A program made the position numbers and the translations under genes. Under the pieces are notes generated by a model. It saw nothing but the letters and a program-made list of their open reading frames with translations. It ran no database searches and was not told the origin of the DNA. A stretch of DNA of 64,000 nt from Paenibacillus glycanilyticus (lineage in GTDB: Bacteria > Bacillota > Bacilli > Paenibacillales > Paenibacillaceae), in contig NZ_BSSQ01000014.1 of NCBI RefSeq assembly GCF_030161375.1, positions 343,095 through 407,094 on the forward strand, given 5' to 3'. This document shows, in pieces, positions 1 through 64,000 of this stretch; position 1 is the first letter of the stretch, and each line of letters begins with the position of its first letter.

Positions 1-2963
1 AGCAGCGTCGAGCTGGTCAGACCGCCAATAACGGTAATCGCCATGCCTTTCGAGATCAGACCGCCGGATTCAAACCCGAATGCAAGCGGCAGAAGCGCGC
101 CAACCGTAGCGATTGCCGTCATCAAGATTGGACGCAGACGCGTGCCTGCTGCTTCAAGAAGCGCTTCACGAACCGACAAGCCTTCTTTTTGCTTGTGAAT
201 AACGCGGTCGACAAGGACGATCGCATTCGTGACAACGATACCGATCAGCATCAGCATACCGATAAGCGAGGTAACGCTGATTGTCTCTCCAGCGATCCAG
301 AGGCCAACCAAGGCACCGATAACGGTGAACGGCAGCGAGAACAGAATCGCAAACGGTGTAAGTGCTCCGCCGAAAGTAATAACAAGCACAAGATACACAA
401 CGGCGATTGCAGCAAGCATGGCAAGACCAAGTTGCATGAAGGATTCCTGCATATCTTCCGTTACGCCGCCAATCTTGATATCAACACCGGCAGGCAGCTT
501 CATTTCGTCAATCATCTTCTGCAAATCGGACGATACCGCGCTAACGTTGGAGGATACCACATCAGCCGTCACTTCCGCATTGATGCGGTCGTCCAAACGG
601 GTGATTGTATTTGGCGATTTGCCTTCCTCGATCGTCACAACGTCCTTCAAAGCTACTTCAGCGCCCGTAATAGGCGACTTCAGCATCACATTCTCAATAT
701 CGGATTTGTCTTTGTACGTCTTGGTATCGACCTTCACGTACACATTCACATCTTCATTGTCTTTCTTAATGGTCGTCAGCACCGGATTGTCGCGAACCGG
801 GCTAAGCGCCATGGCCACTTGGCCGGCAGTCAAGCCATATTGGCTCAACTTCGCTTGATCCGCTACAAGGCGGTATTGGTCATAACGTTCAGCAAGGCTG
901 GAATCGACTTTCTCCAAATCTTTGTTGTCCTTCAGCTTCGCCATCAGGTCATTGACGACCGGATCAAGCGAATCCATATCCGGACCGTATACAACCATCG
1001 AAATAGTGGAACCGCCTACGCCGCCGGCAGCGCCAAAGTTTTGTTCTTTCCATTCGCCTTTGCCTCCGAGAGTTTGAAGAAGCGGAACGATCTGTTCCTT
1101 CTCGCCTGCAAAGTTTTTCATGTTCTCATCGTAAGTCAGGTTGAACAAAGCTTGTTTCGATGCGGCAGGGCTGAACGGATTAGAACCGCCAACCGCGTAT
1201 TGAACAATATCAATACCTTCCCGCTTCATCAATTCCTTCTCGGCTTTCAAAGCCATGTCTTCTACTTGCTCTTTCGTCTCGCCCGGAGCCGGGTTATACG
1301 TGACGATCATGGATTTCTCCTCATCGCCGGACAAGAAGCTCATGCCGATGAGCGGAGTAAGCGAGATACTGCCTACAAGCAGCACGACCGCAATAATGGA
1401 CGTAATCCACTTATGATTAAGAGACCAGCTCAGTACGCCTTTATACCAGGTAGCAAGACGGCCATGTTTATCGTGGTCGACGGCTTTGTCGGCTTTAATG
1501 CCGTTCCTGAACATCATATGCGCAAGCATTGGCACTACGGTAATTGCAACAAGCAAGGATGCAAGCAATGCGAATACTACCGTCAGAGCAAACGGGGTAA
1601 AGATTTCGCCAATCATGCCGGATACAAACGCCATTGGCAGGAATACCGCAATCGTTACAACCGTCGAAGACATAATCGGGATAAACATTTCGCGCGTAGC
1701 TTCGAGAATCAGTTCTTTACCTTTTAGCTTCTCGCCTTTAAGCGCCATTCGCCGGTATACGTTCTCAATGACGACAATCGAGTCGTCGATAACCCGCCCT
1801 ATCGCGATGGTCATGGCTCCAAGCGTCATAATATTAAGCGTAATATCCATCTGGCTCAAAATGAGCAGCGCGATCAGAATCGACAACGGTATAGATACGA
1901 CAGCAATAATGGTGGAACGGATGTCGCGCAGGAAAATCATGATAATAAGAACCGCGAATAGAGCGCCGATAACCGCTTTTGTGATCATCGTTTCTACCGA
2001 TTTCTCAATCGGTTTGCCTTGGTCAAGCGTTGTGACGATGGTCAGGCCGTCGTTTTTCTCTTGCATGTCCTTAACGACATCCTTGACCTTATTAACAACG
2101 TCAACCGTATTGGCATCCGCAGATTTGACAATGTTGATGCCGATTGAATCTTTGCCGTTCGTACGAGAAACGGATTCTGCTTTGCCTTCAACCGTAAGTT
2201 TCGCTACATCGCTTAACTTAACGTTAGGCATAAGAACGAGATTGTTCAAATCGTCTGAAGTCGTAACATTACCGTCTACAACAACCGCTTTCTCGGTATC
2301 GCCAAATTCAAAAATCCCAAGCGGGGCTTTCATTGCGGAAGCTTGGATGATGCCTTTCACCGCATCTTCAGTCAGACCAAGCTGGGCAAGCTTGGCTTGA
2401 TCAAATTCAAGCTGTCCTTGAATGAGGTTTTGACCGGAGATTTGAACATCCGCAACTCCCGAAACACCTTGCAGCTCAGGCAAAATGCTGGAGTTAACCA
2501 AATCTGTCAGCTGCGCCAGGCTTTGCTTGTCATTCGCAAAGCTAAGCGAGATAACCGGGAAAGCATTTAAGCTGATGCGGGATACATCCGGATCTTGCGT
2601 CCCTTCAGGCAGCTTTATATCAGCGAGCAGGCTTTTTACTTCGCTCTCTGCTTTCTCCATATTCGTTCCGAATTTATACTGAATAATAACGGATGACGCA
2701 TTCTCGTAAGAGGTCGAGCTGACAGTGTCAACGCCCTCCATATTCCGCGTACGCTGCTCGATCGGTTTCGTAACCTTTTCCATTACTTCTTCAGGCGCAG
2801 CGCCCGGGAGAACCGTCGTAACGCTTACGATCGGAACCGTAATGTCTGGCAACGTCTCCATCTTCATGTTGAGACCGGAATACAAACCGGCAAACAACAC
2901 GATAACAGTCATAATCCATAAAGCAAATTTGTTGTTCAGCGAGAACTTGATTATGCTCTTCAA
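1..2963 (-). CDS. RND-family efflux permease (SwrC/AcrB-like), 3' end cut by window edge
   Basis: Cytoplasmic-membrane, proton-driven exporter of drugs, detergents or lipopeptides. About 987 codons are visible and the C-terminus lies beyond the left edge. The start is TTG at 2963, with GGAG nine bases upstream; it gives the usual short N-terminus (KSIIKFSLNNKFALWIMTV) leading into the first membrane segment, followed by the porter-domain opening LPDITVPIVSVTT. Near residue 393 is GRVIDDSIVVIENVYRR, the segment with the paired aspartates used for proton relay in this superfamily, and hydrophobic helices follow on both sides. The start lies 24 bases after the response regulator stop, so pump and two-component system are probably one transcript and the pump is a likely target of that regulator. 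In a Gram-positive it works without an outer-membrane channel. Bacillus SwrC is the nearest family model; the real substrate is unknown. Confidence 0.95.
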   Translation of the reverse strand, partial: MKSIIKFSLNNKFALWIMTVIVLFAGLYSGLNMKMETLPDITVPIVSVTTVLPGAAPEEVMEKVTKPIEQRTRNMEGVDTVSSTSYENASSVIIQYKFGTNMEKAESEVKSLLADIKLPEGTQDPDVSRISLNAFPVISLSFANDKQSLAQLTDLVNSSILPELQGVSGVADVQISGQNLIQGQLEFDQAKLAQLGLTEDAVKGIIQASAMKAPLGIFEFGDTEKAVVVDGNVTTSDDLNNLVLMPNVKLSDVAKLTVEGKAESVSRTNGKDSIGINIVKSADANTVDVVNKVKDVVKDMQEKNDGLTIVTTLDQGKPIEKSVETMITKAVIGALFAVLIIMIFLRDIRSTIIAVVSIPLSILIALLILSQMDITLNIMTLGAMTIAIGRVIDDSIVVIENVYRRMALKGEKLKGKELILEATREMFIPIMSSTVVTIAVFLPMAFVSGMIGEIFTPFALTVVFALLASLLVAITVVPMLAHMMFRNGIKADKAVDHDKHGRLATWYKGVLSWSLNHKWITSIIAVVLLVGSISLTPLIGMSFLSGDEEKSMIVTYNPAPGETKEQVEDMALKAEKELMKREGIDIVQYAVGGSNPFSPAASKQALFNLTYDENMKNFAGEKEQIVPLLQTLGGKGEWKEQNFGAAGGVGGSTISMVVYGPDMDSLDPVVNDLMAKLKDNKDLEKVDSSLAERYDQYRLVADQAKLSQYGLTAGQVAMALSPVRDNPVLTTIKKDNEDVNVYVKVDTKTYKDKSDIENVMLKSPITGAEVALKDVVTIEEGKSPNTITRLDDRINAEVTADVVSSNVSAVSSDLQKMIDEMKLPAGVDIKIGGVTEDMQESFMQLGLAMLAAIAVVYLVLVITFGGALTPFAILFSLPFTVIGALVGLWIAGETISVTSLIGMLMLIGIVVTNAIVLVDRVIHKQKEGLSVREALLEAAGTRLRPILMTAIATVGALLPLAFGFESGGLISKGMAITVIGGLTSSTL

Positions 2964-2987
2964 ACCTTTCCACTCCTTCTCTATTGT

Positions 2988-3680
2988 CTATACTTTGAAC
3001 CGATAACCGACTCCCCATAACGTCTCGATATATTGCGGGTTCGATGGATCGTGTTCGATTTTCTCACGCAGCCTCCGAATATGAACCGTAACCGTAGCTG
3101 CGTCGCCATTTGAATCTAGACCCCATATCCGCTCAAACAGCTCTTCTTTCTCAAAAACCCGGTTGGGATGCGCGGCAAACAATAACAGCAGGTCATATTC
3201 CTTCGAGGTCAACATCGCTTCCTTGTCATGAATCGTTACCCGGCGCGACGTCTTGTCAATCATCAGCCCGCGTATGCGGATCTGCTCATGACTACCCTCG
3301 CTTCTGCCTGCGGTCAGCCGCTCATACCTGGCGAGGTGAGCCTTCACTCTGGCTACAAGCTCGCTTGGACTAAACGGCTTCGTCATGTAATCATCCGCGC
3401 CGAGCCCAAGCCCTCTAATCTTGTCAATGTCTTCCTTCTTCGCTGTCACCATAAGGACAGGAATGTTAATGGCCTGCCTAATCTGACGGCATATTTCGAA
3501 TCCGTCCAGCTTCGGCAGCATGACATCCAGAATGATAAGGTCATAAGAGCCTTCCAATGCCTTCTGAAGCCCAATATCTCCACGGCCTTCAATCTCGACG
3601 GAGAAGCCGTGGCTTTCGAGATAATCCCGCTCCAGTTCAGCTATCGCCTTCTCATCTTCAATGATTAGTATGCTCTTCAT
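2988..3680 (-). CDS. OmpR/PhoB-family response regulator
   Basis: DNA-binding response regulator of 230 residues. The receiver domain (1-120) has the acidic pair E8-D9, the phospho-acceptor D52 in LIILDVMLP, T79 and K101 in TKPF. The C-terminal winged helix (about 130-230) has the typical EYDLLLLFAAHPNRVF and HIRRLREKIE segments and ends in GVGYRFKV. The gene overlaps the 3' end of the upstream histidine kinase gene by 23 bases, so the two are translationally linked, and the RND pump gene follows after 24 bases. The order kinase, regulator, target is the reverse of the usual regulator-first arrangement. It most likely controls the pump; the inducing signal cannot be read from sequence. Confidence 0.96.
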   Translation of the reverse strand: MKSILIIEDEKAIAELERDYLESHGFSVEIEGRGDIGLQKALEGSYDLIILDVMLPKLDGFEICRQIRQAINIPVLMVTAKKEDIDKIRGLGLGADDYMTKPFSPSELVARVKAHLARYERLTAGRSEGSHEQIRIRGLMIDKTSRRVTIHDKEAMLTSKEYDLLLLFAAHPNRVFEKEELFERIWGLDSNGDAATVTVHIRRLREKIEHDPSNPQYIETLWGVGYRFKV

Positions 3681-5133
3681 GATCCGTCACCGTTCTAACC
3701 GGTACCGATTTCGGAAGCAGCAGGCAGAATCTGGCGCCGCCTTGCTCTGCATGTTCTGCCCAAACCGTACCGCCATGCCCTTCGATAATTTGTTTGACGA
3801 TCGCCAGTCCAAGCCCGCTTCCTCCTGTTTCGGAATTGCGGGACTGTTCAGCCCGGTAGAACCGGTCGAAAATATACGGCAAATCGTCCTTGTCAATCCC
3901 CGGTCCCGAGTCTTCAATCGCAATAAGAACATCGCCTTGCCATTCCTTGACCGACACTTGAACGCTCATCTCATCAGACTCGGGCTGCTGACCCATATAT
4001 TTCTCACTGTTGTTCAAAATATTCGTCAGCACGCGGCCTAGCTTGTCCGGATCAGCGGCGATAAGCATCTGAGAATCGGGAGCATCATAATGGAGCCGAA
4101 TGCCGGACTTCTCGAGGTCAAAACGCTGCTCTTCCAAGAAATGCTCCAAATATTTGCCGATGTCCATCGTCTTGAAATCAAAAGCAATCTTATGCAAGTC
4201 GAGCTTGGAGAACAAGAACAGCTCATCAATCAATTGGTCCATGTCATTGGCTTTGTGGTAAATCGTCTGCATGTATCGCTCGCGCTTTTCGTCCGTATTC
4301 GCAATGCCATCCATAATCCCTTCAACATAACCTTTAATCGCGGAGATCGGCGTCTTTAAATCATGCGAGATATGCGATAACAGCTGCTTGCGATTCTCCT
4401 CGTACTGCAGACTTTGGTCTATGGACTGTTTCAATTGGACCCTCATCGCTTCAAATGCGTTAGCGAGCTGGCCAACCTCCCCTTTGCTTGTGACAACAAC
4501 CTGTTGGGATAGGTCACCGTCCTTAATCTGCAGCGCTGCCGTCTTTAAAGCATGGATCGGACGAATGATGCTTCGGGACACAAAGTAGGTCAGAAGCAGA
4601 CTCGTCAACCCCACAATCGCGCTGAAAATCAATGCCCCCACCGGACGCCAGACATATGGCACAACGTCGTTCCTCCGAAGAAGAAGCATTTTACCATCGC
4701 GACCGTCAGGATAGGCGAAGGAGATTGCATTGACTTGGAACTTAAAGGCGTTGAAGGAAACGGAATCAGGCGACCGGTTAAAAAAAGCCTGCCAATTCTC
4801 ATGCGGAGACTGCTGCCGCAAAAACTCAGGCACTTCGTTCACCACGCCGTCTTTGGCGATAATAATGCCCGCCCATTGTTCTGCCAGCCTGGCCTGCAAA
4901 TGATCCATATAGCCGGAAGATGACAGTTTATCCGCGTCATTCTCGATGACGTATTTCATTTCACCGTAGATGAGGGATTGATTCGTCTTCTCTTCCTTTT
5001 CCACCTTGAAATATTCCCTTAAATCCTGCATCCCTCCCGCGTGAAGCACAAACACGATAAAGGCGATAATGAGCACAAGCGGGAGAAACACCATAGCCAC
5101 ATACGATAAATACAACTTTACCCGAATGGACAA
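3658..5133 (-). CDS. Membrane sensor histidine kinase
   Basis: Sensor kinase of 491 residues, partner of the regulator encoded immediately downstream. Two membrane segments (about 11-33 and 165-187) enclose an extracytoplasmic sensor region of some 130 residues. A HAMP linker follows (about 188-240), then the dimerisation box SHISHDLKTP with phospho-accepting H257, the N box LTNILNNSEKY, the G1 box IEDSGPGI, the F box FDRFYRAEQSRN and the G2 box GGSGLGLAIV. The apparent start is TTG at 5133, with a poor-to-fair ribosome site (AGGGTGAGAAGG), and could be slightly off. About 95 bases separate it from the second kinase gene upstream, enough for its own promoter. The sensor domain resembles nothing I can name. 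Confidence 0.94.
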   Translation of the reverse strand: MSIRVKLYLSYVAMVFLPLVLIIAFIVFVLHAGGMQDLREYFKVEKEEKTNQSLIYGEMKYVIENDADKLSSSGYMDHLQARLAEQWAGIIIAKDGVVNEVPEFLRQQSPHENWQAFFNRSPDSVSFNAFKFQVNAISFAYPDGRDGKMLLLRRNDVVPYVWRPVGALIFSAIVGLTSLLLTYFVSRSIIRPIHALKTAALQIKDGDLSQQVVVTSKGEVGQLANAFEAMRVQLKQSIDQSLQYEENRKQLLSHISHDLKTPISAIKGYVEGIMDGIANTDEKRERYMQTIYHKANDMDQLIDELFLFSKLDLHKIAFDFKTMDIGKYLEHFLEEQRFDLEKSGIRLHYDAPDSQMLIAADPDKLGRVLTNILNNSEKYMGQQPESDEMSVQVSVKEWQGDVLIAIEDSGPGIDKDDLPYIFDRFYRAEQSRNSETGGSGLGLAIVKQIIEGHGGTVWAEHAEQGGARFCLLLPKSVPVRTVTDHEEHTNH

Positions 5134-5227
5134 ATCCTTCTCACCCTGACTGCTGCAAGTTATTGAATCTATCGTTTATCATAACGCCCAATTCTAAACG
5201 AACCCGTAACCGTTTATTACAAAGTTC

Positions 5228-6307
5228 TTACAATTGGGGCAACGCAACGGGCAAAGTGACGATAAAGACGGAGCCTTTGCCAATCTCACTCTCAACGGCA
5301 ACCGTCCCGTGATGCATCTCAACGATCTTCTTCACCAGCGACAGCCCAAGCCCGCTTCCTCCGATCTTGCGGCTCCGCGCCTTATCCGCCTTGAAGAAAC
5401 GTTCAAAAATTTGCTGCTGCTGCTCTTCGGCGATGCCTATCCCCGTATCCTGAATCCGGAATTCCGCCAATCCGTCCTTATGCCGTAATGTGATATCAAT
5501 CTGGCCGCCTTCCGGCGTAAATTTGATGCTATTGCTGATCAGATTAATCCAGACTTGGCTGAGCAGATCTTCATCCGCTTCCACGTACACGTCATCAAGG
5601 TCGGCATTCAGCTCAATCGATTTGCCCACCCATTGCGGCTCGCAAGACAAAACAAGCGTGCCCAGCTGCCGGTCCAGCCTGTAACGCTTCGGTTCGAACG
5701 GATGCTTCTCGGAGTCAAGCGAAGCAAGACGAAGCAAATTCTCGCTAAGCTTGGATAACCTCGTGCTTTCACCTTCGATAATACGCAAATATTTGTTTCT
5801 GGTGTCAACATCCAGCGATTCATTCTGCAGCGCGCGCGCAAAACCGCTAATCGACGTCAGAGGGGTTTGAATCTCATGCGAAACGTCCGAAATAAACTCT
5901 TGCCTAAGCGCTTCGAGTTTTTCAAGTCCATCCGCCATCAGATTAACTTCATCAAGAATTTCCTGATATCTCGGATCCGTTCTCACGAAGCTAAGGCGCA
6001 CCTTGAAATCCCCCTGCGAGATTCTTCTGAGCGCATCTTTCAGCGAATTGGAAACTTCCTTTTGTTTCTTGTGGAAGAACAGCCAACCTATAAGCTGAAT
6101 CATCAGCCCCATAATGAACAGTGCCGCCAGCATATTAATCAGTTGACCCACATAATGATGCGGATGCCAATCAATCCGGTTATAGAGCCAATAGCTGAAA
6201 AAATAAGCGACTGTCCAACAGCCCGATATAAACGCGATACCAAAACAGATTTGAGCAATCTTAACGATTACTTTCCAAACAAACTTCAGCTTGTTCTTTA
6301 TGTTCAC
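5228..6307 (-). CDS. Sensor histidine kinase with short extracellular loop
   Basis: Sensor kinase of 359 residues. Two membrane helices (about 15-42 and 54-78) are joined by an external loop of only about a dozen residues (WHPHHYVGQ), so it probably senses a signal in or at the membrane, as intramembrane-sensing kinases do. HAMP-like linker about 80-130; H box DVSHEIQTPLTSI with H144; N box LISNSIKFTPEGG; G1 DTGIGI; F box ERFFKADKARS; G2 GGSGLGLSLV. It starts with GTG, and its first bases overlap the stop of the response regulator gene (GTGA), a sign of coupled translation. With the ABC exporter upstream the operon reads exporter, regulator, kinase. Similar pairs in related genomes are often labelled HssRS-like (haem sensing). 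That label is plausible here but not proven. Confidence 0.94.
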   Translation of the reverse strand: MNIKNKLKFVWKVIVKIAQICFGIAFISGCWTVAYFFSYWLYNRIDWHPHHYVGQLINMLAALFIMGLMIQLIGWLFFHKKQKEVSNSLKDALRRISQGDFKVRLSFVRTDPRYQEILDEVNLMADGLEKLEALRQEFISDVSHEIQTPLTSISGFARALQNESLDVDTRNKYLRIIEGESTRLSKLSENLLRLASLDSEKHPFEPKRYRLDRQLGTLVLSCEPQWVGKSIELNADLDDVYVEADEDLLSQVWINLISNSIKFTPEGGQIDITLRHKDGLAEFRIQDTGIGIAEEQQQQIFERFFKADKARSRKIGGSGLGLSLVKKIVEMHHGTVAVESEIGKGSVFIVTLPVALPQL

Positions 6308-6978
6308 CCCTGGACCTCCAGACGGTAGCCAAGCCCCCGGATCGTGCTGATCTTAAACGTATGCTGCGATTCGGGAAACCGCTCGCGCAGCCGGTTAATA
6401 TGAACGTCCAAGGTCCGTTCGTTACCCTCGAAATCAAACCCCCATATTTCTTCAATGAGTTGACCGCGGGAAAATGACTGACCGGGATAGCTGGCCAGCT
6501 TAAACAGCAGCTCAAATTCCTTAAGCGGCAGCGTCATGCTCTGGCCGTTAACCGTTACGGCGTAGCTCTTCTTGTCGAGCGTAAGATCTCCCGCCTGTAC
6601 GGTTTGCGAGGATGCAATCCGGTAACGCTTAAGCAGCGCTTTGACCCGCGCAATCAATTCAAGCGGTTCAAACGGCTTCACCAGATAATCGTCGGCACCA
6701 AGCTCGAAGCCTTTCAGCTTCTGGGACGTATCCCCTTTCGCCGTCAGCATGAGGCGCGGAAGGTCATAATGATCACGAATCTCGGCACATAACTCCCAAC
6801 CGTCCATGTTTGGCATCATAACATCCATCACAACGAGGTCCGCTTTGGCAGATTCCAATACCGAAAGCGCATCCTCACCGTCACAAGCTTCTATGACCTC
6901 GAATCCCTCCACCTTCAAATAGTGGCTAACCAACTCGCGGATATGCGCATCATCGTCTACGACCAATATCGTTGCCAT
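6304..6978 (-). CDS. OmpR-family response regulator, HssR-like
   Basis: Response regulator of 224 residues. The receiver domain has D8-D9-D10, phospho-acceptor D52 in LVVMDVMMP, and K in LVKPFEPLELIARV. The winged-helix DNA-binding domain contains LPLKEFELLFKLASYPGQ, EIWGFDFEGNERTLDVHI and TIRGLGYRLE, which closely follow the pattern I recall for HssR of staphylococci and bacilli. It overlaps the downstream kinase by four bases and begins 20 bases after the ABC exporter gene, so exporter, regulator and kinase look like one operon. The regulator probably autoregulates that transcript. The HssR assignment is by resemblance only; no hrtAB genes are present in the window. Confidence 0.94.
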   Translation of the reverse strand: MATILVVDDDAHIRELVSHYLKVEGFEVIEACDGEDALSVLESAKADLVVMDVMMPNMDGWELCAEIRDHYDLPRLMLTAKGDTSQKLKGFELGADDYLVKPFEPLELIARVKALLKRYRIASSQTVQAGDLTLDKKSYAVTVNGQSMTLPLKEFELLFKLASYPGQSFSRGQLIEEIWGFDFEGNERTLDVHINRLRERFPESQHTFKISTIRGLGYRLEVQG

Positions 6979-6998
6979 CTGAATTCTCCCCTTTCACC

Positions 6999-8769
6999 CT
7001 AATTAACCTGCTCTATCCGAAGCTGCTGATTGGCGAACTCGCGGTACATCGCATGCGATTGCACTAATTCACCATGCGTTCCTCTACCGGTAATCGTTCC
7101 TTTTTCAACGAATAAGATCTGATCCGCATCGACCACCGTAGACAACCGATGGGCAATGACCAGTGTCGTACGTCCAACCATCAAGTTATCAAGCGCTTGC
7201 TGAACCACAATCTCCGATTTGCTGTCGAGACTGGATGTCGCTTCGTCCAGCATAAGAATTTGAGGATCGCGCAAAATCGCCCTGGCAATCGCAATTCGCT
7301 GCCTTTGTCCGCCGGACAACTTAATGCCGCGCTCGCCAACTTCCGTCTCATACCGACCTGGCAGCTCATCTATAAATACATCGGCATAAGCCATCTTGGA
7401 TGCCAGCATGATCTCCTCGTCCGTCACTTCCCGGTCCGTGCCGTAAATCAGATTATCGCGTATGGTTCCCGCTATGATCGGGCTTTCCTGCGAGACATAC
7501 CCGATCTTGCTCCTCCAGGAATGAAGGGACAAATCCCAAATACTATCCTTCCCGATCCGCACCTCGCCCGACTGCGGCTTATAGAAACGTTCAAGCAGCG
7601 AGAACAGCGTTGTTTTCCCGCCTCCGCTTGGACCTACAATCGCGGTCACCGTACCCGGCATCAGCGTAAATTGAACATCCTTCAACACTTCGTCATTCTC
7701 GCCGTATGCGAAGTTCACTTGATCAACAACAATAGGCTGCCTTGGATTCATGAGAGAGCGCCCTTGATGAAGAGGTTCTTCTTCCGCGTGCAAAGTAGCA
7801 ATAATACGTTCCGTTGCTCCGATTGCTTTTTGCATTTGCGTAAAAAATTGCGATATCTGATTAATCGGCATAACAATTTGAATTAAATACAAGATAAACG
7901 CCACAAGATCACCCGCCGACAAATCGCCGGAAGACACGCGCATACCGCCGTAAGCGATAATAAGCACAAGCATCCCCATCATAACGAGCCCTACAATCGG
8001 GAAAATAAAAGCTTGAAGTTTCCCTTCGCGAATCCCGAGCGCAAGCAGCCTGCCAATCGAACGTTTGCCGTTGTTATATTCATAGTCTTCTGCATTTGAT
8101 GCTTTCACTAATCGGATTTCGGATAACGCCTGGTCGAGTACCGTCGTGAAGGTGGCGGTTTCCTCCTGAAGTTCTTTGGAGATCTTCGTCATTTGCCGTC
8201 CTACAGGGATAAAAACAACCATCGTAACGGGTACGGCAATCAACAGGAGGAGAGTCATTTTCCAATCCAGGAACAACAAGATCGCAACCGCGCCAATGAT
8301 CGATATGATTCCGTTAAAGAACCCGGTCAAATGCTCCGTAATCAGTCCTCTTACGATACCCGTATCATTAATAACTCGACTGACGGTATCCCCCGTTCGA
8401 TGTTTATCGAAATAAGGGATGGTTAATACGAGCAGCTTCTTCCATAACCGGTCGCGCAAACTTGCTACTACGCTTTTGGCCAACCCGGTTCAGCATATAG
8501 ATCGAAATGCCGGATGCCGCCGCCTGCCCGAGGAAAGCAACTCCCAACAATACAATTTGCGTGATACTTATATTCGCAATCGAGAAACGATCCACGACAT
8601 TTTTCGTAAATAAAGGAACAATCAGTCCCACGATCGTAGACAAGATGCTTAAACCTGCCGCAATGCCAATCATCCATTTGGACGGTTTCGTATCTAACAA
8701 CAGCTTTATAAAAGGACGCCAGCTGCCTCCGATTGTCTTCTTGCTCACTTCCTGCCTCATCTTATGCAT
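6999..8769 (-). pseudogene. Fused ABC exporter (multidrug type), interrupted by a one-base frameshift
   Basis: Half-size ABC exporter with membrane domain and ATPase in one chain. It would be about 589 residues if continuous. The N-terminal piece (8769 to about 8473) covers the first two membrane helices and stops reading correctly after LNRVGQK. The frame one base later resumes at [12 protein letters not shown] and runs to 6999. Removing the extra base at about 8472 (after AAG) gives the normal run [13 protein letters not shown]. The rest is intact: helices, Walker [11 protein letters not shown]-loop, signature LSGGQRQR, Walker [11 protein letters not shown] and the H-loop IAHRLST. The start is preceded by AAAGGAG. 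No slippery heptamer is obvious, so this is either a recent inactivating mutation or a sequencing error; everything downstream has stayed under coding constraint. Confidence 0.88.
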
Positions 8770-8832
8770 TCAACTCCTTTAGTATCTTCAGGAAGCATAC
8801 ACCATGATTGTAAACCAAATTTAAACGAAAAT

Positions 8833-8859
8833 ACGCCAGAGCATAAGCTGCTCTGGCGT
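8833..8859 (-). terminator. Rho-independent terminator of pfkA
   Basis: Perfect 11-base inverted repeat (ACGCCAGAGCA and its complement, 5-base loop). Read on the minus strand it is followed by a T-rich stretch. It lies just after the pfkA stop codon. Confidence 0.9.
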
Positions 8860-8879
8860 GTATAACAGGTTGTTATGGA

Positions 8880-9848
8880 TTATTGGGACAGGCGAAGCGC
8901 CAGGTTATACATTTCCATGTTGAATGGTTTTTTCGAGTTAACAACCGTATCGATATCCGTCGTTACAAGCTCGCCGCGGATAATGCCGCAAGCTTTGCCC
9001 GATTCGCCCAACATGAGTTGATGAACGGCGAAATCGCCAAGACGGCTTGCCAGAATCCGGTCCATAGCCGTTGGCGTACCGCCGCGCTGAATATGGCCAA
9101 GAACCGTTACGCGCGGCTCCAGACCGCAGCCCTTCGTAATTTCTCTTGCAACGTCTTCGCCGCGGCCGGCGCCTTCGGCTACAACCACGATACTATGGCG
9201 TTTGCCTTTGGCAAAGTTTTGTTTCATCCGCTCGGATACTTCCGCCATATCAATCGGTACTTCAGGCACGATAATCGTCTCGGCACCGCTTGCAAGGCCA
9301 GCATACAAAGCGATATCGCCACAGTGGCGGCCCATTACCTCAACGACCGACGAACGCTCATGCGAAGACATCGTGTCGCGGATTTTGTTAATTGCGTCAA
9401 CAACGATGCTTACAGCCGTATCGAAGCCGATTGTAGAGTCCGTAAACGGAATGTCGTTATCGATTGTACCCGGCAGACCCATCGTGCGAATGCCCAGCTT
9501 GCTTAACTTGTTAGCGCCTTGGTAAGAGCCGTCGCCGCCAATTACGACAAGTCCATCAATCCCGCGTTCACGAAGAACGTCCGCACCGCGCTGTTGGCCT
9601 TCCGGCGTCATGAATTCTTTGCAGCGCGCCGTTTGAAGGATCGTGCCGCCGCGTTGAATAATATCGCCAACGCTGCGAAGGTCCATCTTGAACAGATCAT
9701 CGTTGATCAGACCTTGATAACCGCGTTGAACGCCATATACGTCAAGACCATTAAACAAAGCGCTCCGGACAACGGCGCGAACGGCCGCGTTCATGCCCTG
9801 GGAGTCGCCTCCGCTCGTTAAGACAGCAATTGATTTTACAGATGACAT
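8880..9848 (-). CDS. pfkA: ATP-dependent 6-phosphofructokinase
   Basis: Phosphorylates fructose 6-phosphate to fructose 1,6-bisphosphate, the committed step of glycolysis, in the cytoplasm; 322 residues, close to the usual 319-320 of bacterial PfkA tetramers. Visible motifs: the ATP-loop region IAVLTSGGDSQGMNAAVRA, the catalytic TIDNDIPFTDSTIGF, MGRHCGDIALYAGLASG and the substrate loop HIQRGGTPTAMDR. The nucleotide loop has GGDSQG where most relatives have GGDSPG. The start is the second of two close ATGs (9848), because GGAGG sits seven bases before it. The gene follows ytpB by 24 bases, so they may share a transcript. This differs from the accDA-pfkA-pyk order familiar from Bacillus. Confidence 0.97.
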   Translation of the reverse strand: MSSVKSIAVLTSGGDSQGMNAAVRAVVRSALFNGLDVYGVQRGYQGLINDDLFKMDLRSVGDIIQRGGTILQTARCKEFMTPEGQQRGADVLRERGIDGLVVIGGDGSYQGANKLSKLGIRTMGLPGTIDNDIPFTDSTIGFDTAVSIVVDAINKIRDTMSSHERSSVVEVMGRHCGDIALYAGLASGAETIIVPEVPIDMAEVSERMKQNFAKGKRHSIVVVAEGAGRGEDVAREITKGCGLEPRVTVLGHIQRGGTPTAMDRILASRLGDFAVHQLMLGESGKACGIIRGELVTTDIDTVVNSKKPFNMEMYNLALRLSQ

Positions 9849-9872
9849 AATCATTCCTCCAAGTAATTTTAT

Positions 9873-10946
9873 CTAATCCTGTTGTCTTCGAATCCAAATA
9901 CTGTTGACCCAAAAAAACAGGCGGGTAAGCGGACTTTTCTTCATCAGCTTGCGTGATGCGGCTTGCACATCCGATTGCGTCCGCACTTTCGGGTCGGATA
10001 AATATAGCGCTAACAGCCCTTCGATAATTAGCCGGTGAAAGCTAGCTGCAGGAAGCTTGGTTACGTCTTCCCTAGCCCGGTTCACAATTGTAGCAATCCG
10101 TTCAACAAGCTGATGCTGGCTGTCATAGTAATGACAGAAATTCAGATCGCCACCTGCGCGGTCTTCTTCCTGATCGATTAAATAATCGAGCATAATATGA
10201 AGACTGCACACATGAGGGAAATATATATTTTTAATTGCTTCCGCGTCTTCAAGGCGCAAATGGTCCTCGCTCGCCGCAGCAAACAGCATAAACATGCCCA
10301 GCGTTGAGCCCGTCGCGGCCGCAAATTCATTCCAGTATAAATCAGGGAATTGCCCTGCATACTTGTTCCACCAGGTGAGCAGCTGTTCCTCGCGCAATTC
10401 TTTGCGGATGTGCTTATACACCTGAAGATCGCTGTATAAGCCAACAAGCTCCGTTACATGCGGCTGAACCGCGGCATAAGAAGGGAGCATCGAAACACAG
10501 TGTTGACATAAATTTACCAAATGATGCAAGTAACCGCCATCATTCCGTTCCTGCCGCAAGGCGTAGTAATCCTGAAGAGGTGCCGAAGGATCCACCGCAT
10601 CGAGCATCGATTGATGCAAAAGACGGAAATCATCCGGATCTAACGACGTGCTCCGATCACATAAATTATCCAAGTAATCGCTGATGGTCTGGAGCGCGAC
10701 AATAAGCGGAATAAGAACATACCGCTCGTCCAAATTCATTGCAGCATAAATGGCACCGCCCTGGCAATGAAACTTCTTGCTGTCCATGCTTTGAAGGGCT
10801 TGCGTCCGAAGCTCCGGATCGGGAATCTGCACAGCCAAACGCCGCAGCTTGCGAAGCTCGATATTCACTTCGGGCAATATGTACTTATACACGCGGTGCA
10901 TGAGCTTTAACGGGCTTTCGGGTACCCGGTTGCCGGCTGAAGACAT
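9873..10946 (-). CDS. ytpB: Tetraprenyl-beta-curcumene synthase (YtpB, DUF2600)
   Basis: Class IB terpene synthase that cyclises the C35 tetraprenyl diphosphate to tetraprenyl-beta-curcumene, a precursor of sesquarterpenes such as baciterpenols found in spores of bacilli. The 357 residues match the family length (367 in Bacillus subtilis). The family opening KLMHRVYKYILPEVNIEL is clear, as are the acidic segments SDYLDNLCDRST and DYLIDQEED, which in this family bind the diphosphate through magnesium. The start is uncertain: ATG at 10946 or GTG at 10949, and neither has a well-spaced ribosome site. It lies between a small unknown gene (30 bases upstream) and pfkA. No squalene cyclase-type partner (SqhC) is present in the window. 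Confidence 0.93.
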   Translation of the reverse strand: MSSAGNRVPESPLKLMHRVYKYILPEVNIELRKLRRLAVQIPDPELRTQALQSMDSKKFHCQGGAIYAAMNLDERYVLIPLIVALQTISDYLDNLCDRSTSLDPDDFRLLHQSMLDAVDPSAPLQDYYALRQERNDGGYLHHLVNLCQHCVSMLPSYAAVQPHVTELVGLYSDLQVYKHIRKELREEQLLTWWNKYAGQFPDLYWNEFAAATGSTLGMFMLFAAASEDHLRLEDAEAIKNIYFPHVCSLHIMLDYLIDQEEDRAGGDLNFCHYYDSQHQLVERIATIVNRAREDVTKLPAASFHRLIIEGLLALYLSDPKVRTQSDVQAASRKLMKKSPLTRLFFWVNSIWIRRQQD

Positions 10947-10979
10947 CACTCTTTCATTGCACCCCCTCTTACAAAGCCA

Positions 10980-11297
10980 TTAAGTATGCCGGCGGGAATC
11001 CAACTCTTGATTGGTACGGTACCAGATAAGCAAGTCGTTGATCCGGCTTGCGTACTCTGCGATCTCCGTATTCAAACGGCAGGACTCTTCAAAATTGTCT
11101 TCTTCAAACAGTTCCTCTTGCTTACGGTTAATGATTCTTTCGAACTCCATTACCCGGTCCGGTATTGTTCCCCTGATGAGCTCCCACTGCTCTACAATGT
11201 CCGACTGCTCTAGCGCGCTATATTGCTCCCAGTCCGCTTCGAGCACCGGCAATGCCAATCGCAGCCGCTCATTCCATTCAAACCGATACATCAACAT
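10980..11297 (-). CDS. Conserved small protein of unknown function
   Basis: 105 residues, not recognised. It is acidic, predicted largely helical, with a segment rich in E and R (RVMEFERIINRKQEELFEED) likely to form a coiled coil; no signal peptide or membrane segment. The start is ATG at 11297, chosen because GGAGG lies seven bases upstream. It sits directly ahead of ytpB (gap of about 30 bases) and head-to-head with the MFS transporter gene, so the 102 bases between 11298 and 11399 must hold both promoters. A function linked to ytpB or pfkA is possible only by position. Confidence 0.85.
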   Translation of the reverse strand: MLMYRFEWNERLRLALPVLEADWEQYSALEQSDIVEQWELIRGTIPDRVMEFERIINRKQEELFEEDNFEESCRLNTEIAEYASRINDLLIWYRTNQELDSRRHT

Positions 11298-11399
11298 TCG
11301 TGAACCTCCACACAATAATGTACCATTTCAACAAGCAATAATCCAGCCTATCATGTATACTGTTAAACAATGTTGTTTTTGTTAACGGAGGTTGTACAT

Positions 11400-12587
11400 A
11401 TGGAACAGTCAGACGCCGCGATGCCTTCGGCAGCATCGTTTGGACGGGATAAACATTCTCTTCGGGCCTTCAGCTTTTCGATGTACGCTACACAAGCCGT
11501 TCTTATATCGTATATCCCTTTATATTTTATGGATCAAGGGTTCTCTGCGCACCAGATCGGCATCATTTATTCAACCGGACCGTTTATATCGATCTTCGCC
11601 AATCTCATGATGGGTATGGCCAGCGACCGGTTCCGAACGATCAAAAAACTTCTTACGATTCTTTTAGTCGGTCAACTTGCTATGCTTGCTTTGTTGTTTC
11701 CCGTCCATCATTTTGCACTCATCTGCCTAGTTATGACAGCGTTTTATTTCTTCCAGACCCCCATGAACCCGCTTAGCGATAGTCTCATTCTGCTTGCGAG
11801 CGAACGGATTCGCACGCCCTACGCGCTCATTCGCATATTCGGATCGCTGGGTTTTGCCGTAACGGCCTTTTTAATCGGTATTCTATTGAAGCATATCGGC
11901 TCCGACTGGACGCTGCCGATCGGATTATGCACGATTTCGGTTACCCTCGTGTTATCTTTCTTCTTGAAAGATTACCGCGGGAGTACCCGCAAAATCGAAT
12001 TCTCGGGCTTCTTCCAATTGCTCCGCAAGCCTGAAGTGTTGTTTTTCTTCTTCATTATATTGCTTGTCTCGATCAGCCATCGGATGAACGAGAGCTTCCT
12101 GGCCGTTGCGTTGCGGCAAATGGGCGCTTCCGATTCCGACGTCGGACTCGCCTGGCTGTTCTCCGCCGTGAGCGAGATTCCCGTCTTATTCCTTATGGGG
12201 AAATACGGTCATCGCTTCAAGGAGCTTCCTTTGCTCGTGTTCGCCTGTCTGATGTATATGCTGCGCTTTTGGCTGGCTTCCGTCCTGGACAATCCGTTCC
12301 TTGTGCTTAGCACGCAACTTATGCATAGCGTCACCTTTGGCATTTATTTCTCAACGGCGCTCCGGTACCTGTCCCACCTCATTCCCGAAGAATACCGGTC
12401 CTCGGGCCAAGCGGTGTACGCGGTTGTATGGTCCGGCCTTGCTGGCTTGATCAGCGGGACCCTTGGCGGCTATATATTCGAGCATTATGGAATGAGCAAT
12501 TTCTACCGGGTAGGAGCGGTACTAGCCCTAATCTCTGCCGTATTGTTCTTCTGCCAGCACATATTCGCCCGCAATGCCGGGAGATGA
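11400..12587 (+). CDS. Major facilitator superfamily transporter
   Basis: Polytopic membrane transporter of 395 residues with about 12 hydrophobic segments. Helix 1 (FSMYATQAVLISYIPLYFM) is followed by the loop QGFSAHQIGIIYS and the conserved A-motif-like loop MGMASDRFRTIKK between helices 2 and 3, which places it in the MFS_1-like/HcaT-type branch. The substrate cannot be predicted; relatives are called sugar, phenylpropionate or drug transporters. ATG at 11400 is preceded by GGAGG eight bases upstream. It is transcribed alone, divergently from the ytpB group, and its stop codon lies inside a very long terminator hairpin shared with the cold-shock gene. Confidence 0.93.
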   Translation: MEQSDAAMPSAASFGRDKHSLRAFSFSMYATQAVLISYIPLYFMDQGFSAHQIGIIYSTGPFISIFANLMMGMASDRFRTIKKLLTILLVGQLAMLALLFPVHHFALICLVMTAFYFFQTPMNPLSDSLILLASERIRTPYALIRIFGSLGFAVTAFLIGILLKHIGSDWTLPIGLCTISVTLVLSFFLKDYRGSTRKIEFSGFFQLLRKPEVLFFFFIILLVSISHRMNESFLAVALRQMGASDSDVGLAWLFSAVSEIPVLFLMGKYGHRFKELPLLVFACLMYMLRFWLASVLDNPFLVLSTQLMHSVTFGIYFSTALRYLSHLIPEEYRSSGQAVYAVVWSGLAGLISGTLGGYIFEHYGMSNFYRVGAVLALISAVLFFCQHIFARNAGR

Positions 12588-12642
12588 AAGCAAAAAAGAG
12601 ATCCTCTCGATTACTCGAGAAGGATCTCTTTTTTGCTTTCAT
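12584..12642. terminator. Long bidirectional terminator between MFS gene and csp
   Basis: About 26 paired positions: left arm ATGAAAGCAAAAAAGAGATC and onwards, right arm its complement with a one-base bulge, loop TTAC. A/T tracts on both sides allow termination in both directions. The left arm includes the TGA stop of the MFS gene. Confidence 0.93.
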
Positions 12643-12664
12643 GCGTGCTTATAAGGGGTTGATC

Positions 12665-12862
12665 TTATAATTTAACGACGTTAGACGCCTGTGCACCGCG
12701 ATTGCCTTGTGTAATATCGAATTCGACCGATTGACCTTCTTCCAGCGATTTGAAGCCATCGCCTGTAATTGAAGAATAATGAACAAACACGTCTTCGCCA
12801 TTCTCTACCGAGATAAAACCGTAGCCTTTCTCAGCGTTAAACCATTTAACTGTTCCTTTCAA
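12665..12862 (-). CDS. Cold-shock protein (CspD-like)
   Basis: Single cold-shock domain of 65 residues: a five-stranded beta barrel that binds single-stranded RNA and DNA and melts RNA structure. RNP1 (KGYGFISV) and RNP2 (VFVHYSSI) are both intact, and the C-terminal [13 protein letters not shown] is the family ending. It starts with TTG at 12862: AGGAGG lies nine bases upstream, whereas the earlier in-frame TTG at 12871 touches that site. A strong sigma-A-type promoter lies about 45 bases before, and the leader between can form a short GC stem. Such genes are usually highly expressed and post-transcriptionally controlled. Confidence 0.96.
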
Positions 12863-12913
12863 CTGACACAACCTCCTAAAAATAACCGCCGCTTAATGCC
12901 GGCGAGTAATAAC

Positions 12914-12942
12914 ATTATATATCCCTAATTTGGAAAAATCAA
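12914..12942 (-). promoter_or_regulatory. Sigma-A-type promoter of the cold-shock gene
   Basis: Read on the minus strand: -35 TTGATT (12937-12942), 17-base spacer, -10 TATAAT (12914-12919). The -35 box overlaps the stop codon of the upstream methyltransferase gene. Confidence 0.8.
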
Positions 12943-13643
12943 CAAATTGAAATACGCAAATATTGACTGGAGCCCGGTATAAAAGGAAGCCTGGACAGCA
13001 GCAGCTCCGGCTCCCCGCCACTTGCCAATATGGCGGCCATCAACTCATCCATTCGCTCGAACGGCTTCCAGCCAAGAGAATAAAGCGGATAGATTCTTAC
13101 TTCTCCGCCCGGCTTGCATACCCGCATCAATTCCAGAATCGATTGTTTATGGAACGCAAAGCCGAATTGCTCGGCATATAGAAAAAGGAAATGACTGCAT
13201 AACACTAAAGAGAAGGCATGGTCTTGAAAAGGCAGATTCGGTAAGGAACCTGCGATATATCGGCTTCGCCCGTCCGCGGATTGCAGGTGATCGGAGAATC
13301 GCTTCAGCGATTCAATACGCCCTTCCCTATGCTGCTCCGGACTGCCGTAATAACTCCAGTCGAAATGCTCTCTCAGCTTTTTAAGCTTCTCCGTGGAAGT
13401 CTCAATCTCTACGGCCGCTTCTGCGATCCATTGTGCCGAATTGTGCACGTATCTGGGATCTGCGGCCATCGCATCGTAACCTTGACTTACAGCGTCTGCC
13501 GTAAACGAAGACCCGCCCCCGGCAACGTCCAAGATTTGTCCATGCGCCAAATGGTCTTTCGTCAATTCAAACATTCTCAAATACTCGTCAAACCCGCGGC
13601 ATGTCATCGCCACGCCAACTTGCTCATACAGCGATTTGCTCAT
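12939..13643 (-). CDS. Class I SAM-dependent methyltransferase, substrate unknown
   Basis: 234-residue cytoplasmic protein. The SAM-binding motif I is GQILDVAGGGSSFTADAV, followed by an acidic motif around AADPRYV. A post-I segment SLVLCSHFLFLYAEQFG and the late LMRVCKPGGEVRIYPLYS match the methyltransferase fold as seen in UbiE/COQ5-like proteins. ATG at 13643 gives the natural MSKSLYEQVGVAM start, with GGAG eleven bases upstream; an extended reading to 13703 adds only an arginine-rich stretch without a ribosome site. The substrate cannot be read from sequence. It stands alone, ahead of csp. Confidence 0.85.
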   Translation of the reverse strand: MSKSLYEQVGVAMTCRGFDEYLRMFELTKDHLAHGQILDVAGGGSSFTADAVSQGYDAMAADPRYVHNSAQWIAEAAVEIETSTEKLKKLREHFDWSYYGSPEQHREGRIESLKRFSDHLQSADGRSRYIAGSLPNLPFQDHAFSLVLCSHFLFLYAEQFGFAFHKQSILELMRVCKPGGEVRIYPLYSLGWKPFERMDELMAAILASGGEPELLLSRLPFIPGSSQYLRISIC

Positions 13644-13746
13644 TTTCCCGCACTCTCCTCGTCTCATCTCGTCTCTTCTCGGCTCAACTCTTGCCCTCTG
13701 CATTCCGCCAATCGGCAGAATAGCCTAATTCTACCATTACCTATTA

Positions 13747-13776
13747 TTGATTTCCACCCTTGAATTTGGCTATGAT
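13747..13776 (+). promoter_or_regulatory. Likely promoter of the 77-residue gene
   Basis: -35 TTGATT (13747-13752), 18-base spacer, -10 TATGAT (13771-13776), about 35 bases upstream of the ATG at 13813. Confidence 0.55.
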
Positions 13777-13812
13777 GAACAGTATATCAAGCGAAAAGGT
13801 GGAATAACGGCA

Positions 13813-14046
13813 ATGTTCAAGAAACATGAAATTTTTAAAACGGATAAATACAATATGCTTACGGTAGAGGTGCAAGGCAAAACCTTGATCGTCCGTGAAA
13901 TATCCGATCAATGGGGCGAGGAAACCCATACCTTCGTTAGCCGTCCCGAAATGATGCATTGGGCGGAAAACCGCTTTAAGCCAGAGCAATTCACCGGCCG
14001 TGAAGAAGAACGGGAAAATATTTTGAAAGCTCTTAAAGAAGTGTAA
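13813..14046 (+). CDS. Small conserved hypothetical protein
   Basis: 77 residues, charged and soluble, no membrane segment; not recognised. It contains YNMLTVEVQGKTLIVREISD, a likely pair of beta strands, then an acidic helical C-terminus (EEERENILKALKEV). ATG at 13813 is preceded by AAGGTGG at ten bases and by a plausible promoter. A longer in-frame reading from 13747 has no ribosome site and would run through that promoter. Confidence 0.75.
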   Translation: MFKKHEIFKTDKYNMLTVEVQGKTLIVREISDQWGEETHTFVSRPEMMHWAENRFKPEQFTGREEERENILKALKEV

Positions 14047-14110
14047 GTTGGCAGGAAATATTACCCTGCACGGCGAACATATCGTATCATCGCGAAGCAT
14101 AGACTAGCGA

Positions 14111-14213
14111 ATGCTTACTTGCTACGCAATCTTTAAGATTATGCTTTCGAAGTAAATTGCTACGCAATTTTAAGCGTATGCTTTCGAAGTAAGATTGCTT
14201 CGCAATCTTTTTA
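14111..14213. repeat. Three tandem ~37-base hairpin repeats
   Basis: Units 2 and 3 begin at 14140 and 14177 (period 37 bases) and share TATGCTTTCGAAGTAA plus a hairpin of the form ATTGCTNCGCAAT. Unit 1 (from 14111) has the same hairpin but lacks the TTCGAAG part. The last hairpin (AAGATTGC-TTC-GCAATCTT) is followed by TTT and then at once by the AGGAGG site of the next small gene, so it could act as an attenuator. A related hairpin occurs at 23764-23780. Confidence 0.85.
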
Positions 14214-14223
14214 GGAGGATCAA

Positions 14224-14400
14224 ATGGGTTCCGTTAACGTTATTTTTATTATCTCTGCTTTTGTGCTTGGCGGACTTGTTATTCTCAAGCGCGATTCCAT
14301 GGCGCCAAAACTTCGCAGAGGGATGGCGATTGCCTCCATCATCCTCATTGCGTTCGCCTTTTTCCTCATTGTATATAGCTTCTTAACAATGGGAACCTAG
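14224..14400 (+). CDS. Small two-helix membrane protein
   Basis: 58-residue reading frame starting MGSVNVIFIISAFVLGG and ending FLTMGT. It has two hydrophobic helices (about 4-20 and 34-54) joined by the basic loop LKRDSMAPKLRRG, so both ends would face outside if the positive-inside rule holds. AGGAGG lies six bases before the ATG. It comes directly after the tandem hairpin repeats and about 180 bases before pepF on the same strand. Not recognised; length, ribosome site and hydrophobicity together make it a likely real gene. Confidence 0.72.
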   Translation: MGSVNVIFIISAFVLGGLVILKRDSMAPKLRRGMAIASIILIAFAFFLIVYSFLTMGT

Positions 14401-14583
14401 GACATGATTGGAAGCATCACCGGACATACTAGGACAAACTGTCCTTGAGGTGATCTTCCGGCAATGAAATGGCTGCCCGTAATCTTAGTGTTATGCCTTG
14501 CTCCCGGTTCGGCTTCCGCCGACCCCGGCCAGCAAGCTTCGCCACATAACCAATCTACTATATCCGTACCGAGGAGGAGTTCG

Positions 14584-16374
14584 ATGAATCACGTACCTAA
14601 GCGTTCCGAGACCGCAGTTGATTACCGCTGGAAACTGGAGGATCTGTTTGCAGATCAAGCTGCCTGGGACAAAGAGTATGCAGCAGCAAAAGCTTTGATT
14701 AAAAAAGTCGGAGCATTCGAAGGCAAACTTGCGGACCCTGCTCAGCTTAAAGCCTGCTTCGAACTGGAAGATGAGCTCTCCCTGCATGTTGAACGGCTTT
14801 ATGTATACTCCAATATGAAACATCACGAAGATACGGCAGAACCAACTTATCAAGCGCTGTCGGACAAAGCGAAGAAAATCAGCGTTGAGACGGGCGAAGC
14901 CCTGTCCTATATCACGCCTGAGGTATTGTCCCTTTCCGATGCCGAGCTTGACGCTCTGATCAATAATGAAGACCTTGCGGTGTTCAAACATACGCTCGAG
15001 GAAATGCGCCGTCAGAAAGCGCATGTACTCTCCAAACCGGAAGAAGCGCTTATGGCGCAAGTAGGCAACGTCAGCTCGGCTCCCGGCTCGATCTACAGCA
15101 TTTTGAACAATGCGGATTTGAAGTTCCCTAAGGTTAAGAATGAAGCCGGTGAAGAAGTCCAATTGACACAAGGCTCCTACATTCAATTCTTGGAGAGCAA
15201 AAACCGCGAAGTTCGCGCGAATGCTTTCCATACGATGTACGATACATACGGAAAATTAAAAAATACGCTTGCTACAACGCTGAACGCAAACGTAACGAAA
15301 AACATTTTCTACGCTCGGGCACGCAAGTACCCATCCGCGCTTGGCATGTCGCTGTATGGCGACAACATCCCGGAGAGCGTCTATACGAATCTCATTGATA
15401 CGATCCACAAGCATATGCCGCTGATGTACCGTTACATGGACCTCCGCAAAAAGCTGCTTGGCGTAGATGAGCTTCACATGTACGATCTGTTTGCTCCGCT
15501 TGTCGAAGAGTTCGACATGGAAATTACGTATGACGAATCGAAAAAAATCGTTAAAGAAAGCTTGAAGCCGCTTGGCGAGGACTATTTGTCCGTGTTGCAG
15601 GACGGCTTCGACAACGGCTGGATCGATGTCTACGAGAACGAAGGCAAACGCAGCGGCGCCTACAGCTGGGGAGCTTTTGGCACCCACCCGTATGTGCTCC
15701 TGAACCATAAAGACAACCTGAACAGCATGTTCACGTTGACGCATGAGATGGGTCACGCGCTGCATTCGTATTATTCGGATACGAACCAGAACTATCGCGA
15801 CGCGCAATACACGATTTTCCTCGCGGAAGTAGCTTCCACGCTGAACGAAGCGCTTCTGATGGATTATCTGCTTGGCAAGTCTACGGATCCGAAGGAAAAA
15901 ATGTACCTGCTGACGTATTATGCCGACCAGTTCCGTACAACGGTATTCCGTCAAACGATGTTTGCCGAGTTCGAGAAAATCGTTCACGAAAAAACCGAGC
16001 AAGGCGAATCGCTCACTCCGCAAGACTTGAGCAAAATCTACTATGACCTGAACGTGCTTTATTACGGCAAAGACATGGTTGTAGACAAAGATATCGAGAT
16101 GGAATGGGCTCGGATTCCGCATTTCTACAACAGCTTCTATGTGTTCAAATACGCGACGGGCTTCTCCGCCGCAACAAGCTTCTCGAAGCAAATTCTCGAG
16201 GAAGGCGCACCGGCCGTTGACCGTTACTTAGGTTTCCTGAAAAGCGGCGGCAGCGACTTCTCGATCAATATCTTGAAAAAAGCCGGCGTAGACATGTCTT
16301 CCCCAGAGCCAATCGAACAAGCGATGAGCGTGTTTGAGAGCTTGATTGAGCAGATGGAGGAGTTGACGAAGTAG
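14584..16374 (+). CDS. pepF: Oligoendopeptidase F
   Basis: Zinc metallopeptidase of family M3B that cleaves short peptides (about 7-17 residues) in the cytoplasm; 596 residues, the usual length. The zinc motif HEMGH (H387) lies in TLTHEMGHALHSYYS, and the third ligand region FLAEVASTLNEALL follows. The N-terminal PepF domain begins MNHVPKRSETAVDYRWKLEDL. The start at 14584 has GGAGGAG five bases upstream. A second in-frame start at 14464 also has a strong ribosome site (GAGGTGATC) and would add 40 residues resembling a signal peptide (MKWLPVILVLCLAPGSASA). The family is normally cytosolic, so I keep the shorter form. Confidence 0.95.
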   Translation: MNHVPKRSETAVDYRWKLEDLFADQAAWDKEYAAAKALIKKVGAFEGKLADPAQLKACFELEDELSLHVERLYVYSNMKHHEDTAEPTYQALSDKAKKISVETGEALSYITPEVLSLSDAELDALINNEDLAVFKHTLEEMRRQKAHVLSKPEEALMAQVGNVSSAPGSIYSILNNADLKFPKVKNEAGEEVQLTQGSYIQFLESKNREVRANAFHTMYDTYGKLKNTLATTLNANVTKNIFYARARKYPSALGMSLYGDNIPESVYTNLIDTIHKHMPLMYRYMDLRKKLLGVDELHMYDLFAPLVEEFDMEITYDESKKIVKESLKPLGEDYLSVLQDGFDNGWIDVYENEGKRSGAYSWGAFGTHPYVLLNHKDNLNSMFTLTHEMGHALHSYYSDTNQNYRDAQYTIFLAEVASTLNEALLMDYLLGKSTDPKEKMYLLTYYADQFRTTVFRQTMFAEFEKIVHEKTEQGESLTPQDLSKIYYDLNVLYYGKDMVVDKDIEMEWARIPHFYNSFYVFKYATGFSAATSFSKQILEEGAPAVDRYLGFLKSGGSDFSINILKKAGVDMSSPEPIEQAMSVFESLIEQMEELTK

Positions 16375-16414
16375 ACTCCTCCTGGCAGTTTGTGATGTGA
16401 TTGGCTCCGAGGAC

Positions 16415-16527
16415 GGAAAAGTATCTCCTTCCGGTTGCTGTTGGAATCGGGAATTTTGAATGACACCTGAAGGTGTATTCCCGAGTTCCAAAGGCAAGCG
16501 CTACGCTCCTCCAGGAGATACTTTCCC
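16415..16527. repeat. Nested inverted-repeat element after pepF
   Basis: This fills much of the gene-free stretch 16375-16701. Outer arms GGAAAAGTATCTCCT and its near complement (about 85 bases apart) enclose a second pair TTGGAATCGGGAAT / ATTCCCGAGTTCCAA, which in turn encloses ACACCT-GA-AGGTGT. RNA from either strand could fold into one long stacked hairpin with side bulges. No convincing reading frame lies in it. Confidence 0.75.
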
Positions 16528-16594
16528 TCTCTCTACGCACTCACATCAAAACCTGCTCCCCCCCTCTACTTCGTCATATAGAGGGGCCGTTTGA

Positions 16595-16627
16595 AAGACA
16601 GACTCGATTGATTTCGAGTCTGTCTTT
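16595..16627 (+). terminator. Rho-independent terminator downstream of pepF
   Basis: AAAGACAGACTCGA pairs with its complement across a 5-base loop, followed by a run of T. A weaker hairpin (CCCCTCTA/TAGAGGGG, about 16562-16586) stands just before it. Confidence 0.9.
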
Positions 16628-16649
16628 TTTTGTGGATCGGGTGGCGTAA

Positions 16650-16687
16650 CTTATGTACTCCGCTTTGCGTCTATACCTGTACATAAG
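16650..16687 (+). promoter_or_regulatory. Inverted repeat abutting a ribosome binding site
   Basis: CTTATGTAC (16650-16658) and GTACATAAG (16679-16687) flank a possible -10 box (TATACC). The second arm runs into the AAGGA site of the lipoprotein gene, so it could be an operator or a hairpin that hides the ribosome site. Confidence 0.4.
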
Positions 16688-16701
16688 GAAAGGATGATCC
16701 A

Positions 16702-17502
16702 ATGCTGGGGAAAATTAGGTATATAAAGACGATGTTTGGGATTATGGTATTGCTGCTAGTTGCTGTGGGATGCAAATCAGAAGCCAAGGCGCCGGCGAGT
16801 GGAGAACTTGCGTACAAAGAAACTTTATTGGACGAGCAGGATGTCGTCAAAGCTTTGGAAGAGAACGAAGTGAAACTGACGGCCGATTCTTCGGCTTCCT
16901 ATTTTGAATTGAATAAGGTAAAGCCGACGATTTTCGCGCTGCCGGATCAAGAGAAGATTATGGTGTATGTGTATGGTTCGGACAAGGATACGCAAGAAGC
17001 CCGGCAGGATTTTGCGGAGCAGACCAAGTTGATGGACATGAACGCACCGCTGTTTTATAACGTCAAGAACGCGTTGATTCTCTATCAGCATCAAGTAAGC
17101 AACAGCACTCCGAAAGAAAAAACCGCCTACCACTCGAATATTGAACAAGCGATCGAACAGCTGCTAGGCGATGAGATTTATGTGAAATTGGGAAAACCAT
17201 ACAACCTTCCAAGGATGGAGCAGTTCATAGATAATTTCAACGATCATAAGGCGGATCAGCTGAAAATAACCGCGTTAACGATTGAAGGCGATCCAATCTA
17301 TACATATTTGATTACGGACGGAACCAAGTTGCAATATGTGAATGATAATAGAGAGGATACCTATGGCGGCGATAAAGGTATCTCGAAAACGGAATGTACC
17401 GCTATTGAAAAACAGAACAAGGAAGAAAATACGGTGTACACGGTAACCGGTTGCCAGGACGAGAACGAAAGATATGTAATGGCTGTACCGGGTCTCCAAT
17501 AA
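16702..17502 (+). CDS. Lipoprotein, DUF4362-like
   Basis: 266-residue secreted lipoprotein. The signal peptide (1-23, hydrophobic core MFGIMVLLLVAVGC) ends in a lipobox with cysteine 24, so it should be anchored to the outer face of the membrane. The C-terminal part (ITALTIEGDPIYTYLITDGT, DNREDTYGGD, TECTAIEKQN) resembles the DUF4362 domain found in many Paenibacillus and Bacillus lipoproteins; function unknown. ATG at 16702 has AAGGA seven bases upstream. Single-gene transcription unit, ending at a bidirectional terminator. Confidence 0.88.
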   Translation: MLGKIRYIKTMFGIMVLLLVAVGCKSEAKAPASGELAYKETLLDEQDVVKALEENEVKLTADSSASYFELNKVKPTIFALPDQEKIMVYVYGSDKDTQEARQDFAEQTKLMDMNAPLFYNVKNALILYQHQVSNSTPKEKTAYHSNIEQAIEQLLGDEIYVKLGKPYNLPRMEQFIDNFNDHKADQLKITALTIEGDPIYTYLITDGTKLQYVNDNREDTYGGDKGISKTECTAIEKQNKEENTVYTVTGCQDENERYVMAVPGLQ

Positions 17503-17506
17503 AACA

Positions 17507-17541
17507 ATGGCAGCGTGGGGATTGTAATCCCCCGCTGCCAT
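17507..17541. terminator. Bidirectional terminator
   Basis: ATGGCAGCG-TGGGGATT pairs with AATCCCC-CGCTGCCAT, with T/A tracts on both sides, between the converging lipoprotein and cyclase genes. Confidence 0.9.
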
Positions 17542-17547
17542 CGTTAT

Positions 17548-18306
17548 TTAAGACTCTATAATAGCAACTGGCCGCGACCAGCCAGCGCTTGCTTTTTCCA
17601 CCTTGATTGGGAAGCAGCTTACTTTGAAACCAAACGGCACGGGAATCTGGTCCAAGTTGGCGAGTTTTTCGATCTGGCAATATTCCCGGTCTTTGCCGAC
17701 GTAATGGGCCGCCCACAGGACGCCTTCCTGTGGCTCTTTTTTGTAAGCATCGGCTTGCAGGTTGAGCGGAATATCCCAGCCCCAACCGTCCGTGCCAACG
17801 ACCTTGATCCCTTGATCCAGCAGCCATACCGTTGCTTCAGCCGATACGCCCGCATGCAGATAAGCATAATGTTCGTGATACAGCCGTTTGTCCGCATCGC
17901 TGCGAATTAGGACGATGTCATACGGCTTCAACGTATAACCGATTCGGGTTAATTCGGCTTGCAGATCCTCCGTCGTAATCTCGTAACCAGGCGGTTTGGC
18001 GCTGAAATCCAGCAATACGCCATCGGAATAAAACCACTCCAGCGGCATCTCGTCAATGGTTCTAGCCTGCTTGCCTTCCGAGGTTGGCCAGTAGTGCCAC
18101 GGCGCGTCGACATGAGTTCCCGCATGCGTATTCAAAGTTACCGTCTCGGTAGCCCAAGCTTTGCCCTCCGGAAAATCGTTCTGGTTCAGCCCTAGAATCG
18201 CGGCCGCTTGCTGCGCCCCCGCTTCGTGGCTAGAATACTCGATTTTTGCCGGCAAAGGCTCCTGGATGCGCGGGCTAATAGGAACGCTTAAGTCGATCAG
18301 CTTCAT
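17548..18306 (-). CDS. Cyclase-family metal-dependent hydrolase (kynurenine formamidase fold)
   Basis: 252 residues. The family motif HxGTHxDxPxH is intact as HAGTHVDAPWHY, giving the two-metal site of cyclase/arylformamidase proteins, which hydrolyse amides or esters such as N-formylkynurenine. The N-terminal LIDLSVPISPRIQEP and the later TDGWGWDIPLN are also typical. No tryptophan-degradation genes are nearby, so the substrate is open. ATG at 18306 with GGGAG nine bases upstream. It follows the lipoprotein gene at 18362 by 55 bases on the same strand and may be the last gene of a five-gene operon that begins with the VOC gene. Confidence 0.92.
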   Translation of the reverse strand: MKLIDLSVPISPRIQEPLPAKIEYSSHEAGAQQAAAILGLNQNDFPEGKAWATETVTLNTHAGTHVDAPWHYWPTSEGKQARTIDEMPLEWFYSDGVLLDFSAKPPGYEITTEDLQAELTRIGYTLKPYDIVLIRSDADKRLYHEHYAYLHAGVSAEATVWLLDQGIKVVGTDGWGWDIPLNLQADAYKKEPQEGVLWAAHYVGKDREYCQIEKLANLDQIPVPFGFKVSCFPIKVEKASAGWSRPVAIIES

Positions 18307-18361
18307 CTCATCTTTCTCCCTTGTCTCCCGATTTCCGTCCCATTATACCATAATGCACCAT

Positions 18362-18916
18362 TTACTTATCCGCTTGTTTGTCTAGTAATTTGCCTTCATA
18401 GACCGTCTGATAGTCGTCCACAACAAACTTTCCGTTCTCTTCGGCAAACGTAAGCGACTCAACCGTATTGTAATAAGAGGGTCCGCTCGTCTCCGTCAGA
18501 TAAGTGATGGTAACGTGATTTCCTTCGATTGTACTCTCATAACTAACGACCCACGGACTTGAAACTCCGATATTGTAATTCCAGTCTTTCCCGCCTCGAG
18601 CCTGTTGCTCTTTGACGAATTTCTGCTTCGCTTGGTCGGACATCATGTCATACCGGGTTTTCCCGTCGCGTGTCTTTAACGCGGTTGCCCATATTTCGGT
18701 CAAGTCTTCAATCGTTGCTGCCGGTGCCGGAGTTACTGTAGCTGGCACTTCTTCAACTGGAGTTGCATCCGCTGTGCTTGCAGGAGTTGCTGTAGGAGAT
18801 CCAACTGGGCGATTATTCTGCTCTCCGTTATTTGGCGACGCGGAGCAGCCGCCCGTTAATAGCAGTGCAACGGCAAGACCAACCGCTAACCATTTCAAGC
18901 TGGATGGAACTTTCAT
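18362..18916 (-). CDS. Lipoprotein with Pro/Thr-rich linker, unknown function
   Basis: 184-residue lipoprotein. Signal peptide with core LAVGLAVALLLTGGC (lipobox cysteine at about 24), then a flexible linker rich in P, T, A and V (about 30-70), then a globular domain (TIEDLTEIWATALKTRDGK ... VESLTFAEENGKFVVDDYQ) that resembles SnoaL/NTF2-like DUF4829-type folds. ATG at 18916 is favoured because GAGGAG lies seven bases upstream; an earlier ATG at 18943 overlaps the stop of the preceding gene. Not recognised further. Confidence 0.85.
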   Translation of the reverse strand: MKVPSSLKWLAVGLAVALLLTGGCSASPNNGEQNNRPVGSPTATPASTADATPVEEVPATVTPAPAATIEDLTEIWATALKTRDGKTRYDMMSDQAKQKFVKEQQARGGKDWNYNIGVSSPWVVSYESTIEGNHVTITYLTETSGPSYYNTVESLTFAEENGKFVVDDYQTVYEGKLLDKQADK

Positions 18917-18939
18917 GCGTTCTCTCCTCTTGTCGTCCG

Positions 18940-19416
18940 TCATCCTTCTCGCATAACTTCCATATGCTCCAAAAACTCTTCATGTTTTAACCGAAGGACT
19001 CTTTCAAGCGAGGCAACTTCATAGAGATCCCAATACGTATTGACGTCCGACTCGTCTTTAACACAGTAAAATTCCGACCCTTTCGGAATAACAAACGATT
19101 CGTTTTTGCTAACGCGGATAGTAAGGTCTTTGATTTGGACAGCTTTGCAAGAATAGGTTTCCTTAACCGTGTCATCGATCCAATCCTTTACGCCACCATC
19201 GACAATGTCAAAATAATCGCCCATAATGCTGTTTTTCATTCGATGTTGAATGTGGGTCTCATTACCGGTAGTTTGAATGACGTAAGTATAGCCGATCATA
19301 TCCACGGCTTCGCAAATTTCGCCTTGGCGGATAAACGTTTCGTTCCAGATCAGATCTTGCTTTAATTTCAGTACGGCATGTAGTCCGCAAAAAGACGGTG
19401 GTGTATAGATTGCCAT
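18940..19416 (-). CDS. Hypothetical protein of unknown function
   Basis: 158-residue soluble protein, no signal peptide. Mixed alpha/beta composition with YWDLYEVASLERVLRLKHEEFLEH split between a strand and a helix near the end. No motif I recognise. ATG at 19416 lies five bases after the stop of the methyltransferase gene, with GGGGAG inside that gene's 3' end, so translation is probably coupled. It belongs to the VOC-methyltransferase operon by spacing. Confidence 0.75.
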   Translation of the reverse strand: MAIYTPPSFCGLHAVLKLKQDLIWNETFIRQGEICEAVDMIGYTYVIQTTGNETHIQHRMKNSIMGDYFDIVDGGVKDWIDDTVKETYSCKAVQIKDLTIRVSKNESFVIPKGSEFYCVKDESDVNTYWDLYEVASLERVLRLKHEEFLEHMEVMREG

Positions 19417-19421
19417 TTCTT

Positions 19422-20177
19422 CTAAACTTCTCCCCAATAAACCTCAGTCTCATAGTCGAAGGAAATGAATCCATCCTCTTCGGTAGAGCCGAACAGCTGC
19501 CGCAATTGTTCCATTAACGGCTCGTAGTTCGGGTGGCCCGGTAAAGGCACGTAGGAGGAGGAAGACATCCTTCCTTGCAATTGTTCGTAGTTCAGCCGTT
19601 GCTCTAACGGGAACGTAGCTTTATGCAGACCTCCGTCCTTGAAAAACGGGGTAAGCGCGTCTTCGGAAATATTCTTATGGCCAACCTGTTCGTAATCAAT
19701 GCCATAGGTGCGCAGCAGAAGATCGTAACCCTCAAGAAACGGCGTGCCGGTCGTTATACGGGAGTTCCAGATCAGCACGACTTTGCCTCCGGGCTTTAAG
19801 ATCCGGTTGAATTCCGCCTTCGCAGCCGCTCGGTCAAACCAATGGAAAGATTGCGCGCAAACGATATAATCGACAGAGTGGTCAGCAAGACCGGTCTCTT
19901 CCGCCGAACCGGATTCCGCGCGGAACTTCGGATTGCCGCTCGACTGGTCTACAGCTGCCTGCCTCATATCCGCATTAGGCTCTACGGCAACCACTTCGCT
20001 TCCTTGTTCCAACAGCAGCCGCGTGAATATACCGGTTCCCGCACCAATATCGGCAATCCTCGAGCTCGCTGTGAAACCAACCGTATGATACAAGTATTGA
20101 ATTACCGCTTCCGAATAACTCGGACGGTATTTGACGTAGTGATCAACCCGATCGGAGAAACGTTCCTTGCTGTTCAT
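19422..20177 (-). CDS. Class I SAM-dependent methyltransferase
   Basis: 251 residues, Methyltransf_11-type. Motif I IADIGAGTGIFTRLLLEQG, acidic motif II VVAVEPNADM, then SVDYIVCAQSFHWFD (motif IV) and EFNRILKPGGKVVLIWN. The opening RFSDRVDHYVKYRPSY is the signature of small-molecule methyltransferases related to trans-aconitate or UbiE-type enzymes. The substrate is unknown. It overlaps the upstream VOC gene by four bases (ATGA), so the two are translationally coupled. Confidence 0.92.
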   Translation of the reverse strand: MNSKERFSDRVDHYVKYRPSYSEAVIQYLYHTVGFTASSRIADIGAGTGIFTRLLLEQGSEVVAVEPNADMRQAAVDQSSGNPKFRAESGSAEETGLADHSVDYIVCAQSFHWFDRAAAKAEFNRILKPGGKVVLIWNSRITTGTPFLEGYDLLLRTYGIDYEQVGHKNISEDALTPFFKDGGLHKATFPLEQRLNYEQLQGRMSSSSYVPLPGHPNYEPLMEQLRQLFGSTEEDGFISFDYETEVYWGEV

Positions 20178-20581
20178 TGCGATTCATCCCCTCTAGTCAA
20201 GTTTTCATTCCATTCCATAAACTCAAGACGATTGCCAAACGGATCTGCTACATAAATACGTGTAACACCTTCACCCGAACGCGCATCGTCGTCGAACAAT
20301 TGTACGCCAGACCGAAGCAAATAGTCGCGCAAGGCATTTAAGTTTTGCACGCAAAAGGCGGGATGAGCTTTCGTTGCAGGCACGAAATGGTTCTGAATGC
20401 CAATATGCACCTGCTGTGTACCGCATTGAAACCAAACACCTCCGCGGCTTTTGAGGTTATCCGGCTTCTCTATTTCCGCCCAGCCAAGCAAGCCGGCATA
20501 AAAGCTTCTAGCTTCCGGTTCGCAACCTTCGGGAGCCGCCAATTGCACATGGTCAATGCCGCTGAATTGGAAATCCGGCAT
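20174..20581 (-). CDS. VOC-family (glyoxalase/bleomycin-resistance fold) protein
   Basis: 135 residues with the paired beta-alpha-beta-beta-beta units of the vicinal oxygen chelate fold: SGIDHVQLAAPEG at the start (first metal-ligand histidine) and VADPFGNRLEFMEW at the end (final glutamate). Members are glyoxalases, dioxygenases or antibiotic-binding proteins; which of these cannot be told. GGAGG eight bases before the ATG. First gene of an operon, under a promoter overlapped by two palindromes. Confidence 0.92.
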   Translation of the reverse strand: MPDFQFSGIDHVQLAAPEGCEPEARSFYAGLLGWAEIEKPDNLKSRGGVWFQCGTQQVHIGIQNHFVPATKAHPAFCVQNLNALRDYLLRSGVQLFDDDARSGEGVTRIYVADPFGNRLEFMEWNENLTRGDESQ

Positions 20582-20609
20582 CTTAATCGCCTCCTCCTGC
20601 GCACACTTG

Positions 20610-20634
20610 GTTTCATTATATGAAACTAAGTTTC
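20610..20634. promoter_or_regulatory. Overlapping palindromes at the VOC operon promoter
   Basis: GTTTCAT-TAT-ATGAAAC (20610-20626) and GAAAC-TAA-GTTTC (20622-20634) share the GAAAC block. On the minus strand a TATAAT -10 box lies inside the first palindrome, so a dimeric repressor bound here would block transcription. Confidence 0.6.
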
Positions 20635-20697
20635 AATTTATAATCCCATTTTATAGGATAATGGTTCAGGAATCCAGTGGATAACAAAAAAAATCTA

Positions 20698-20738
20698 CTT
20701 GGGAGATTAGCTGTACGTTCTCAAGCTAATCTCCCAAG
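20698..20738 (-). terminator. Terminator of the DUF92/GDPD group
   Basis: CTTGGGAGATTAGCT pairs perfectly with its complement; on the minus strand it is followed by TAGATTTTTTTT. Confidence 0.93.
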
Positions 20739-20744
20739 CAGAGG

Positions 20745-21599
20745 TTAAAAGAAAGAGCCTATGGCCCAGCCAAGCAGCCCGGCGAATACGGACGACAGAA
20801 GGTTCACCCTGTCGTTGTTCAGCGCGGCTAAGCCGCGCACGCGCTCCGCCGCCGCCCCGCAATGGGCGGCGCGCTCAGTCTCGCTGCCGCATACTCGGCA
20901 GCGGTACATGGCCTGGCCGGTGGCGCCGAGCAGCGAGTCGGCGAAGCAGCCGGCCAGGCCGGCGGCAGCTGCGGCGATGACGACCGCCGCCGCGCCGCCA
21001 GGGGCGCCCGCAGCTGCGTCAGCCTGCTGCGGGAGCGCCAGCAGCGCTGCCGCGACGCCGCCGATGAAGGCGGCGCCAGCCAGCGCTGCAAGCGTGCCGA
21101 GCGGCGTAATCGCGCCGCTCGTGCCCGGCTTCACCCGCTTGCCAGTCGTAATCGACCGCGGCGCGCTGCGGCTTAGGGCCCCGATCTCCGTGGCCCAAGT
21201 ATCCGCGTTAACGGCGGCCATCACGCCGATATAAGCAAATAACCAGGCAGCATCCGGCTGCAGGGCATTGCCAACGCATAAGAGCAGGCCAATGCCGCCG
21301 TTCGCCCATACTTGCCCCGCATCGCGCCTGCCGGTTTTCTCGTAGTTCGCTTCCGCTTCGGCTTTCGCCCGGTGACGTTTCTTCCACTTCGACCATACCG
21401 TCGAAGATACGAAGAAAGCGATCAGACAACCAAACCATACCGGCTCGCCTAACGTAACGAAGCCTGTCCCCATGATGAGGGCCGACAAAGCTCCCGAACC
21501 GGACAAGGATCTTGTCCGGTAAGCCGCGGCGGCGATCAGGCAGCTGCCTACGAGACCTGCAAGCAGCCTCAGCCACCACTCATCTACCCATCCAACCAT
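20745..21599 (-). CDS. DUF92-family integral membrane protein
   Basis: 284 residues, about seven hydrophobic segments. The family signature NADTWATEIGALS and the GKRVKPGTSGAITPLGT loop are present; DUF92 includes plant VTE6 phytyl-phosphate kinase and archaeal relatives, suggesting a CTP-dependent polyprenyl/phytyl phosphate activity, not demonstrated in Firmicutes. ATG at 21599 has GGAG eight bases upstream. The last third (20820-21180) is much richer in G+C and alanine than its surroundings (strings of GCN codons), as if that segment had been exchanged or evolves differently. It lies 14 bases after the GDPD gene. Confidence 0.9.
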   Translation of the reverse strand: MVGWVDEWWLRLLAGLVGSCLIAAAAYRTRSLSGSGALSALIMGTGFVTLGEPVWFGCLIAFFVSSTVWSKWKKRHRAKAEAEANYEKTGRRDAGQVWANGGIGLLLCVGNALQPDAAWLFAYIGVMAAVNADTWATEIGALSRSAPRSITTGKRVKPGTSGAITPLGTLAALAGAAFIGGVAAALLALPQQADAAAGAPGGAAAVVIAAAAAGLAGCFADSLLGATGQAMYRCRVCGSETERAAHCGAAAERVRGLAALNNDRVNLLSSVFAGLLGWAIGSFF

Positions 21600-21613
21600 G
21601 ATCAACTCTCCTC

Positions 21614-22354
21614 TTACATCGCGCCTACCGCAACCATCGCGCCGCGCCAGCGGTCCGGGTAATTCGTACAGACCATAACATCCGGATCCAGCATAATCAG
21701 CTTGCGGATCGAACGTTCGTCGTTTGGCGTCCATGCCATTACCTGGATGCCCGCTTGCTTGAGCAACTCTACGCGGGCGGCGTTCAGCCTGCCGAATTCA
21801 ATCGATAAAAACTGCGCCCCAAGCTGCTCCAGCTCTTTGGGCAACGAATTGCGCCAGCCGTCGAGAATAAGTCCGGTACGAATGCGCCCATCCGTCAACT
21901 TGTGGGCATTATGCAGCGTTGGAGCATGGAACGATGTAATAACGACTTCATCTTCCATCCCATAGGCTTTAATCATGTCTACGACGCAATCTTCCAGCTT
22001 CGTATAACGCCCGTCCGTCTTCAGCTCAATATTGAGTTTGATCCGTCCGCGCGCCAGCTCCAGCACTTGACTTAGCAGCGGTACGCCTTCGCCCTTGTAC
22101 ATCGGCGAGAACCAGCTTCCCGCATCTAGGGCCGACAATTCCTCTGCCGTATAGTTCCTCACTTCGCCTCGGCCATTTGTTGTCCTTCTCAGCTTGTAAT
22201 CATGTATTACAACGGGCACATCGTCCTTGGACAGCTGGACATCGATTTCCGCCCAGCCCACATCCGGTTCGTCAATCGCCAGTTGAATGGCGGCCAGCGT
22301 ATTCTCCGGTGCGCGTCCCGACCAGCCCCGATGCGCTACGCATTCATTTCTCAT
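21614..22354 (-). CDS. Glycerophosphodiester phosphodiesterase
   Basis: 246-residue cytoplasmic GDPD (no signal peptide) that hydrolyses glycerophosphodiesters to glycerol 3-phosphate and an alcohol. The catalytic set is visible: HRGWSGRAPENT with the first histidine and glutamate, EIDVQLSKDDVPVVIHD with the metal-binding E and D and the second catalytic histidine, and NIELK. TIM-barrel of the UgpQ type. It lies 27 bases after the CapA-type gene and 14 before the DUF92 gene, all on one strand. Confidence 0.94.
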   Translation of the reverse strand: MRNECVAHRGWSGRAPENTLAAIQLAIDEPDVGWAEIDVQLSKDDVPVVIHDYKLRRTTNGRGEVRNYTAEELSALDAGSWFSPMYKGEGVPLLSQVLELARGRIKLNIELKTDGRYTKLEDCVVDMIKAYGMEDEVVITSFHAPTLHNAHKLTDGRIRTGLILDGWRNSLPKELEQLGAQFLSIEFGRLNAARVELLKQAGIQVMAWTPNDERSIRKLIMLDPDVMVCTNYPDRWRGAMVAVGAM

Positions 22355-22381
22355 AGGGTGCTGACCTTCCTTTCGCTTTCC

Positions 22382-23740
22382 TTATTTCGGTACGATCGTA
22401 CCGTTCTCGCGCACTTTTACCCCAAACGAAATCGCGCTCAAATGACTAAGCAGCGTCTTCGCGTCTTCGCCTTCAACGGGCTTAGGTTGAGCAAGATTAT
22501 TGTTCATCGGATCAAAATTCAAGTCGCAATCGCCCGATTTCGTGCAAACGGCATTAAGCACTCCCGTGTCCGCCGTTGCCCCTTTTGGATAAGCGCTGAA
22601 AATAAAATTGCCAAGGCTGTAAGCAATCCACTTGCCCTTGTATTGTTCAAAGCCTTGCAAAACGTGAGGATGGCTGCCAATAACGAGATCCGCGCCGGAA
22701 TCGATATATTCCCTTGCAAAATCCCGCTGGTAGGCTTCAGGATTTTCCGCTTTTTCAATCCCCCAATGGACCATCACGACAACGACATCGGCTTTCTCTT
22801 TGGCTTTCTTGATCGCTGCCTTCGTTCTTGTGGTATCGTAGGTTTCGGCTACGCCGGCACGGTTTTTATCCGCTTTCCAGTCGCCGGTCGGAACGACCTT
22901 GCTGACCCCGATATAAGCCACTTTAATGCCATTTGCTTCTTTGAGGACCGGAGCAAAAGCTTCCGTGTCGTTATTCCCGGCGCCTACATGGGCAAGACCC
23001 GCGCTGTCGAGATGCGAGATCGTATCCAGCAAACCTTCAACGCCTTGGTCCAGCGTATGGTTATTGGCTAGCGTAAGCACGTCAAAACCCGCGTCTTTTA
23101 ACGCTGGCAAAGCGCCCGCATCGCCTTTAAATACAAATTGTTTGTCTTCGGCCGGAATGCCCCGGTCCGTTACCGGATATTCCAGATTGGCAGCGGTCAA
23201 ATCGGGCTCGCTTAAGTGAAATTTAGCTTTCAGGTACGGATAATCGTCCCCGTATTGCTTCATCATGTCGCCTACGCTTTCGGCAAGCAGGATATCGCCT
23301 ACAAAAGCGAGGCTGACCGTATCGCCGCTTCCTGCGCCAACCGCTCCGCCAGAACCAACAACTGCCGAGGAGTCGCCATCATCCGGCGCTTCGCTTGGAT
23401 CATTTTGCCCTGCCGAACTGCCTTCATTGTCATTGTTTACCGTTCCGCCCGTGTTTCCCGAATCATCGGTGGCAGCAGGCTCAGAAGGTGCCGTACTCGC
23501 TTCAGACTCCTCTTCCGCGTTTGCCGTTTGATCGGGGGAAGCATTCCCGCCTGCAGCCGACTGCTCATTCTGCGGCTTGTTCCCCTTATGGAAAATACCG
23601 CCGTCTTGCATGGAGGCCCATACGGCGACGATTACGATAAGAAGGCCAATTACCGTCAAGTTGACGGTTAACAGAAATCGAAATTTTTTCTTGCGTTTTC
23701 GTTTTTCATGCTGATGTGCTTCAGAACGAGATGCGTACAA
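22382..23740 (-). CDS. CapA-family protein (poly-gamma-glutamate synthesis/ metallophosphatase fold)
   Basis: 452 residues anchored by one N-terminal membrane helix (about 24-44, after the basic stretch KRKRKKKFR), then a long disordered linker rich in E, S, G, D and N (about 50-135), then a CapA domain outside the cell. Typical motifs: SLAFVGDILLAESVG, LTAANLEYPVTDRG, LTLANNHTLDQG, VVMVHWGIEK and IGSHPHVLQGFE, i.e. the metal-binding residues of the calcineurin-like fold. PgsA/CapA works in polyglutamate capsule export, but no pgsB or pgsC is here, so a role in cell-surface metabolism is more cautious. The start is TTG at 23740 with GGAGGGAG eight bases upstream. Confidence 0.9.
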   Translation of the reverse strand: MYASRSEAHQHEKRKRKKKFRFLLTVNLTVIGLLIVIVAVWASMQDGGIFHKGNKPQNEQSAAGGNASPDQTANAEEESEASTAPSEPAATDDSGNTGGTVNNDNEGSSAGQNDPSEAPDDGDSSAVVGSGGAVGAGSGDTVSLAFVGDILLAESVGDMMKQYGDDYPYLKAKFHLSEPDLTAANLEYPVTDRGIPAEDKQFVFKGDAGALPALKDAGFDVLTLANNHTLDQGVEGLLDTISHLDSAGLAHVGAGNNDTEAFAPVLKEANGIKVAYIGVSKVVPTGDWKADKNRAGVAETYDTTRTKAAIKKAKEKADVVVVMVHWGIEKAENPEAYQRDFAREYIDSGADLVIGSHPHVLQGFEQYKGKWIAYSLGNFIFSAYPKGATADTGVLNAVCTKSGDCDLNFDPMNNNLAQPKPVEGEDAKTLLSHLSAISFGVKVRENGTIVPK

Positions 23741-23763
23741 TGGATCGGCTCCCTCCAGCTCTA

Positions 23764-23780
23764 GAATTGCTCCGCAATTC
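23764..23780. repeat. Hairpin related to the 14.1-kb repeats
   Basis: GAATTGC-TCC-GCAATTC, same core (attgcNNcgcaat) as the tandem units at 14111-14213. It lies in the leader of the CapA gene. Confidence 0.6.
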
Positions 23781-23797
23781 CTTTGGTTATGCCTTCC

Positions 23798-23806
23798 ATT
23801 ATAGCA
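23798..23806 (-). promoter_or_regulatory. Extended -10 promoter for the CapA-type gene
   Basis: TGCTATAAT on the minus strand (TGn plus perfect -10), about 60 bases before the TTG start. Confidence 0.6.
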
Positions 23807-23833
23807 AAGGTTGCTACTCTATTGCGAAAAGAT

Positions 23834-25282
23834 TCATAGAGTTGCTAGAATCTCCATCGCCGCGTCTTTCCCCGAACGGATGCAATCCGGCAGTCCTACG
23901 CCGCCAAACGCCGCTCCCGTCACATAGACGCCAGGCAGCTCTTCCGACAACCGTGCGCGAAGGGCAGACGTGTTATCCAGATGCCCTACAGGATATTGCG
24001 GCATCGAGCGCGGCAGACGTGTTATTTCCGTAAAAATCGGAACGGCATCTATGCCTAGCACCTTCTGAATGTCTTCCAGAACGGCTTTTTTCAACTCTTC
24101 GTCCGGCAGCATTGCCGCCGCTTCATCGCCCGAACGGCCTACATAACAACGGAGCAGCACTTTATCGTCGGGACTGGTATGCAGCCATTTGTTCGATGTC
24201 CAAGTGCAGGCCGTAATCCGAAGGCCCTCCGAACGGGGCACAAGGAACCCCGAACCGTCAAAAGAACGGTCAAAGGTCGATTTCTCGAACGACATAACCA
24301 CGTTAGCTACCGATACGTAATTGATGGCGCGAAGCTCCGCAACGTCCACCAGCGGCTCAAGCAAATCCGCAGCACGGAATGCCGGAACCGTCACTAGCAC
24401 ATGATCGGCAGGTATAACTTCGCCCGACTCCATAACAACTTCATAACGGGCAGTAGCATCCTCGCCATCGAGCGGCCGAATTGCCGTCACGGCGTCTCCC
24501 ATGCGGCGGTCCACGCTTTGCAGCGCTTGATCGAGGGCATCGACCATCGTGGACAAACCATTCTTAAAGCTTAGGAAAACGCTTTTCTTAAGCTCTTCCG
24601 GCAAATAGTCCGGCGCTTGTTGCGGCGTTTTGTTCTGCTGCTGCATTTGCGTCCCGCGAATCAGGCTGCCATATTGGCGTTCTGCCTCCGCAAATTGCGG
24701 GAATGTCGCCCTGATGCTCAGTTTGCTAAGATCGCCTGCATAAATACCGGCCAGCAACGGTTCTGAAATATGCTTCACAATCTCCGATCCGATCCGGCGC
24801 GACAAGAAGTCGCCAAGCGATTCATCCCCATCCGGCGCGTCGCTTGGCATATCCAGATCCTCTAGCGAACGCGCTTTTCCTTCGTCGGACAGTAGTGTCG
24901 TCTGCATAAACGTATCCAGATTGGTAGGAATGCCAAGCACCATCCCTTTCGGCATTGGATGCAGCTTGCCATCTCGCATGATATAGGATGTTTTTCCGTT
25001 CTCGTTCTGAGCCGTCAGCTCATTCTCAATGCCGAGGTCTTTCGCCAGCTCGATAATCGGCAGCTTGCGCGCCAGGAAAGAATCCGGTCCCCGCTCAATG
25101 ACAAATCCGTCACGCTGCAGCGTATTAATTTTTCCGCCAAGTACGGGCGCACCGTCAATAATCGTGACATGCGCCTTTTTCCCTTGCCGCTCCGCTTCCC
25201 GCTGCAAATAAAAAGCGGAGCTCAGTCCGCTGATCCCCCCGCCGATTACGACAATTCGATCAATCATTCCGATTCTCCGCAT
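23834..25282 (-). CDS. hemY: Coproporphyrinogen III oxidase (HemY/CgoX, formerly protoporphyrinogen oxidase)
   Basis: FAD enzyme of 482 residues that oxidises coproporphyrinogen III to coproporphyrin III in the Gram-positive haem pathway. The Rossmann opening DRIVVIGGGISGLSSAFYL binds FAD; IIDGAPVLGGKINT, VIERGPDSFLARK and the late YVTGAAFGGVGLPDCIRSG are HemY signatures. ATG at 25282 is chosen because AAGGA lies eight bases upstream; an ATG at 25291 touches that site. Third gene of hemE-hemH-hemY, 14 bases after hemH. Membrane-associated in Bacillus. Confidence 0.96.
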   Translation of the reverse strand: MRRIGMIDRIVVIGGGISGLSSAFYLQREAERQGKKAHVTIIDGAPVLGGKINTLQRDGFVIERGPDSFLARKLPIIELAKDLGIENELTAQNENGKTSYIMRDGKLHPMPKGMVLGIPTNLDTFMQTTLLSDEGKARSLEDLDMPSDAPDGDESLGDFLSRRIGSEIVKHISEPLLAGIYAGDLSKLSIRATFPQFAEAERQYGSLIRGTQMQQQNKTPQQAPDYLPEELKKSVFLSFKNGLSTMVDALDQALQSVDRRMGDAVTAIRPLDGEDATARYEVVMESGEVIPADHVLVTVPAFRAADLLEPLVDVAELRAINYVSVANVVMSFEKSTFDRSFDGSGFLVPRSEGLRITACTWTSNKWLHTSPDDKVLLRCYVGRSGDEAAAMLPDEELKKAVLEDIQKVLGIDAVPIFTEITRLPRSMPQYPVGHLDNTSALRARLSEELPGVYVTGAAFGGVGLPDCIRSGKDAAMEILATL

Positions 25283-25296
25283 ATGGTTCATCCTTT

Positions 25297-26244
25297 CTAT
25301 TCCAAAGAACCGGCGCTAATAACCGATTCCGCTAACGTTTCCATGTATAGTGGATCTTTATTCAGCATCGTAATCCGTTCAAGGGTAATGCCTATCTCGC
25401 TTGCCGCTTGTTTGGCCTCGAGGTCGAGGTCATACAGCACTTCCAAATGATCGGATACAAACCCGACTGGCGCAACGAGGACAGCTTTGACTCCTTCGCC
25501 GGCAAGCGTCTGAAGCGTGTCCAGAATGTCCGGTCCTAGCCAAGGCTCTCTAGTACGGCCGGCGCTTTGCCAAGTGAACTGCCATGTGGCTTCGTCCACA
25601 TTCGACAGCTTTGCAACCTCGGCGGAAGTAGCAAGCAATTGCTCTTCGTACGGATCGTTAAGCTCGCGGATTTTTTCAGGCAAGCTATGCGCGCTGAACA
25701 ATACTTTTACCGGTTGCGCGTTATTCGAAGAAACGGCAAGACGTTGCAAGCCGTCCGTCACACGCTCGCTCAAAGCCTTAAGCAGCTTGGGATGCAAGTG
25801 GTATTCTTTGACGAAAGACATCTTGATGCCGAGTTCCTCTGCTTTGGCCTCCGCGCGTTTGATATAAGAGCCTACGCTCATCACGGAATAATGCGGAGCC
25901 AGTACGATGCCTACGGCTTCTTTGATGCCGTCCTTCGCCATTTGCTCCACGCCATCCTCAATGTAAGGAGCGGCATGCTTCAACCCTTGGTAGCACACAT
26001 AACGGCCCGGCGCCAGCTGCTCCAGCTTATCTTGCAGACCGGCTACTTGCCCGTTTGTATTCTCGCGCAGCGGGAACACCCCGCCGACGATCGCTTCATA
26101 ACGGTCCGTCAACTCTTTCAACTGCTCTTCCGTAGGCGGATGGCCGCGGCGGATATGCGTGTAATAAGCTTCAACATCGTCCAGACTTTGCGGTGTGCCA
26201 TAAGACATGACGAGTACACCGGTCTTGTTGTTCATCTCAGACAT
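25297..26244 (-). CDS. hemH: Ferrochelatase (coproporphyrin type)
   Basis: 315 residues. Inserts ferrous iron into coproporphyrin III (CpfC activity in Firmicutes). Motifs: GVLVMSYGTPQSLDDVEAYY, the metal-site histidine in LFSAHSLPEKI, EPWLGPDILDTL, and VGFVSDHLEVLYDLD with the glutamate of the active site. Length matches Bacillus HemH (310). ATG at 26244 has AAGG nine bases upstream and overlaps the hemE stop by eight bases, so the two are coupled. Confidence 0.96.
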   Translation of the reverse strand: MSEMNNKTGVLVMSYGTPQSLDDVEAYYTHIRRGHPPTEEQLKELTDRYEAIVGGVFPLRENTNGQVAGLQDKLEQLAPGRYVCYQGLKHAAPYIEDGVEQMAKDGIKEAVGIVLAPHYSVMSVGSYIKRAEAKAEELGIKMSFVKEYHLHPKLLKALSERVTDGLQRLAVSSNNAQPVKVLFSAHSLPEKIRELNDPYEEQLLATSAEVAKLSNVDEATWQFTWQSAGRTREPWLGPDILDTLQTLAGEGVKAVLVAPVGFVSDHLEVLYDLDLEAKQAASEIGITLERITMLNKDPLYMETLAESVISAGSLE

Positions 26245-27307
26245 GGCTCGTTTCCTTCCCCTTTCGCGCTGCAATAGCTTTCTCCGAATAGGAGTGAATA
26301 AATGCCGTTAGTTCTGTCAATTTCTCCAATGAAGCTTCCGGGAACAAACCATGGCCCAAATTAAACACAAAACCTGGCTGCTCTATCCCCTGGTCGATAA
26401 TTTCTGCCGCATACGACTCAATAACGCTCATAGGCGCAGTCAGAATAACCGGATCCAGGTTGCCTTGCACCGCGTATTTGCCATCCAGGCGGCGTCTGCC
26501 TTCCGGAATCGATACGCGCCAATCAAGACCAATCACATCCGCCTGCAGGTTGCGCAGTTCCGGAAGTAACTCACCCGAGCTGACGCCAGGGAAATAGATT
26601 TTCGGCTGCGGCAAATCGGACAACTCGGCAAAGATTCTTTCGATGGTAGGCAGCACAAACTTGCGGAAATCCGCAGGGGTAAGCGCCCCCACCCAGCTGT
26701 CGAACAGCTGGAACGCTTTGCCGCCGTTCGCCATATGGGCGCGCAAATAAGCAATGACCATATCGCCAAGCTTGTCCATGAGGCTGAACCAAACTTTTGG
26801 TTCGCTGTACATGAGCGCTTTGGTGCGCAAATAGTTTTTCGAAGGTTTGCCTTCAATCAAATAACTTGCGATCGTAAACGGCGCTCCCGCAAACGTAATA
26901 AGCGGAACTTCAAGCTCTTTGTCCAAAATGCGGATCGTCTCGAGTACATGGCCCAGATCGCCTTCCACATCAATCGGCGTCAGCCGCTCGACATCTGCCG
27001 CGCTGCGAATCGGATTCGCAATTACAGGCCCGACGTTGGCAACAATGTCAAAATCAATGCCAATTGAAGCAACCGGGTTCATAATATCCGAATATAAAAT
27101 AGCTGCATCTACGCCCAGCTTACGCACCGGCATCATCGTAACTTCTGCCGCAAGCTCAGGCTGCTTGCAAATTTCAAGGAGAGAATATTTTTCTTTAATT
27201 TTACGATATTCAGGATCATAGCGTCCTGCTTGACGCATGTACCAAACCGGTACGCGGTCTACAAGTTCCTTCCGGCATGCCCGAATGAAACGGTCGTTAT
27301 AGCTCAT
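26237..27307 (-). CDS. hemE: Uroporphyrinogen decarboxylase
   Basis: 356 residues. Converts uroporphyrinogen III to coproporphyrinogen III by four decarboxylations. The N-terminal signature VPVWYMRQAGRYDPEYR (the arginines that bind the acetate groups), the aspartate in YSDIMNP, and GNLDPVIL and FNLGHGLFPEASLE are all present. GAGGA eight bases before the ATG. First gene of the haem operon, with its own sigma-A-like promoter and a direct repeat upstream of it. Confidence 0.97.
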   Translation of the reverse strand: MSYNDRFIRACRKELVDRVPVWYMRQAGRYDPEYRKIKEKYSLLEICKQPELAAEVTMMPVRKLGVDAAILYSDIMNPVASIGIDFDIVANVGPVIANPIRSAADVERLTPIDVEGDLGHVLETIRILDKELEVPLITFAGAPFTIASYLIEGKPSKNYLRTKALMYSEPKVWFSLMDKLGDMVIAYLRAHMANGGKAFQLFDSWVGALTPADFRKFVLPTIERIFAELSDLPQPKIYFPGVSSGELLPELRNLQADVIGLDWRVSIPEGRRRLDGKYAVQGNLDPVILTAPMSVIESYAAEIIDQGIEQPGFVFNLGHGLFPEASLEKLTELTAFIHSYSEKAIAARKGKETSHV

Positions 27308-27346
27308 GTTGCCGTTCCTCTTTTCTGTATTTTTTCACTAATTTCC

Positions 27347-27375
27347 ATTATGCCCGTTTTCGTTACCCCTAACAA
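27347..27375 (-). promoter_or_regulatory. Promoter of the haem operon
   Basis: Minus strand: -35 TTGTTA (27370-27375), 17-base spacer, -10 CATAAT (27347-27352), 40 bases before the hemE start. Confidence 0.65.
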
Positions 27376-27394
27376 CCATTCTCGCTTTGTTTCC

Positions 27395-27414
27395 TATGAC
27401 AATAGTATGACAAT
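27395..27414. promoter_or_regulatory. Direct repeat upstream of the haem promoter
   Basis: TATGACAAT-AG-TATGACAAT: two copies 11 bases apart (one helical turn), 20 bases upstream of the -35 box. A candidate activator or repressor site; it does not match the Fur/PerR palindrome well. Confidence 0.4.
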
Positions 27415-27460
27415 CAAACTAGACCTGCATGAAGAACCGATGAACTTTGGGAATAAAAAA

Positions 27461-27500
27461 GACCGGATGCTGCCGCCCGACAGGACAGTCCGCACCGATC
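27461..27500 (-). terminator. Terminator of the pilus operon
   Basis: Imperfect GC-rich stem (GATCGGTGC...GCATCCGGTC) with an inner GGAC/GTCC pairing, followed on the minus strand by TTTTTT. It lies after the pilO-like gene. Confidence 0.75.
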
Positions 27501-27524
27501 TATATAAACGATGTTTGACCCTTA

Positions 27525-28124
27525 TTATTGCGCTGTTTGCGGAACAATCGGGTTATTCAGCATGTCCTTATAGCTAGGATCGAAATAAGCGGTAAAAGCA
27601 AGTTCGGCCGTATCCATCCCGCTGTCCGTCTGCTGCAACGTATAGGAATTAACGACAACAAGCCGTTTTTGCCGTTCCAGTTGATCCATCCAACTTTTCA
27701 CCTGCGCGTGTGTGCCAAGCAAAGATACGTGGACATTCACTTCTTGAACCGTCGGATACAGCGGGTCGGCGTTGTCGGATAGCAGATTCAGCTTATTGTC
27801 GCCAGGCAAATCTATCGTTGCGCTATTCACCTTTGCCCCGGTCTGCTGGCTTAAGGTTTTGAGGCTGACGACAAGCTGCTCGGAATTATCCCATAGCGGA
27901 AGCGCGGCTTGAATGTCCTGCTCCGGGAGATTGCTTCCTTCTTCTTTCTTGTTGATACTCGCTTGAAGGGCATTGAGCTGTTGCTCCGCGTTACTAACAA
28001 GCCCCTTCTGATCCAACAATTCGGAGCTGGAAGGCTGAAGCAGCACCACGTACAACAGCAGCAGAACAAGGAACAGCAACATCATGACGATGAGTCCAAA
28101 CGAGCGGTTTTTGGCATTATCCAT
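27525..28124 (-). CDS. pilO: PilO-like type IV pilus assembly protein
   Basis: 199 residues: short cytoplasmic N-terminus (MDNAKNRS), one membrane helix (about 9-30, FGLIVMMLLFLVLLLLYVVL), a coiled coil (about 38-62), and an outer alpha/beta domain with a ferredoxin-like look. This is the architecture of PilO, which pairs with PilN on the outer face of the membrane and links the cytoplasmic PilM to the pilus. ATG at 28124 overlaps the end of the pilM-pilN gene by eight bases, with AGGAGG upstream. Sequence identity to Gram-negative PilO is weak; the assignment rests on architecture and position. Confidence 0.85.
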   Translation of the reverse strand: MDNAKNRSFGLIVMMLLFLVLLLLYVVLLQPSSSELLDQKGLVSNAEQQLNALQASINKKEEGSNLPEQDIQAALPLWDNSEQLVVSLKTLSQQTGAKVNSATIDLPGDNKLNLLSDNADPLYPTVQEVNVHVSLLGTHAQVKSWMDQLERQKRLVVVNSYTLQQTDSGMDTAELAFTAYFDPSYKDMLNNPIVPQTAQ

Positions 28125-29604
28125 TGTCCGTCCCTCCTGTCTCCTCTTGCTTCTCCGGCCCTTTCCACCCGATCTGGTAGCTGCCGTACCATACGCCGTT
28201 ATTATCCGCAAATGTTTGCAGCTGCACCGAGCCAACAAACGACATCGCGCGCAAACTTGTCAGATAAGTAGACAACGCGGTCAAGTCCGCGCTTTTGAAC
28301 GTGAGTGCGATTACGCCCGGTTTGTTGTATTCAATCGTCGTAAGCCGGGAGCCGTATGGCAGCTTGTTCGATAGTTCATCAAGCACGGCAACCGCATCTT
28401 GGCGATGTTCTTTAATGAATTGGATGACTTCCTGCGGGTCCGCATTAGCCGCTGCCACGGTATCCTGAGAACTAACCTGCTTCTCCAGCAGAGCCGTCTG
28501 ATCTTTCAGAACCTGCAACGTATGCTCGTAATCCGAGATTTGAAGCCGGTTATTTGTATTCAGAGCCAGAATAGCCCCCAAACAAAGCAGCCACACGATC
28601 CCTGCGACAAGCAGCTTGGCCGGAATTTGTTTGGTTTTGCGCACCTTCTCCGGCATCAGATTAATGCCCGTGCTCGCTTTCTCCCGAATGGCAAGGCCAA
28701 ACGGAATCATAAATTCATCCAGCTTCCTCCGTACCCGCTTGCGAAGAGGCGACTCCAGCTCAACCGTCTCGACTCTCATATCCGGCTGCGCTTGTTGAAG
28801 TTCAGCCGCTAATTGCGTGCGCCCTGCCAGCTCTCCCGCGATAATAGCTTGTACGATACGGAACTTGCCTTCATGAATACTGTATTGATAGAAGCTCAAG
28901 AGCCGCGCGATCTCGGCATTAATGCTCGTGATCAATTCCGGCGTGAACGTTCCGTCCGAAGTGCCGCTGTAATCGTACTCGTTAATCACCCGCATAAAGA
29001 CCGGATGGCCATTGTGGAACATATATACTTCGACATTTGCTTTGTCCAGATGGATCAGCATCGAATTATCAAGTGGATCCTTGTATTGCGCCTGAATCGC
29101 CCGGGCAAAAGCCGTTGAAGCCAGTTCCGCGAACTTTACCTTCAGCCCAACGCTTTCAAGCAGGTCTATGCTTTGTTTGATCCAACGCTGCGGAGAGGCG
29201 TAGACTAGCACGTTAGTTGCTTGCTCTTCCGATCCGGCGGCTATGTAATCATAGACGGGATCTTCAAACGGAAGATGAAGCGCTGTCTCCACTTCCAGAT
29301 TGATAAGCTGGCTCAGCTCCTTGGGATTAACGGTTCCGATCTGCATCTTGCGAATAATAATTTGCGAGGTAGGAATGGACAGCGTAATGGCGGTGCCGTT
29401 AAGCTTCTCCTTCTTCACCCAGTCTTTCAGACTGGAACGAAGCTCTTCCATGTTCGTGAATTGATCCTCAAGAATGACTCCGTCGGCAAAAGGCAGGAAG
29501 CCGGTTTTTTCGATCTCCCAGCCCTTTTTCCTTTTCCTTACTCTCGCGTAGCGTACTCCGCCATGATCAATCGTTAGACCAATACGCTTGTTACTGTCGA
29601 GCAT
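28117..29604 (-). CDS. Fused PilM-PilN pilus assembly protein
   Basis: 495 residues combining two proteins that are usually separate. Residues 1-310 form an actin-like ATPase of the PilM type: RIGLTIDHGGVRYARV (phosphate 1 region), ITLSIPTSQIIIRKM, ELSQLINLEVETALHLP and AIIAGELAG. Residues 313-495 are PilN-like: the family opening GINLMPEKVR, one membrane helix (about 329-349), a coiled coil and an outer ferredoxin-like domain. In PilMN complexes the N-terminal INL motif of PilN docks into PilM; here the tie is covalent. It sits between the prepilin peptidase gene and pilO. I saw no stop or frameshift between the halves. Confidence 0.9.
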   Translation of the reverse strand: MLDSNKRIGLTIDHGGVRYARVRKRKKGWEIEKTGFLPFADGVILEDQFTNMEELRSSLKDWVKKEKLNGTAITLSIPTSQIIIRKMQIGTVNPKELSQLINLEVETALHLPFEDPVYDYIAAGSEEQATNVLVYASPQRWIKQSIDLLESVGLKVKFAELASTAFARAIQAQYKDPLDNSMLIHLDKANVEVYMFHNGHPVFMRVINEYDYSGTSDGTFTPELITSINAEIARLLSFYQYSIHEGKFRIVQAIIAGELAGRTQLAAELQQAQPDMRVETVELESPLRKRVRRKLDEFMIPFGLAIREKASTGINLMPEKVRKTKQIPAKLLVAGIVWLLCLGAILALNTNNRLQISDYEHTLQVLKDQTALLEKQVSSQDTVAAANADPQEVIQFIKEHRQDAVAVLDELSNKLPYGSRLTTIEYNKPGVIALTFKSADLTALSTYLTSLRAMSFVGSVQLQTFADNNGVWYGSYQIGWKGPEKQEETGGTDNG

Positions 29605-29620
29605 TCTTCATCACATCCCA

Positions 29621-30376
29621 CTACATCAGAATTGAACGGTAAACATCAATCATCGCATCGCCGTAAGCAAATGACAGTAAAGCGCCTATTAGCAAAAAAG
29701 GTCCAAACGGAATCGGTTGTTTTCTTGTCACAATCTTCAGAAGCAATAATAAACCTCCGACCAAGCTGCCAAGGAAGCAAGCGATAATAAAGGCCGGGAT
29801 AAGATGGGACAAGCCAAGAATCCATCCCAGCAGCGTTAATAGCTTCACGTCGCCTAATCCCATGCCCCCCTTGGTAAGGATAACGACCAATAGCAGCACA
29901 CCGCCGCCAACAACCGCACCCCACGCATGCTGCCAGATCGAATCGACGGGGGACAGGAATCTCCACACCAGAAATACCGGTGCAAAAGCTAGCAAAATAC
30001 GGTTAGGCAATAACATATATTTCAAATCGGAGACGGTAAGAATGACGGACATGCTGACGAGCAGCAGTCCCAATACCGTATTCCAGCTGTTTCCGAAGGT
30101 TATGTAAATCCAAACAAACAATAAACCGGTAGCTAGCTCCCCTAACGGATACACGGGCGAGATCCGAACGCCGCATTGGCGGCAACGGCCGCGGGCGAGC
30201 AAATAACTAACTACAGGCATCAGATCGCGAGGCTTCAAGCGGTTCCCGCATTTCGGACATTGCGAAGGCGGCGACACCACCGACAGCTTGAGCGGAATCC
30301 GGAGACCAACAACGTTATAGAAAGAGCCTAAGATTATGCCGACAAAAAAGAGATAAATCGTAAGGAATAGGGTCAT
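29621..30376 (-). CDS. pilD: Type IV prepilin peptidase (A24, PilD/ComC)
   Basis: 251-residue polytopic aspartic protease that cleaves and N-methylates prepilins. The N-terminal domain includes the zinc-type cysteine pairs CPKCGNRL and CRQCGVRI; the two catalytic aspartates are in VSDLKYMLLPNR and in GMGLGDVKLL (the GxGD motif). About eight membrane helices. No clear ribosome site is visible before the ATG. It follows the pilin gene, after a hairpin, and must process the major pilin and the three minor pilins encoded in this region. Confidence 0.95.
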   Translation of the reverse strand: MTLFLTIYLFFVGIILGSFYNVVGLRIPLKLSVVSPPSQCPKCGNRLKPRDLMPVVSYLLARGRCRQCGVRISPVYPLGELATGLLFVWIYITFGNSWNTVLGLLLVSMSVILTVSDLKYMLLPNRILLAFAPVFLVWRFLSPVDSIWQHAWGAVVGGGVLLLVVILTKGGMGLGDVKLLTLLGWILGLSHLIPAFIIACFLGSLVGGLLLLLKIVTRKQPIPFGPFLLIGALLSFAYGDAMIDVYRSILM

Positions 30377-30409
30377 AGGCGGGTTCGCTTTCGGATGTAT
30401 TTAGAAGAT

Positions 30410-30440
30410 TTCCGGAATCGGTATTAATCCGATTCCGGAA
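30410..30440 (-). terminator. Hairpin between pilin and prepilin peptidase genes
   Basis: TTCCGGAATCGG pairs with CCGATTCCGGAA across a short AT loop. The following T tract is weak, so it may stabilise or partly terminate the abundant pilin message. Confidence 0.65.
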
Positions 30441-30446
30441 ACATTG

Positions 30447-30908
30447 TTATCTATCTTTTTTACCTTTTAATACTTCATCTTTTGAAACTCCTGCATTTGC
30501 AATAGTAGCCGTTTTGAGTGTTACTGATTGGAGCGATCCATCCTCATTAAAAGCTACTTGTGTACCATCAATTAAAGGCTCTTTTGTACTCGGCAAAACT
30601 GTTGTTCCCGCCAGATATCCGTTATCGACCAAATCATCTAATGTTACTATTACACCGTTAACAGTTTCAGCATCTTCCGCACCTTCAAAATTGCCATTCT
30701 CTTCGCCAGTTACATATAATTTAGCTGCATCATAAATTTGGCGTGCAGTTGCAACATTAGAATCTTCTCTAGTATTATCAATAATTCTACCAATCAACGG
30801 AATCGCAATTACCGCGATAACCGCCAGGATTACAATTACCGCCAAAAGCTCAATCAGAGTAAAGCCTTTTTCTTCTTTCTTCAGACGTTTCATCATTCTT
30901 TTCAACAT
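30447..30908 (-). CDS. Type IV major pilin-like protein
   Basis: 153-residue prepilin. Leader MLKRMMKRLKKEEKG, then the processing site G/FTLIELLAVIVILAVI with glutamate at position 5 of the mature protein and a long hydrophobic helix, then a C-terminal domain of about 110 residues. GGAGG seven bases before the ATG at 30908. No cysteines are seen, so no disulphide loop. The gene body is clearly richer in A+T than the flanking pil genes. Adjacent pilC and pilD genes indicate it is the main substrate of this machine. ComGC-type pseudopilins are shorter (about 100 residues), which argues for a true pilin. Confidence 0.92.
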   Translation of the reverse strand: MLKRMMKRLKKEEKGFTLIELLAVIVILAVIAVIAIPLIGRIIDNTREDSNVATARQIYDAAKLYVTGEENGNFEGAEDAETVNGVIVTLDDLVDNGYLAGTTVLPSTKEPLIDGTQVAFNEDGSLQSVTLKTATIANAGVSKDEVLKGKKDR

Positions 30909-30983
30909 GTGATTTCCTCCCAATAATGGATTATTTCTTTTGTCTCTTCTATGTTGTCTTGCTGTAAACCCCTTGGAATCTAG

Positions 30984-32192
30984 TTATTGAACGTTGGAGT
31001 ACAAAGTGAACATCGGCAATATAATCGCCATAACGATTAATCCCACGACACCGGCCAGAAAGACGATCAGCAGCGGCTCGATGAGCGACTTAAGACGGTC
31101 GACGGTGTTGTCGACGTCCATCTCGTAAAAGTCCGCGATTTTGGCTAGCATCTGATCGAGTGAACCCGTCTCTTCGCCTACCGCAATCATTTGCGTCACT
31201 AGCGGCGGGAATACCCAGGCCTTCTTGAACGGCTCGGATAAGGAATTGCCTTGCCTTAGCGATTCTCCCGACTTGCGTATGTATCCGCCGATCACTTTGT
31301 TGCCTACCACCTCCTCCACGATAGTAAGGGATTGCAGTACGGGAACGGAGCTGGCATACAAAGAAGATAAGGTGCGCGACATTTGGGCTATGGCGCCTTT
31401 TTGCGCGAGCTTGCCGAAGATCGGCATCTTGAGCTTGGCATAATCAAGCACGTATTGCCCCCGCTCCGTGCGTTTATAAATCTGGTAACCGAGTATAAGG
31501 ACGACCAGGCCGATGACCCAGTAATACCATTGGTGGGACATGCTTTTGCTTAACGCGAGTACAATCTTCGTAATCGCCGGAAGCTCCGTATCAAAGGACT
31601 CGAACATCGTCACGAATTGCGGGACTACGCCTTGCAGCAGATAAATAACCGCGGCGATCGACATGAATCCCACAACCATCGGATAAGTCATCGCTGACTT
31701 AATCTTCTCTTTGGTCGTGTGCGCTTTCTCGAAAAACAACGCCAACCGGTCCAGCGTTCCTTCCAAGTCGCCGGTCTCCTCGCCGGCACGGATCATGCTA
31801 ACGAACAACGGCGGAAAAATCCGCTTATGCTCCTGAACGGCCTGGGAGAACGGAAGCCCCCGAAGAAGGGCTGAGCTTACCTCTACTAATGCTTTTTTGA
31901 GCGGTTTACTTTCCGTCTGCGCGGCCAGAATGTTAGTTGCTTCTACGATCGTTACCCCGGCGCGGATGAGCGTGGAGAACTGCCGGCAGAAAATAATAAA
32001 ATGAATGCTTTTGACCGGATTGCCTATGTAGATCTCGGTGGATAGAATGCTTTTGCGTATTTCCTCTACGGACAATACGATTAATCCGCGTTTGCGAAGC
32101 TCCTCCACCGCCGAGGACTTGTCCATGGAGTTCAGCTTGCCTTGCAGCTGTTTGCCTCCGCTGGTCTTGACATGATAAGCAAATTGCGGCAT
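30984..32192 (-). CDS. pilC: Type IV pilus inner-membrane platform protein (PilC/GspF)
   Basis: 402 residues with two GspF domains: first about 66-190 (FCRQFSTLIRAGVTIVEA, MIRAGEETGDLEGTLDRLA), second about 270-395 (MSRTLSSLYASSVPVLQSL, MIAVGEETGSLDQMLAKIA), and three membrane helices. The platform protein couples the ATPases to pilin. The start codon overlaps the pilT stop (TAATG) and GGAGG lies six bases upstream, so translation is coupled. Confidence 0.96.
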   Translation of the reverse strand: MPQFAYHVKTSGGKQLQGKLNSMDKSSAVEELRKRGLIVLSVEEIRKSILSTEIYIGNPVKSIHFIIFCRQFSTLIRAGVTIVEATNILAAQTESKPLKKALVEVSSALLRGLPFSQAVQEHKRIFPPLFVSMIRAGEETGDLEGTLDRLALFFEKAHTTKEKIKSAMTYPMVVGFMSIAAVIYLLQGVVPQFVTMFESFDTELPAITKIVLALSKSMSHQWYYWVIGLVVLILGYQIYKRTERGQYVLDYAKLKMPIFGKLAQKGAIAQMSRTLSSLYASSVPVLQSLTIVEEVVGNKVIGGYIRKSGESLRQGNSLSEPFKKAWVFPPLVTQMIAVGEETGSLDQMLAKIADFYEMDVDNTVDRLKSLIEPLLIVFLAGVVGLIVMAIILPMFTLYSNVQ

Positions 32193-33232
32193 TACAAACC
32201 TCCTTCCGCCAAATACGGCTTAGCGGCATCGGGATGAATCGTTCCTGCAAGCAGCAGGTCCTTCACCGACATATCCATCGTGTGCATGCCAAGCGTACGG
32301 CTTGTCTGCATGACGCTGCGAATCTGATGCACTTTATCGGTCCGGATCAAATTCGCTACCGCAGGCGTGTTCATCAATATTTCCGTAGCGCAAGCCCGGC
32401 CGTCTGCCCGCTTCGGAAGCAGCCGTTGGGCCACGATCGTGACAAGAATCGATGCAAGTTGCGAACGAATCTGACCCTGTTGATGAGCCGGAAAAGCGTC
32501 GATAACGCGATCAATCGTTTGAGGAGCATCGGATGTATGCAAAGTCGCTAATACAAGATGGCCCGTCTCCGCTGCGGTTATCGCCGCTGCTATCGTCTCG
32601 AGGTCGCGCATCTCTCCGACCAATATCACGTCCGGATCCTGCCGGAGCGCTGCCCTAAGACCATTCGAGAAACTTCGCGTATCCTGACCTACTTCTCTTT
32701 GATCAATAATGGAGTTCTTGCTTGTATGTAGAAATTCGATAGGATCTTCAAGCGTTACAATATGTCTGGCTTGCTTCCGGTTAATATGATCAATAAGTGC
32801 CGCTAGCGTTGACGACTTCCCGCTTCCGGTTGGCCCCGTCACCAAGATCAGCCCTTGATGCCTCTCTGCTAGCAGGGCTAGCGAAGCCGGCAATTGAAGC
32901 TGCTCGAAGGTCGGTATTTGCGATGGGATAATCCTAGCGGCAATGCTGATCAAACCTCTTTGCTTGTAGACATTCAGCCGGAAGCGGCAACAGCCTGGCA
33001 ATGCAAGGGAGAAATCCACTTCTCCTTCGGACCGCAGCTTGTCCGCCTGATCGCTTGTCATCAGTCGAAGCGCCATCGCTTCTGCGGATTCTTTTGTAAT
33101 AGGTACATCCCCAACTTTGCAAAGCTCTCCATTAATCCGTAACGCCGGTAGATTCCCGGCCGATAAATGAAGATCCGAAGCCCGGCGTTCATAGGCCTCC
33201 TGCAGCCAATTAAATATAAGATCGTTAGGCAT
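32192..33232 (-). CDS. pilT: Twitching-motility retraction ATPase
   Basis: 346-residue hexameric ATPase that pulls pilins back into the membrane. N-terminal ASDLHLSAGNLPALRINGEL, Walker A ILVTGPTGSGKSSTLAAL, Asp box VTLEDPIEF, Walker B LRQDPDVILVGEMRDLET, His box TLHTSDAPQTIDR. ATG at 33232 has GGAGG six bases upstream. A retraction ATPase separates this system from the ComG pseudopilus and from type II secretion, both of which lack PilT, and implies dynamic pili able to give twitching or DNA uptake. Confidence 0.95.
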   Translation of the reverse strand: MPNDLIFNWLQEAYERRASDLHLSAGNLPALRINGELCKVGDVPITKESAEAMALRLMTSDQADKLRSEGEVDFSLALPGCCRFRLNVYKQRGLISIAARIIPSQIPTFEQLQLPASLALLAERHQGLILVTGPTGSGKSSTLAALIDHINRKQARHIVTLEDPIEFLHTSKNSIIDQREVGQDTRSFSNGLRAALRQDPDVILVGEMRDLETIAAAITAAETGHLVLATLHTSDAPQTIDRVIDAFPAHQQGQIRSQLASILVTIVAQRLLPKRADGRACATEILMNTPAVANLIRTDKVHQIRSVMQTSRTLGMHTMDMSVKDLLLAGTIHPDAAKPYLAEGGL

Positions 33233-33282
33233 AGCCGTCCTCCTAGACATTAACGGAGTACATTCCACCTTGAAAACATGGC

Positions 33283-34947
33283 TTAGTTGGCCACGGTTTC
33301 GCGGAGAACTTCTTGCAAGGTCGTAATGCCGCGCGTAACTTTGTCCACTCCGTCATCCATCAGTTGAATCATCCCTTGTTTGGCTGCTGCCTCCCGGAGT
33401 TCGCTTAAGGAACCGGATAGCGTAATTAACTCGCGGATCTCGTTATTCACATGCAAGACTTCATGAATTGCTACCCTGCCGCGATATCCCGTGCTGCCGC
33501 AGTTGCCGCAGCCTCTTCCGCGGTACAGCTTCTCCGCTTGAATCCCCCTGCTCCTGAGGAACAACCTTTCCTGATCGGTAGGTTCATGCGCTTCTTTGCA
33601 ATCGTTGCAAATCCGGCGTACGAGCCGCTGCGCAACAACGCCTATTAAGGAAGAAGCAATCAGATACGGCTCAACTCCCATATCCCGGAATCGAGTAATG
33701 GAGCTAACGGAATCGTTCGTATGCAAGGTGGATAACACCAAGTGGCCCGTCAGGGAAGCGCGTATGGCGATCTCCGCCGTTTCCGTATCCCGGATTTCGC
33801 CGACCATGACTACGTTCGGATCCTGACGCAGGATGGAACGCAATCCGGTAGCAAAAGATAAGCCAATCGTAGGGTTAACCTGTACCTGGTTAATGCCGTC
33901 AAGCTGGTATTCGACCGGATCCTCGACGGTAATGATATTGGTGTCTTCTTCATTCAGGTGGCTAAGCGCCGAATACAATGTTGTTGTTTTACCGCTGCCC
34001 GTTGGCCCCGTAATGAGAAGAATGCCGTAAGGCCGCTCAATCATTTCTTTAAAGACGCTGACGTTATGGTTATTGAAGCCCAGCTGGTCAATGGCCTTCA
34101 CGCCGGTGCTAAGGTCGAGAAGCCGGAGCACGATTTTCTCGCCGTGAATGGTAGGCAAAGAAGATACGCGGATATCCACGGTCTTGAATTCGAACTGCAT
34201 CTTCATCCGCCCGTCCTGCGGCAGCCTCCGCTCGGCGATGTTCAGCTTGGACATAATCTTGAGCCTTGCCGTAATAAAACCTTGCATCTGTTTCGGAATA
34301 GCCCGTTCCGTGCGGAGTACGCCATCAATCCGATATCGGATCGTTACGCTTGTCTCGCCCGGATCCACGTGAATGTCCGAAGCTCTAAGCTGTACGGCCT
34401 GTTGAATCATCTGGTTAACAAGCCTCACAACGGGTGAATCTTCATCTGTAATTTCGGTCTCGCGAATCTCTTCCTGCGTAGGAAGCTCAATCATCATTTG
34501 GCTCATCGAGTCCTGCAAGCCGTAATGCCTTGCAATGGCCCGCTGAAGTTCATCTTTGCTTGAGATAGCCGGTTCGATTCGGAAGCCTGTGCTCATGCGA
34601 AGCTCTTCGATCGCGAAGTAGTCTAGAGGGTCTGCCATCGCCACCATCAGTTTGCCGCCGTCCTTATGGAGCGGAATTGCCTGGTAACGCTTGGCCATGC
34701 TTTCGGGGATGATCTGGGTGATTTCCGGATCAATCTGGTATTTATAAAGACTAACGTGAGGAATCCCAAGCTGGAATTCCAACACTTCAATGAGCTGCTG
34801 CTCGGTTATGTATCCTTGTGCGATCAATAAGTCGCCTAACTTTTGCTTCGATTTGCCCTGCTCTTGCAGCGCCTTCTGCAGCTGTTCTTCGGATATTATG
34901 GCGCTTTCGACCAACAAATCTCCTAGTCTCTTCTTAATAGCCACCAT
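33283..34947 (-). CDS. pilB: Pilus extension ATPase (PilB/GspE)
   Basis: 554 residues. N-terminal MshEN-type domain (about 1-150: KRLGDLLVESAIISEEQL and LGDLLIAQGYITEQQLIEV), which in relatives binds c-di-GMP. The central ATPase has Walker A LITGPTGSGKTTTLYSAL, Asp box ITVEDPVEYQ, Walker B ILRQDPNVVMVGEIRDTET, His box TLHTNDSVSSI; the zinc module has CNDC and CGNCG. It powers pilus extension. First gene of the minus-strand pil operon; the ATG at 34947 has only a weak ribosome site (AAGAG). Confidence 0.96.
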   Translation of the reverse strand: MVAIKKRLGDLLVESAIISEEQLQKALQEQGKSKQKLGDLLIAQGYITEQQLIEVLEFQLGIPHVSLYKYQIDPEITQIIPESMAKRYQAIPLHKDGGKLMVAMADPLDYFAIEELRMSTGFRIEPAISSKDELQRAIARHYGLQDSMSQMMIELPTQEEIRETEITDEDSPVVRLVNQMIQQAVQLRASDIHVDPGETSVTIRYRIDGVLRTERAIPKQMQGFITARLKIMSKLNIAERRLPQDGRMKMQFEFKTVDIRVSSLPTIHGEKIVLRLLDLSTGVKAIDQLGFNNHNVSVFKEMIERPYGILLITGPTGSGKTTTLYSALSHLNEEDTNIITVEDPVEYQLDGINQVQVNPTIGLSFATGLRSILRQDPNVVMVGEIRDTETAEIAIRASLTGHLVLSTLHTNDSVSSITRFRDMGVEPYLIASSLIGVVAQRLVRRICNDCKEAHEPTDQERLFLRSRGIQAEKLYRGRGCGNCGSTGYRGRVAIHEVLHVNNEIRELITLSGSLSELREAAAKQGMIQLMDDGVDKVTRGITTLQEVLRETVAN

Positions 34948-35200
34948 CTCTTAACAGCCCCATTCTCTTATATCTTCACTAATAGATATAAACGCGATAT
35001 ACAAAATGTATCGAAGTAGGGTCCTATGTACCTAAAATTGTAGACCACAGCACCATTTTTGGCAATATTTATTATATTACTTATTGCATCTAACGACCCT
35101 CTGACTTAAACTGATTATAGCGCATAATTACTAGATTTCAAGAAGTTTTTTAGGTATATGGAACTATGTAAACAGAATGTAAAATTGGGAGGATAGGACT
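34948..35200. promoter_or_regulatory. Divergent control region between pilB and the Big2 protein gene
   Basis: No gene here. AT-rich, with an imperfect palindrome CGATATACA-AAA-TGTATCG (about 34996-35014) upstream of pilB. For the plus-strand gene a possible promoter is CTGACT (35101-35106), 16-base spacer, CATAAT (35123-35128), then GGGAGG eight bases before the ATG. The shared region would allow coordinated control of pilus and surface protein. Confidence 0.45.
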
Positions 35201-38200
35201 ATGAAATCAGTAAATTTTCAGAAAAGAATTTCCATCACCTTAGTCATTACTCTCCTTGCGTCGGTATTCGCATTTGTGGGCTACCCGGTGAAACATGCTG
35301 AAGCGGCGAATACGTTCGACCTGGGACTCGTGGCGCTGAAATCGTCTGGGAAAGGGAAGTTCGTGAGGGTAACAACAAGCGGCACTACGCCAACCGCTGA
35401 CTCCAATGATGTATGGAAGGAAGAGTTGTTTGTACTCCAGAAATCCGGCAACTACTACACGCTTAAATCGAACAATACAGGGAAATACCTTACCGCACCA
35501 ACCAGTACAAGCTCCTCGGTAAAAGCGGACGCTACTTCCGTCACGAATTCGCAGAAATTTTCGATTGCGCAAAATACGGACGGTACCGTATCCTTTCTCG
35601 CTTATTCAAAAATCTCAGGTACAAAATATTATTTGGGATCTGCCAGTGACAATTATCTCTATACAGGCAGTTCAACAATAGGCGCAGCCCAAAAGTTCAA
35701 ACTCACCTCCTACCGCAATGCGATTCGGATCCTCGAAGTGACGGAATCCGGGACTTCTGACCTCTATTCCATTCTAGGCACTAATACTCCAATCCCCTTT
35801 ACTATCGATACATACAGCATGAAGGAATTTGTCGCTTCCAGGGATGACCTGGACGGTAAATACGATGTCGTATACATTGGCAAAGGTACACTAGTCGACA
35901 AAGACAACAAAGCAAAAACTCCGTACAGCATGACCCTTCTTGGCACGCAAACGCAAGGAACCACGCAGAGCAACAACCACAATACAAGCAGCATACAGAA
36001 CGATATCACGCAGCTTAAGGCTAATGAGATCACCAATGATTTTATTACCAAAGGACTGCCGGTTATCTTCTACAATGATTCAGGCACTTCTAACGGCGTT
36101 GAATATCAAGCCGATCTTAGTTCAACCAATAAAGCACTTTTAAAGAAGAACTTCCTTCCTTATAAAACACAGCAAAGCACAACGAGCGTTATTTTCGTTG
36201 ATTCCACCAATATCTCGACCGCGGATAATTTCATGAGCAAAACTAATTTGCTCGAGAAAGCAAACGTCCGGCCTCAATTAACAGTGACTAGCAAACCAAA
36301 TGACTACACGGCTAACCAGGCTAATCAATATAAGGCTGGCGATACCATCAGCTTTGGTTACACGATTGATAATGTCGGCGATATCAGCTCTAAAAATATC
36401 GAGCTCAACCTGTACATCAGTACGGACAGCGCCCTGCCTTTTGGCGCCGAACAAGTCGTTGCTACGAAGCAGGCGAACAGCGCAAGCGGAACGATCACTT
36501 ACACGCTGCCGAAAGGTTATTCGGGCATTCAATATTGGCGGCTTGAAGCGGTGGATTTCAACACCAAACTGAAGGATTATACTTCGGGTGTTTACCGGTT
36601 CCAGGATCAGAAGATTAACATCAAGGTCCTGCAAGTTATGCCTAATGACAGCAGCGCCAGTTCGCTCAAGGATACAAACAACATGAAATCGGCTTATCTC
36701 GCTCCAACATCCGGCAACACAAGCGATGCCTACAGCATCAGCATAGACACCATGAACATGAACACTTTCAACAGTGATGGCTATAAGACTTTAAACGGCA
36801 AATACGATATGCTGATTTTTGGTTTCGGCGATATTTACAACAATAACGCGCCGATTAGCGATAATGCCGCGGCTGCCGTTATCACCTTTATTAACACCAA
36901 ACAAAGCGTCATGTTTACCCATGATACGATTTATAACAGCAGCAACTCGAACAGCCGTAACTGGCTCGACAAATTCCAAGATATAACCGGTCAAATCGCT
37001 CCGCGCACGGATCTCGGTCTCGGAGCACCAGAGTCTTCAACAACGACGGAAAAAGTAAACGACGGCTTGTTAACGCAGTTCCCGTTCCTGCTCAGCGATA
37101 CAACCAATGTCGCAACAACGCATAACCAATACTACACACTTAAATTGGAAGATCCGACGGTCATCCCATGGTATAACATGAGCGGTGGCAAACGGACTTC
37201 CGGCGACAGCTGGAACTCGTTCTATACTTACTCCAAAGAGAATGTAACTTACTCAGGTTCGGGTCATACGAATTCCAAGTTCCCCGACTGGGAGCAGCAA
37301 TTATTCGTCAATACGATGTACCGGGCTTATCTCGGTTCCAACCATGCGCCTCAGTTGACCGTCAACTCGCCGGTAGAGTACAACTCAACAACCAACAACT
37401 TCATTCCGTCGTATCAGAACATTTTGCTCAATTATCAAGTCGATGATTTCGACCTTGGGGATCGTGAACTGAAGACTTCCGTTGACTTCACCTACAGTGG
37501 CAAAACGGAACATATATTGACGAATGAATCTGTGCTTGCAGGCGGCACCATCAACAAGCAGATTGCCAATCCGCTTCCGAATGGCGGAGATCTGAAGATT
37601 GATATTACTGCTACGGACAAGTCCGGCGCTGTCGTCAGCAAAACGATTAACGTAAAAATCGTCAAAGTCGAATCCAATATTGATTTGAGCCGGACGGTGT
37701 CCAGCAACGTCAAGGATAACCGGGTTCAAACCAATACAGCAGCTACGTTCACTTATACGATTACTCCAAAACCTATTGCAGCGAGCGGCTCTTTGACTGC
37801 TGATCAAATGAAAATAACGAATATTAAATTCAACGAAACGTTGCCCGCGAACTTGGAAGTGACCACTCTTCCTAGCGGATTCACGAAAACCGGTTCGGCA
37901 ACAACCGGCTATACGGTATCCGGAACACTTAATCAAATCACTTACAGCTTAAACGGAAACAATTATACGGCTGTACCTATGTCATTCGAGATTGGCGTAA
38001 AACCAACGAAAGACGGGTTGTACCCGCTTCAGAACGCTGTACTCACGTTTAACGATATTGGCCAGCAAACCGCAAGAACGTTAATGTTCCCAAGCTACGT
38101 GCTTGAAGCAGTAACAAAACTGACTTCGCTCAGCTTAACGGATTCAACTCTGCTTGTAGGAGACAGCAGGAAAATGATCCCAACTATTGCACCGCTTAAC

Positions 38201-39943
38201 GCAACTTACGGTTCGGCGTTCACTTGGGAGACTGACCGGCCAGATCTTGTCACAGTCGACAACTCCGGCATCTTGAAAGGCATTGCAGCCGGAACAGCCC
38301 GCATTACGGCAAGAGCAACGGATGGCAGCGGATTGATCGCTACAGCAGCCGTAACGGCTATTAAGCCAGGACTTAATATTGTCGGTCAGAACCGTGTCGC
38401 AACAGGAGATTCCATTAATTTAGCTGCAAATCTGTATACAGCCGATTACGAGAAAATTACAAGCTATCAATGGAGTATCACAACGGGCTCAAGCAAGATC
38501 AGCTTAACCGGATCAACCAATAGCACAGTCTCCGTGACTGGAAATAGTATCGGAACAGCTACTGTACATCTAACGGTTGGAACGGACCAGAGCAACAAAT
38601 ACGAAAGTGATATAACTATAACCGTGTATAAAAAGGTAACCTCCATTACAGTCACCGGAACCAAAATGTTTGTTGGAGATACCTATCAACTTAACCCTGT
38701 TGTAGGCCCATCAGACGCAACGGATAAATCTATTGTATATTTGCCAAGCAGCGACTCTAGCGTAGCTACCGTTAACAGCTCCGGACTTGTTACGGCGGTT
38801 GGTGCCGGAGAAGCAAGAATTACCGTGCAAGCCCAAGACGGCAGCGGAGTTACGGGTACTGCGGTTATTACCGTAGTTAAACGCACTCTGGTCACTTCCA
38901 TTGATTTGACGGGTACAACCATGCAGGTTGGATCGACGTATCAGCTTAATCCTGTCGTAAGTCCTGCAGACGCAACTAACAAATCGGTCACTTGGACGAG
39001 CAGTAAACCGAACATCGCAACCGTAAATAGCACAGGACTTGTTACTGCTGTTAGTGTTGGTGAAACCACGATTACCGCACAAGCCCAAGACGGCAGCGGA
39101 GTACAGGGTACAGCGGTTATTACCGTTATTAGAACGATTCCGGTCGCTTCCATTGCGATAACGGATACAACATTGGTAGTTGGCTCAACCTATGACCTTA
39201 ATCCGGTTATAAGCCCATCGGATGCAACCAATAAAACAACTACGCTATCAAGCAGTAATCCAAACATCGCAAACGTAAACAGTTCCGGAATTGTCACAGC
39301 CGTAAGCGCTGGAGTAGCTGTAATAACGGTTCAAGCTCAAGACGGCAGCAATGTAAAAGGGACAGCGACAATTACGGTTATAAATCCGGCGGCCGTAATC
39401 ACGGGACCAACCAGCTTAGAGCTTGGAACCGATGGAACAATGAACGCCAGCCTTCAGCCGCAAATCCCAGGCGATGCAATAAACGTTATTACATGGTCGT
39501 TTACCGAAGGTGTTGATCAGGTCACTGTTAAGGGATCAACAACAGGCACTTCTCTTACATTTACCGGCAAAAAAGCAGGTAAAATAAAGATTAAAGCAAC
39601 CATCCGGACAAATAGCGGCAAAATCTTTACGGCAGAACAAGAAATAACCATTAAGTCCGTTAGATTGCAGCTAGAAAAGACGTACCGCATCAAAGTCGGA
39701 ACAAGCAAAGAACTGTTTGATGCCCTTGCTTCCAGTCCAGCAGCAGGCAAAAACAATATTAAAGGCGATCTGGCGTGGACTTCGAGTAATCCGGCGATTG
39801 CCAAAGTTGACGCGAACACAGGTCGCGTTACCGGAGTAAAGACTGGGACGGTAACCATCACGGTCACCTACAGAAATGATCCATCCATCACCGCCAAGAC
39901 GACTATCATCGTGGAAAGAAATTCAAACGGCGAGAAATACTAA
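35201..39943 (+). CDS. Large secreted Ig-like (Big2) protein, DUF5057-like; candidate pilus adhesin
   Basis: 1580 residues. Signal peptide 1-35 (core ITLVITLLASVFAFVG, cleavage after AEA). Residues about 40-170 look like a fascin-like beta-trefoil (GKFVRVTTSG, GKYLTAPTST, YYLGSASDNYLYTG). About 174-870 resembles DUF5057: two similar halves opening IRILEVTESG and IKVLQVMPND with a CARDB-like domain between. Ig-like Big2 units follow: one at about 971-1052, three tandem 84-residue units at about 1145-1395, one at the C-terminus (about 1480-1575). No LPxTG motif, membrane anchor or S-layer domain is seen, so it is either released or held by another protein. GGAGG eight bases before the ATG. Its position between pilB and the minor pilin genes suggests a pilus-linked adhesin; that is inference. 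Confidence 0.88.
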   Translation: MKSVNFQKRISITLVITLLASVFAFVGYPVKHAEAANTFDLGLVALKSSGKGKFVRVTTSGTTPTADSNDVWKEELFVLQKSGNYYTLKSNNTGKYLTAPTSTSSSVKADATSVTNSQKFSIAQNTDGTVSFLAYSKISGTKYYLGSASDNYLYTGSSTIGAAQKFKLTSYRNAIRILEVTESGTSDLYSILGTNTPIPFTIDTYSMKEFVASRDDLDGKYDVVYIGKGTLVDKDNKAKTPYSMTLLGTQTQGTTQSNNHNTSSIQNDITQLKANEITNDFITKGLPVIFYNDSGTSNGVEYQADLSSTNKALLKKNFLPYKTQQSTTSVIFVDSTNISTADNFMSKTNLLEKANVRPQLTVTSKPNDYTANQANQYKAGDTISFGYTIDNVGDISSKNIELNLYISTDSALPFGAEQVVATKQANSASGTITYTLPKGYSGIQYWRLEAVDFNTKLKDYTSGVYRFQDQKINIKVLQVMPNDSSASSLKDTNNMKSAYLAPTSGNTSDAYSISIDTMNMNTFNSDGYKTLNGKYDMLIFGFGDIYNNNAPISDNAAAAVITFINTKQSVMFTHDTIYNSSNSNSRNWLDKFQDITGQIAPRTDLGLGAPESSTTTEKVNDGLLTQFPFLLSDTTNVATTHNQYYTLKLEDPTVIPWYNMSGGKRTSGDSWNSFYTYSKENVTYSGSGHTNSKFPDWEQQLFVNTMYRAYLGSNHAPQLTVNSPVEYNSTTNNFIPSYQNILLNYQVDDFDLGDRELKTSVDFTYSGKTEHILTNESVLAGGTINKQIANPLPNGGDLKIDITATDKSGAVVSKTINVKIVKVESNIDLSRTVSSNVKDNRVQTNTAATFTYTITPKPIAASGSLTADQMKITNIKFNETLPANLEVTTLPSGFTKTGSATTGYTVSGTLNQITYSLNGNNYTAVPMSFEIGVKPTKDGLYPLQNAVLTFNDIGQQTARTLMFPSYVLEAVTKLTSLSLTDSTLLVGDSRKMIPTIAPLNATYGSAFTWETDRPDLVTVDNSGILKGIAAGTARITARATDGSGLIATAAVTAIKPGLNIVGQNRVATGDSINLAANLYTADYEKITSYQWSITTGSSKISLTGSTNSTVSVTGNSIGTATVHLTVGTDQSNKYESDITITVYKKVTSITVTGTKMFVGDTYQLNPVVGPSDATDKSIVYLPSSDSSVATVNSSGLVTAVGAGEARITVQAQDGSGVTGTAVITVVKRTLVTSIDLTGTTMQVGSTYQLNPVVSPADATNKSVTWTSSKPNIATVNSTGLVTAVSVGETTITAQAQDGSGVQGTAVITVIRTIPVASIAITDTTLVVGSTYDLNPVISPSDATNKTTTLSSSNPNIANVNSSGIVTAVSAGVAVITVQAQDGSNVKGTATITVINPAAVITGPTSLELGTDGTMNASLQPQIPGDAINVITWSFTEGVDQVTVKGSTTGTSLTFTGKKAGKIKIKATIRTNSGKIFTAEQEITIKSVRLQLEKTYRIKVGTSKELFDALASSPAAGKNNIKGDLAWTSSNPAIAKVDANTGRVTGVKTGTVTITVTYRNDPSITAKTTIIVERNSNGEKY
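38634..39390 (+). repeat. Three tandem 252-base repeats coding Big2 domains
   Basis: The block GCCCAAGACGGCAGC recurs at 38831, 39083 and (slightly changed) 39335, an exact 252-base period equal to 84 residues. Divergence between copies is modest, so unit number may vary between strains by recombination. Confidence 0.85.
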
Positions 39944-39950
39944 TATTCAC

Positions 39951-39988
39951 AAAAGGAATGACCCGGTTGTTATAGGGTCATTCCTTTT
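39951..39988 (+). terminator. Terminator of the Big2 protein gene
   Basis: AAAAGGAATGACCC pairs with its complement, followed by TTTTTATT; directly after the stop codon. Confidence 0.92.
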
Positions 39989-40010
39989 TATTCGACGCCA
40001 AAACAAAAGC

Positions 40011-40042
40011 AGCCCCTAAGTCACGGTAATGACTTAAGGGCT
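40011..40042 (-). terminator. Terminator of the minor pilin operon
   Basis: AGCCCTTAAGTCA pairs with TGACTTAGGGGCT (one mismatch) on the minus strand, followed by GCTTTTGTTTT. Confidence 0.85.
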
Positions 40043-40054
40043 ACTATTTTGTGA

Positions 40055-41800
40055 TTATGAATTTGATGCCACTAACTGCTTTTTCCCTACAATAACGCTT
40101 AACTTCTTTACGCGGGGCAAGCCTTCGTATTGATTCTCGAACAAGTCATAATCGTAGTTGATTATAAACCGTGAGTCTTCTTTGGTGAGTGAGTTTTGCG
40201 GTCTCGGATCAAATATAATATCGGAATCTCCCTCCGAGGCTTTCCCCAGCACGGCATTAATCGTTAAATCACCTTTTGAGAAGAATCCTCCCCTTAACCA
40301 GAAGATCGAGCCTACGCCATAGAGCTCCGCATCTTGATCGGTATAAAAGAAAGCATCAAGGATATTTGGTTTGTTCGGACTATAAGTGCCAAAGTCATTA
40401 AAGGAGTCGACCTTGTTAACCAGTACGGGCCCTTTCGAGATCATAATCAGCTGCTGGCGATCCCCATTGTTCTGAATCCCTTGAATTTGCGCGTCTTCTA
40501 TGGTTGTACTTCCCAGTGTAAAGATCGTGGAATCGACTTTCACTGAATCGCTTATAAAGACATTGCCTGTTACAAGAATGTTTGCTTTAACGACAAGCGG
40601 ATCGCTGGAATAGTTGGAGATCGTCAAATCACCGTTTACAATCAGCCATTTATGTTGGTTCTTTTTGGCATCATCGGTATAAATCATGTTTTTATAATCA
40701 ATGCCGTCAAGTGCCAGGTTACCGTTAAACATAACCGTACTGGATAAAGAGTTGAAGTGTACAAAATAAGCCTCGTAATCTGCTAATTTCTTATCATAAT
40801 CAGCCATCAAGGCCTCGTCATCCAGATCCGTAGGCAAAGTTGGCTTTGGAGGAGGCCCTTCGGTGTACTGCACGCCGCTGCCGGCTTTCAGCAGGGACAC
40901 AAGACTGTTGAAACTTCCGGTTGTTCCGCTATTCGCGATTCCGGAATCCACGGCAGATTTAATATCGCTGCGATTTACCTTCGTAGCCTCTTCCGCCTTG
41001 TCGATGAAGGATTCGGCAACGTTAATGGAGATAAACTTCTGCTGATCGCGAAGCTGAATGTTTTTGTTCTCCACGCCAAGCAATTGCTGCAACGTCAGGT
41101 TAGTTCGCGAATACGGCTGATACTTGCCGCTAATGTCCAATACTTTAATGGAATCCATATTCTGAATAAAAATATCGCCTTCAAAATACGGATATTTTGT
41201 CTCTTTCTTTTTATCCGGATCATTATTGTAGACATATTTGGCTGTATTGCTAATCAGAAATTCATGTCCGGCATAGATATTGCCAAGTCCATAAGCAGCA
41301 CCGTTAATAATAACATCATTCTCAGAACCAAAAGCATAGTTGAGGAAATCCGGATAAGCCCCTATTGTAATCAGCTGGGTTAACTTCCTCTTCACCTTGT
41401 TCACTTCTGCTTCTGCGGTCAGGTTCAGCTTATAGCTGGTCTGATCGCCGATGTTCACCTGCTCCATGGTGATGTCCGTAATTTTCCCGCTAGCTCCCTG
41501 GAAGCTGGATTTGGTGTCTCTTTTCTTCAACTCAATCACGGCATTATTCATCAAGACTGAAAGTTCCTCGGGAGCAATATCTTCCCTGCCGTCGTATTTG
41601 GTGACGAGATAGGAAGCTGCTTCGCTTAACGTTTTTTCCGCAAGATGCAGGCTCTGCACATCGCTTTCCCGCGTTTCCGCCCGCGTTGCCCCGCCAAGCG
41701 TGGAGCTGACCACCGCCGTGCCCAATATCGTCAGAAGCAAGATCATAAACAAAACCATAACTAGCGCATATCCTCGCTCTCGATCATTCCCCAGTGGCAT
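40055..41800 (-). CDS. PilX-like minor pilin with large C-terminal domain
   Basis: 581 residues. The N-terminus MPLGNDRERGYALVMVLFM has the PilX-type pattern: a short basic leader, then a hydrophobic helix (about 10-35) with G/Y at the likely processing point, but without the FTLIE box and without the usual glutamate at position 5. The remainder (about 45-581) is a soluble outer domain; its middle (VIINGAAYGLGNIYAGHEF; GNLALDGIDYKNM; DLTISNYSSD; NVFISDSVKVDS) has the short repeated beta pattern of parallel beta-helix proteins. PilX proteins sit at pilus tips with PilV, PilW and PilY1. It follows the PilW-like gene by 12 bases. Bigger than Gram-negative PilX (about 200 residues). Confidence 0.86.
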   Translation of the reverse strand: MPLGNDRERGYALVMVLFMILLLTILGTAVVSSTLGGATRAETRESDVQSLHLAEKTLSEAASYLVTKYDGREDIAPEELSVLMNNAVIELKKRDTKSSFQGASGKITDITMEQVNIGDQTSYKLNLTAEAEVNKVKRKLTQLITIGAYPDFLNYAFGSENDVIINGAAYGLGNIYAGHEFLISNTAKYVYNNDPDKKKETKYPYFEGDIFIQNMDSIKVLDISGKYQPYSRTNLTLQQLLGVENKNIQLRDQQKFISINVAESFIDKAEEATKVNRSDIKSAVDSGIANSGTTGSFNSLVSLLKAGSGVQYTEGPPPKPTLPTDLDDEALMADYDKKLADYEAYFVHFNSLSSTVMFNGNLALDGIDYKNMIYTDDAKKNQHKWLIVNGDLTISNYSSDPLVVKANILVTGNVFISDSVKVDSTIFTLGSTTIEDAQIQGIQNNGDRQQLIMISKGPVLVNKVDSFNDFGTYSPNKPNILDAFFYTDQDAELYGVGSIFWLRGGFFSKGDLTINAVLGKASEGDSDIIFDPRPQNSLTKEDSRFIINYDYDLFENQYEGLPRVKKLSVIVGKKQLVASNS

Positions 41801-41812
41801 GCAGCCTTCCTC

Positions 41813-42337
41813 CTAAAACCCGAATTTACTTTCCAGAGTCAGCTGCTGATTGCGGCCGTTATGCTTCTGCTCAAGCACAAGCTTGATCGTAATAAGACCG
41901 CTGCTGCATTCCGTTACATTCGTGCTGCATTTGAGCTCTATGGCCGAAGTTTCTGATGAAGCATTCGTCTGATCCGGCAATTCGACTTCCGATCTTGTAT
42001 CAATAATCCGGTCGCCGATGTGAAGTTGCTTGTTCTGGAAAAAGATCTTCCTATCTTCCGGCGTCCCCACATCCCGTATGAGCTTAACACCATCCGGATC
42101 GGCCGCTATTAAGTCCGGTCCATACGAATACAATTCCGTTATGATCGAGGACATAAGCAAATCCCCATCGTCCCGCAGGGCATTTTCCGTTTCGATTCGG
42201 TTGTATGTATTCATGCCAAAGGTAATAACCGAGAAAATAATTCCTGCCGCGATTGAAAGCAAGGTCATCGACGCAATCAGCTCAACGAGCGTGAGTCCCT
42301 GCTCTTCGCTCCGCCATTTCTTAACGAACTCTCTCAC
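41813..42337 (-). CDS. PilW/PulJ-like minor pilin
   Basis: 174 residues. Prepilin leader MREFVKKWRSEEQG, cleavage site G/LTLVELIASMTLLSIA with glutamate 5, then an outer domain with one cysteine pair (KCSTNVTEC). It starts with GTG, overlaps the preceding PilV-like gene by 17 bases and uses GGAGGGG ten bases upstream within that gene. Such minor pilins form the initiation complex that starts pilus assembly. Confidence 0.92.
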   Translation of the reverse strand: MREFVKKWRSEEQGLTLVELIASMTLLSIAAGIIFSVITFGMNTYNRIETENALRDDGDLLMSSIITELYSYGPDLIAADPDGVKLIRDVGTPEDRKIFFQNKQLHIGDRIIDTRSEVELPDQTNASSETSAIELKCSTNVTECSSGLITIKLVLEQKHNGRNQQLTLESKFGF

Positions 42338-42851
42338 TGGCGATATACCCCTCCACTTCCGCCGCGTTACGCGCGCTCGCTGTTCCGTTCACTTTCTCAA
42401 CCCTTACCAGAACAGGCAGCAGTTCTTCCGCCATATTTTTCGTATCCGAATTGTTGAGCATATCGTTATGCATATCCCTCTGATAAATGACGGAAATCGT
42501 GTACTGAACATTGTTGATGTTGGGGTTTAGAATCTGCTGCAAGATCGAGGAGTCTTCCGCCAGTTGACTGACGTTGGCGTCACAGCCAGATACCGGGCAA
42601 GTAATTGCCGTGTTGGTGGTGTTCGCGAAATAAGTATGTATCGGTTCATAAGACTGCTTCTCCATGTAGAAGAGCGCGTTGCGCGCCAAGTTGACCATAA
42701 CCGTCTTGCTCTGATTGCCTTTCGCATAAGTAAGTGCGTTCGTGAAGAAGGAGGTGAGCACCAGACTGACCACCGACAAAATAACGAGAGCAGCCAATAC
42801 TTCCACCAAAGTTAATCCGGATTCATCCGTTCCGCGCCGAATCCATTTCAT
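42321..42851 (-). CDS. PilV-like minor pilin
   Basis: 176 residues. Leader MKWIRRGTDESG, cleavage site G/LTLVEVLAALVILSVV with glutamate 5, then an outer domain with a possible disulphide (CPVSGC). ATG at 42851 has AGGTG eight bases upstream. First gene of the three-gene minor pilin operon, which is convergent with the Big2 protein gene. The AT-rich stretch 42852-43005 upstream holds no gene and presumably carries its promoter. Confidence 0.9.
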   Translation of the reverse strand: MKWIRRGTDESGLTLVEVLAALVILSVVSLVLTSFFTNALTYAKGNQSKTVMVNLARNALFYMEKQSYEPIHTYFANTTNTAITCPVSGCDANVSQLAEDSSILQQILNPNINNVQYTISVIYQRDMHNDMLNNSDTKNMAEELLPVLVRVEKVNGTASARNAAEVEGYIASERVR

Positions 42852-43005
42852 CGGAATAGCACCTACCATCTACCAGCATTTTATTATCGCTAAAACTACT
42901 TCTATTTTACTATAAACTAGCTAATTTTACCATGAAACCTAATTCTAATTTCATAGATTTTGAGTGAGAATAATAAGTCTATAGAACTATCTCCATGCCA
43001 ACAAA

Positions 43006-43052
43006 AAAAGCCGCCCCAATGGTCATTATAGATGACCTCGGAACAGCCTTTG
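43006..43052 (-). terminator. Terminator of the O-methyltransferase gene
   Basis: GGTCAT-TATAG-ATGACC core with a longer G-C and G-U stem (AGGCTGTTCCGA / TTGGGGCGGCT on the minus strand) and then TTTTTT. Confidence 0.8.
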
Positions 43053-43062
43053 GTTAATTTCT

Positions 43063-43689
43063 TTACTTCACGATCGCAATCGCCAGACCGTCATATCCCG
43101 GGAGCACCGTACTCATCAGGCGTTCGTCGCTTGCGATTTGCTGATTGAAGCTGCGGACGGCCTTGACCGACGGGCCTTCTTTGGCCGGGTCCGTCGTGCG
43201 GCCGCGCAGCAGGATGTTGTCGCCGATAATGACGGCTCCCGGATTCGAGAGGGCAATCGCATGCTCCAGGTATAGCGGGTACCCTTCTTTATCCGCATCG
43301 ATGAAGAAGAAATCAAACTTTCTTCCTTCTTCCTGCAGCTTAACCAAGCTTTCGCGGGCATCGCCGATCCTATATTCTACAACATCGCCTAATCCCGCTT
43401 CCGTCATATGTACCTTCGCGACTTCCGCGTATTCTGCTTTCAATTCTAATGAAGTAAGAAGCCCGCCTTCCGCCAGCCCCCGCGCGATGCATATGCCGCT
43501 ATAGCCGCCAAGCGCGCCAATCTCCAAAGCCGTCTTGGCTCCGTTCATCTTGGCAAGCATCGTCAATAACCGGCCGTATCCGTCAGCAATCGAAATATCG
43601 GGCATGCCGCGTTCCGCGATCCCTTGTTTCGTGCGAATAAGGTCCTGATCCTCGCTATATAAACCGTCTACATATTGCTCGTCTGTCAA
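43063..43689 (-). CDS. SAM-dependent O-methyltransferase (caffeoyl-CoA/YrrM type)
   Basis: 208 residues. Motifs: TALEIGALGGYSGICIA (SAM loop), LTSLELKAEYAEVA, VEYRIGDARESL, FDFFFIDADKEGYPLYLEHA with metal-binding aspartates and VIIGDNILLRGR. This family methylates catechols or tRNA wobble uridine (TrmR, formerly YrrM, in Bacillus). TTG at 43689 is the chosen start; a longer frame from 43779 would run into the promoter region of the divergent RNA methyltransferase gene. Either role is possible. Confidence 0.92.
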   Translation of the reverse strand: MTDEQYVDGLYSEDQDLIRTKQGIAERGMPDISIADGYGRLLTMLAKMNGAKTALEIGALGGYSGICIARGLAEGGLLTSLELKAEYAEVAKVHMTEAGLGDVVEYRIGDARESLVKLQEEGRKFDFFFIDADKEGYPLYLEHAIALSNPGAVIIGDNILLRGRTTDPAKEGPSVKAVRSFNQQIASDERLMSTVLPGYDGLAIAIVK

Positions 43690-43814
43690 ATTACTCTCAA
43701 CCTCTCTATTTTTACAATTTGTAAAAGCTACCCTGTTTGTCCTATACTTGATTGTATGATTTTGACCGTGTGGATACAACTCATGTTTTCACAGGTAAGG
43801 GGAGAATGGAAATA

Positions 43815-44951
43815 ATGACAACGATTAACCTGATCGCTACCGCGCCGATGGGACTGGAAGCGATCGTTGCGCGCGAGCTGAAAGCTCTCGGCTATACGGA
43901 CCTTCAGGTGGAGAACGGCCGCGTCCGTTTCACCGGGCAGCCGATTGATATTTGCCGCACCAACCTGTGGCTTCGCTCCGCCGGACGCATTCTCGTTAAT
44001 ATGGGCGAATTCAAGGCAACAACGTTCGAAGATTTGTTCGAAGGAACAAAAGCGCTCGACTGGCCGGAATGGATTCCGGAAGACGGTGAATTCCCGGTGA
44101 ACGGCCGCTCGCAGAAGTCGCAGCTCACCAGTGTTCCAGCCTGCCAAAGTATCGTAAAAAAAGCGGTTGTAGAGAAAATGAAGGACCGCTACGGCACGGA
44201 ATGGTTCCATGAAGACGGCGGCCAATATGTCATCGAAGTCACTTTGATGAACGATACGGCGATGCTGACGCTCGACACAACCGGCCCAGGCCTCCATCAA
44301 CGCGGTTACCGGAAATTTTCTACCGAAGCTCCAATCCGCGAGACGATGGCTGCTGCCCTCGTAGACCTCAGCCGCTGGAATCCGGAACGTCCGCTTTACG
44401 ATCCATTCTGCGGATCCGGCACTATTCTTGTTGAAGCAGCCATGATGGCATGGAACATTGCTCCCGGCCTGCGCCGTTCGTTTAACGCAGAAGGCTGGCC
44501 GCTTGTCCCGAATGAACTGTGGGACGAAGCGCGCGAGGAAGCTTTTGACGCGGTGAAGGATGATATCCCGCTCCAAATCGCCGGTTCCGATATTGATCCT
44601 TATGCGATTGAAATTGCGGAAGCTGCCGTTAAAAAGGCTGGATTTGGCAAAGAAATCAAGTTAAAGGTCATGCCCGTTTCGAAAATCAAGCCGGAAGGCG
44701 ATTATGGCGTCATTATTACGAACCCGCCTTACGGCGAGCGTCTCGGCGATGACAAGGAAGCGGAGATGGCGCTTATGCAATTCGGCCGTTCGGCTCTGTA
44801 TCTTCCAACATGGTCCTTCTTCTCGATCACTCCTTCGAAGACGATGGAGCACTATTTCGGCAAGGTGGCAGATAAGAAACGTAAGCTGTTCAACGGACGT
44901 ATCGAATGTACCTATTATCAATTCTTTGGTCCATTGCCTCCCCGGAAATAA
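43815..44951 (+). CDS. ypsC: THUMP-domain RNA guanine-N2 methyltransferase (RlmL/YpsC)
   Basis: 378 residues. N-terminal ferredoxin-like/THUMP region (about 1-160) binds RNA; the methyltransferase domain has DPFCGSGTILVEAAMMAWN (motif X/I), GSDIDPYAIEIAEAA (motif II) and the catalytic NPPYGERL (motif IV). Predicted to make m2G in 23S rRNA. ATG at 43815 has GGGGAG ten bases upstream; an ATG at 43806 is too close to that site. Divergent from the O-methyltransferase gene. Confidence 0.94.
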   Translation: MTTINLIATAPMGLEAIVARELKALGYTDLQVENGRVRFTGQPIDICRTNLWLRSAGRILVNMGEFKATTFEDLFEGTKALDWPEWIPEDGEFPVNGRSQKSQLTSVPACQSIVKKAVVEKMKDRYGTEWFHEDGGQYVIEVTLMNDTAMLTLDTTGPGLHQRGYRKFSTEAPIRETMAAALVDLSRWNPERPLYDPFCGSGTILVEAAMMAWNIAPGLRRSFNAEGWPLVPNELWDEAREEAFDAVKDDIPLQIAGSDIDPYAIEIAEAAVKKAGFGKEIKLKVMPVSKIKPEGDYGVIITNPPYGERLGDDKEAEMALMQFGRSALYLPTWSFFSITPSKTMEHYFGKVADKKRKLFNGRIECTYYQFFGPLPPRK

Positions 44952-44972
44952 CAGAAAGGAATTTTTACAATT

Positions 44973-47042
44973 ATGCTTAGCTATACCAATCAACCAAACG
45001 CCGCTCGCCGTATGATGCGGTTCACCCTAGACTGGCTGAACCGCTTGAAGGGCGTCGACGTTTTCTTCTTTTTTGTCGTGATGTTGTTAAAACAGCTGTG
45101 GTTCAACCGTCTCATTCATGTCCCGAATATGGATATGAACGGTTACGATACGGTTGTCGCCATCGGCACGCTTGCTCTCGTTACATTTTGGACGTTCTGG
45201 CTGCCTACCCGCGGCCGGATTATTGCGTTAATCGTGCTCGACATCTTGTTATCTTTCATCATGTATGCCGATCTTATCTATTACCGTTATTTCCAAGACT
45301 TCATCTCCGTACCCGTGCTTTTGCAGGCTAACCAAGTAGATTCGCTTGGCGAAAGTATAGGGACGCTGATGCATGCCAAAGATTTTCTGCTGGCGATTGA
45401 CTGGTTGCTCGTTATTCCATTCGCGGTATACGTGATTTGGAAGGGCCGGTCCGATCTGCGCCGGGATTCTTATGGCTACGGCTATTCGTCGTCTCCGCGG
45501 AAGTCCTCCGTATGGCGTAAAATAACGATCCGTGTTGCCGTAAGCGCCGCAATCTTCGCAATCGGAATGACCATGTCGATCGGCAACGTCAACGAAGCGA
45601 AAAAAACGTGGGCGCTTGGCCTTTTCGACGGCAACTGGTGGAATGTCTCGCTCTACAACGTAACCGGTATCGTTGGTTTTCACGGCTATGATATATACCG
45701 TTACGCAAAGCTGCATTGGGTGGACTCCGAGCAAGCATCGGCCGAGGAAACGGCGGAGGCTTTAGCCTTTACCGAAACACGCGGCGATAACCGCCAGGCG
45801 CTCGAGTCGGATCCGACATTTGGCGAATATAAAGGCAGCAACGTTATTCTCGTACAGATGGAAGCTTTCCAGAACTTTATGATCGGCAAATCGATCGGCG
45901 GTCAGGAGATTACGCCAAATCTGAACAAGCTGGTGAAGGAAAGCGCGTATTTCAGCCAATTCTATCATCAGACGGCACAAGGCCGGACATCGGATGCCGA
46001 TTTCCTGAGCAACTGTTCGCTGCAGCCGCTTATGAGCGGTTCGGTCTTTATCCAATATCCCAATCATCAATATAATTGCATGACGGGCACGCTTAAGGAG
46101 AACGGCTACACGACGGCCGCGTTCCACGCCTATGAAGGCGGGTTCTGGAACCGGAATACGATGTACGCCAATATGGGTTACGATACGTTCTATAGCAAAA
46201 AGAATTACACGATCGACGAACCGGTAGGCTGGTCGCTTGGCGATACGTCGTTCTTCCGGCAATCCGCCGATATAATTGCGAAGCAACAAGAACCTTTCTA
46301 TTCGTTCCTGATTACGCTCTCCAGCCACTATCCGTTTACGATGCCGGAAGCGGACCAGACGCTGGATGTCGGCGAGCTGGACGGCACGCTGATGGGCGAT
46401 TATTTGCAGTCCATCCATTACGTCGATGCTTCCATCGGCAGCTTCATCGACGATTTGAAAGCCAAAGGTCTCTGGAATAACACGATTGTTGCATTCTACG
46501 GCGATCATGACAATTCCATCCGGGATTGGAGCTTGTTCGAGAAATTCCTCGGACAACCGCTGAATGACCTGCAGCGCGAAATGATCCTGAAGCAGGTGCC
46601 GTTTATCGTGCATCTGCCGGACGGCAAATATGCCGGCACGCATACAAACGTAGGCGGCCAGCTGGATGTTACGCCAACGCTGCTGCACCTGCTTGGCATT
46701 TCGACGGCTGACAAGACGCTGCTCGGTCAGCCGCTTATTACGAGCCAGCCGCAGAGCAAGCTGGTCGTGCAAAGGAACGGTGCCTTCACCGACGGCACCG
46801 TGTATTACATGCCTTCCGGCGATGCGGTCGCCGAGAACGGCAAGTGCTGGAACATCGCGGCGAATGCGCCTACCGATGTGCAAAGCTGCCTCGGCAGCGT
46901 CGACGACGCGCGCGCCGAGTTGTCCATGTCCGATCAAATCGTGCAGCATGATTTGATCGCATCGTTCCGCGCAGCCGCCGTAGAGGCAAGCGCGGACGGC
47001 GGCGAGGCAACCGCCGTGAGTACCAGCGGCGCGGGCAAGTAG
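44973..47042 (+). CDS. Lipoteichoic acid synthase-type phosphoglycerol transferase
   Basis: 689 residues: five membrane helices (about 28-48, 58-78, 82-104, 140-157, 186-204), then an extracellular sulfatase-fold domain. Active site: metal glutamate E297 in VILVQMEAFQNF, catalytic threonine T339 in QGRTSDADF, and GDHDNS and HTNVGGQLD later. LtaS enzymes polymerise glycerol phosphate from phosphatidylglycerol onto a glycolipid. The last 45 residues are alanine-rich and GC-rich. It begins 21 bases after the RNA methyltransferase gene and may be co-transcribed. Which LtaS paralogue it is cannot be told. Confidence 0.93.
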   Translation: MLSYTNQPNAARRMMRFTLDWLNRLKGVDVFFFFVVMLLKQLWFNRLIHVPNMDMNGYDTVVAIGTLALVTFWTFWLPTRGRIIALIVLDILLSFIMYADLIYYRYFQDFISVPVLLQANQVDSLGESIGTLMHAKDFLLAIDWLLVIPFAVYVIWKGRSDLRRDSYGYGYSSSPRKSSVWRKITIRVAVSAAIFAIGMTMSIGNVNEAKKTWALGLFDGNWWNVSLYNVTGIVGFHGYDIYRYAKLHWVDSEQASAEETAEALAFTETRGDNRQALESDPTFGEYKGSNVILVQMEAFQNFMIGKSIGGQEITPNLNKLVKESAYFSQFYHQTAQGRTSDADFLSNCSLQPLMSGSVFIQYPNHQYNCMTGTLKENGYTTAAFHAYEGGFWNRNTMYANMGYDTFYSKKNYTIDEPVGWSLGDTSFFRQSADIIAKQQEPFYSFLITLSSHYPFTMPEADQTLDVGELDGTLMGDYLQSIHYVDASIGSFIDDLKAKGLWNNTIVAFYGDHDNSIRDWSLFEKFLGQPLNDLQREMILKQVPFIVHLPDGKYAGTHTNVGGQLDVTPTLLHLLGISTADKTLLGQPLITSQPQSKLVVQRNGAFTDGTVYYMPSGDAVAENGKCWNIAANAPTDVQSCLGSVDDARAELSMSDQIVQHDLIASFRAAAVEASADGGEATAVSTSGAGK

Positions 47043-47055
47043 CGCCGCGCCTAAC

Positions 47056-47104
47056 AAAGGGCATCCCCCTCAGGTCACAATCGACCTTGAGGGGGATGCC
47101 CTTT
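47056..47104. terminator. Bidirectional terminator
   Basis: AAAGGGCATCCCCCTCA and its complement form a 17-pair stem between the converging LtaS-type and Lon-type protease genes. Confidence 0.93.
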
Positions 47105-47106
47105 AT

Positions 47107-48522
47107 TCAATCTTTCGCATGTGCTTTCAGCCAATCCAGCACTTCATCAATCGTCTTCACCGGCACGATGTTCAGTCCAGGCGCAGCAGCCTTCGCTGCT
47201 TCAAGCGATGCCGCCGGTACAAAGAACACGTCCGCGTCCGTACGGCTGACGGCATATGCCTTCTGCGGAATGCCGCCAACCATGCCTACGGAGCCGTCCG
47301 GTTCAATGGTACCGGTGCCGGCTACTCGGACGCCATGCGTCACCCCGCCCGGCGTTAGCTGATCGATCAGCGCGAGCGTCAGCATAGCGCCATGCGACGG
47401 ACCGCCGATATGAGCAATGTAATGGCGGAAGGAGACTTGGCGCGGAATATCCGCATGCCAATCATTATCCGCCGCGATGCCGAATACAGCGCGTCTTGGC
47501 AAGTCACCCGCCGCTTCCGTTTCGCCGGTTGGCGCTTTGACTTCAACCGTTTCCTTGCCGCGCCTGAGCGTTACCTTCACCTGTTCACCGGGCTCGACCT
47601 GTTTCACCATATAATCCGTTAGCTCTGCCATATTGCTAATCTGATGTCCGTTCAATGCAATGATGACATCGCCGGCCTTAATCAGCGACTTCGCAGGCGC
47701 GTTATCGGCAACGGCCACAACCCGGGCACCGGTAAACTCAATCCCTTTGCCTAAGCCCGCCTTCTCCATTGCAATCGCACCTGCCACGTCATCCGCGCCT
47801 TGCTTCATCTGGACGACTTCCGTGTACGACTCCGTGAGCGGCGGTTCGTCCTTGCTTCTTTTCTCGAAGCTATACATCGGCAGCAGCTTGGCATACAGCC
47901 AATCCGCAGGCACGGCAATCCGCTCGAACACTAATACGCCGCTGATCCTGCCTTCGGGCTTACCGCCTTCTACATGCGCATACCGGTTCATCCCCATCGT
48001 AAGACCCGGATAGGTGACATTGTAGTTTGTAGGAAAAGCAAAGCAGGCTATTAACGCAACTAAAGCCAAGAGGCACGCTAAACTTCGCCAAGGCCACCTC
48101 AGCGACTTGCCAACACCGGACAGCCTGCGCTGCACCGTATCGCTCCAGATCAAATCCACGAACAAAACGAGCAGCCCGGCTCCAAGCACGGCAAGCCCGA
48201 TGATCAGATCATCCGGTTTAACTAGCAGAAATACGAAACCTGCCATACTTGCCGCAAGAAGCAGCACGCGCACGCACAGCAGCATCCGTCTGCGAGTTCC
48301 TCGGCCCCCATCCATCCACAGCCGCCTAATGCCAACGGCTGCCCCAATCCCCCATAACAACGGAATCAAGGCTAAGCCATATAACAAATCATCGATCATA
48401 TCAATCCAGAGCATGCCGGAGGAAGTCTGCAGCGGCGCGGGCAGCCAGATCAACTCCGCAGCCAGGATAAAGAACAGAACCACAATCATCCCGGCCAAAT
48501 AATAACGGGCATGGCGAATCAT
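47107..48522 (-). CDS. Membrane protease with PDZ and Lon (S16) domains
   Basis: 471 residues. Up to five N-terminal membrane helices (about 6-165), then a YlbL-like opening (NYNVTYPGLTMGMNRYAHV), a PDZ domain (about 270-345: LIKAGDVIIALNGHQISN, EPGEQVKVTLRRGKE) and a C-terminal Lon proteolytic domain. The catalytic serine is in IGGPSHGAML and the lysine in VGGIPQKAYAV, giving the Ser-Lys dyad. Bacillus YlbL has a single membrane helix, so the extended membrane part is unusual. ATG at 48522 has GGAGG nine bases upstream. Probably cleaves membrane or surface substrates. Confidence 0.9.
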   Translation of the reverse strand: MIRHARYYLAGMIVVLFFILAAELIWLPAPLQTSSGMLWIDMIDDLLYGLALIPLLWGIGAAVGIRRLWMDGGRGTRRRMLLCVRVLLLAASMAGFVFLLVKPDDLIIGLAVLGAGLLVLFVDLIWSDTVQRRLSGVGKSLRWPWRSLACLLALVALIACFAFPTNYNVTYPGLTMGMNRYAHVEGGKPEGRISGVLVFERIAVPADWLYAKLLPMYSFEKRSKDEPPLTESYTEVVQMKQGADDVAGAIAMEKAGLGKGIEFTGARVVAVADNAPAKSLIKAGDVIIALNGHQISNMAELTDYMVKQVEPGEQVKVTLRRGKETVEVKAPTGETEAAGDLPRRAVFGIAADNDWHADIPRQVSFRHYIAHIGGPSHGAMLTLALIDQLTPGGVTHGVRVAGTGTIEPDGSVGMVGGIPQKAYAVSRTDADVFFVPAASLEAAKAAAPGLNIVPVKTIDEVLDWLKAHAKD

Positions 48523-48545
48523 TCGCGTATACCTCCCCATTTAAA

Positions 48546-48576
48546 AAAAGACCCAACATCTGATGTTGAGTCTTTT
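48546..48576 (-). terminator. Terminator of the HesB-like gene
   Basis: AAAAGACTCAACATC-A-GATGTTGGGTCTTTTTTT on the minus strand: strong stem plus T run. Confidence 0.93.
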
Positions 48577-48610
48577 CCATTCCAATCTTATCTATACCCG
48601 CTTCTAGCTC

Positions 48611-48913
48611 TTAGTGATCGCCGCTATTGCCTTTGGACGGGTTGGTGATTGCAAAACCTTCCTCCGGCACGTAGAAGTAATCGATACGTACGCCGTCGAG
48701 GAACTCGTTATCCTTCTCAAGGATTACGTCAATTTCTTTGTCCGTGGATACAACAACATCCTTCTCGTTAGCATCGTCGATCGCAAGACCGTAATGAGCA
48801 TGATCGCCATGCGAATGCGTAATGTATACGCGAAGCTTCTTGCCTTCGTTCTCGGGCTTGTCCAATTCCAATTTCAACATTTTTGCCGCATTGCGCGTAA
48901 TTTTTACGTTCAT
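48611..48913 (-). CDS. HesB/IscA-fold protein lacking the cysteine ligands
   Basis: 100 residues. The start MNVKITRNAAKMLKLEL and the core DVILEKDNEFLDGVRIDYF follow the A-type Fe-S carrier fold, but there is no cysteine at all: where IscA-type proteins have their C-terminal CxC, this one ends ITNPSKGNSGDH. The loop HSHGDHAHYG could bind a metal through histidines instead. Bacillus YneR-like proteins share such features. Fe-S transfer of the usual kind is therefore unlikely. Single gene. Confidence 0.85.
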   Translation of the reverse strand: MNVKITRNAAKMLKLELDKPENEGKKLRVYITHSHGDHAHYGLAIDDANEKDVVVSTDKEIDVILEKDNEFLDGVRIDYFYVPEEGFAITNPSKGNSGDH

Positions 48914-48949
48914 ATCTATCTTCTCCTTCTCAACCTTGAATGGGTAACA

Positions 48950-49186
48950 TTACCTGATCCTATTATACTTCTTCTCCATCCGCCGGGCAAACCATTCGGC
49001 AAGCAGCATCGTCACCGCGATATCGTCAACAGGCATAAAAGGTATGGCGTCGGGAAGTACCCAATATAATATAACCGGCACCAGAAATAATAACTTGTCC
49101 GTTATAGCGACCTCTCTTGCGATAATCAGCTTGTAGATTCGGACAAACGTATTTTTCCAATGACGCAGAGATAACCATTTGCGCAT
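48950..49186 (-). CDS. DUF1232 small membrane protein (YkvA-like)
   Basis: 78 residues. One or two hydrophobic segments (LLFLVPVILYWVLPDAIPF) with the DUF1232 hallmark DAIPFMPVDDIAVTMLL. ATG at 49186 with AGGTGG eight bases upstream. Function unknown; single gene. Confidence 0.88.
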   Translation of the reverse strand: MRKWLSLRHWKNTFVRIYKLIIAREVAITDKLLFLVPVILYWVLPDAIPFMPVDDIAVTMLLAEWFARRMEKKYNRIR

Positions 49187-49267
49187 GAGGCACACCACCT
49201 TCAATGGCTTTTGCCGAACATTATAGCATAGGCGTGCCCCGGAAACATCTTTATTCGTTAACCCGTA

Positions 49268-50164
49268 TCAGCGCTGAATCCGGACAAACTCGCTAAGCAA
49301 AGGTCCGATCCTTGCATAAATGTCGTTAAACTCCCCGGGTGGCAGCGGATTTACGCCTAGTCCCGCTTCCACGGTAAACCCGGGCTTCCGGAATCGCTGA
49401 ATGAACCAATCCTTGTACCCCGCATCGCTCCCGGTCAGCTTCACCGGTTTGTAGCCGCTCACGCCTCCAAGCCGGTCCGCTTGGCTCTCCGCATGCTCAG
49501 GTTCATACTCCCGGTAGTTCCAATAAATCTCCTCGCCTTGCGTATGAAGGGCAAGAACGGAGTCGAACTGCAGCGACAACGTCAGACGGGCCAAAGCTTG
49601 CGCTTCAGGTTCGCTTAGCGGGAACGGGCCGGGGAAATCGCGTGGTCCCGGACCTTCCATTCCTCTGCGCAGCCTTTCCTCTTCCCAGTGGGCGGGAAAT
49701 TGATCGTTCAAATCGACACCGCGTATATTGGCTTTCCATTGATCGAATTGTTCAGACCCTCTATTCATGGCGAGCAGCTGTTCCCGATAAGGATTCCCCG
49801 GCTCAATCCCCTCCAATGACAACTGTACGCCGTCGGGATTTACCATCGGCACAAACCATACTTCCGTCTCCCGGTACAACTGGCAAGCTTGTTCTCCGAA
49901 TAGGTTGCCGTCGCCAACGCAAGCGCCCGCCCACTCCTCGGCAAACCGCATAAGCAGCGGGGTTGTAATCCATTCATTGGCATGGAATGAACCGTTCATA
50001 TGTATTCGCCTGGCACCTTCCCCGCATTTAATCGCCAAGATCGGCTTGCCGAGCACGCTATGTCCTATAACATATCCCCTGATAAAAGGATACGTTCGGA
50101 TCAGCTTGTCACAATCCGCCACCATCTCGCAATACCCGTATTGCCCGTTAACGAAGCTCACCAT
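49268..50164 (-). CDS. M14 zinc carboxypeptidase (gamma-D-glutamyl-diamino acid peptidase type)
   Basis: 298 residues. Zinc ligands in GSFHANEW (HxxE), NPDGVQLSLEG with the substrate arginine region, and the catalytic glutamate in FTVEAGLG. The segment HTQGEEIYWNYREYEP and the overall pattern recall peptidoglycan stem-peptide hydrolases of Bacillus. No LysM domain or signal peptide is seen, so the enzyme may act inside the cell on imported muropeptides. The start is the second ATG of a close pair (50164), spaced eight bases from AGGGGG. Confidence 0.9.
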   Translation of the reverse strand: MVSFVNGQYGYCEMVADCDKLIRTYPFIRGYVIGHSVLGKPILAIKCGEGARRIHMNGSFHANEWITTPLLMRFAEEWAGACVGDGNLFGEQACQLYRETEVWFVPMVNPDGVQLSLEGIEPGNPYREQLLAMNRGSEQFDQWKANIRGVDLNDQFPAHWEEERLRRGMEGPGPRDFPGPFPLSEPEAQALARLTLSLQFDSVLALHTQGEEIYWNYREYEPEHAESQADRLGGVSGYKPVKLTGSDAGYKDWFIQRFRKPGFTVEAGLGVNPLPPGEFNDIYARIGPLLSEFVRIQR

Positions 50165-50264
50165 GACCATTTCCCCCTTAGCTCCTACATCGGCTGTCAT
50201 CTTTAACATGCTATTCACATGAGATGCAGCACATACCAAGGCTTAAGGCGCAGCCAAATTAAAA

Positions 50265-50303
50265 GGCCGTCCGCGCGCCGCTATTGCGCGGAGCAGGACG
50301 GCC
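50265..50303 (-). terminator. Terminator of murI
   Basis: GGCCGTCC pairs with GGACGGCC around an inner GCGC-rich stem, followed by TTTTAATTT on the minus strand. Confidence 0.9.
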
Positions 50304-50316
50304 ATTATTGTCATGG

Positions 50317-51132
50317 TTATCCGATCTGAGGGACTTGCCATACGACCGGCGTCAATTCAATCTGTTCGCCAAGCCATTGCTGGGCAATCGATTTAAATAT
50401 CCGGTGATCGCCGCTGCAGAAAAACTGATGAAGCGGCATTTCCTCGCCATGCGACAACTTGCCTTTGTCATGGAGAATGGCGCTGACTTCACGGGCTGTT
50501 TCTTCCGCTGAGCTGATCAAGGTGATGTCAGGACCAATAACTTCCTGAATAACTTCGGACAGAAACGGATAATGCGTACAGCCAAGAATCAAGCTGTCCA
50601 TCGGGTAGCTGCGAAGATGGCCAATGGACCTCCGAATCGTGTCGTACGTTTCAAAGGAACGGAAATTGCCCTTCTCAACAAGCGGCACAAATTGCGGACA
50701 AGCCTCGCTAATTACATGTACATGCGGCGAGATCTCCCTCAACGCATCTTCATAGGCACCGCTGTTAATCGTTCCTTCGGTGCCGATAACGCCAATACAA
50801 CCGGTAAGCGTACGGCCAATGGCCGCTCTGGCTCCCGGCTTAATAACGCCAACTACCGGAACGGTAACCTTTGCGCGTATATCCTCCAGAGCAAAAGCGG
50901 TAGCGGTGTTACAAGCTATAACAATCATTTTAGGACGGAATTGAATGAGATAATCTACGATTTCACGCGTAAACCGAGTCACTTCTTCCGGATCGCGGGG
51001 ACCGTAAGGAGCTCTGACCGTATCGCCAAAATAAACGATTTTTTCACGCGGCAGCTGGCGCATGACCTCTCTGGCGACGGTAAGGCCGCCTACGCCTGAG
51101 TCTAGTATCGCAATCGGTTGCTGCACAAACAC
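50317..51132 (-). CDS. murI: Glutamate racemase
   Basis: 271 residues. Converts L- to D-glutamate for peptidoglycan. The two catalytic cysteines are in VIACNTATAF and LILGCTHYPFL; the N-terminal ILDSGVGGLTVAREVM and YFGDTVRAPYGPR are family signatures. Length equals that of Bacillus RacE (272). Separate transcript with its own terminator. The 190 bases upstream (51133-51321) hold no convincing gene. Confidence 0.97.
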   Translation of the reverse strand: MFVQQPIAILDSGVGGLTVAREVMRQLPREKIVYFGDTVRAPYGPRDPEEVTRFTREIVDYLIQFRPKMIVIACNTATAFALEDIRAKVTVPVVGVIKPGARAAIGRTLTGCIGVIGTEGTINSGAYEDALREISPHVHVISEACPQFVPLVEKGNFRSFETYDTIRRSIGHLRSYPMDSLILGCTHYPFLSEVIQEVIGPDITLISSAEETAREVSAILHDKGKLSHGEEMPLHQFFCSGDHRIFKSIAQQWLGEQIELTPVVWQVPQIG

Positions 51133-51321
51133 ACCGCTTTCTTGAACTTTATGTTGTATACAAGATTTATGAGGGTAGGAGACCTAAAGCTTCAATACTA
51201 TATGAAACTGGGCACCAAAACGTACCTACGCATCTCATCTTAATGAAAGGACAACGTTCAAGGAATGCAAGGGGATGTCGCATGCTGCAGCAACCGAATA
51301 CGATACGCTATAAATCAACCG

Positions 51322-51699
51322 TTAATTGATCGTTTGCAATTCCTTTGCTTCTTCCACGGCATCTTCGAAAGTATCCGCTACTTCATCCGTTACTTCTTCC
51401 ACTGTATCCGCAAGCTCAGCCCGGCGTTGCTTCACCGATGATACCGCCGCTCCTGCCGCAGCTTTAGCCGTGTCGGCAAGTTCCGTTGCTTGGCTGCCGA
51501 TTTGTTTGGCGATTCTTACTGTTGTATCCGACACTTGACCCGCTGCTCTAACCGTTTGCTCCTGCAATTTGATTGCCCCTGCCGAAATATCCTGGCGCAG
51601 TTCTTTCCCTGCTTTTGGCGCAAACAATAACGCCGTTACCGAACCGATAATACCACCCGCGAGTGCACCAAAAAGAAAACCTTTTGTTTGTTTTGCCAT
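51322..51699 (-). CDS. ytxH: YtxH-family general stress protein
   Basis: 125 residues: N-terminal membrane helix with the YtxH pattern [29 protein letters not shown], then a long amphipathic helix (about 40-120) rich in A, E, T and K that should form a coiled coil. ATG at 51699 has GGGAG nine bases upstream. Partner of ytxG upstream (26 bases). In Bacillus subtilis the ytxGHJ operon is under sigma-B and sigma-H; no such promoter is clear here. Confidence 0.93.
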
Positions 51700-51725
51700 T
51701 GTCAATCGCTCCCTTCAAATGTGAA

Positions 51726-52187
51726 CTATTCGCCCTGCCCTTGATTGGAGGGTTCATAACGTTTACGGTTAGTCTGCCATTGCTGCCAAAAAGCCATACC
51801 AAGTTCCATCCACTCCAGCATGGAACTCGCCTGCCGCTCAGCCGATCCGCTATCCGCATGTTTGGCGGCAGATTGCGAAATAACGCTGGACACCCGATGA
51901 ATAGCCGTCGTTGTATGTCCGATCGTATCTCCAATCTGACCAACCGCCTCAAACAGCCTATTCGCCTGCTGCAGCTGATGATGCACCGTTTGAACCGTCT
52001 GCTCCGTCGTATCCGCAAGGACTCCCATTTTGCCGGAAGCCTGCCGCACGTCTTCCTGCAACGCCTCAGCGGAAGACTGCAGCTTTGTAAGCTTAGCAAG
52101 CAACGCGCGAACACCGATCAATAAGCCTGCAGCAAGAATAACAAAAGTAACCGCAGCAATAAGCGCACTCCATTCCATAACCGTCAT
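51726..52187 (-). CDS. ytxG: DUF948 protein (YtxG-like)
   Basis: 153 residues: one N-terminal membrane helix (MTVMEWSALIAAVTFVILA onward), then an extended coiled coil (about 35-110, with repeated Q, T and V heptads) typical of DUF948. It pairs with ytxH. ATG at 52187 or 52193; GGAGGAGGG precedes both. Proposed as membrane-bound stress proteins; no defined activity. Confidence 0.9.
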   Translation of the reverse strand: MTVMEWSALIAAVTFVILAAGLLIGVRALLAKLTKLQSSAEALQEDVRQASGKMGVLADTTEQTVQTVHHQLQQANRLFEAVGQIGDTIGHTTTAIHRVSSVISQSAAKHADSGSAERQASSMLEWMELGMAFWQQWQTNRKRYEPSNQGQGE

Positions 52188-52285
52188 GACCATTCCCTCC
52201 TCCTTCAAAAGCGGGCGGATGCCCATTTCGTAATGCCATTATAAGCATCTTGGGCTTGACCTGACACAACGCAGGCAAATAAAAA

Positions 52286-52316
52286 AGGCTAGCGGTTCGT
52301 TAAGAACCGTTAGCCT
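52286..52316 (-). terminator. Terminator overlapping the end of the regulator gene
   Basis: AGGCTAACGGTTC and its complement (one mismatch), then TTTTTTATTT on the minus strand. The stop codon of the regulator lies in the loop. Confidence 0.92.
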
Positions 52317-52980
52317 GATTGTCAATTCCAATGGTATAGCTGCATCTTCCTCCGCCTTTGGCGAGGCATTCCGTCCGCTCAACCTGTGTCTGAAGCAAGG
52401 ATTCGAACAACGATAACTCACAGCTGCAAGCCTGCTCGTATTTGCCCGCTACCTGCGCAATCGGACAATTATATTCATGCAGGACATATTGCCCGTTATC
52501 TTTATCTTCCACCTTGGCCATGTAACCGCCGGCGTTCTGAATAACTTCCAGCTCCGTTACTTTCTCCGCAAGGCTTTTGCCCGTCATTCTTGGCTCATAC
52601 CGGTCGAGCAGCTTCTTCTGGCGTCCTTCGAACATGCGGGTAATAAGGCCCGCCGTTTCAGGATCCTCGGCCAGCTCTTCCAGCAGATCAAGCGCCAGCA
52701 AATTATAGTTCTTCGGGAAACGATCGTCGGCCAGCACCGTCAGCTCATAAGCATGAACCGGCCGCCCCATACCCTGCTTGACGGCAACGATGCTGACGCT
52801 GCCTTCGCGCTCCAGCGCATACATATGCCGCCTGACCGCCATTTCGGTAATTCCTAATTCACCGGACAGCTGACCTGCGTTCAAACGGCCGTTTGTCTTC
52901 AAGAGCAACAGGATCCGGCCCCGTGTTGTTCCGTCCACGCTGCGGGATTCCGTCTCCATCACGCGTTGTTTCTCCAGCAT
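52300..52980 (-). CDS. SufR-like transcriptional regulator with cysteine cluster
   Basis: 226 residues. N-terminal winged helix (about 15-80: RGRILLLLKTNGRLNAGQL, GITEMAVRRHMYALEREG, GRPVHAYELT), then a dimerisation region, then a C-terminal cysteine set: YNCPIAQVAGKYEQACSC and ECLAKGGGRCSYTI. The spacing resembles SufR, whose cysteines hold a [2Fe-2S] or [4Fe-4S] cluster and which controls Fe-S assembly genes. No suf or isc genes are in the window, so its targets are elsewhere or differ. ATG at 52980. Confidence 0.88.
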   Translation of the reverse strand: MLEKQRVMETESRSVDGTTRGRILLLLKTNGRLNAGQLSGELGITEMAVRRHMYALEREGSVSIVAVKQGMGRPVHAYELTVLADDRFPKNYNLLALDLLEELAEDPETAGLITRMFEGRQKKLLDRYEPRMTGKSLAEKVTELEVIQNAGGYMAKVEDKDNGQYVLHEYNCPIAQVAGKYEQACSCELSLFESLLQTQVERTECLAKGGGRCSYTIGIDNQANGS

Positions 52981-53044
52981 CAACCCATCACCACCTTAGC
53001 AGGTACCACCTTTGCAGGTTTTGTTAGGGTCATTGTAACGTATT

Positions 53045-53491
53045 TCAACTTTTTCGTAAATCGGATTCATCCGGCAACTCGCGCGCCAAATACTGCTTAA
53101 CGGACTCGCCGAATAGACGCAGCTGATCCGGAAGGTCACGCGTCATGGAATGAAGTTCAGATCTCTGCCAGCCGTAATATTCCTGGACAAGCGGCTTGCG
53201 GAGCTTGACCAATTCAATGAGAAGCGGCTGAATCGACGAAGGGAAAGCCTCCGCTTCGCCCGCGATTTCTACAATATCCTCGTAGCTGCTCGCGTCTCTT
53301 AGAATAAAACCATCAATCAAATAACTGCCGACATCCGTAACCGTCTCAATCGCAAGGTGCAAAGCCCGTTCCTGAGCCAAACCTTCGAGCAGCGAACCTT
53401 GCCAGTTGGCAGACAGCTGCTCAAGTGCCGATGCGATATCCGGAATGCTATTAAGTCTAACTGCAATTTGCTCTTTGTTTACATAATACAT
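53045..53491 (-). CDS. yutE: HepT-like DUF86 protein (YutE)
   Basis: 148 residues, all-helical; resembles Bacillus YutE. DUF86/HepT proteins are the RNase half of MNT-HepT toxin systems and need the motif Rx4HxY. Here the matching place reads RKPLVQEY, with glutamine for histidine, and no nucleotidyltransferase antitoxin gene is adjacent. It is therefore likely a non-toxic relative. Its ribosome site (GGGAG) lies in the end of the small gene upstream, whose stop is three bases away. Confidence 0.88.
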   Translation of the reverse strand: MYYVNKEQIAVRLNSIPDIASALEQLSANWQGSLLEGLAQERALHLAIETVTDVGSYLIDGFILRDASSYEDIVEIAGEAEAFPSSIQPLLIELVKLRKPLVQEYYGWQRSELHSMTRDLPDQLRLFGESVKQYLARELPDESDLRKS

Positions 53492-53494
53492 GTC

Positions 53495-53617
53495 TTATTC
53501 TCCCGCTTTCAGCCTTGCTTTCTTCTTTTTCCCTTTTCGTTTGAGCCATGCCACCATCACGACGCTGCTGATGAGGATGACGATCAAATAGGTCATAATC
53601 TCAAAGACGTCTCCCAT
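53495..53617 (-). CDS. Small single-helix membrane protein
   Basis: 40-residue reading frame: MGDVFEIMTYLIVILISSVV onward, one membrane helix (about 8-24) followed by a strongly basic tail (LKRKGKKKKARLK). Its end lies three bases from the yutE start, and yutE's ribosome site is inside it, which favours coupled translation. A weak GGA is about seven bases before the ATG, with GAGGAG further off. Not recognised. Confidence 0.6.
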   Translation of the reverse strand: MGDVFEIMTYLIVILISSVVMVAWLKRKGKKKKARLKAGE

Positions 53618-53644
53618 GAACTTATCCGCGCTCCTCTTGCCGAA

Positions 53645-53932
53645 TTAGCTTTCGAAGTCAACGGCGATAACGGATTCGCGAACTTCGTTAATATGCTCGA
53701 TGACCTTTTTATGTACAGGATGAACCTGATACGCTTCTAACGCTTCAAGCGAATCAAACCTAGTGATTAGAGCGATGTCATAAGAACGCGCCGAATGGAT
53801 AACATCAAGGCCAACCTCGATCGCTTTCAGCTCATCGATCTTGCCTTCCATGTCCCGCAATACTTGAGCCGTGCGCTCCACGCTTTCCTTGCTGCCGTCC
53901 TTCAACTTGAACAATACGATATGAGTAACCAT
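53645..53932 (-). CDS. Dabb-family stress-responsive alpha/beta barrel protein
   Basis: 95 residues. MVTHIVLFKLKDGS at the start, GLDVIHSARSYDIALITRF in the middle and YQVHPVHKKVIEHI near the end are the Dabb (PF07876) pattern, a dimeric ferredoxin-like barrel. ATG at 53932 with GGGAG ten bases upstream. Activity unknown. Confidence 0.92.
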   Translation of the reverse strand: MVTHIVLFKLKDGSKESVERTAQVLRDMEGKIDELKAIEVGLDVIHSARSYDIALITRFDSLEALEAYQVHPVHKKVIEHINEVRESVIAVDFES

Positions 53933-54040
53933 AATTGTGTTGCTCCCTTCAACTAGTCGTATGACAAATATCCTTTTGTCACATAATAACCCAAGCAGTC
54001 GCATTACGGCAACATTAGCCTGAGAAAGGAACGGTGCGTT

Positions 54041-54298
54041 ATGCGCTTTCCCGTTATGTTCGTTGCTACCCTCATAGGGCTTGCACTATGTGTCTATAAT
54101 TCAACCGGTTACGACCCTCATAATTTTGTGTTTTTTATGTTCAGCATTCCGGCATGGATCATGGACCTGTTTGTCGACATCCATGATGTAAACGTTCTGC
54201 TCATGTATGTGTTGACGGTTGCTTCCTGGGCGCTGCTTGGCTATATCGCCGACGTTCTGATCGAGCGGGGCAGAAGAAGCAACCGGCGCGAAGCTTAA
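54041..54298 (+). CDS. Small membrane protein of unknown function
   Basis: 85 residues with three hydrophobic segments (about 4-19, 29-45, 51-72) and a basic C-terminus (RGRRSNRREA). AAAGGA ten bases before the ATG. Not recognised; single gene ended by a clear terminator. Confidence 0.78.
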   Translation: MRFPVMFVATLIGLALCVYNSTGYDPHNFVFFMFSIPAWIMDLFVDIHDVNVLLMYVLTVASWALLGYIADVLIERGRRSNRREA

Positions 54299-54308
54299 TA
54301 CAAATCGA

Positions 54309-54332
54309 AAGAGGAGCCGCGAGGCTCCTCTT
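54309..54332. terminator. Bidirectional terminator
   Basis: AAGAGGAGCC-GCGA-GGCTCCTCTT between converging genes. Confidence 0.9.
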
Positions 54333-54341
54333 CTACATTTA

Positions 54342-54731
54342 TTATGCTGCGTCTACGATAAGTTTTGTCTTCATCGTGGCATGACCGGTACCGCAAGGTA
54401 CGGAGCAATGCATCTCGTATTCACCCGGTTTGTCGAATTCGAGGTTTGTTTCAAGATTGTCGCCTTCCAGATCCACGTTCAGTGCTTCAATCTTCAAGCC
54501 GTGGATACCGCTCTTATTTTGCAGCTTCAGGATTACTTTGTCGCCAACCTTCACGTGGTACTCTGCTTCGCCGTAAGTAAAGTCGCTGTTCGCTTCAACC
54601 TTAACAAGTACGGTACCTTCAGGAAGTGAAGCGGATTCATCAACCGGCTTGGCAGGAAGACCGAATGTCAGCAGGTAAACTCCGAGAAGAGAGGCCGCTG
54701 ATAATAGTACGAACATGATCCATTTGTGCAT
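54342..54731 (-). CDS. Stand-alone cupredoxin with CuA-type motif
   Basis: 129 residues: membrane anchor (about 4-24, WIMFVLLSAASLLGVYLLTF), then a cupredoxin domain. The segment HCSVPCGTGHATM carries the CxxxCxxxHxxM set and HGLKIE gives the upstream histidine, i.e. all ligands of the binuclear CuA site of cytochrome oxidase subunit II. No oxidase subunit I or III genes are near. It may be a short subunit of a ba3/b(o/a)3-type oxidase coded elsewhere, or a separate electron carrier or copper-handling protein on the outer membrane face. Confidence 0.9.
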   Translation of the reverse strand: MHKWIMFVLLSAASLLGVYLLTFGLPAKPVDESASLPEGTVLVKVEANSDFTYGEAEYHVKVGDKVILKLQNKSGIHGLKIEALNVDLEGDNLETNLEFDKPGEYEMHCSVPCGTGHATMKTKLIVDAA

Positions 54732-54875
54732 TGCTACGTGCTCCCCTTTGCGATTCTTATTGTCGTAGTGTTTAATTCTTATATTACATAAGATCGTCCG
54801 AAGTTCTCAACCTTAAACTGCAGAATAAGGAAAAGTTTTTTCCCGAATATGACAAAATAATGAACTTTCTGTGAC

Positions 54876-55271
54876 TTAACTTTTAAAGTATTGCTTAATG
54901 GCCTGCTCGGATTCCGCCTTTAAATAACTCCATGGCAGATAACAACGCTCCTGGCTGCCGCGGCAAATATAGATTGTCTCCAGTCCGTCCTTCAGCCTGC
55001 GTTCTTCCACGAGCTTAATGCCCGCTCTTCTGAACTGCAGACGCAAAGCGGCTTGCTCCAGCAATACCCGGTCTTGTATGCCGCGGAGCAGCGATTCATA
55101 CAACCTCGGCAGCTTGACGGTGCCCGTCCCCATTACCCTTATATCATGATCCAATACGAGCATCACAATTCCAAGCAGGATATAGCGCTGCACAAGCACT
55201 GCATCCTCATCCGTCAAATAGGCCGGAGCTTCTTGCTCCCGTACCTGTTCTACAGCATACTGGACAGCCAT
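54876..55271 (-). CDS. Hypothetical protein, unknown function
   Basis: 131 residues, soluble, mostly helical, with a hydrophobic stretch YILLGIVMLVLDHDIRVM that is too mixed for a membrane anchor. GGAGG nine bases before the ATG at 55271. Ends in SYLKAESEQAIKQYFKS. Nothing recognised; next gene upstream is a holin-like gene. Confidence 0.78.
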   Translation of the reverse strand: MAVQYAVEQVREQEAPAYLTDEDAVLVQRYILLGIVMLVLDHDIRVMGTGTVKLPRLYESLLRGIQDRVLLEQAALRLQFRRAGIKLVEERRLKDGLETIYICRGSQERCYLPWSYLKAESEQAIKQYFKS

Positions 55272-55346
55272 TTGATATCGCCTCCCATAAATCGAACACT
55301 TGTTCTCATTATAGCGAACACCGCTTGTACAGCGCAACCCTATTTG

Positions 55347-55742
55347 TTACTTCTCTTTATCCTTCAGCACTTCTATGATTTTGCGAATCCGGTCAGGCAG
55401 CGGAAGACCAATCCGGCCATAATTCTCTATAATAGAAATCATTTCATTCGCAATATAGAAATAAATCGCTGCCCCCATTGTTACATTACCCAATTCAAGC
55501 AAAATATCAACACGATGTGCCAATAGAATGACGAGTAACATCATTCCCTTACGTGCCAGCCCCCATGCTCCGAAAAAGCTGTTCAAACCTTTCCCTTCTT
55601 TAATAGATGCGGTTATGCCAGATACATAATCAATCCCCATTGCAACTACTAATAGTGTTAATGATTCCATCCATCCGCCGAATGCAAAAGTAATCACAGA
55701 GCCGATAATTCCGCTAACCGAGCAAACAGTGACTAACTGCAA
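55347..55742 (-). CDS. Phage-holin-like small membrane protein (toxin secretion/holin family)
   Basis: 131 residues with three or four membrane helices. GIDYVSGITASIKEGKGLNS and AWGLARKGMMLLVILLAHRVD follow the Cph1/TcdE-type holin pattern (TIGR01593). The start is TTG with AGGGGTGG six bases upstream. No endolysin or phage structural genes are nearby, so it is a chromosomal, isolated copy; such genes in clostridia and paenibacilli may export proteins or alter the membrane. Between 55743 and 55834 there is no gene. Confidence 0.88.
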   Translation of the reverse strand: MQLVTVCSVSGIIGSVITFAFGGWMESLTLLVVAMGIDYVSGITASIKEGKGLNSFFGAWGLARKGMMLLVILLAHRVDILLELGNVTMGAAIYFYIANEMISIIENYGRIGLPLPDRIRKIIEVLKDKEK

Positions 55743-55834
55743 CTCTCGCCACCCCTTTCTGCAAATAATCTATCTATCATATGCAGAAAAGATAAGAGGT
55801 GCCTGTTCATATGCTATACATTCTATCAAACGGG

Positions 55835-57424
55835 CTAATTGGCATTGTACCGGTCAAGCGCTGCCTTCTGAATCGCTATCGCCCGGTCAATATTAAGAGC
55901 TTTCAGCTGGGCCACGTAATCCTCGTAAGAATCAAGAGGATCGATGCCAAGAATAATCCGCAGCGACATTTCGTCTACCAGCGTCGTTACGTCCTGCATA
56001 ATGGCGGACAATTCCGCGCTTTCCCGCTCCGTCTTCTGGACCGGCGGCAGCAAATAGTGCTCCGCGTCGGTATCCGCCCAAATATCAACCGCGTCCTTCT
56101 GCTCCTGCAGCATATAATATTGCTCCATATAATCCACGTCCTGGACGAACGGTCCGAAATAACTCGCTCTGCTATACATGGCAATAGCTTGAGACGGAGC
56201 CAGCTTCTCGGGATTATTCAAGATCAAGTCCGTGTAGGTCGGTCTGCCGTTCTTCATCGTATAGCTGACGCCATCAATCCCGAAATTAAACAGCAGATGG
56301 CCTTCCTCGCCATAACCGTAATCGAGCATCCGAACCGCTTCGATGGCATGGCTGCTGTTTGCGGATATCGCAACGCCGCCGCTGCTCATATACGGATTCA
56401 CCCTCTGCCCGAACATCGGCCTGTCCCCTTCATGGAGCACCGGATACGGCGCAGCGACAAGCTCCCCTTGCGGATCCTTCTCCTTCAGCTGGGGCAGCCA
56501 TGTTCCGATTCCCGAGCCGGCATTCCAGATGCTGGCGCCGCTTCTCCCGGTGAGCATGCTGGAATCAATCGTTCTTGTATCTACGGTTGCGATGTTGCGG
56601 TCGATCAGGCCTTCGGCGTACCAGTCTCGGAACAAGGCCAGAAACTGTTTGTAACCAGGCTCAATCGGACCAAATTTAACTTCTCCGTCTTTCAGATAAA
56701 AGCCTTTCTTTACGCCAAACGCTCCTACAAAAGCGCCATTCTCAATCCCAAACAGCGGGCTTGGCGTACTGAGAAAAGTAAGCGGCGCTTCAATGCCCTT
56801 CTTCTCCTTGAATGCCTTCAGCACGGTATGCCAATCATTGATCGTCTTAGGTACGGGCAATCCCAGCTCGTCAAGCCAATCCTTGCGGATGATAGGACCT
56901 TGATACGTCCGAAGGCGCGAATCGCCTTGAATAAACGGAAATACGTAATAACTGCCACCAGCCGTCTTGATCTGCTTGTCGATATCGGGATGCTCGCTCA
57001 AATACCGCTTTAAATTCGGGGCGTATTTATCAATAAGATCATTCAGCTTCAGAATGTATCCGTCATTGATCGCTTTCTCCGGACCGCCCGGGAATGCCGC
57101 CCATTCGTATTCGATCATATCCGGCAGCTCTCCCGATGCCAGCATGACGTTTAACGCCTGTTTGGCCTGATTGGCCGGAGGCTGAATAAACGTCAGTTGA
57201 ACGCCCGTGCGCTTCTGCCATTCCTGGAAAAAAGGGACATCCTGAAAGCGCGGCTTCACGCTTGCCGCATTGCCGTTCAGTTCGGCCCAATAGGTCAGCT
57301 TCCCGCTTGATCCTTGAGCGGATTGCTGCTCATGGTCCGGCTGGGAACGCGTGCAGCTTGTAAGTAAAGATAGGATACTAATGACAATCAGGAGGAATTT
57401 GGATATGCGGTTATTGATCATCAT
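55835..57424 (-). CDS. Sugar ABC transporter binding lipoprotein (LplA-like), second copy
   Basis: 529 residues. Lipoprotein signal ISKFLLIVISILSLLTSC, cysteine about 24. Domain pattern of family 1 solute-binding proteins with a C-terminal DUF3502-type region (VDEMSLRIILGIDPLDSYEDY). It is clearly paralogous to the protein at the right edge (shared AFKEKKG, APLTF, GAFGV, DRAIAIQKAALDRYN). It begins 14 bases after the AraC-type regulator gene and is probably co-transcribed with it. No permease genes follow it, so it may share the permeases encoded at 61-63 kb, or act as part of the sensing arrangement. Confidence 0.93.
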   Translation of the reverse strand: MMINNRISKFLLIVISILSLLTSCTRSQPDHEQQSAQGSSGKLTYWAELNGNAASVKPRFQDVPFFQEWQKRTGVQLTFIQPPANQAKQALNVMLASGELPDMIEYEWAAFPGGPEKAINDGYILKLNDLIDKYAPNLKRYLSEHPDIDKQIKTAGGSYYVFPFIQGDSRLRTYQGPIIRKDWLDELGLPVPKTINDWHTVLKAFKEKKGIEAPLTFLSTPSPLFGIENGAFVGAFGVKKGFYLKDGEVKFGPIEPGYKQFLALFRDWYAEGLIDRNIATVDTRTIDSSMLTGRSGASIWNAGSGIGTWLPQLKEKDPQGELVAAPYPVLHEGDRPMFGQRVNPYMSSGGVAISANSSHAIEAVRMLDYGYGEEGHLLFNFGIDGVSYTMKNGRPTYTDLILNNPEKLAPSQAIAMYSRASYFGPFVQDVDYMEQYYMLQEQKDAVDIWADTDAEHYLLPPVQKTERESAELSAIMQDVTTLVDEMSLRIILGIDPLDSYEDYVAQLKALNIDRAIAIQKAALDRYNAN

Positions 57425-57438
57425 GATGGATTGTCCCC

Positions 57439-59802
57439 CTAATTCATTTCCTTGTATTTGCCCGGCGTAATTCCCTCGTATTTCTTGAATACACGGATAA
57501 AGGTTGCCGCATCGTTATAACCAACCGTCCTTGATACTTCGCTTACGGATTCTTGATGCTGGGTCATGCGGTGCTTGGCCTTCTGGATCCTGTATTTATG
57601 CAAATAATCCAGCAGTCCTTCTCCTGTCTGGGTCTTGAACAGCTTGGACAAATAACTGCCCTTCAGGTCAAAATGCTCGCCAATCGTGTTGACGTTCATG
57701 TTCGAATCGCTGTAATTCTCCTCAATATAAGCGGCTACGCGCGCGGATAAATCGCGAATCGAATCCGCGCGCTCTTGCGTCACGTTGGATTCCAGCCTAA
57801 CCGTTGCGAAAGCGCATACATCGTGCAACAAAGCATGAAGCTCCTGCTGCATTTCCTGGACGGTATCGCAAGCCAAGATGCTGTTCATCCAATTCGGATT
57901 ATCGTTCAGAACGCTGCCTTTGCCATCCCCTAATTCATTCATCGCCTTGACCATCGTCCCAACGAGATTAAACATGAAACATTTGGCCAGCGTAACGTTC
58001 ATCATCGGCTGCCGGAAATTGCGATCCGTAATGTCGTTCATAAAGGAAGAAGCTTGTTCAAAATCGCCGATCTTAATCAGGTTGATCAACTGCTGCTCGG
58101 CCTGCAGCGGATAATAGTAGCCGAACTGCACTTCATCTGCCCGATTCGAGAGAATATCTTCATACGCAATGATGCCTTTTTTGCCGAGCACCATCTTGTA
58201 CTCCATCGCGTCTACCGCTTCGCTGTAGGCGGCCGCAATGCCAGCGAGCGTGTTATGCCTGCCGCTGATCGCTACGGTTAAATCCATGTCGTAGCGTTTC
58301 AGGAACCGCTGCGCTTCCGTTGCGATCTCGAACAAATCTTGCTTGTATAACGTATCGCCCTCAGCGGCGTCGTTTAAGTTCACAAGACATACCATCATAT
58401 CGTCCACCTCGGCCACATAGCCCGCATGATGATAACGGCCGGCCAGTTCCTCCACGACATTGCTAATAATAAATTGAAGAAATTTTCTACGTTCATTCTC
58501 ATCGATGCCCGGCAGCTTCTCGTAAAGGCTTTCATCATTCTCGACAACAAATAAAATAACCGCGTATTGATCCGAAATCTGCTCCATGCGATACGTTTTG
58601 AAGGCTTCTTCGTAAGGGATCGGCGAATCCATCCGTCCTTTCAGCAGCCTGCTAAGCATATTCGACCGCAACACCGTTTGATGCATTTGGAGCTGCATGG
58701 CGATCTTGTCCTTTTCGCTACGCGTCCGGCTGACAGCCCGCTGAATGAAATTCAGCTCATTCCATTCCGCAAACTCTTCTTCATTATTTTTGTCCGAGAG
58801 CGATTGTACCAGCTGTTGGATAGGGGAATAATTGCGCCGCATAAAAAACCACGTTAAGACGCCCGCTCCCATTAAGCTGATCAAGATGCTCACCAGCGTC
58901 AGCTTCCGTACATATTCGGCCTTCTGCCAATAAATGCTGCTTGGAATGACAAGCGCGTACTTGAGGTCCGATACGAAGGACTGCAAATAAAAAATTTCCG
59001 AGTCTCCCGACTTCATCGATGCCGGCATTTGCTCCCCGCCGCTGCGCACCTTCTCCAGAACGGCTTCTTCCCCTTGTTTTTTCGGCAAATTCGACAAGAG
59101 CACCTCATTATTGCGGTTTAGAATAAGCACATATCCGCCGCTGAACCCCGATATGCTCTTGATGGCATCCTGAAACCGGGCCAAATCCGTCATGACAACA
59201 ACCGTGCCGGCTTGCCTGCCGTTCAAATCCTTGGGCAAATGAGTAATGTAAGCGATGGAAGTCTGCGAATCTCCCGCATCCGTTAACGGAAGCAGCGTAA
59301 ATTGGTTATGCTCCGAGTTCTCTACCTTGGCCAGCCAATCGTCGTAGCTGAGTTGACCGGTATCATGGAGCGTCGCAAACGCCGTCTTCATGTCTCTTAC
59401 GTTGCCGGAACGCAATACCGCATGCTCCCGCTCCCAGGTCACGTAAAATTCATCGATAGAAGCATACGAAGTCTGATAGGTTTGAAATTCCTTCACGAGC
59501 TGATAAGCATCGAATTGCGCATCCGCTTCCGATCGGCTCGAATACATCAAGGTTTGCAGCCTTGCGTTCCAGGTCAATTCCATTGTCAAACGCTTCATTT
59601 CATCCACCTGGTTGTCAATGGTATAACCGACCTGCTTAAGCAAGGCATCGTTAGCGCGGTGAATCTCGCTCCTCAGCGCCGCGCTTGATTGCGAATATAC
59701 AATTAAACTGATTAGAATCGGAACAAATAATACCGCGCAATAGGACATAAGCCAGGTTACAATAATGCTTTTCCGTTTCTGCCATATGGATCGAATATTC
59801 AA
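57439..59802 (-). CDS. AraC-family transcriptional regulator with membrane sensor domain
   Basis: 787 residues. Two membrane helices (about 14-36 and 295-318) enclose an external Cache-like sensor domain; the cytoplasmic part has a regulator core (about 390-640) and a C-terminal AraC HTH (about 690-787: HFDLKGSYLSKLFKTQTGE, SEVSRTVGYNDAATFIRVF, KKYEGITPGKYKEMN). This type in Paenibacillus and Bacillus (YtdP/YesS-like) senses sugars outside and activates neighbouring transport operons. TTG start with GGAG seven bases upstream. It likely controls the GH88/permease operon upstream and its own binding protein. Confidence 0.93.
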   Translation of the reverse strand: MNIRSIWQKRKSIIVTWLMSYCAVLFVPILISLIVYSQSSAALRSEIHRANDALLKQVGYTIDNQVDEMKRLTMELTWNARLQTLMYSSRSEADAQFDAYQLVKEFQTYQTSYASIDEFYVTWEREHAVLRSGNVRDMKTAFATLHDTGQLSYDDWLAKVENSEHNQFTLLPLTDAGDSQTSIAYITHLPKDLNGRQAGTVVVMTDLARFQDAIKSISGFSGGYVLILNRNNEVLLSNLPKKQGEEAVLEKVRSGGEQMPASMKSGDSEIFYLQSFVSDLKYALVIPSSIYWQKAEYVRKLTLVSILISLMGAGVLTWFFMRRNYSPIQQLVQSLSDKNNEEEFAEWNELNFIQRAVSRTRSEKDKIAMQLQMHQTVLRSNMLSRLLKGRMDSPIPYEEAFKTYRMEQISDQYAVILFVVENDESLYEKLPGIDENERRKFLQFIISNVVEELAGRYHHAGYVAEVDDMMVCLVNLNDAAEGDTLYKQDLFEIATEAQRFLKRYDMDLTVAISGRHNTLAGIAAAYSEAVDAMEYKMVLGKKGIIAYEDILSNRADEVQFGYYYPLQAEQQLINLIKIGDFEQASSFMNDITDRNFRQPMMNVTLAKCFMFNLVGTMVKAMNELGDGKGSVLNDNPNWMNSILACDTVQEMQQELHALLHDVCAFATVRLESNVTQERADSIRDLSARVAAYIEENYSDSNMNVNTIGEHFDLKGSYLSKLFKTQTGEGLLDYLHKYRIQKAKHRMTQHQESVSEVSRTVGYNDAATFIRVFKKYEGITPGKYKEMN

Positions 59803-59928
59803 CCGGGATCTCCTCGCCTATACGTAAAGTGTAGAACCCTATTATACGCATAATAGAGACTTCGGAGGAAGTTGCAATATGTGCAAAACGATTGACGATT
59901 ACGCAACTTGAGGCCGGAAACAGCACAA

Positions 59929-59960
59929 ATAGCCCGGATAGAATGATCTACTCGGGCTAT
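59929..59960 (-). terminator. Terminator of the GH88 operon
   Basis: ATAGCCCG pairs with CGGGCTAT (plus some flanking pairs), then ATTTGTG on the minus strand. The region 59803-59928 holds no gene and must carry the regulator's promoter. Confidence 0.75.
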
Positions 59961-59983
59961 CTATTAGCCAATTTTTAAGAATA

Positions 59984-61123
59984 CTAGAACATGCGCTGCT
60001 TCCAGCCGTTCAGCTTCGCAATCGCTTCAACGAAGAAATAATCGCCGTAAATGAGCGACACGTCCACGTTCTGGCCGGCCGGCTTATGACCGGTTCCATG
60101 CTTCAGAATCGCTTCATGCGACGGTTCGTTCCATGTGCCGTAATTCGCGTGAAGCGAACTAAGAATCCGCTCCGCCGCTTCGCGGTAGACGCGGCCTTCT
60201 TTCTCGGTCAGCAGAGCAGCCAATTCGATCAGGCCCGAAGCGGCGATGGCTCCGGCCGACGTATCGCGCGGTTCTTCCTCCATCTGTTCCGACGCTCGGA
60301 AATCCCAATGCGGAACGTGATCAGCCGGCAAATTCGCGATAAAATAATGCGCAACGCGTTGTGCCGCGCGCAAATATTCGATATTGCCGGTGTAGCGGTA
60401 AGTATTCGCCAAGCCGTATAGCGCCCAGGAAGCGCCGCGGCTCCAGCCGGAATTCGGCGCTGCTCCTTGCCCTCCGCGAACCTGGTCAAATTCTCCCGTC
60501 TCCGGATCAAAGCAGACGATATGGTTCACGGAACCGTCCTCGCGAATGAACTGCTTTAGGACCGTATCCGCATGCGCGCTTGCGATCTGGGCAAACCGCG
60601 GGTCGCCGCTTTCAACCGATGCCCAATAGAGGAGCGACAAATTCATGCAAGTATCAATAATGGACCAGCCATGCATGTCGCCGTTCCAGGCGCGAATGAA
60701 CCGTCCGTTCAGGTTAAAGCGGCCCGCCATGAAATTCGCCGCGAACAAACCGCGCCGACGCGCGTCTTGATCGCCGGTGATCCGGTATTTCGCAACCGCG
60801 GTAGGCAGGAAATGAAACCCTACATCATGGTCGAAGGAGTTCGGCTGAAGCATCTGTGCTTCCAGTCTCTCATCCCACTCCCAAGCGGAAGCCTTATATT
60901 TCTCCTCCCCGGTTACTTCCTTCATCAGCCACAATATACCCGGCCAGAAGCCCGACGTCCACCAGTCGATTTTCGGATCATCATAGATCCCGTCCGCTTT
61001 GGCTACATGCGGAGATTTATCCCCGATCTGGACCATCATGCGGTCCACTTTCTCCTCCAGCTGCTTCCAAATACGCGTAACATCGAGTTTATGTTTCGCT
61101 TGTTGCTCCCCGCTTGCTTGCAT
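59984..61123 (-). CDS. Unsaturated uronyl hydrolase, glycoside hydrolase family 88
   Basis: 379-residue cytoplasmic enzyme (no signal peptide) that removes the 4,5-unsaturated uronic acid from oligosaccharides produced by polysaccharide lyases. The two key aspartates of the family map to D100 in FDHDVGFHF and D157 in SIIDTCMNLSLL; WTSGFWPGILW and NSGWSRGASWALYG are characteristic (alpha/alpha)6-barrel segments. GGAGG eight bases before the ATG. Position after two sugar permeases implies the product is an imported oligosaccharide (from pectin, glycosaminoglycan, xanthan or similar); which one is not settled. Confidence 0.95.
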   Translation of the reverse strand: MQASGEQQAKHKLDVTRIWKQLEEKVDRMMVQIGDKSPHVAKADGIYDDPKIDWWTSGFWPGILWLMKEVTGEEKYKASAWEWDERLEAQMLQPNSFDHDVGFHFLPTAVAKYRITGDQDARRRGLFAANFMAGRFNLNGRFIRAWNGDMHGWSIIDTCMNLSLLYWASVESGDPRFAQIASAHADTVLKQFIREDGSVNHIVCFDPETGEFDQVRGGQGAAPNSGWSRGASWALYGLANTYRYTGNIEYLRAAQRVAHYFIANLPADHVPHWDFRASEQMEEEPRDTSAGAIAASGLIELAALLTEKEGRVYREAAERILSSLHANYGTWNEPSHEAILKHGTGHKPAGQNVDVSLIYGDYFFVEAIAKLNGWKQRMF

Positions 61124-61142
61124 TGGATCTGCCTCCTCGATT

Positions 61143-62024
61143 TTAACCTTTCACCGAACCTACCATAACGCCTTTAACGAAAAAGCGCTGCACAAACGGA
61201 TATACGCAAAGTATGGGAACCGTAGCCACCATAATGGTTGCATATTTAATCGTTTCGCCGATCTGGAACCGGTCTCCTGCCGAAGCGCCCGATGCCATGC
61301 TGTCGGTGGAATTCGCGATCAGAATCTCGCGCAGCACCAGCTGCAGCGGGAACAACTCGCGGCTTCGAATGAAGATGGACGCATAGAACCAGCCGTTCCA
61401 CTTGTCTACGGCATAATACAGAATCATAACCGCGATTACCGGCATCGACAGCGGAATAATAATCCGGAACAGGATGGTGAAATGGTTCGCCCCGTCGATT
61501 TTGGCTGATTCCTCAAGCGCATCCGGAATGCCCTTGAATGCGGTACGCATGATGATCAAATTAAACGTACCGATCGCAAATGGAATAATCGTTGCCCATA
61601 ACGTATTCAAGAGGCCTACGCCCTTGACGACCAGATAGAGCGGAATAAGACCGCCGCTGAAAAACATCGTTAACAGAATAAGGCCCATAAACAGGTTGTT
61701 CCAAAGCACGTCTTTGCGGGATAACACATAAGCGCCAAGGGCGGTCATGATCAAGTTAAGCACGGTTCCGCAGACGAGAATGAACAGCGTATTTTTATAA
61801 CCGGTCGTAATGCCCGGATTCTTGAACACGCTTGTATAAGCCTCAAAACTTAATCCTAGCGGATGCCATAAGATGCCTTTGTTGGCCACAAGCTGACCCG
61901 CGTCGCTGAAGGAAGCAAACAATACGTAGAGCAGCGGATATAACGTCGATACGATAAGGATGAGTAAGACGGCGTACACCACGACGTCGAACACTCTCTC
62001 GGAAAAAGTCGCTTTCATTTGCAT
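61143..62024 (-). CDS. Sugar ABC transporter permease (LplC/YtcP-like)
   Basis: 293 residues, six membrane helices, with the inner loop EESAKIDGANHFTILFRIIIP (EAA motif, split at its middle) that contacts the ATPase. The start is ATG at 62024 (GAGGTG upstream) rather than GTG at 62033. It pairs with the permease upstream (gap 10 bases). No ATP-binding subunit is coded here; in Paenibacillus these importers commonly share an MsmX-type ATPase from elsewhere. Confidence 0.94.
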   Translation of the reverse strand: MQMKATFSERVFDVVVYAVLLILIVSTLYPLLYVLFASFSDAGQLVANKGILWHPLGLSFEAYTSVFKNPGITTGYKNTLFILVCGTVLNLIMTALGAYVLSRKDVLWNNLFMGLILLTMFFSGGLIPLYLVVKGVGLLNTLWATIIPFAIGTFNLIIMRTAFKGIPDALEESAKIDGANHFTILFRIIIPLSMPVIAVMILYYAVDKWNGWFYASIFIRSRELFPLQLVLREILIANSTDSMASGASAGDRFQIGETIKYATIMVATVPILCVYPFVQRFFVKGVMVGSVKG

Positions 62025-62034
62025 AATTGTCACC

Positions 62035-62943
62035 TCACCATAAGCTGCTTTTATTTACTTTGCGGCTGATGTAATTGGCGGTAACGAGCAAGGCGAGGTT
62101 AACCACGGAGTTGAACAATCCGACCGCCGAGCTGTAGCTCCAGCCAAATTCCAATAAACCTTTGCGGTAGACAAACGACGAGATTACGTCGGCCGTGTTG
62201 TACGTTACCGGGTTGTATAACAAAATGATTTTTTCAAATCCAACATTCAGCATATTGCCCATCCGCAAGATGAACATGATCGTAATCGTCGGCAGGATGC
62301 CCGGGAGCGTAATGTAGAAAATCTGCTTCAGCCGTGTCGCCCCGTCGATTCTGGCCGCTTCATACTGTTCCTGGTCGATGCTCATTAAGGCCGCGATATA
62401 AATAATCGACTCCCAGCCGATTCGCTGCCAAATCTCCGAGAGGATATAAATCGGACGGAACAGCTCCGGCTTCTGCAACATCGCTTGGCCGTCATATCCA
62501 AATAGCATAAACAATCTATTAATAATGCCGTCAGCATTCGTAAAGTCGGTAATTATCCCGCAAATGACCACGAGGGAAATAAAATATGGCATATACGTAA
62601 TCGTCTGGGCTACCCGTTTGAATGTCTTGCTGCGAACTTCGTTAATGAGCAGCGCCAATATAATCGGTGCGGGAAACTCGAAGATTAACGAATACAAGCT
62701 GATGACAAGCGTATTCTTAAGGATCCTTGTAAAATAATAGCTGCTGAAGAAATCATGGAAATGCTTGAGTCCAACCCAATCGCTGCCCAAAATGCCTTTC
62801 ATCGGGGAATAATCTTTGAAGGCAATTAATGCCCCGTACATCGGAATATAGTGAAAAATAATATAATACGCGATGACCGGAAGAATCATCAGATATAACA
62901 GCTTATTTAATTTGAAATCGCGGATAACGCGGTTTTTCCCCAC
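62035..62943 (-). CDS. Sugar ABC transporter permease (LplB-like)
   Basis: 302 residues, six membrane helices; N-terminal LLYLMILPVIAYYIIFHYIPMYG and DYSPMKGILGSDWVGLKHF are the LplB pattern; EAA loop QYEAARIDGATRLKQIFYIT. GTG at 62943 has AAGGAG eight bases upstream; an in-frame GTG at 62952 touches that site. It forms the membrane channel with the next permease. Confidence 0.94.
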   Translation of the reverse strand: MGKNRVIRDFKLNKLLYLMILPVIAYYIIFHYIPMYGALIAFKDYSPMKGILGSDWVGLKHFHDFFSSYYFTRILKNTLVISLYSLIFEFPAPIILALLINEVRSKTFKRVAQTITYMPYFISLVVICGIITDFTNADGIINRLFMLFGYDGQAMLQKPELFRPIYILSEIWQRIGWESIIYIAALMSIDQEQYEAARIDGATRLKQIFYITLPGILPTITIMFILRMGNMLNVGFEKIILLYNPVTYNTADVISSFVYRKGLLEFGWSYSSAVGLFNSVVNLALLVTANYISRKVNKSSLW

Positions 62944-62964
62944 ATGCCTCACTCCTTCTTGAGG

Positions 62965-62996
62965 GAGAGGAAAAGGGCAGGAACCCTTCCCCTCTC
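62965..62996 (-). other. Intercistronic stem-loop between binding protein and permease genes
   Basis: GAGAGGGGAAGGG pairs with CCCTTTTCCTCTC (two G-U pairs) on the minus strand. Such hairpins after binding-protein genes usually stabilise the upstream message and lower permease expression. Confidence 0.75.
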
Positions 62997-63006
62997 TTGC
63001 TATCTA

Positions 63007-64000
63007 TTAACGGCTGTTGTAACGGTCAAGCGCCGCTTGTTGAATCTCGATCGCACGATCCAAATTCAATGATTTCATCTTGTCCAGATATTTATCGAAC
63101 GCATCAACCGGCTCCGTGCCGAGAATGATCTTGAGCGACATTTCGTCTATCAGCGTGTTGATGTCGTTCATGATCGCCGCATACTCGGAAGCTTCATCCG
63201 GCGACGGCGTAATTGGCGGCAGCTGGTATTTCGCTGCGTCGGTCTTTTGCCAAGCGGTTACCGCGTCGCGTTGTGTTTGAAGAGCGAAGAACTGCTCGGC
63301 ATAACGTTTGTCCTGCACGAACGGACCGTTGTAGCTGCCGCGGGCATAGAGCGAGATGGCTTGTGCCGGTGCCAGCTTGTCCGGATTTTTAAGAAGAAGA
63401 TCGGTGTAAGTCGGGTAGCCGTCTTTCATGTTGTAGCTGACGCCTTCCGTACCGAAGTTGAAGAACAAGCCGCCTTCTTCGCTGTAGCCGTAATCGAGCA
63501 TTTGGACCGCGAGTTCAGGGTCTTTCGCTTGCGTTGTAATAGCTACCGTACCTTCGGATGCGTACGCCGTGTTATGTTGGCCGAATTTTGGCGTGTCGCC
63601 TTTCTTCAGAACCGGGTATGGAGCGCCGATCAGCACGGCTTTAGGATCTTTGGCTTCCACAAGCGGCTGCCATTTGCCGATCCCGCCGCCGGCATTGCCG
63701 ATGGATGCGCCTGTCGCGCCGGATGCGATGTTGCTGTCTACCGATTTGGTATCCGCGGTCGCGATGTTCTTATCGATCAAACCTTTCGAATACCAGTCGC
63801 GGAATAACGCCAGATATTGCTTGTAGCCTTCTTGCTCAGGACCAAACACGACCTTGCCGTCTTCCTGGTAGAAGCCGCGCGTTACGCCAAACGCTCCCAT
63901 GAAAGCTCCGTTGCCGCCGTCGTTGAAGAAGCGGGGTTTGCTGTTAAACGTAAGCGGTGCTGCCGCGCCTTTCTTTTCTTTAAATGCGGTCAGCGCCGCT
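63007..64000 (-). CDS. Sugar ABC transporter binding protein (LplA-like), N-terminus beyond window
   Basis: Partial: the last 330 or so residues are visible and the coding frame stays open through 64000 (ALTAFKEKKGAAAPLTF before GAFMGAFGVTRGFYQEDG). The C-terminal DUF3502-type part (IDEMSLKIILGTEPVDAFDKY, ending AALDRYNSR) matches the paralogue at 55835-57424. It delivers an oligosaccharide to the two permeases that follow. The lipobox must lie outside the window. Confidence 0.93.
   Translation of the reverse strand, partial: AALTAFKEKKGAAAPLTFNSKPRFFNDGGNGAFMGAFGVTRGFYQEDGKVVFGPEQEGYKQYLALFRDWYSKGLIDKNIATADTKSVDSNIASGATGASIGNAGGGIGKWQPLVEAKDPKAVLIGAPYPVLKKGDTPKFGQHNTAYASEGTVAITTQAKDPELAVQMLDYGYSEEGGLFFNFGTEGVSYNMKDGYPTYTDLLLKNPDKLAPAQAISLYARGSYNGPFVQDKRYAEQFFALQTQRDAVTAWQKTDAAKYQLPPITPSPDEASEYAAIMNDINTLIDEMSLKIILGTEPVDAFDKYLDKMKSLNLDRAIEIQQAALDRYNSR

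Follow-up and report, generated by a model that had tools for sequence, protein, structure and literature searches.

Within the 64,000-nucleotide stretch of DNA from the soil bacterium Paenibacillus glycanilyticus analysed here (the window), a gene for a very large secreted protein, referred to below as BIG, lies divergently among type IV pilus genes. The question raised by this locus is whether BIG is a working part of the pilus or only its neighbour. The locus was examined by profile scans, structure prediction and comparison across genomes.

The pilus machine

The whole type IVa pilus locus spans positions 27525-42869 of the window (Table 1). The initial annotation had described ATPases for extension and retraction, a platform protein, a peptidase, a pilin, alignment proteins and three minor pilins within about 15 kb. 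These genes are indeed present in the locus, with coordinates correct to within a start codon, but PilM and PilN are encoded by one fused gene and the supposed PilO scored as the type II secretion protein GspM, not as PilO.

Table 1. Features of the pilus locus, with positions numbered from the first letter of the window.
Feature	Coordinates	Strand	Evidence
PilO-position protein, GspM-like, 199 aa	27525..28124	-	PF04612 T2SSM 28.7 bits (cut-off 27.8) and PF10741 22.9 bits, both slightly above cut-off
PilM-PilN fusion, 495 aa	28117..29604	-	PilM_2 60.5 bits; PilN 20.1 bits, slightly below cut-off 22.8
PilD prepilin peptidase	29621..30376	-	A24_N_bact and Peptidase_A24 matches
13-pair hairpin between pilA and pilD	30409..30441		hairpin prediction
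PilA, probable major pilin, class III signal with Glu5	30447..30923	-	N_methyl; IV_pilin_GFxxxE
PilC platform protein	30984..32192	-	T2SSF 201.9 bits
PilT retraction ATPase	32192..33268	-	TIGR01420 467.5 bits (cut-off 319.1)
PilB extension ATPase, N-terminal MshEN (c-di-GMP) domain	33283..34947	-	T2SSE 460.5 bits; MshEN; NCBI c-di-GMP motif model 70.8 bits (cut-off 38)
pilB/BIG divergent intergenic region	34948..35200		direct reading
BIG, secreted modular protein, 1580 aa	35201..39943	+	signal peptide (by eye), beta-trefoil, DUF5057 with ThuA-like domain, Ig domains, five Big_2 stretches, C-terminal ...NGEKY
Two hairpins between convergent BIG and pilX genes	39952..40045		first read by eye; second 17 pairs at 40008-40045
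PilX-like tip pilin, 581 aa, without Glu5, beta-solenoid inserted before last pilin strand	40055..41800	-	sequence and predicted model
PilW-like minor pilin with Glu5	41813..42337	-	N_methyl; sequence
PilV-like minor pilin with Glu5	42321..42869	-	N_methyl; TIGR02523 below cut-off; alternative ATG at 42851

In the Pfam scan, N_methyl was above cut-off in PilA and two minor pilins; elsewhere in the genome PF07963 was matched just once at E up to 1, on a different contig. PilT lies beside PilB and is accompanied by a platform protein, a prepilin peptidase, PilM/N/O-type proteins and prepilins, a composition that defines a type IVa pilus, with the caveat that the protein in the PilO position resembles GspM and that PilN falls slightly below cut-off. 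From its genes, the locus is predicted to encode a retractable Gram-positive type IVa pilus, which is probably under c-di-GMP control through PilB. The pilA-pilD hairpin may influence pilA mRNA stability or read-through, and both hairpins between BIG and pilX are probable terminators. No Rfam family, c-di-GMP riboswitches included, reached its gathering score in the window, and promoter-like sites were not enriched (24 against a shuffle mean of 23.1).

Assignment to the ComG pseudopilus was rejected. ComG competence pili are not known to carry PilT, which is present here, and PilB, PilC and PilA scored 267.6, 164.4 and 31 bits against cut-offs of 300, 240 and 75 for ComGA, ComGB and ComGC, so that the earlier exclusion of a plain ComG pseudopilus holds. 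The PilT gene also sets the locus apart from type II secretion systems, which are described as lacking it. The reported lack of a secretin or PilP was also borne out, none being seen among the locus genes scanned.

The locus had been put forward as a distinct system. This description fits the partner protein and its tip pilin and not the machine, because Gram-positive type IV pili with PilT are already known from published descriptions (PMC9765702, PMC6916266). Paenibacillus thiaminolyticus Mbale, as described in PMC9765702, has a pilus locus that likewise contains PilB (MshEN), PilT, PilC, PilD and PilM, and deletion of pilB, pilC and pilT abolished lethality in mice; its PilM and PilN are separate, in contrast to the fusion in P. 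glycanilyticus. In its main text that paper uses none of the words Ig-like, adhesin and PilX. The pilus machine is ordinary, and what is new is the dedicated non-pilin partner.

Linkage of BIG to one pilus subtype

It had been proposed that the pilus has a very large partner protein of its own, an idea to be checked by co-occurrence with pilVWX and to be abandoned if the Big2 gene proved randomly placed relative to pil genes in other genomes. Among 197 Paenibacillaceae genomes, DUF5057 was found in 64, PilT above cut-off in 89, and both in 62. In 62 of these 62 the DUF5057 and PilT genes are divergent neighbours, 3.3-4.0 kb apart, which contradicts random placement. The PilX family was strongly matched (E <1e-60) in 64 of the 197 genomes, exactly the 64 where BIG was found, namely the 62 with DUF5057 and PilT together with G064 and G128, where BIG is without its DUF5057 head. 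A dedicated large partner is thus what these comparisons support. Since the arrangement recurs in dozens of species it is beyond chance, and coincidence or an annotation artefact was ruled out.

In a PilB tree, the PilBs of BIG loci formed one clade (46/46, support 100/99) that contains no row without BIG, whereas other pilus subtypes of the family had no BIG in the stretches examined (23/25 such genomes). By sequence, BIG marks one pilus subtype; because BIG pili form one clade, counts from this family do not stand for independent events. Across 38 related loci, co-divergence with BIG (partial r given PilB) was somewhat stronger for PilX (0.52) than for PilW (0.45), PilMN (0.35) or PilC (0.21). 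In one species PilVWX is 25 kb away from BIG, and three Paenibacillaceae copies of DUF5057 (G146, G062 and the second of G157) lie near neither a pil gene nor a prepilin-like ORF. DUF5057 is not exclusive to pili.

The association extended to other Bacillota families. Prepilin-like ORFs were present at 41 of 44 DUF5057 loci outside Paenibacillaceae compared with 0 of 19 control regions; 115 of 116 such ORFs were on the DUF5057 strand and 112 were upstream, and at 37 of the 44 loci one lay <=200 bp upstream. In family f87, PilT was above cut-off in 31/32 genomes with DUF5057 and 66/118 without; in family f136 PilT was non-discriminating (11/11 and 60/68, respectively).

BIG and its candidate capping pilin

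The N-terminus of BIG reads by eye as a Sec-type signal; the profile scan gave no N_methyl match, hence no class III signal was seen. DUF5057 (PF16480) scored 66.8 bits against a gathering score of 27.9. A ricin-type trefoil was weakly matched in the profile scan, and in a structure search the trefoil resembled CBM92 (7zoh, E 4.4e-10). The ThuA-like domain (model 399-682) aligned with 4jqs over 221 residues (Z 17.8, rmsd 4.2). Foldseek matches to the head were mostly multi-domain Ig proteins at low TM-score, the trefoil and the ThuA-like domain being the only clear ones, with other parts of the head given only slight structural testing. Ig and trefoil look-alikes were among the best 50 matches in a viral structure library.

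The N-terminal modules vary among 45 relatives (DUF5057 in 43, ricin-type trefoil in 16, pAdhesive_15 in 11). In the two BIGs without DUF5057 (L044 and L051), an apparent swap of the head for an adhesive domain was rejected on comparison with the sister protein of L056: both have simply lost the DUF5057 head, and what follows it is common to all three. The BIG of L056 contains a single LPLTN string with no membrane segment behind it.

The C-terminus, by contrast with the modules, is constant. The last residue is Tyr in 46/46 proteins, with K or R at -2 in 42/46 and D, E or N at -3 in 43/46, and this [DEN][KR]Y tail stands behind a variable linker. Among 455 ORFs of at least 300 aa from Paenibacillaceae loci, 42 end in [DEN][KR]Y, none of them shorter than 700 aa.

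PilX had no Pfam or NCBIfam match at E 0.001 and no sequence relative among solved structures at E up to 1. Its predicted model (pLDDT 84.5) found ComZ as best Foldseek match (E 1.7e-5). Over the whole chain the superposition was poor (TM-scores 0.17-0.23, rmsd 17-20; also Z 14.3 at rmsd 11.2), and in the model the likeness holds per domain, not per chain. The PilX solenoid resembles DUF3494 ice-binding proteins (Z 15.9, rmsd 2.8-3.2, 192-198 aligned). ComZ, a beta-solenoid tip pilin of Thermus thermophilus (6qvi), shares with the PilX model a pilin fold with a DUF3494-like solenoid before the last strand; ComZ binds DNA and PilA2, and no BIG-like partner appears in the description of it in PMC6561018. 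Glu5 is missing from PilX in all loci with a readable pattern (39 of 45) and present in PilW in 41/41 loci read. With a pilin fold without Glu5 and a large domain inserted in the sheet, PilX is predicted to have the features of a GspK/ComZ-type capping pilin.

Tapirins are linked to a pilus locus and, to our knowledge, have no BIG-like partner; the literature searched gave nothing on tapirin together with type IV pilus. These beta-helix cellulose adhesins of Caldicellulosiruptor (PMC7142884) gave a weak comparison with the PilX solenoid, near noise level (4wa0; Z 8.2, 180 aligned, rmsd 4.3).

BIG as a putative tip adhesin

We consider it probable, with some reserve, that the locus encodes a retractable Gram-positive type IVa pilus with a tip of PilV, PilW and Glu5-less PilX, and that PilX carries BIG as a Sec-secreted, non-pilin modular adhesin. 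BIG would be exported by Sec, and its tail ([DEN][KR]Y-COOH behind the variable linker) would dock on the complex of PilX and the minor pilins, possibly by adding a beta-strand as in the model of PilY1 on PilX. PilB would then extend the pilus with the PilX/minor-pilin/BIG complex at its front, and the Big2 stalk would keep the binding modules away from the cell. The N-terminal modules (beta-trefoil, DUF5057/ThuA-like and, in some species, an ice-binding-like adhesive domain) could bind a surface or polysaccharide before PilT retracts the pilus. The basis is computational, consisting of the genes, their fixed linkage, one BIG-carrying pilus clade, module variation with a constant tail, and predicted folds; tip location, tail docking, adhesion and retraction are what we infer from it.

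A close analogue is PilC/PilY1, as described in PMC11046646 and PMC8179133. Like BIG, it is large, secreted and not a pilin, its modules vary at the N-terminus while the C-terminal part is conserved, and it acts with PilV/PilW/PilX-type minor pilins; the last eight residues of PilY1 are modelled to add a strand to PilX. PilC/PilY1 is placed in diderms (PMC10191384), whereas the host of BIG is Gram-positive. Membership of BIG in that family was rejected, no PF05567 beta-propeller being matched in BIG (E 0.001) or its 45 relatives (E 0.01); the genome of the window had no match either, but neither did any control genome, so that this negative carries no weight. In Streptococcus sanguinis, PilB and PilC are modular pilins of monoderm pili whose adhesive modules are predicted to sit at the tip (PMC8179133, PMC10628169). 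In these proteins module and pilin form one chain, in contrast to BIG.

Alternatively, BIG may be secreted to the wall or matrix as an adhesin or scaffold, inherited together with pili for surface life and physically separate from them. Proteins of the wall and matrix often contain Big2, PKD and trefoil modules, all of which occur in the BIG family, and BIG is on the opposite strand, divergent from pilB and convergent with pilX. We regard this as unlikely, given that no sortase or wall-binding domain was matched in BIG or 45 relatives and no SLH domain in BIG, that the terminal Tyr is invariant behind a variable linker, that BIG and PilX co-occur in 64/64 genomes, and that the DUF5057 genes of other families stand downstream of prepilin-like genes that share their strand.

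Less probable still is a monoderm machine resembling type II secretion, in which the pilus drives BIG out across the thick wall, the tail serves as recognition signal and BIG is then released. The GspM-like protein, the likeness of PilX to GspK/ComZ-type capping pilins and the PilM-PilN fusion, as described for the counterpart PulL (PMC10191384), would suit it. It is opposed by the above-cut-off PilT gene beside BIG in 62 loci, type II systems being described as without PilT (PMC9765702), by the Sec signal read by eye, through which BIG is already exported, and by the single candidate substrate linked. That BIG acts mainly in assembly or priming, for pilus extension or wall passage, with binding as a side role, seems very improbable: the PilB clade without a BIG-less row would agree with it, as would a priming role of PilY1 in Myxococcus, known from the title of a paper cited in PMC11046646, but in the stretches examined BIG was absent from other Paenibacillaceae pilus subtypes in 23 of 25 genomes, and the modules vary as those of adhesins do.

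On the tip-adhesin reading, DUF5057-type proteins could, as a tentative proposal that we hold at somewhat less than even confidence, be an unrecognised class of non-pilin tip adhesins across several Bacillota families, a separately evolved Gram-positive counterpart of PilY1 seated on a Glu5-less capping pilin through a short conserved C-terminal tail and bearing exchangeable binding modules. Outside Paenibacillaceae, Leu is the second-to-last residue in 41 of 42 complete DUF5057 proteins, compared with 17.9% of 291 background ORFs, and a shared docking mode is uncertain because this tail differs from [DEN][KR]Y. PMC11046646 quotes two PilY1 ends, of which LQNVYELP is reminiscent of the f87 endings and SKVLIYAP is not.

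How Gram-positive type IV pili stick is largely an open question, to which published work replies with pilins that carry a fused adhesive module, as in S. sanguinis (PMC8179133). In the literature searched, mostly non-subscription papers, DUF5057 was not mentioned, and no PilY1-type or non-pilin tip protein in Gram-positives was recognised among the matches listed. The short tail of BIG makes docking directly testable by its removal. If the proposal is true, PF16480, a domain of unknown function, gains a functional hypothesis together with a candidate capping pilin, and the diderm tip-adhesin solution would have a Gram-positive counterpart in the form of a secreted partner, itself not a pilin, that is constant throughout an entire pilus subtype and shows the same link in two further Bacillota families.

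Pilus locus and architecture of BIG

The initial annotation had described a set of pil genes with three minor pilins around a large Ig-like protein, and all of these are present at 27525-42869 of the window, which is from a Paenibacillaceae genome. PilT matched its family model at 467.5 bits, the cut-off being 319.1. PilB was 98% identical to that of Paenibacillus lupini, the closest named relative by PilB, and its MshEN domain matched the NCBI c-di-GMP motif model; the pilus of P. thiaminolyticus is described with the same feature (PMC9765702). At 30409-30441, pilA and pilD are separated by a 13-pair hairpin that may stabilise the mRNA of the major pilin.

Genes of the pilus locus in the window
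Feature	Position	Strand
pilB, pilT, pilC, pilA, pilD, pilM-pilN fusion, gspM-like gene (pilO place)	34947 down to 27525	-
BIG gene (1580 aa)	35201-39943, between the two pil gene groups	+
pilV-like, pilW-like, pilX-like genes	42869 down to 40055	-

The N-terminus of BIG reads as a Sec signal peptide. Five Big_2 stretches were matched, and neither a sortase nor an SLH domain turned up in a domain search of the protein. AlphaFold modelling of residues 36-830 (21 sequences, pLDDT 79.2) predicted a beta-trefoil whose relatives are the fascin-type trefoils and those of carbohydrate-binding CBM92 (structural Z 17.8-19.3, rmsd 1.8-2.3, with some 120-137 residues aligned), which also had a profile match to 7zoh (E 4.4e-10), and a ThuA-like domain inside DUF5057 (4jqs, Z 17.8, 221 aligned, rmsd 4.2).

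Linkage of BIG with the pilus in Paenibacillaceae

Among 197 genomes of Paenibacillaceae, DUF5057 was found in 64 (63 above the cut-off) and PilT above its cut-off in 89, the two together in 62. In all 62, BIG and pilT pointed away from each other, and 3.3-4.0 kb lay between the centres of their domains. The initial annotation had named random placement of BIG relative to the pil genes as one result that would refute its proposal, and these counts contradict such placement. The remaining two genomes, G146 and G062, carried DUF5057 in another kind of protein without a pil gene nearby. A strong PilX profile match (E <1e-60) was likewise obtained in 64 genomes, namely the 62 plus G064 and G128, where BIG stood at the usual place without its trefoil/DUF5057 head; BIG and PilX therefore co-occurred in 64 of 64. 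Matches to PilX were weak only (E 6e-7 to 3e-12) in six more genomes and at a second locus of G066. BIG was seen in none of 23 genomes with PilT and no BIG in the counts above (13-20 kb fetched from each; G076 and G144 were left out of 25).

The gap between the DUF5057 domain and pilX was 2.6-6.8 kb in 61 of the 62 genomes. It reached 25 kb in the remaining one, G054, which had PilVWX intact next to its usual neighbours. For G054, L073 and L110, other genes part PilVWX from BIG by about 25 kb, with all components retained. At loci L021 and L029 the BIG-pilX interval held inserted genes resembling an agr-type peptide signalling set; by sequence reading, the insert in L029 and in L066 (the same place as L021) would encode AgrB-like, LytTR-like and copper-amine-oxidase-like N-terminal proteins.

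A PilB tree of 69 rows placed all 46 rows from BIG loci in one clade (support 100/99), and the simplest reading is that BIG arose once with this pilus subtype. On this reading, the co-occurrence p-value of 5e-27 overstates the independent evidence. A different pilus subtype without BIG was found at three loci (L030, L031, L034) near RlmL-like and sulfatase-domain (LtaS-like) genes; such genes also flank the window pilus (43063-47042), and two of the three loci have its O-methyltransferase gene too. Pilus type may have been exchanged at one chromosomal site.

Constant tail of BIG and the tip pilin candidate

The C-terminal ends of 46 BIG proteins (the window and 45 loci of relatives) were compared. 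The last residue was Tyr in all 46, preceded by K or R in 42, with D, E or N at -3 in 43, and the linkers ahead of this end differed in length. The ending [DEN][KR]Y occurred in 42 of 455 ORFs of at least 300 aa in the Paenibacillaceae BIG loci, and none of these 42 was shorter than 700 aa. In contrast to the constant tail, module content differed among the 45 relatives: at E up to 0.01, Pfam matches were to Big_2 in 44, DUF5057 in 43, a ricin-type trefoil in 16 and the ice-binding-like adhesive domain PF20597 in 11. In one relative (L056) an LPLTN string lay near the end of BIG, with just four residues after it.

The PilX model (16 sequences, pLDDT 84.5) predicted a pilin sheet together with a long helix at the N-terminus; a beta-solenoid (148-552) is inserted ahead of the last strand (568-576). 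Its top Foldseek match was ComZ (6qvi, E 1.7e-5) with low TM-scores of 0.17-0.23, so that the domains would be alike and their arrangement unlike; the predicted pilin part matched S. sanguinis PilA (7o5y, Z 7.8, 105 aligned, rmsd 3.5). Glu5 was absent from PilX wherever it could be read in 45 loci (38 hydrophobic, 1 Arg; 4 unread, 2 without a match) and present in PilW (41/41), PilV (38/39) and PilA (44/44 read). The capping subunit at such tips is described as lacking Glu5 (PMC10191384).

DUF5057 in other families and a proposed model of the tip

In a phylum sample of 398 genomes, DUF5057 was found in three, from two other families of Bacillota (f87 and f136); larger samples gave 32 of 150 f87 and 11 of 79 f136 genomes (10 above the cut-off). 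From these, 44 loci were fetched, two from one genome and some cut by contig ends. Prepilin-like ORFs were found in 41 loci, two or more in 39, and in none of 19 control regions from the same genomes (257 kb, some short contigs). Of 116 such ORFs, 115 shared the DUF5057 strand and 112 lay upstream, with one at most 200 bp upstream of the DUF5057 gene in 37 loci. The loci without one were L119, L120 and L127; in G614, the genome of L119, PilT lay 1.8 kb from DUF5057. PilT was above cut-off in 31 of 32 f87 genomes with DUF5057 versus 66 of 118 without, and the f136 comparison (11/11 versus 60/68) was not informative. Counting against the pilus association, three Paenibacillaceae DUF5057 proteins had no pilin gene nearby. 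Such proteins, at L070, L071 and L072, adjoin response-regulator-like genes, which reads like a second use of the domain.

The penultimate residue was Leu in 41 of 42 complete DUF5057 proteins from these two families (background 17.9% of 291 ORFs), with Phe at -4 in 22, as in LFELD. One locus (L107, 7133-16869) encoded two adjoining giant secreted proteins near minor pilins, one with PA14 and DUF5057 and the other with NPCBM, with nearly the same ending (VKLPSLD and VKLKSLD). As a lead only, the endings in f87 resemble LQNVYELP of Myxococcus PilY1.3, a C-terminal stretch that in a model joins PilX3 as an added strand, and are less like SKVLIYAP of PilY1.1 (both described in PMC11046646).

PilC/PilY1 is described for diderms (PMC10191384), and fused modular pilins are described for monoderms (PMC8179133). 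BIG would be PilC/PilY1-like in its proposed working, but it had no match to PF05567, the C-terminal beta-propeller that defines that family. The most economical reading is a PilV-PilW-PilX-BIG tip complex on a retractable pilus, in which BIG would provide binding at the pilus tip.
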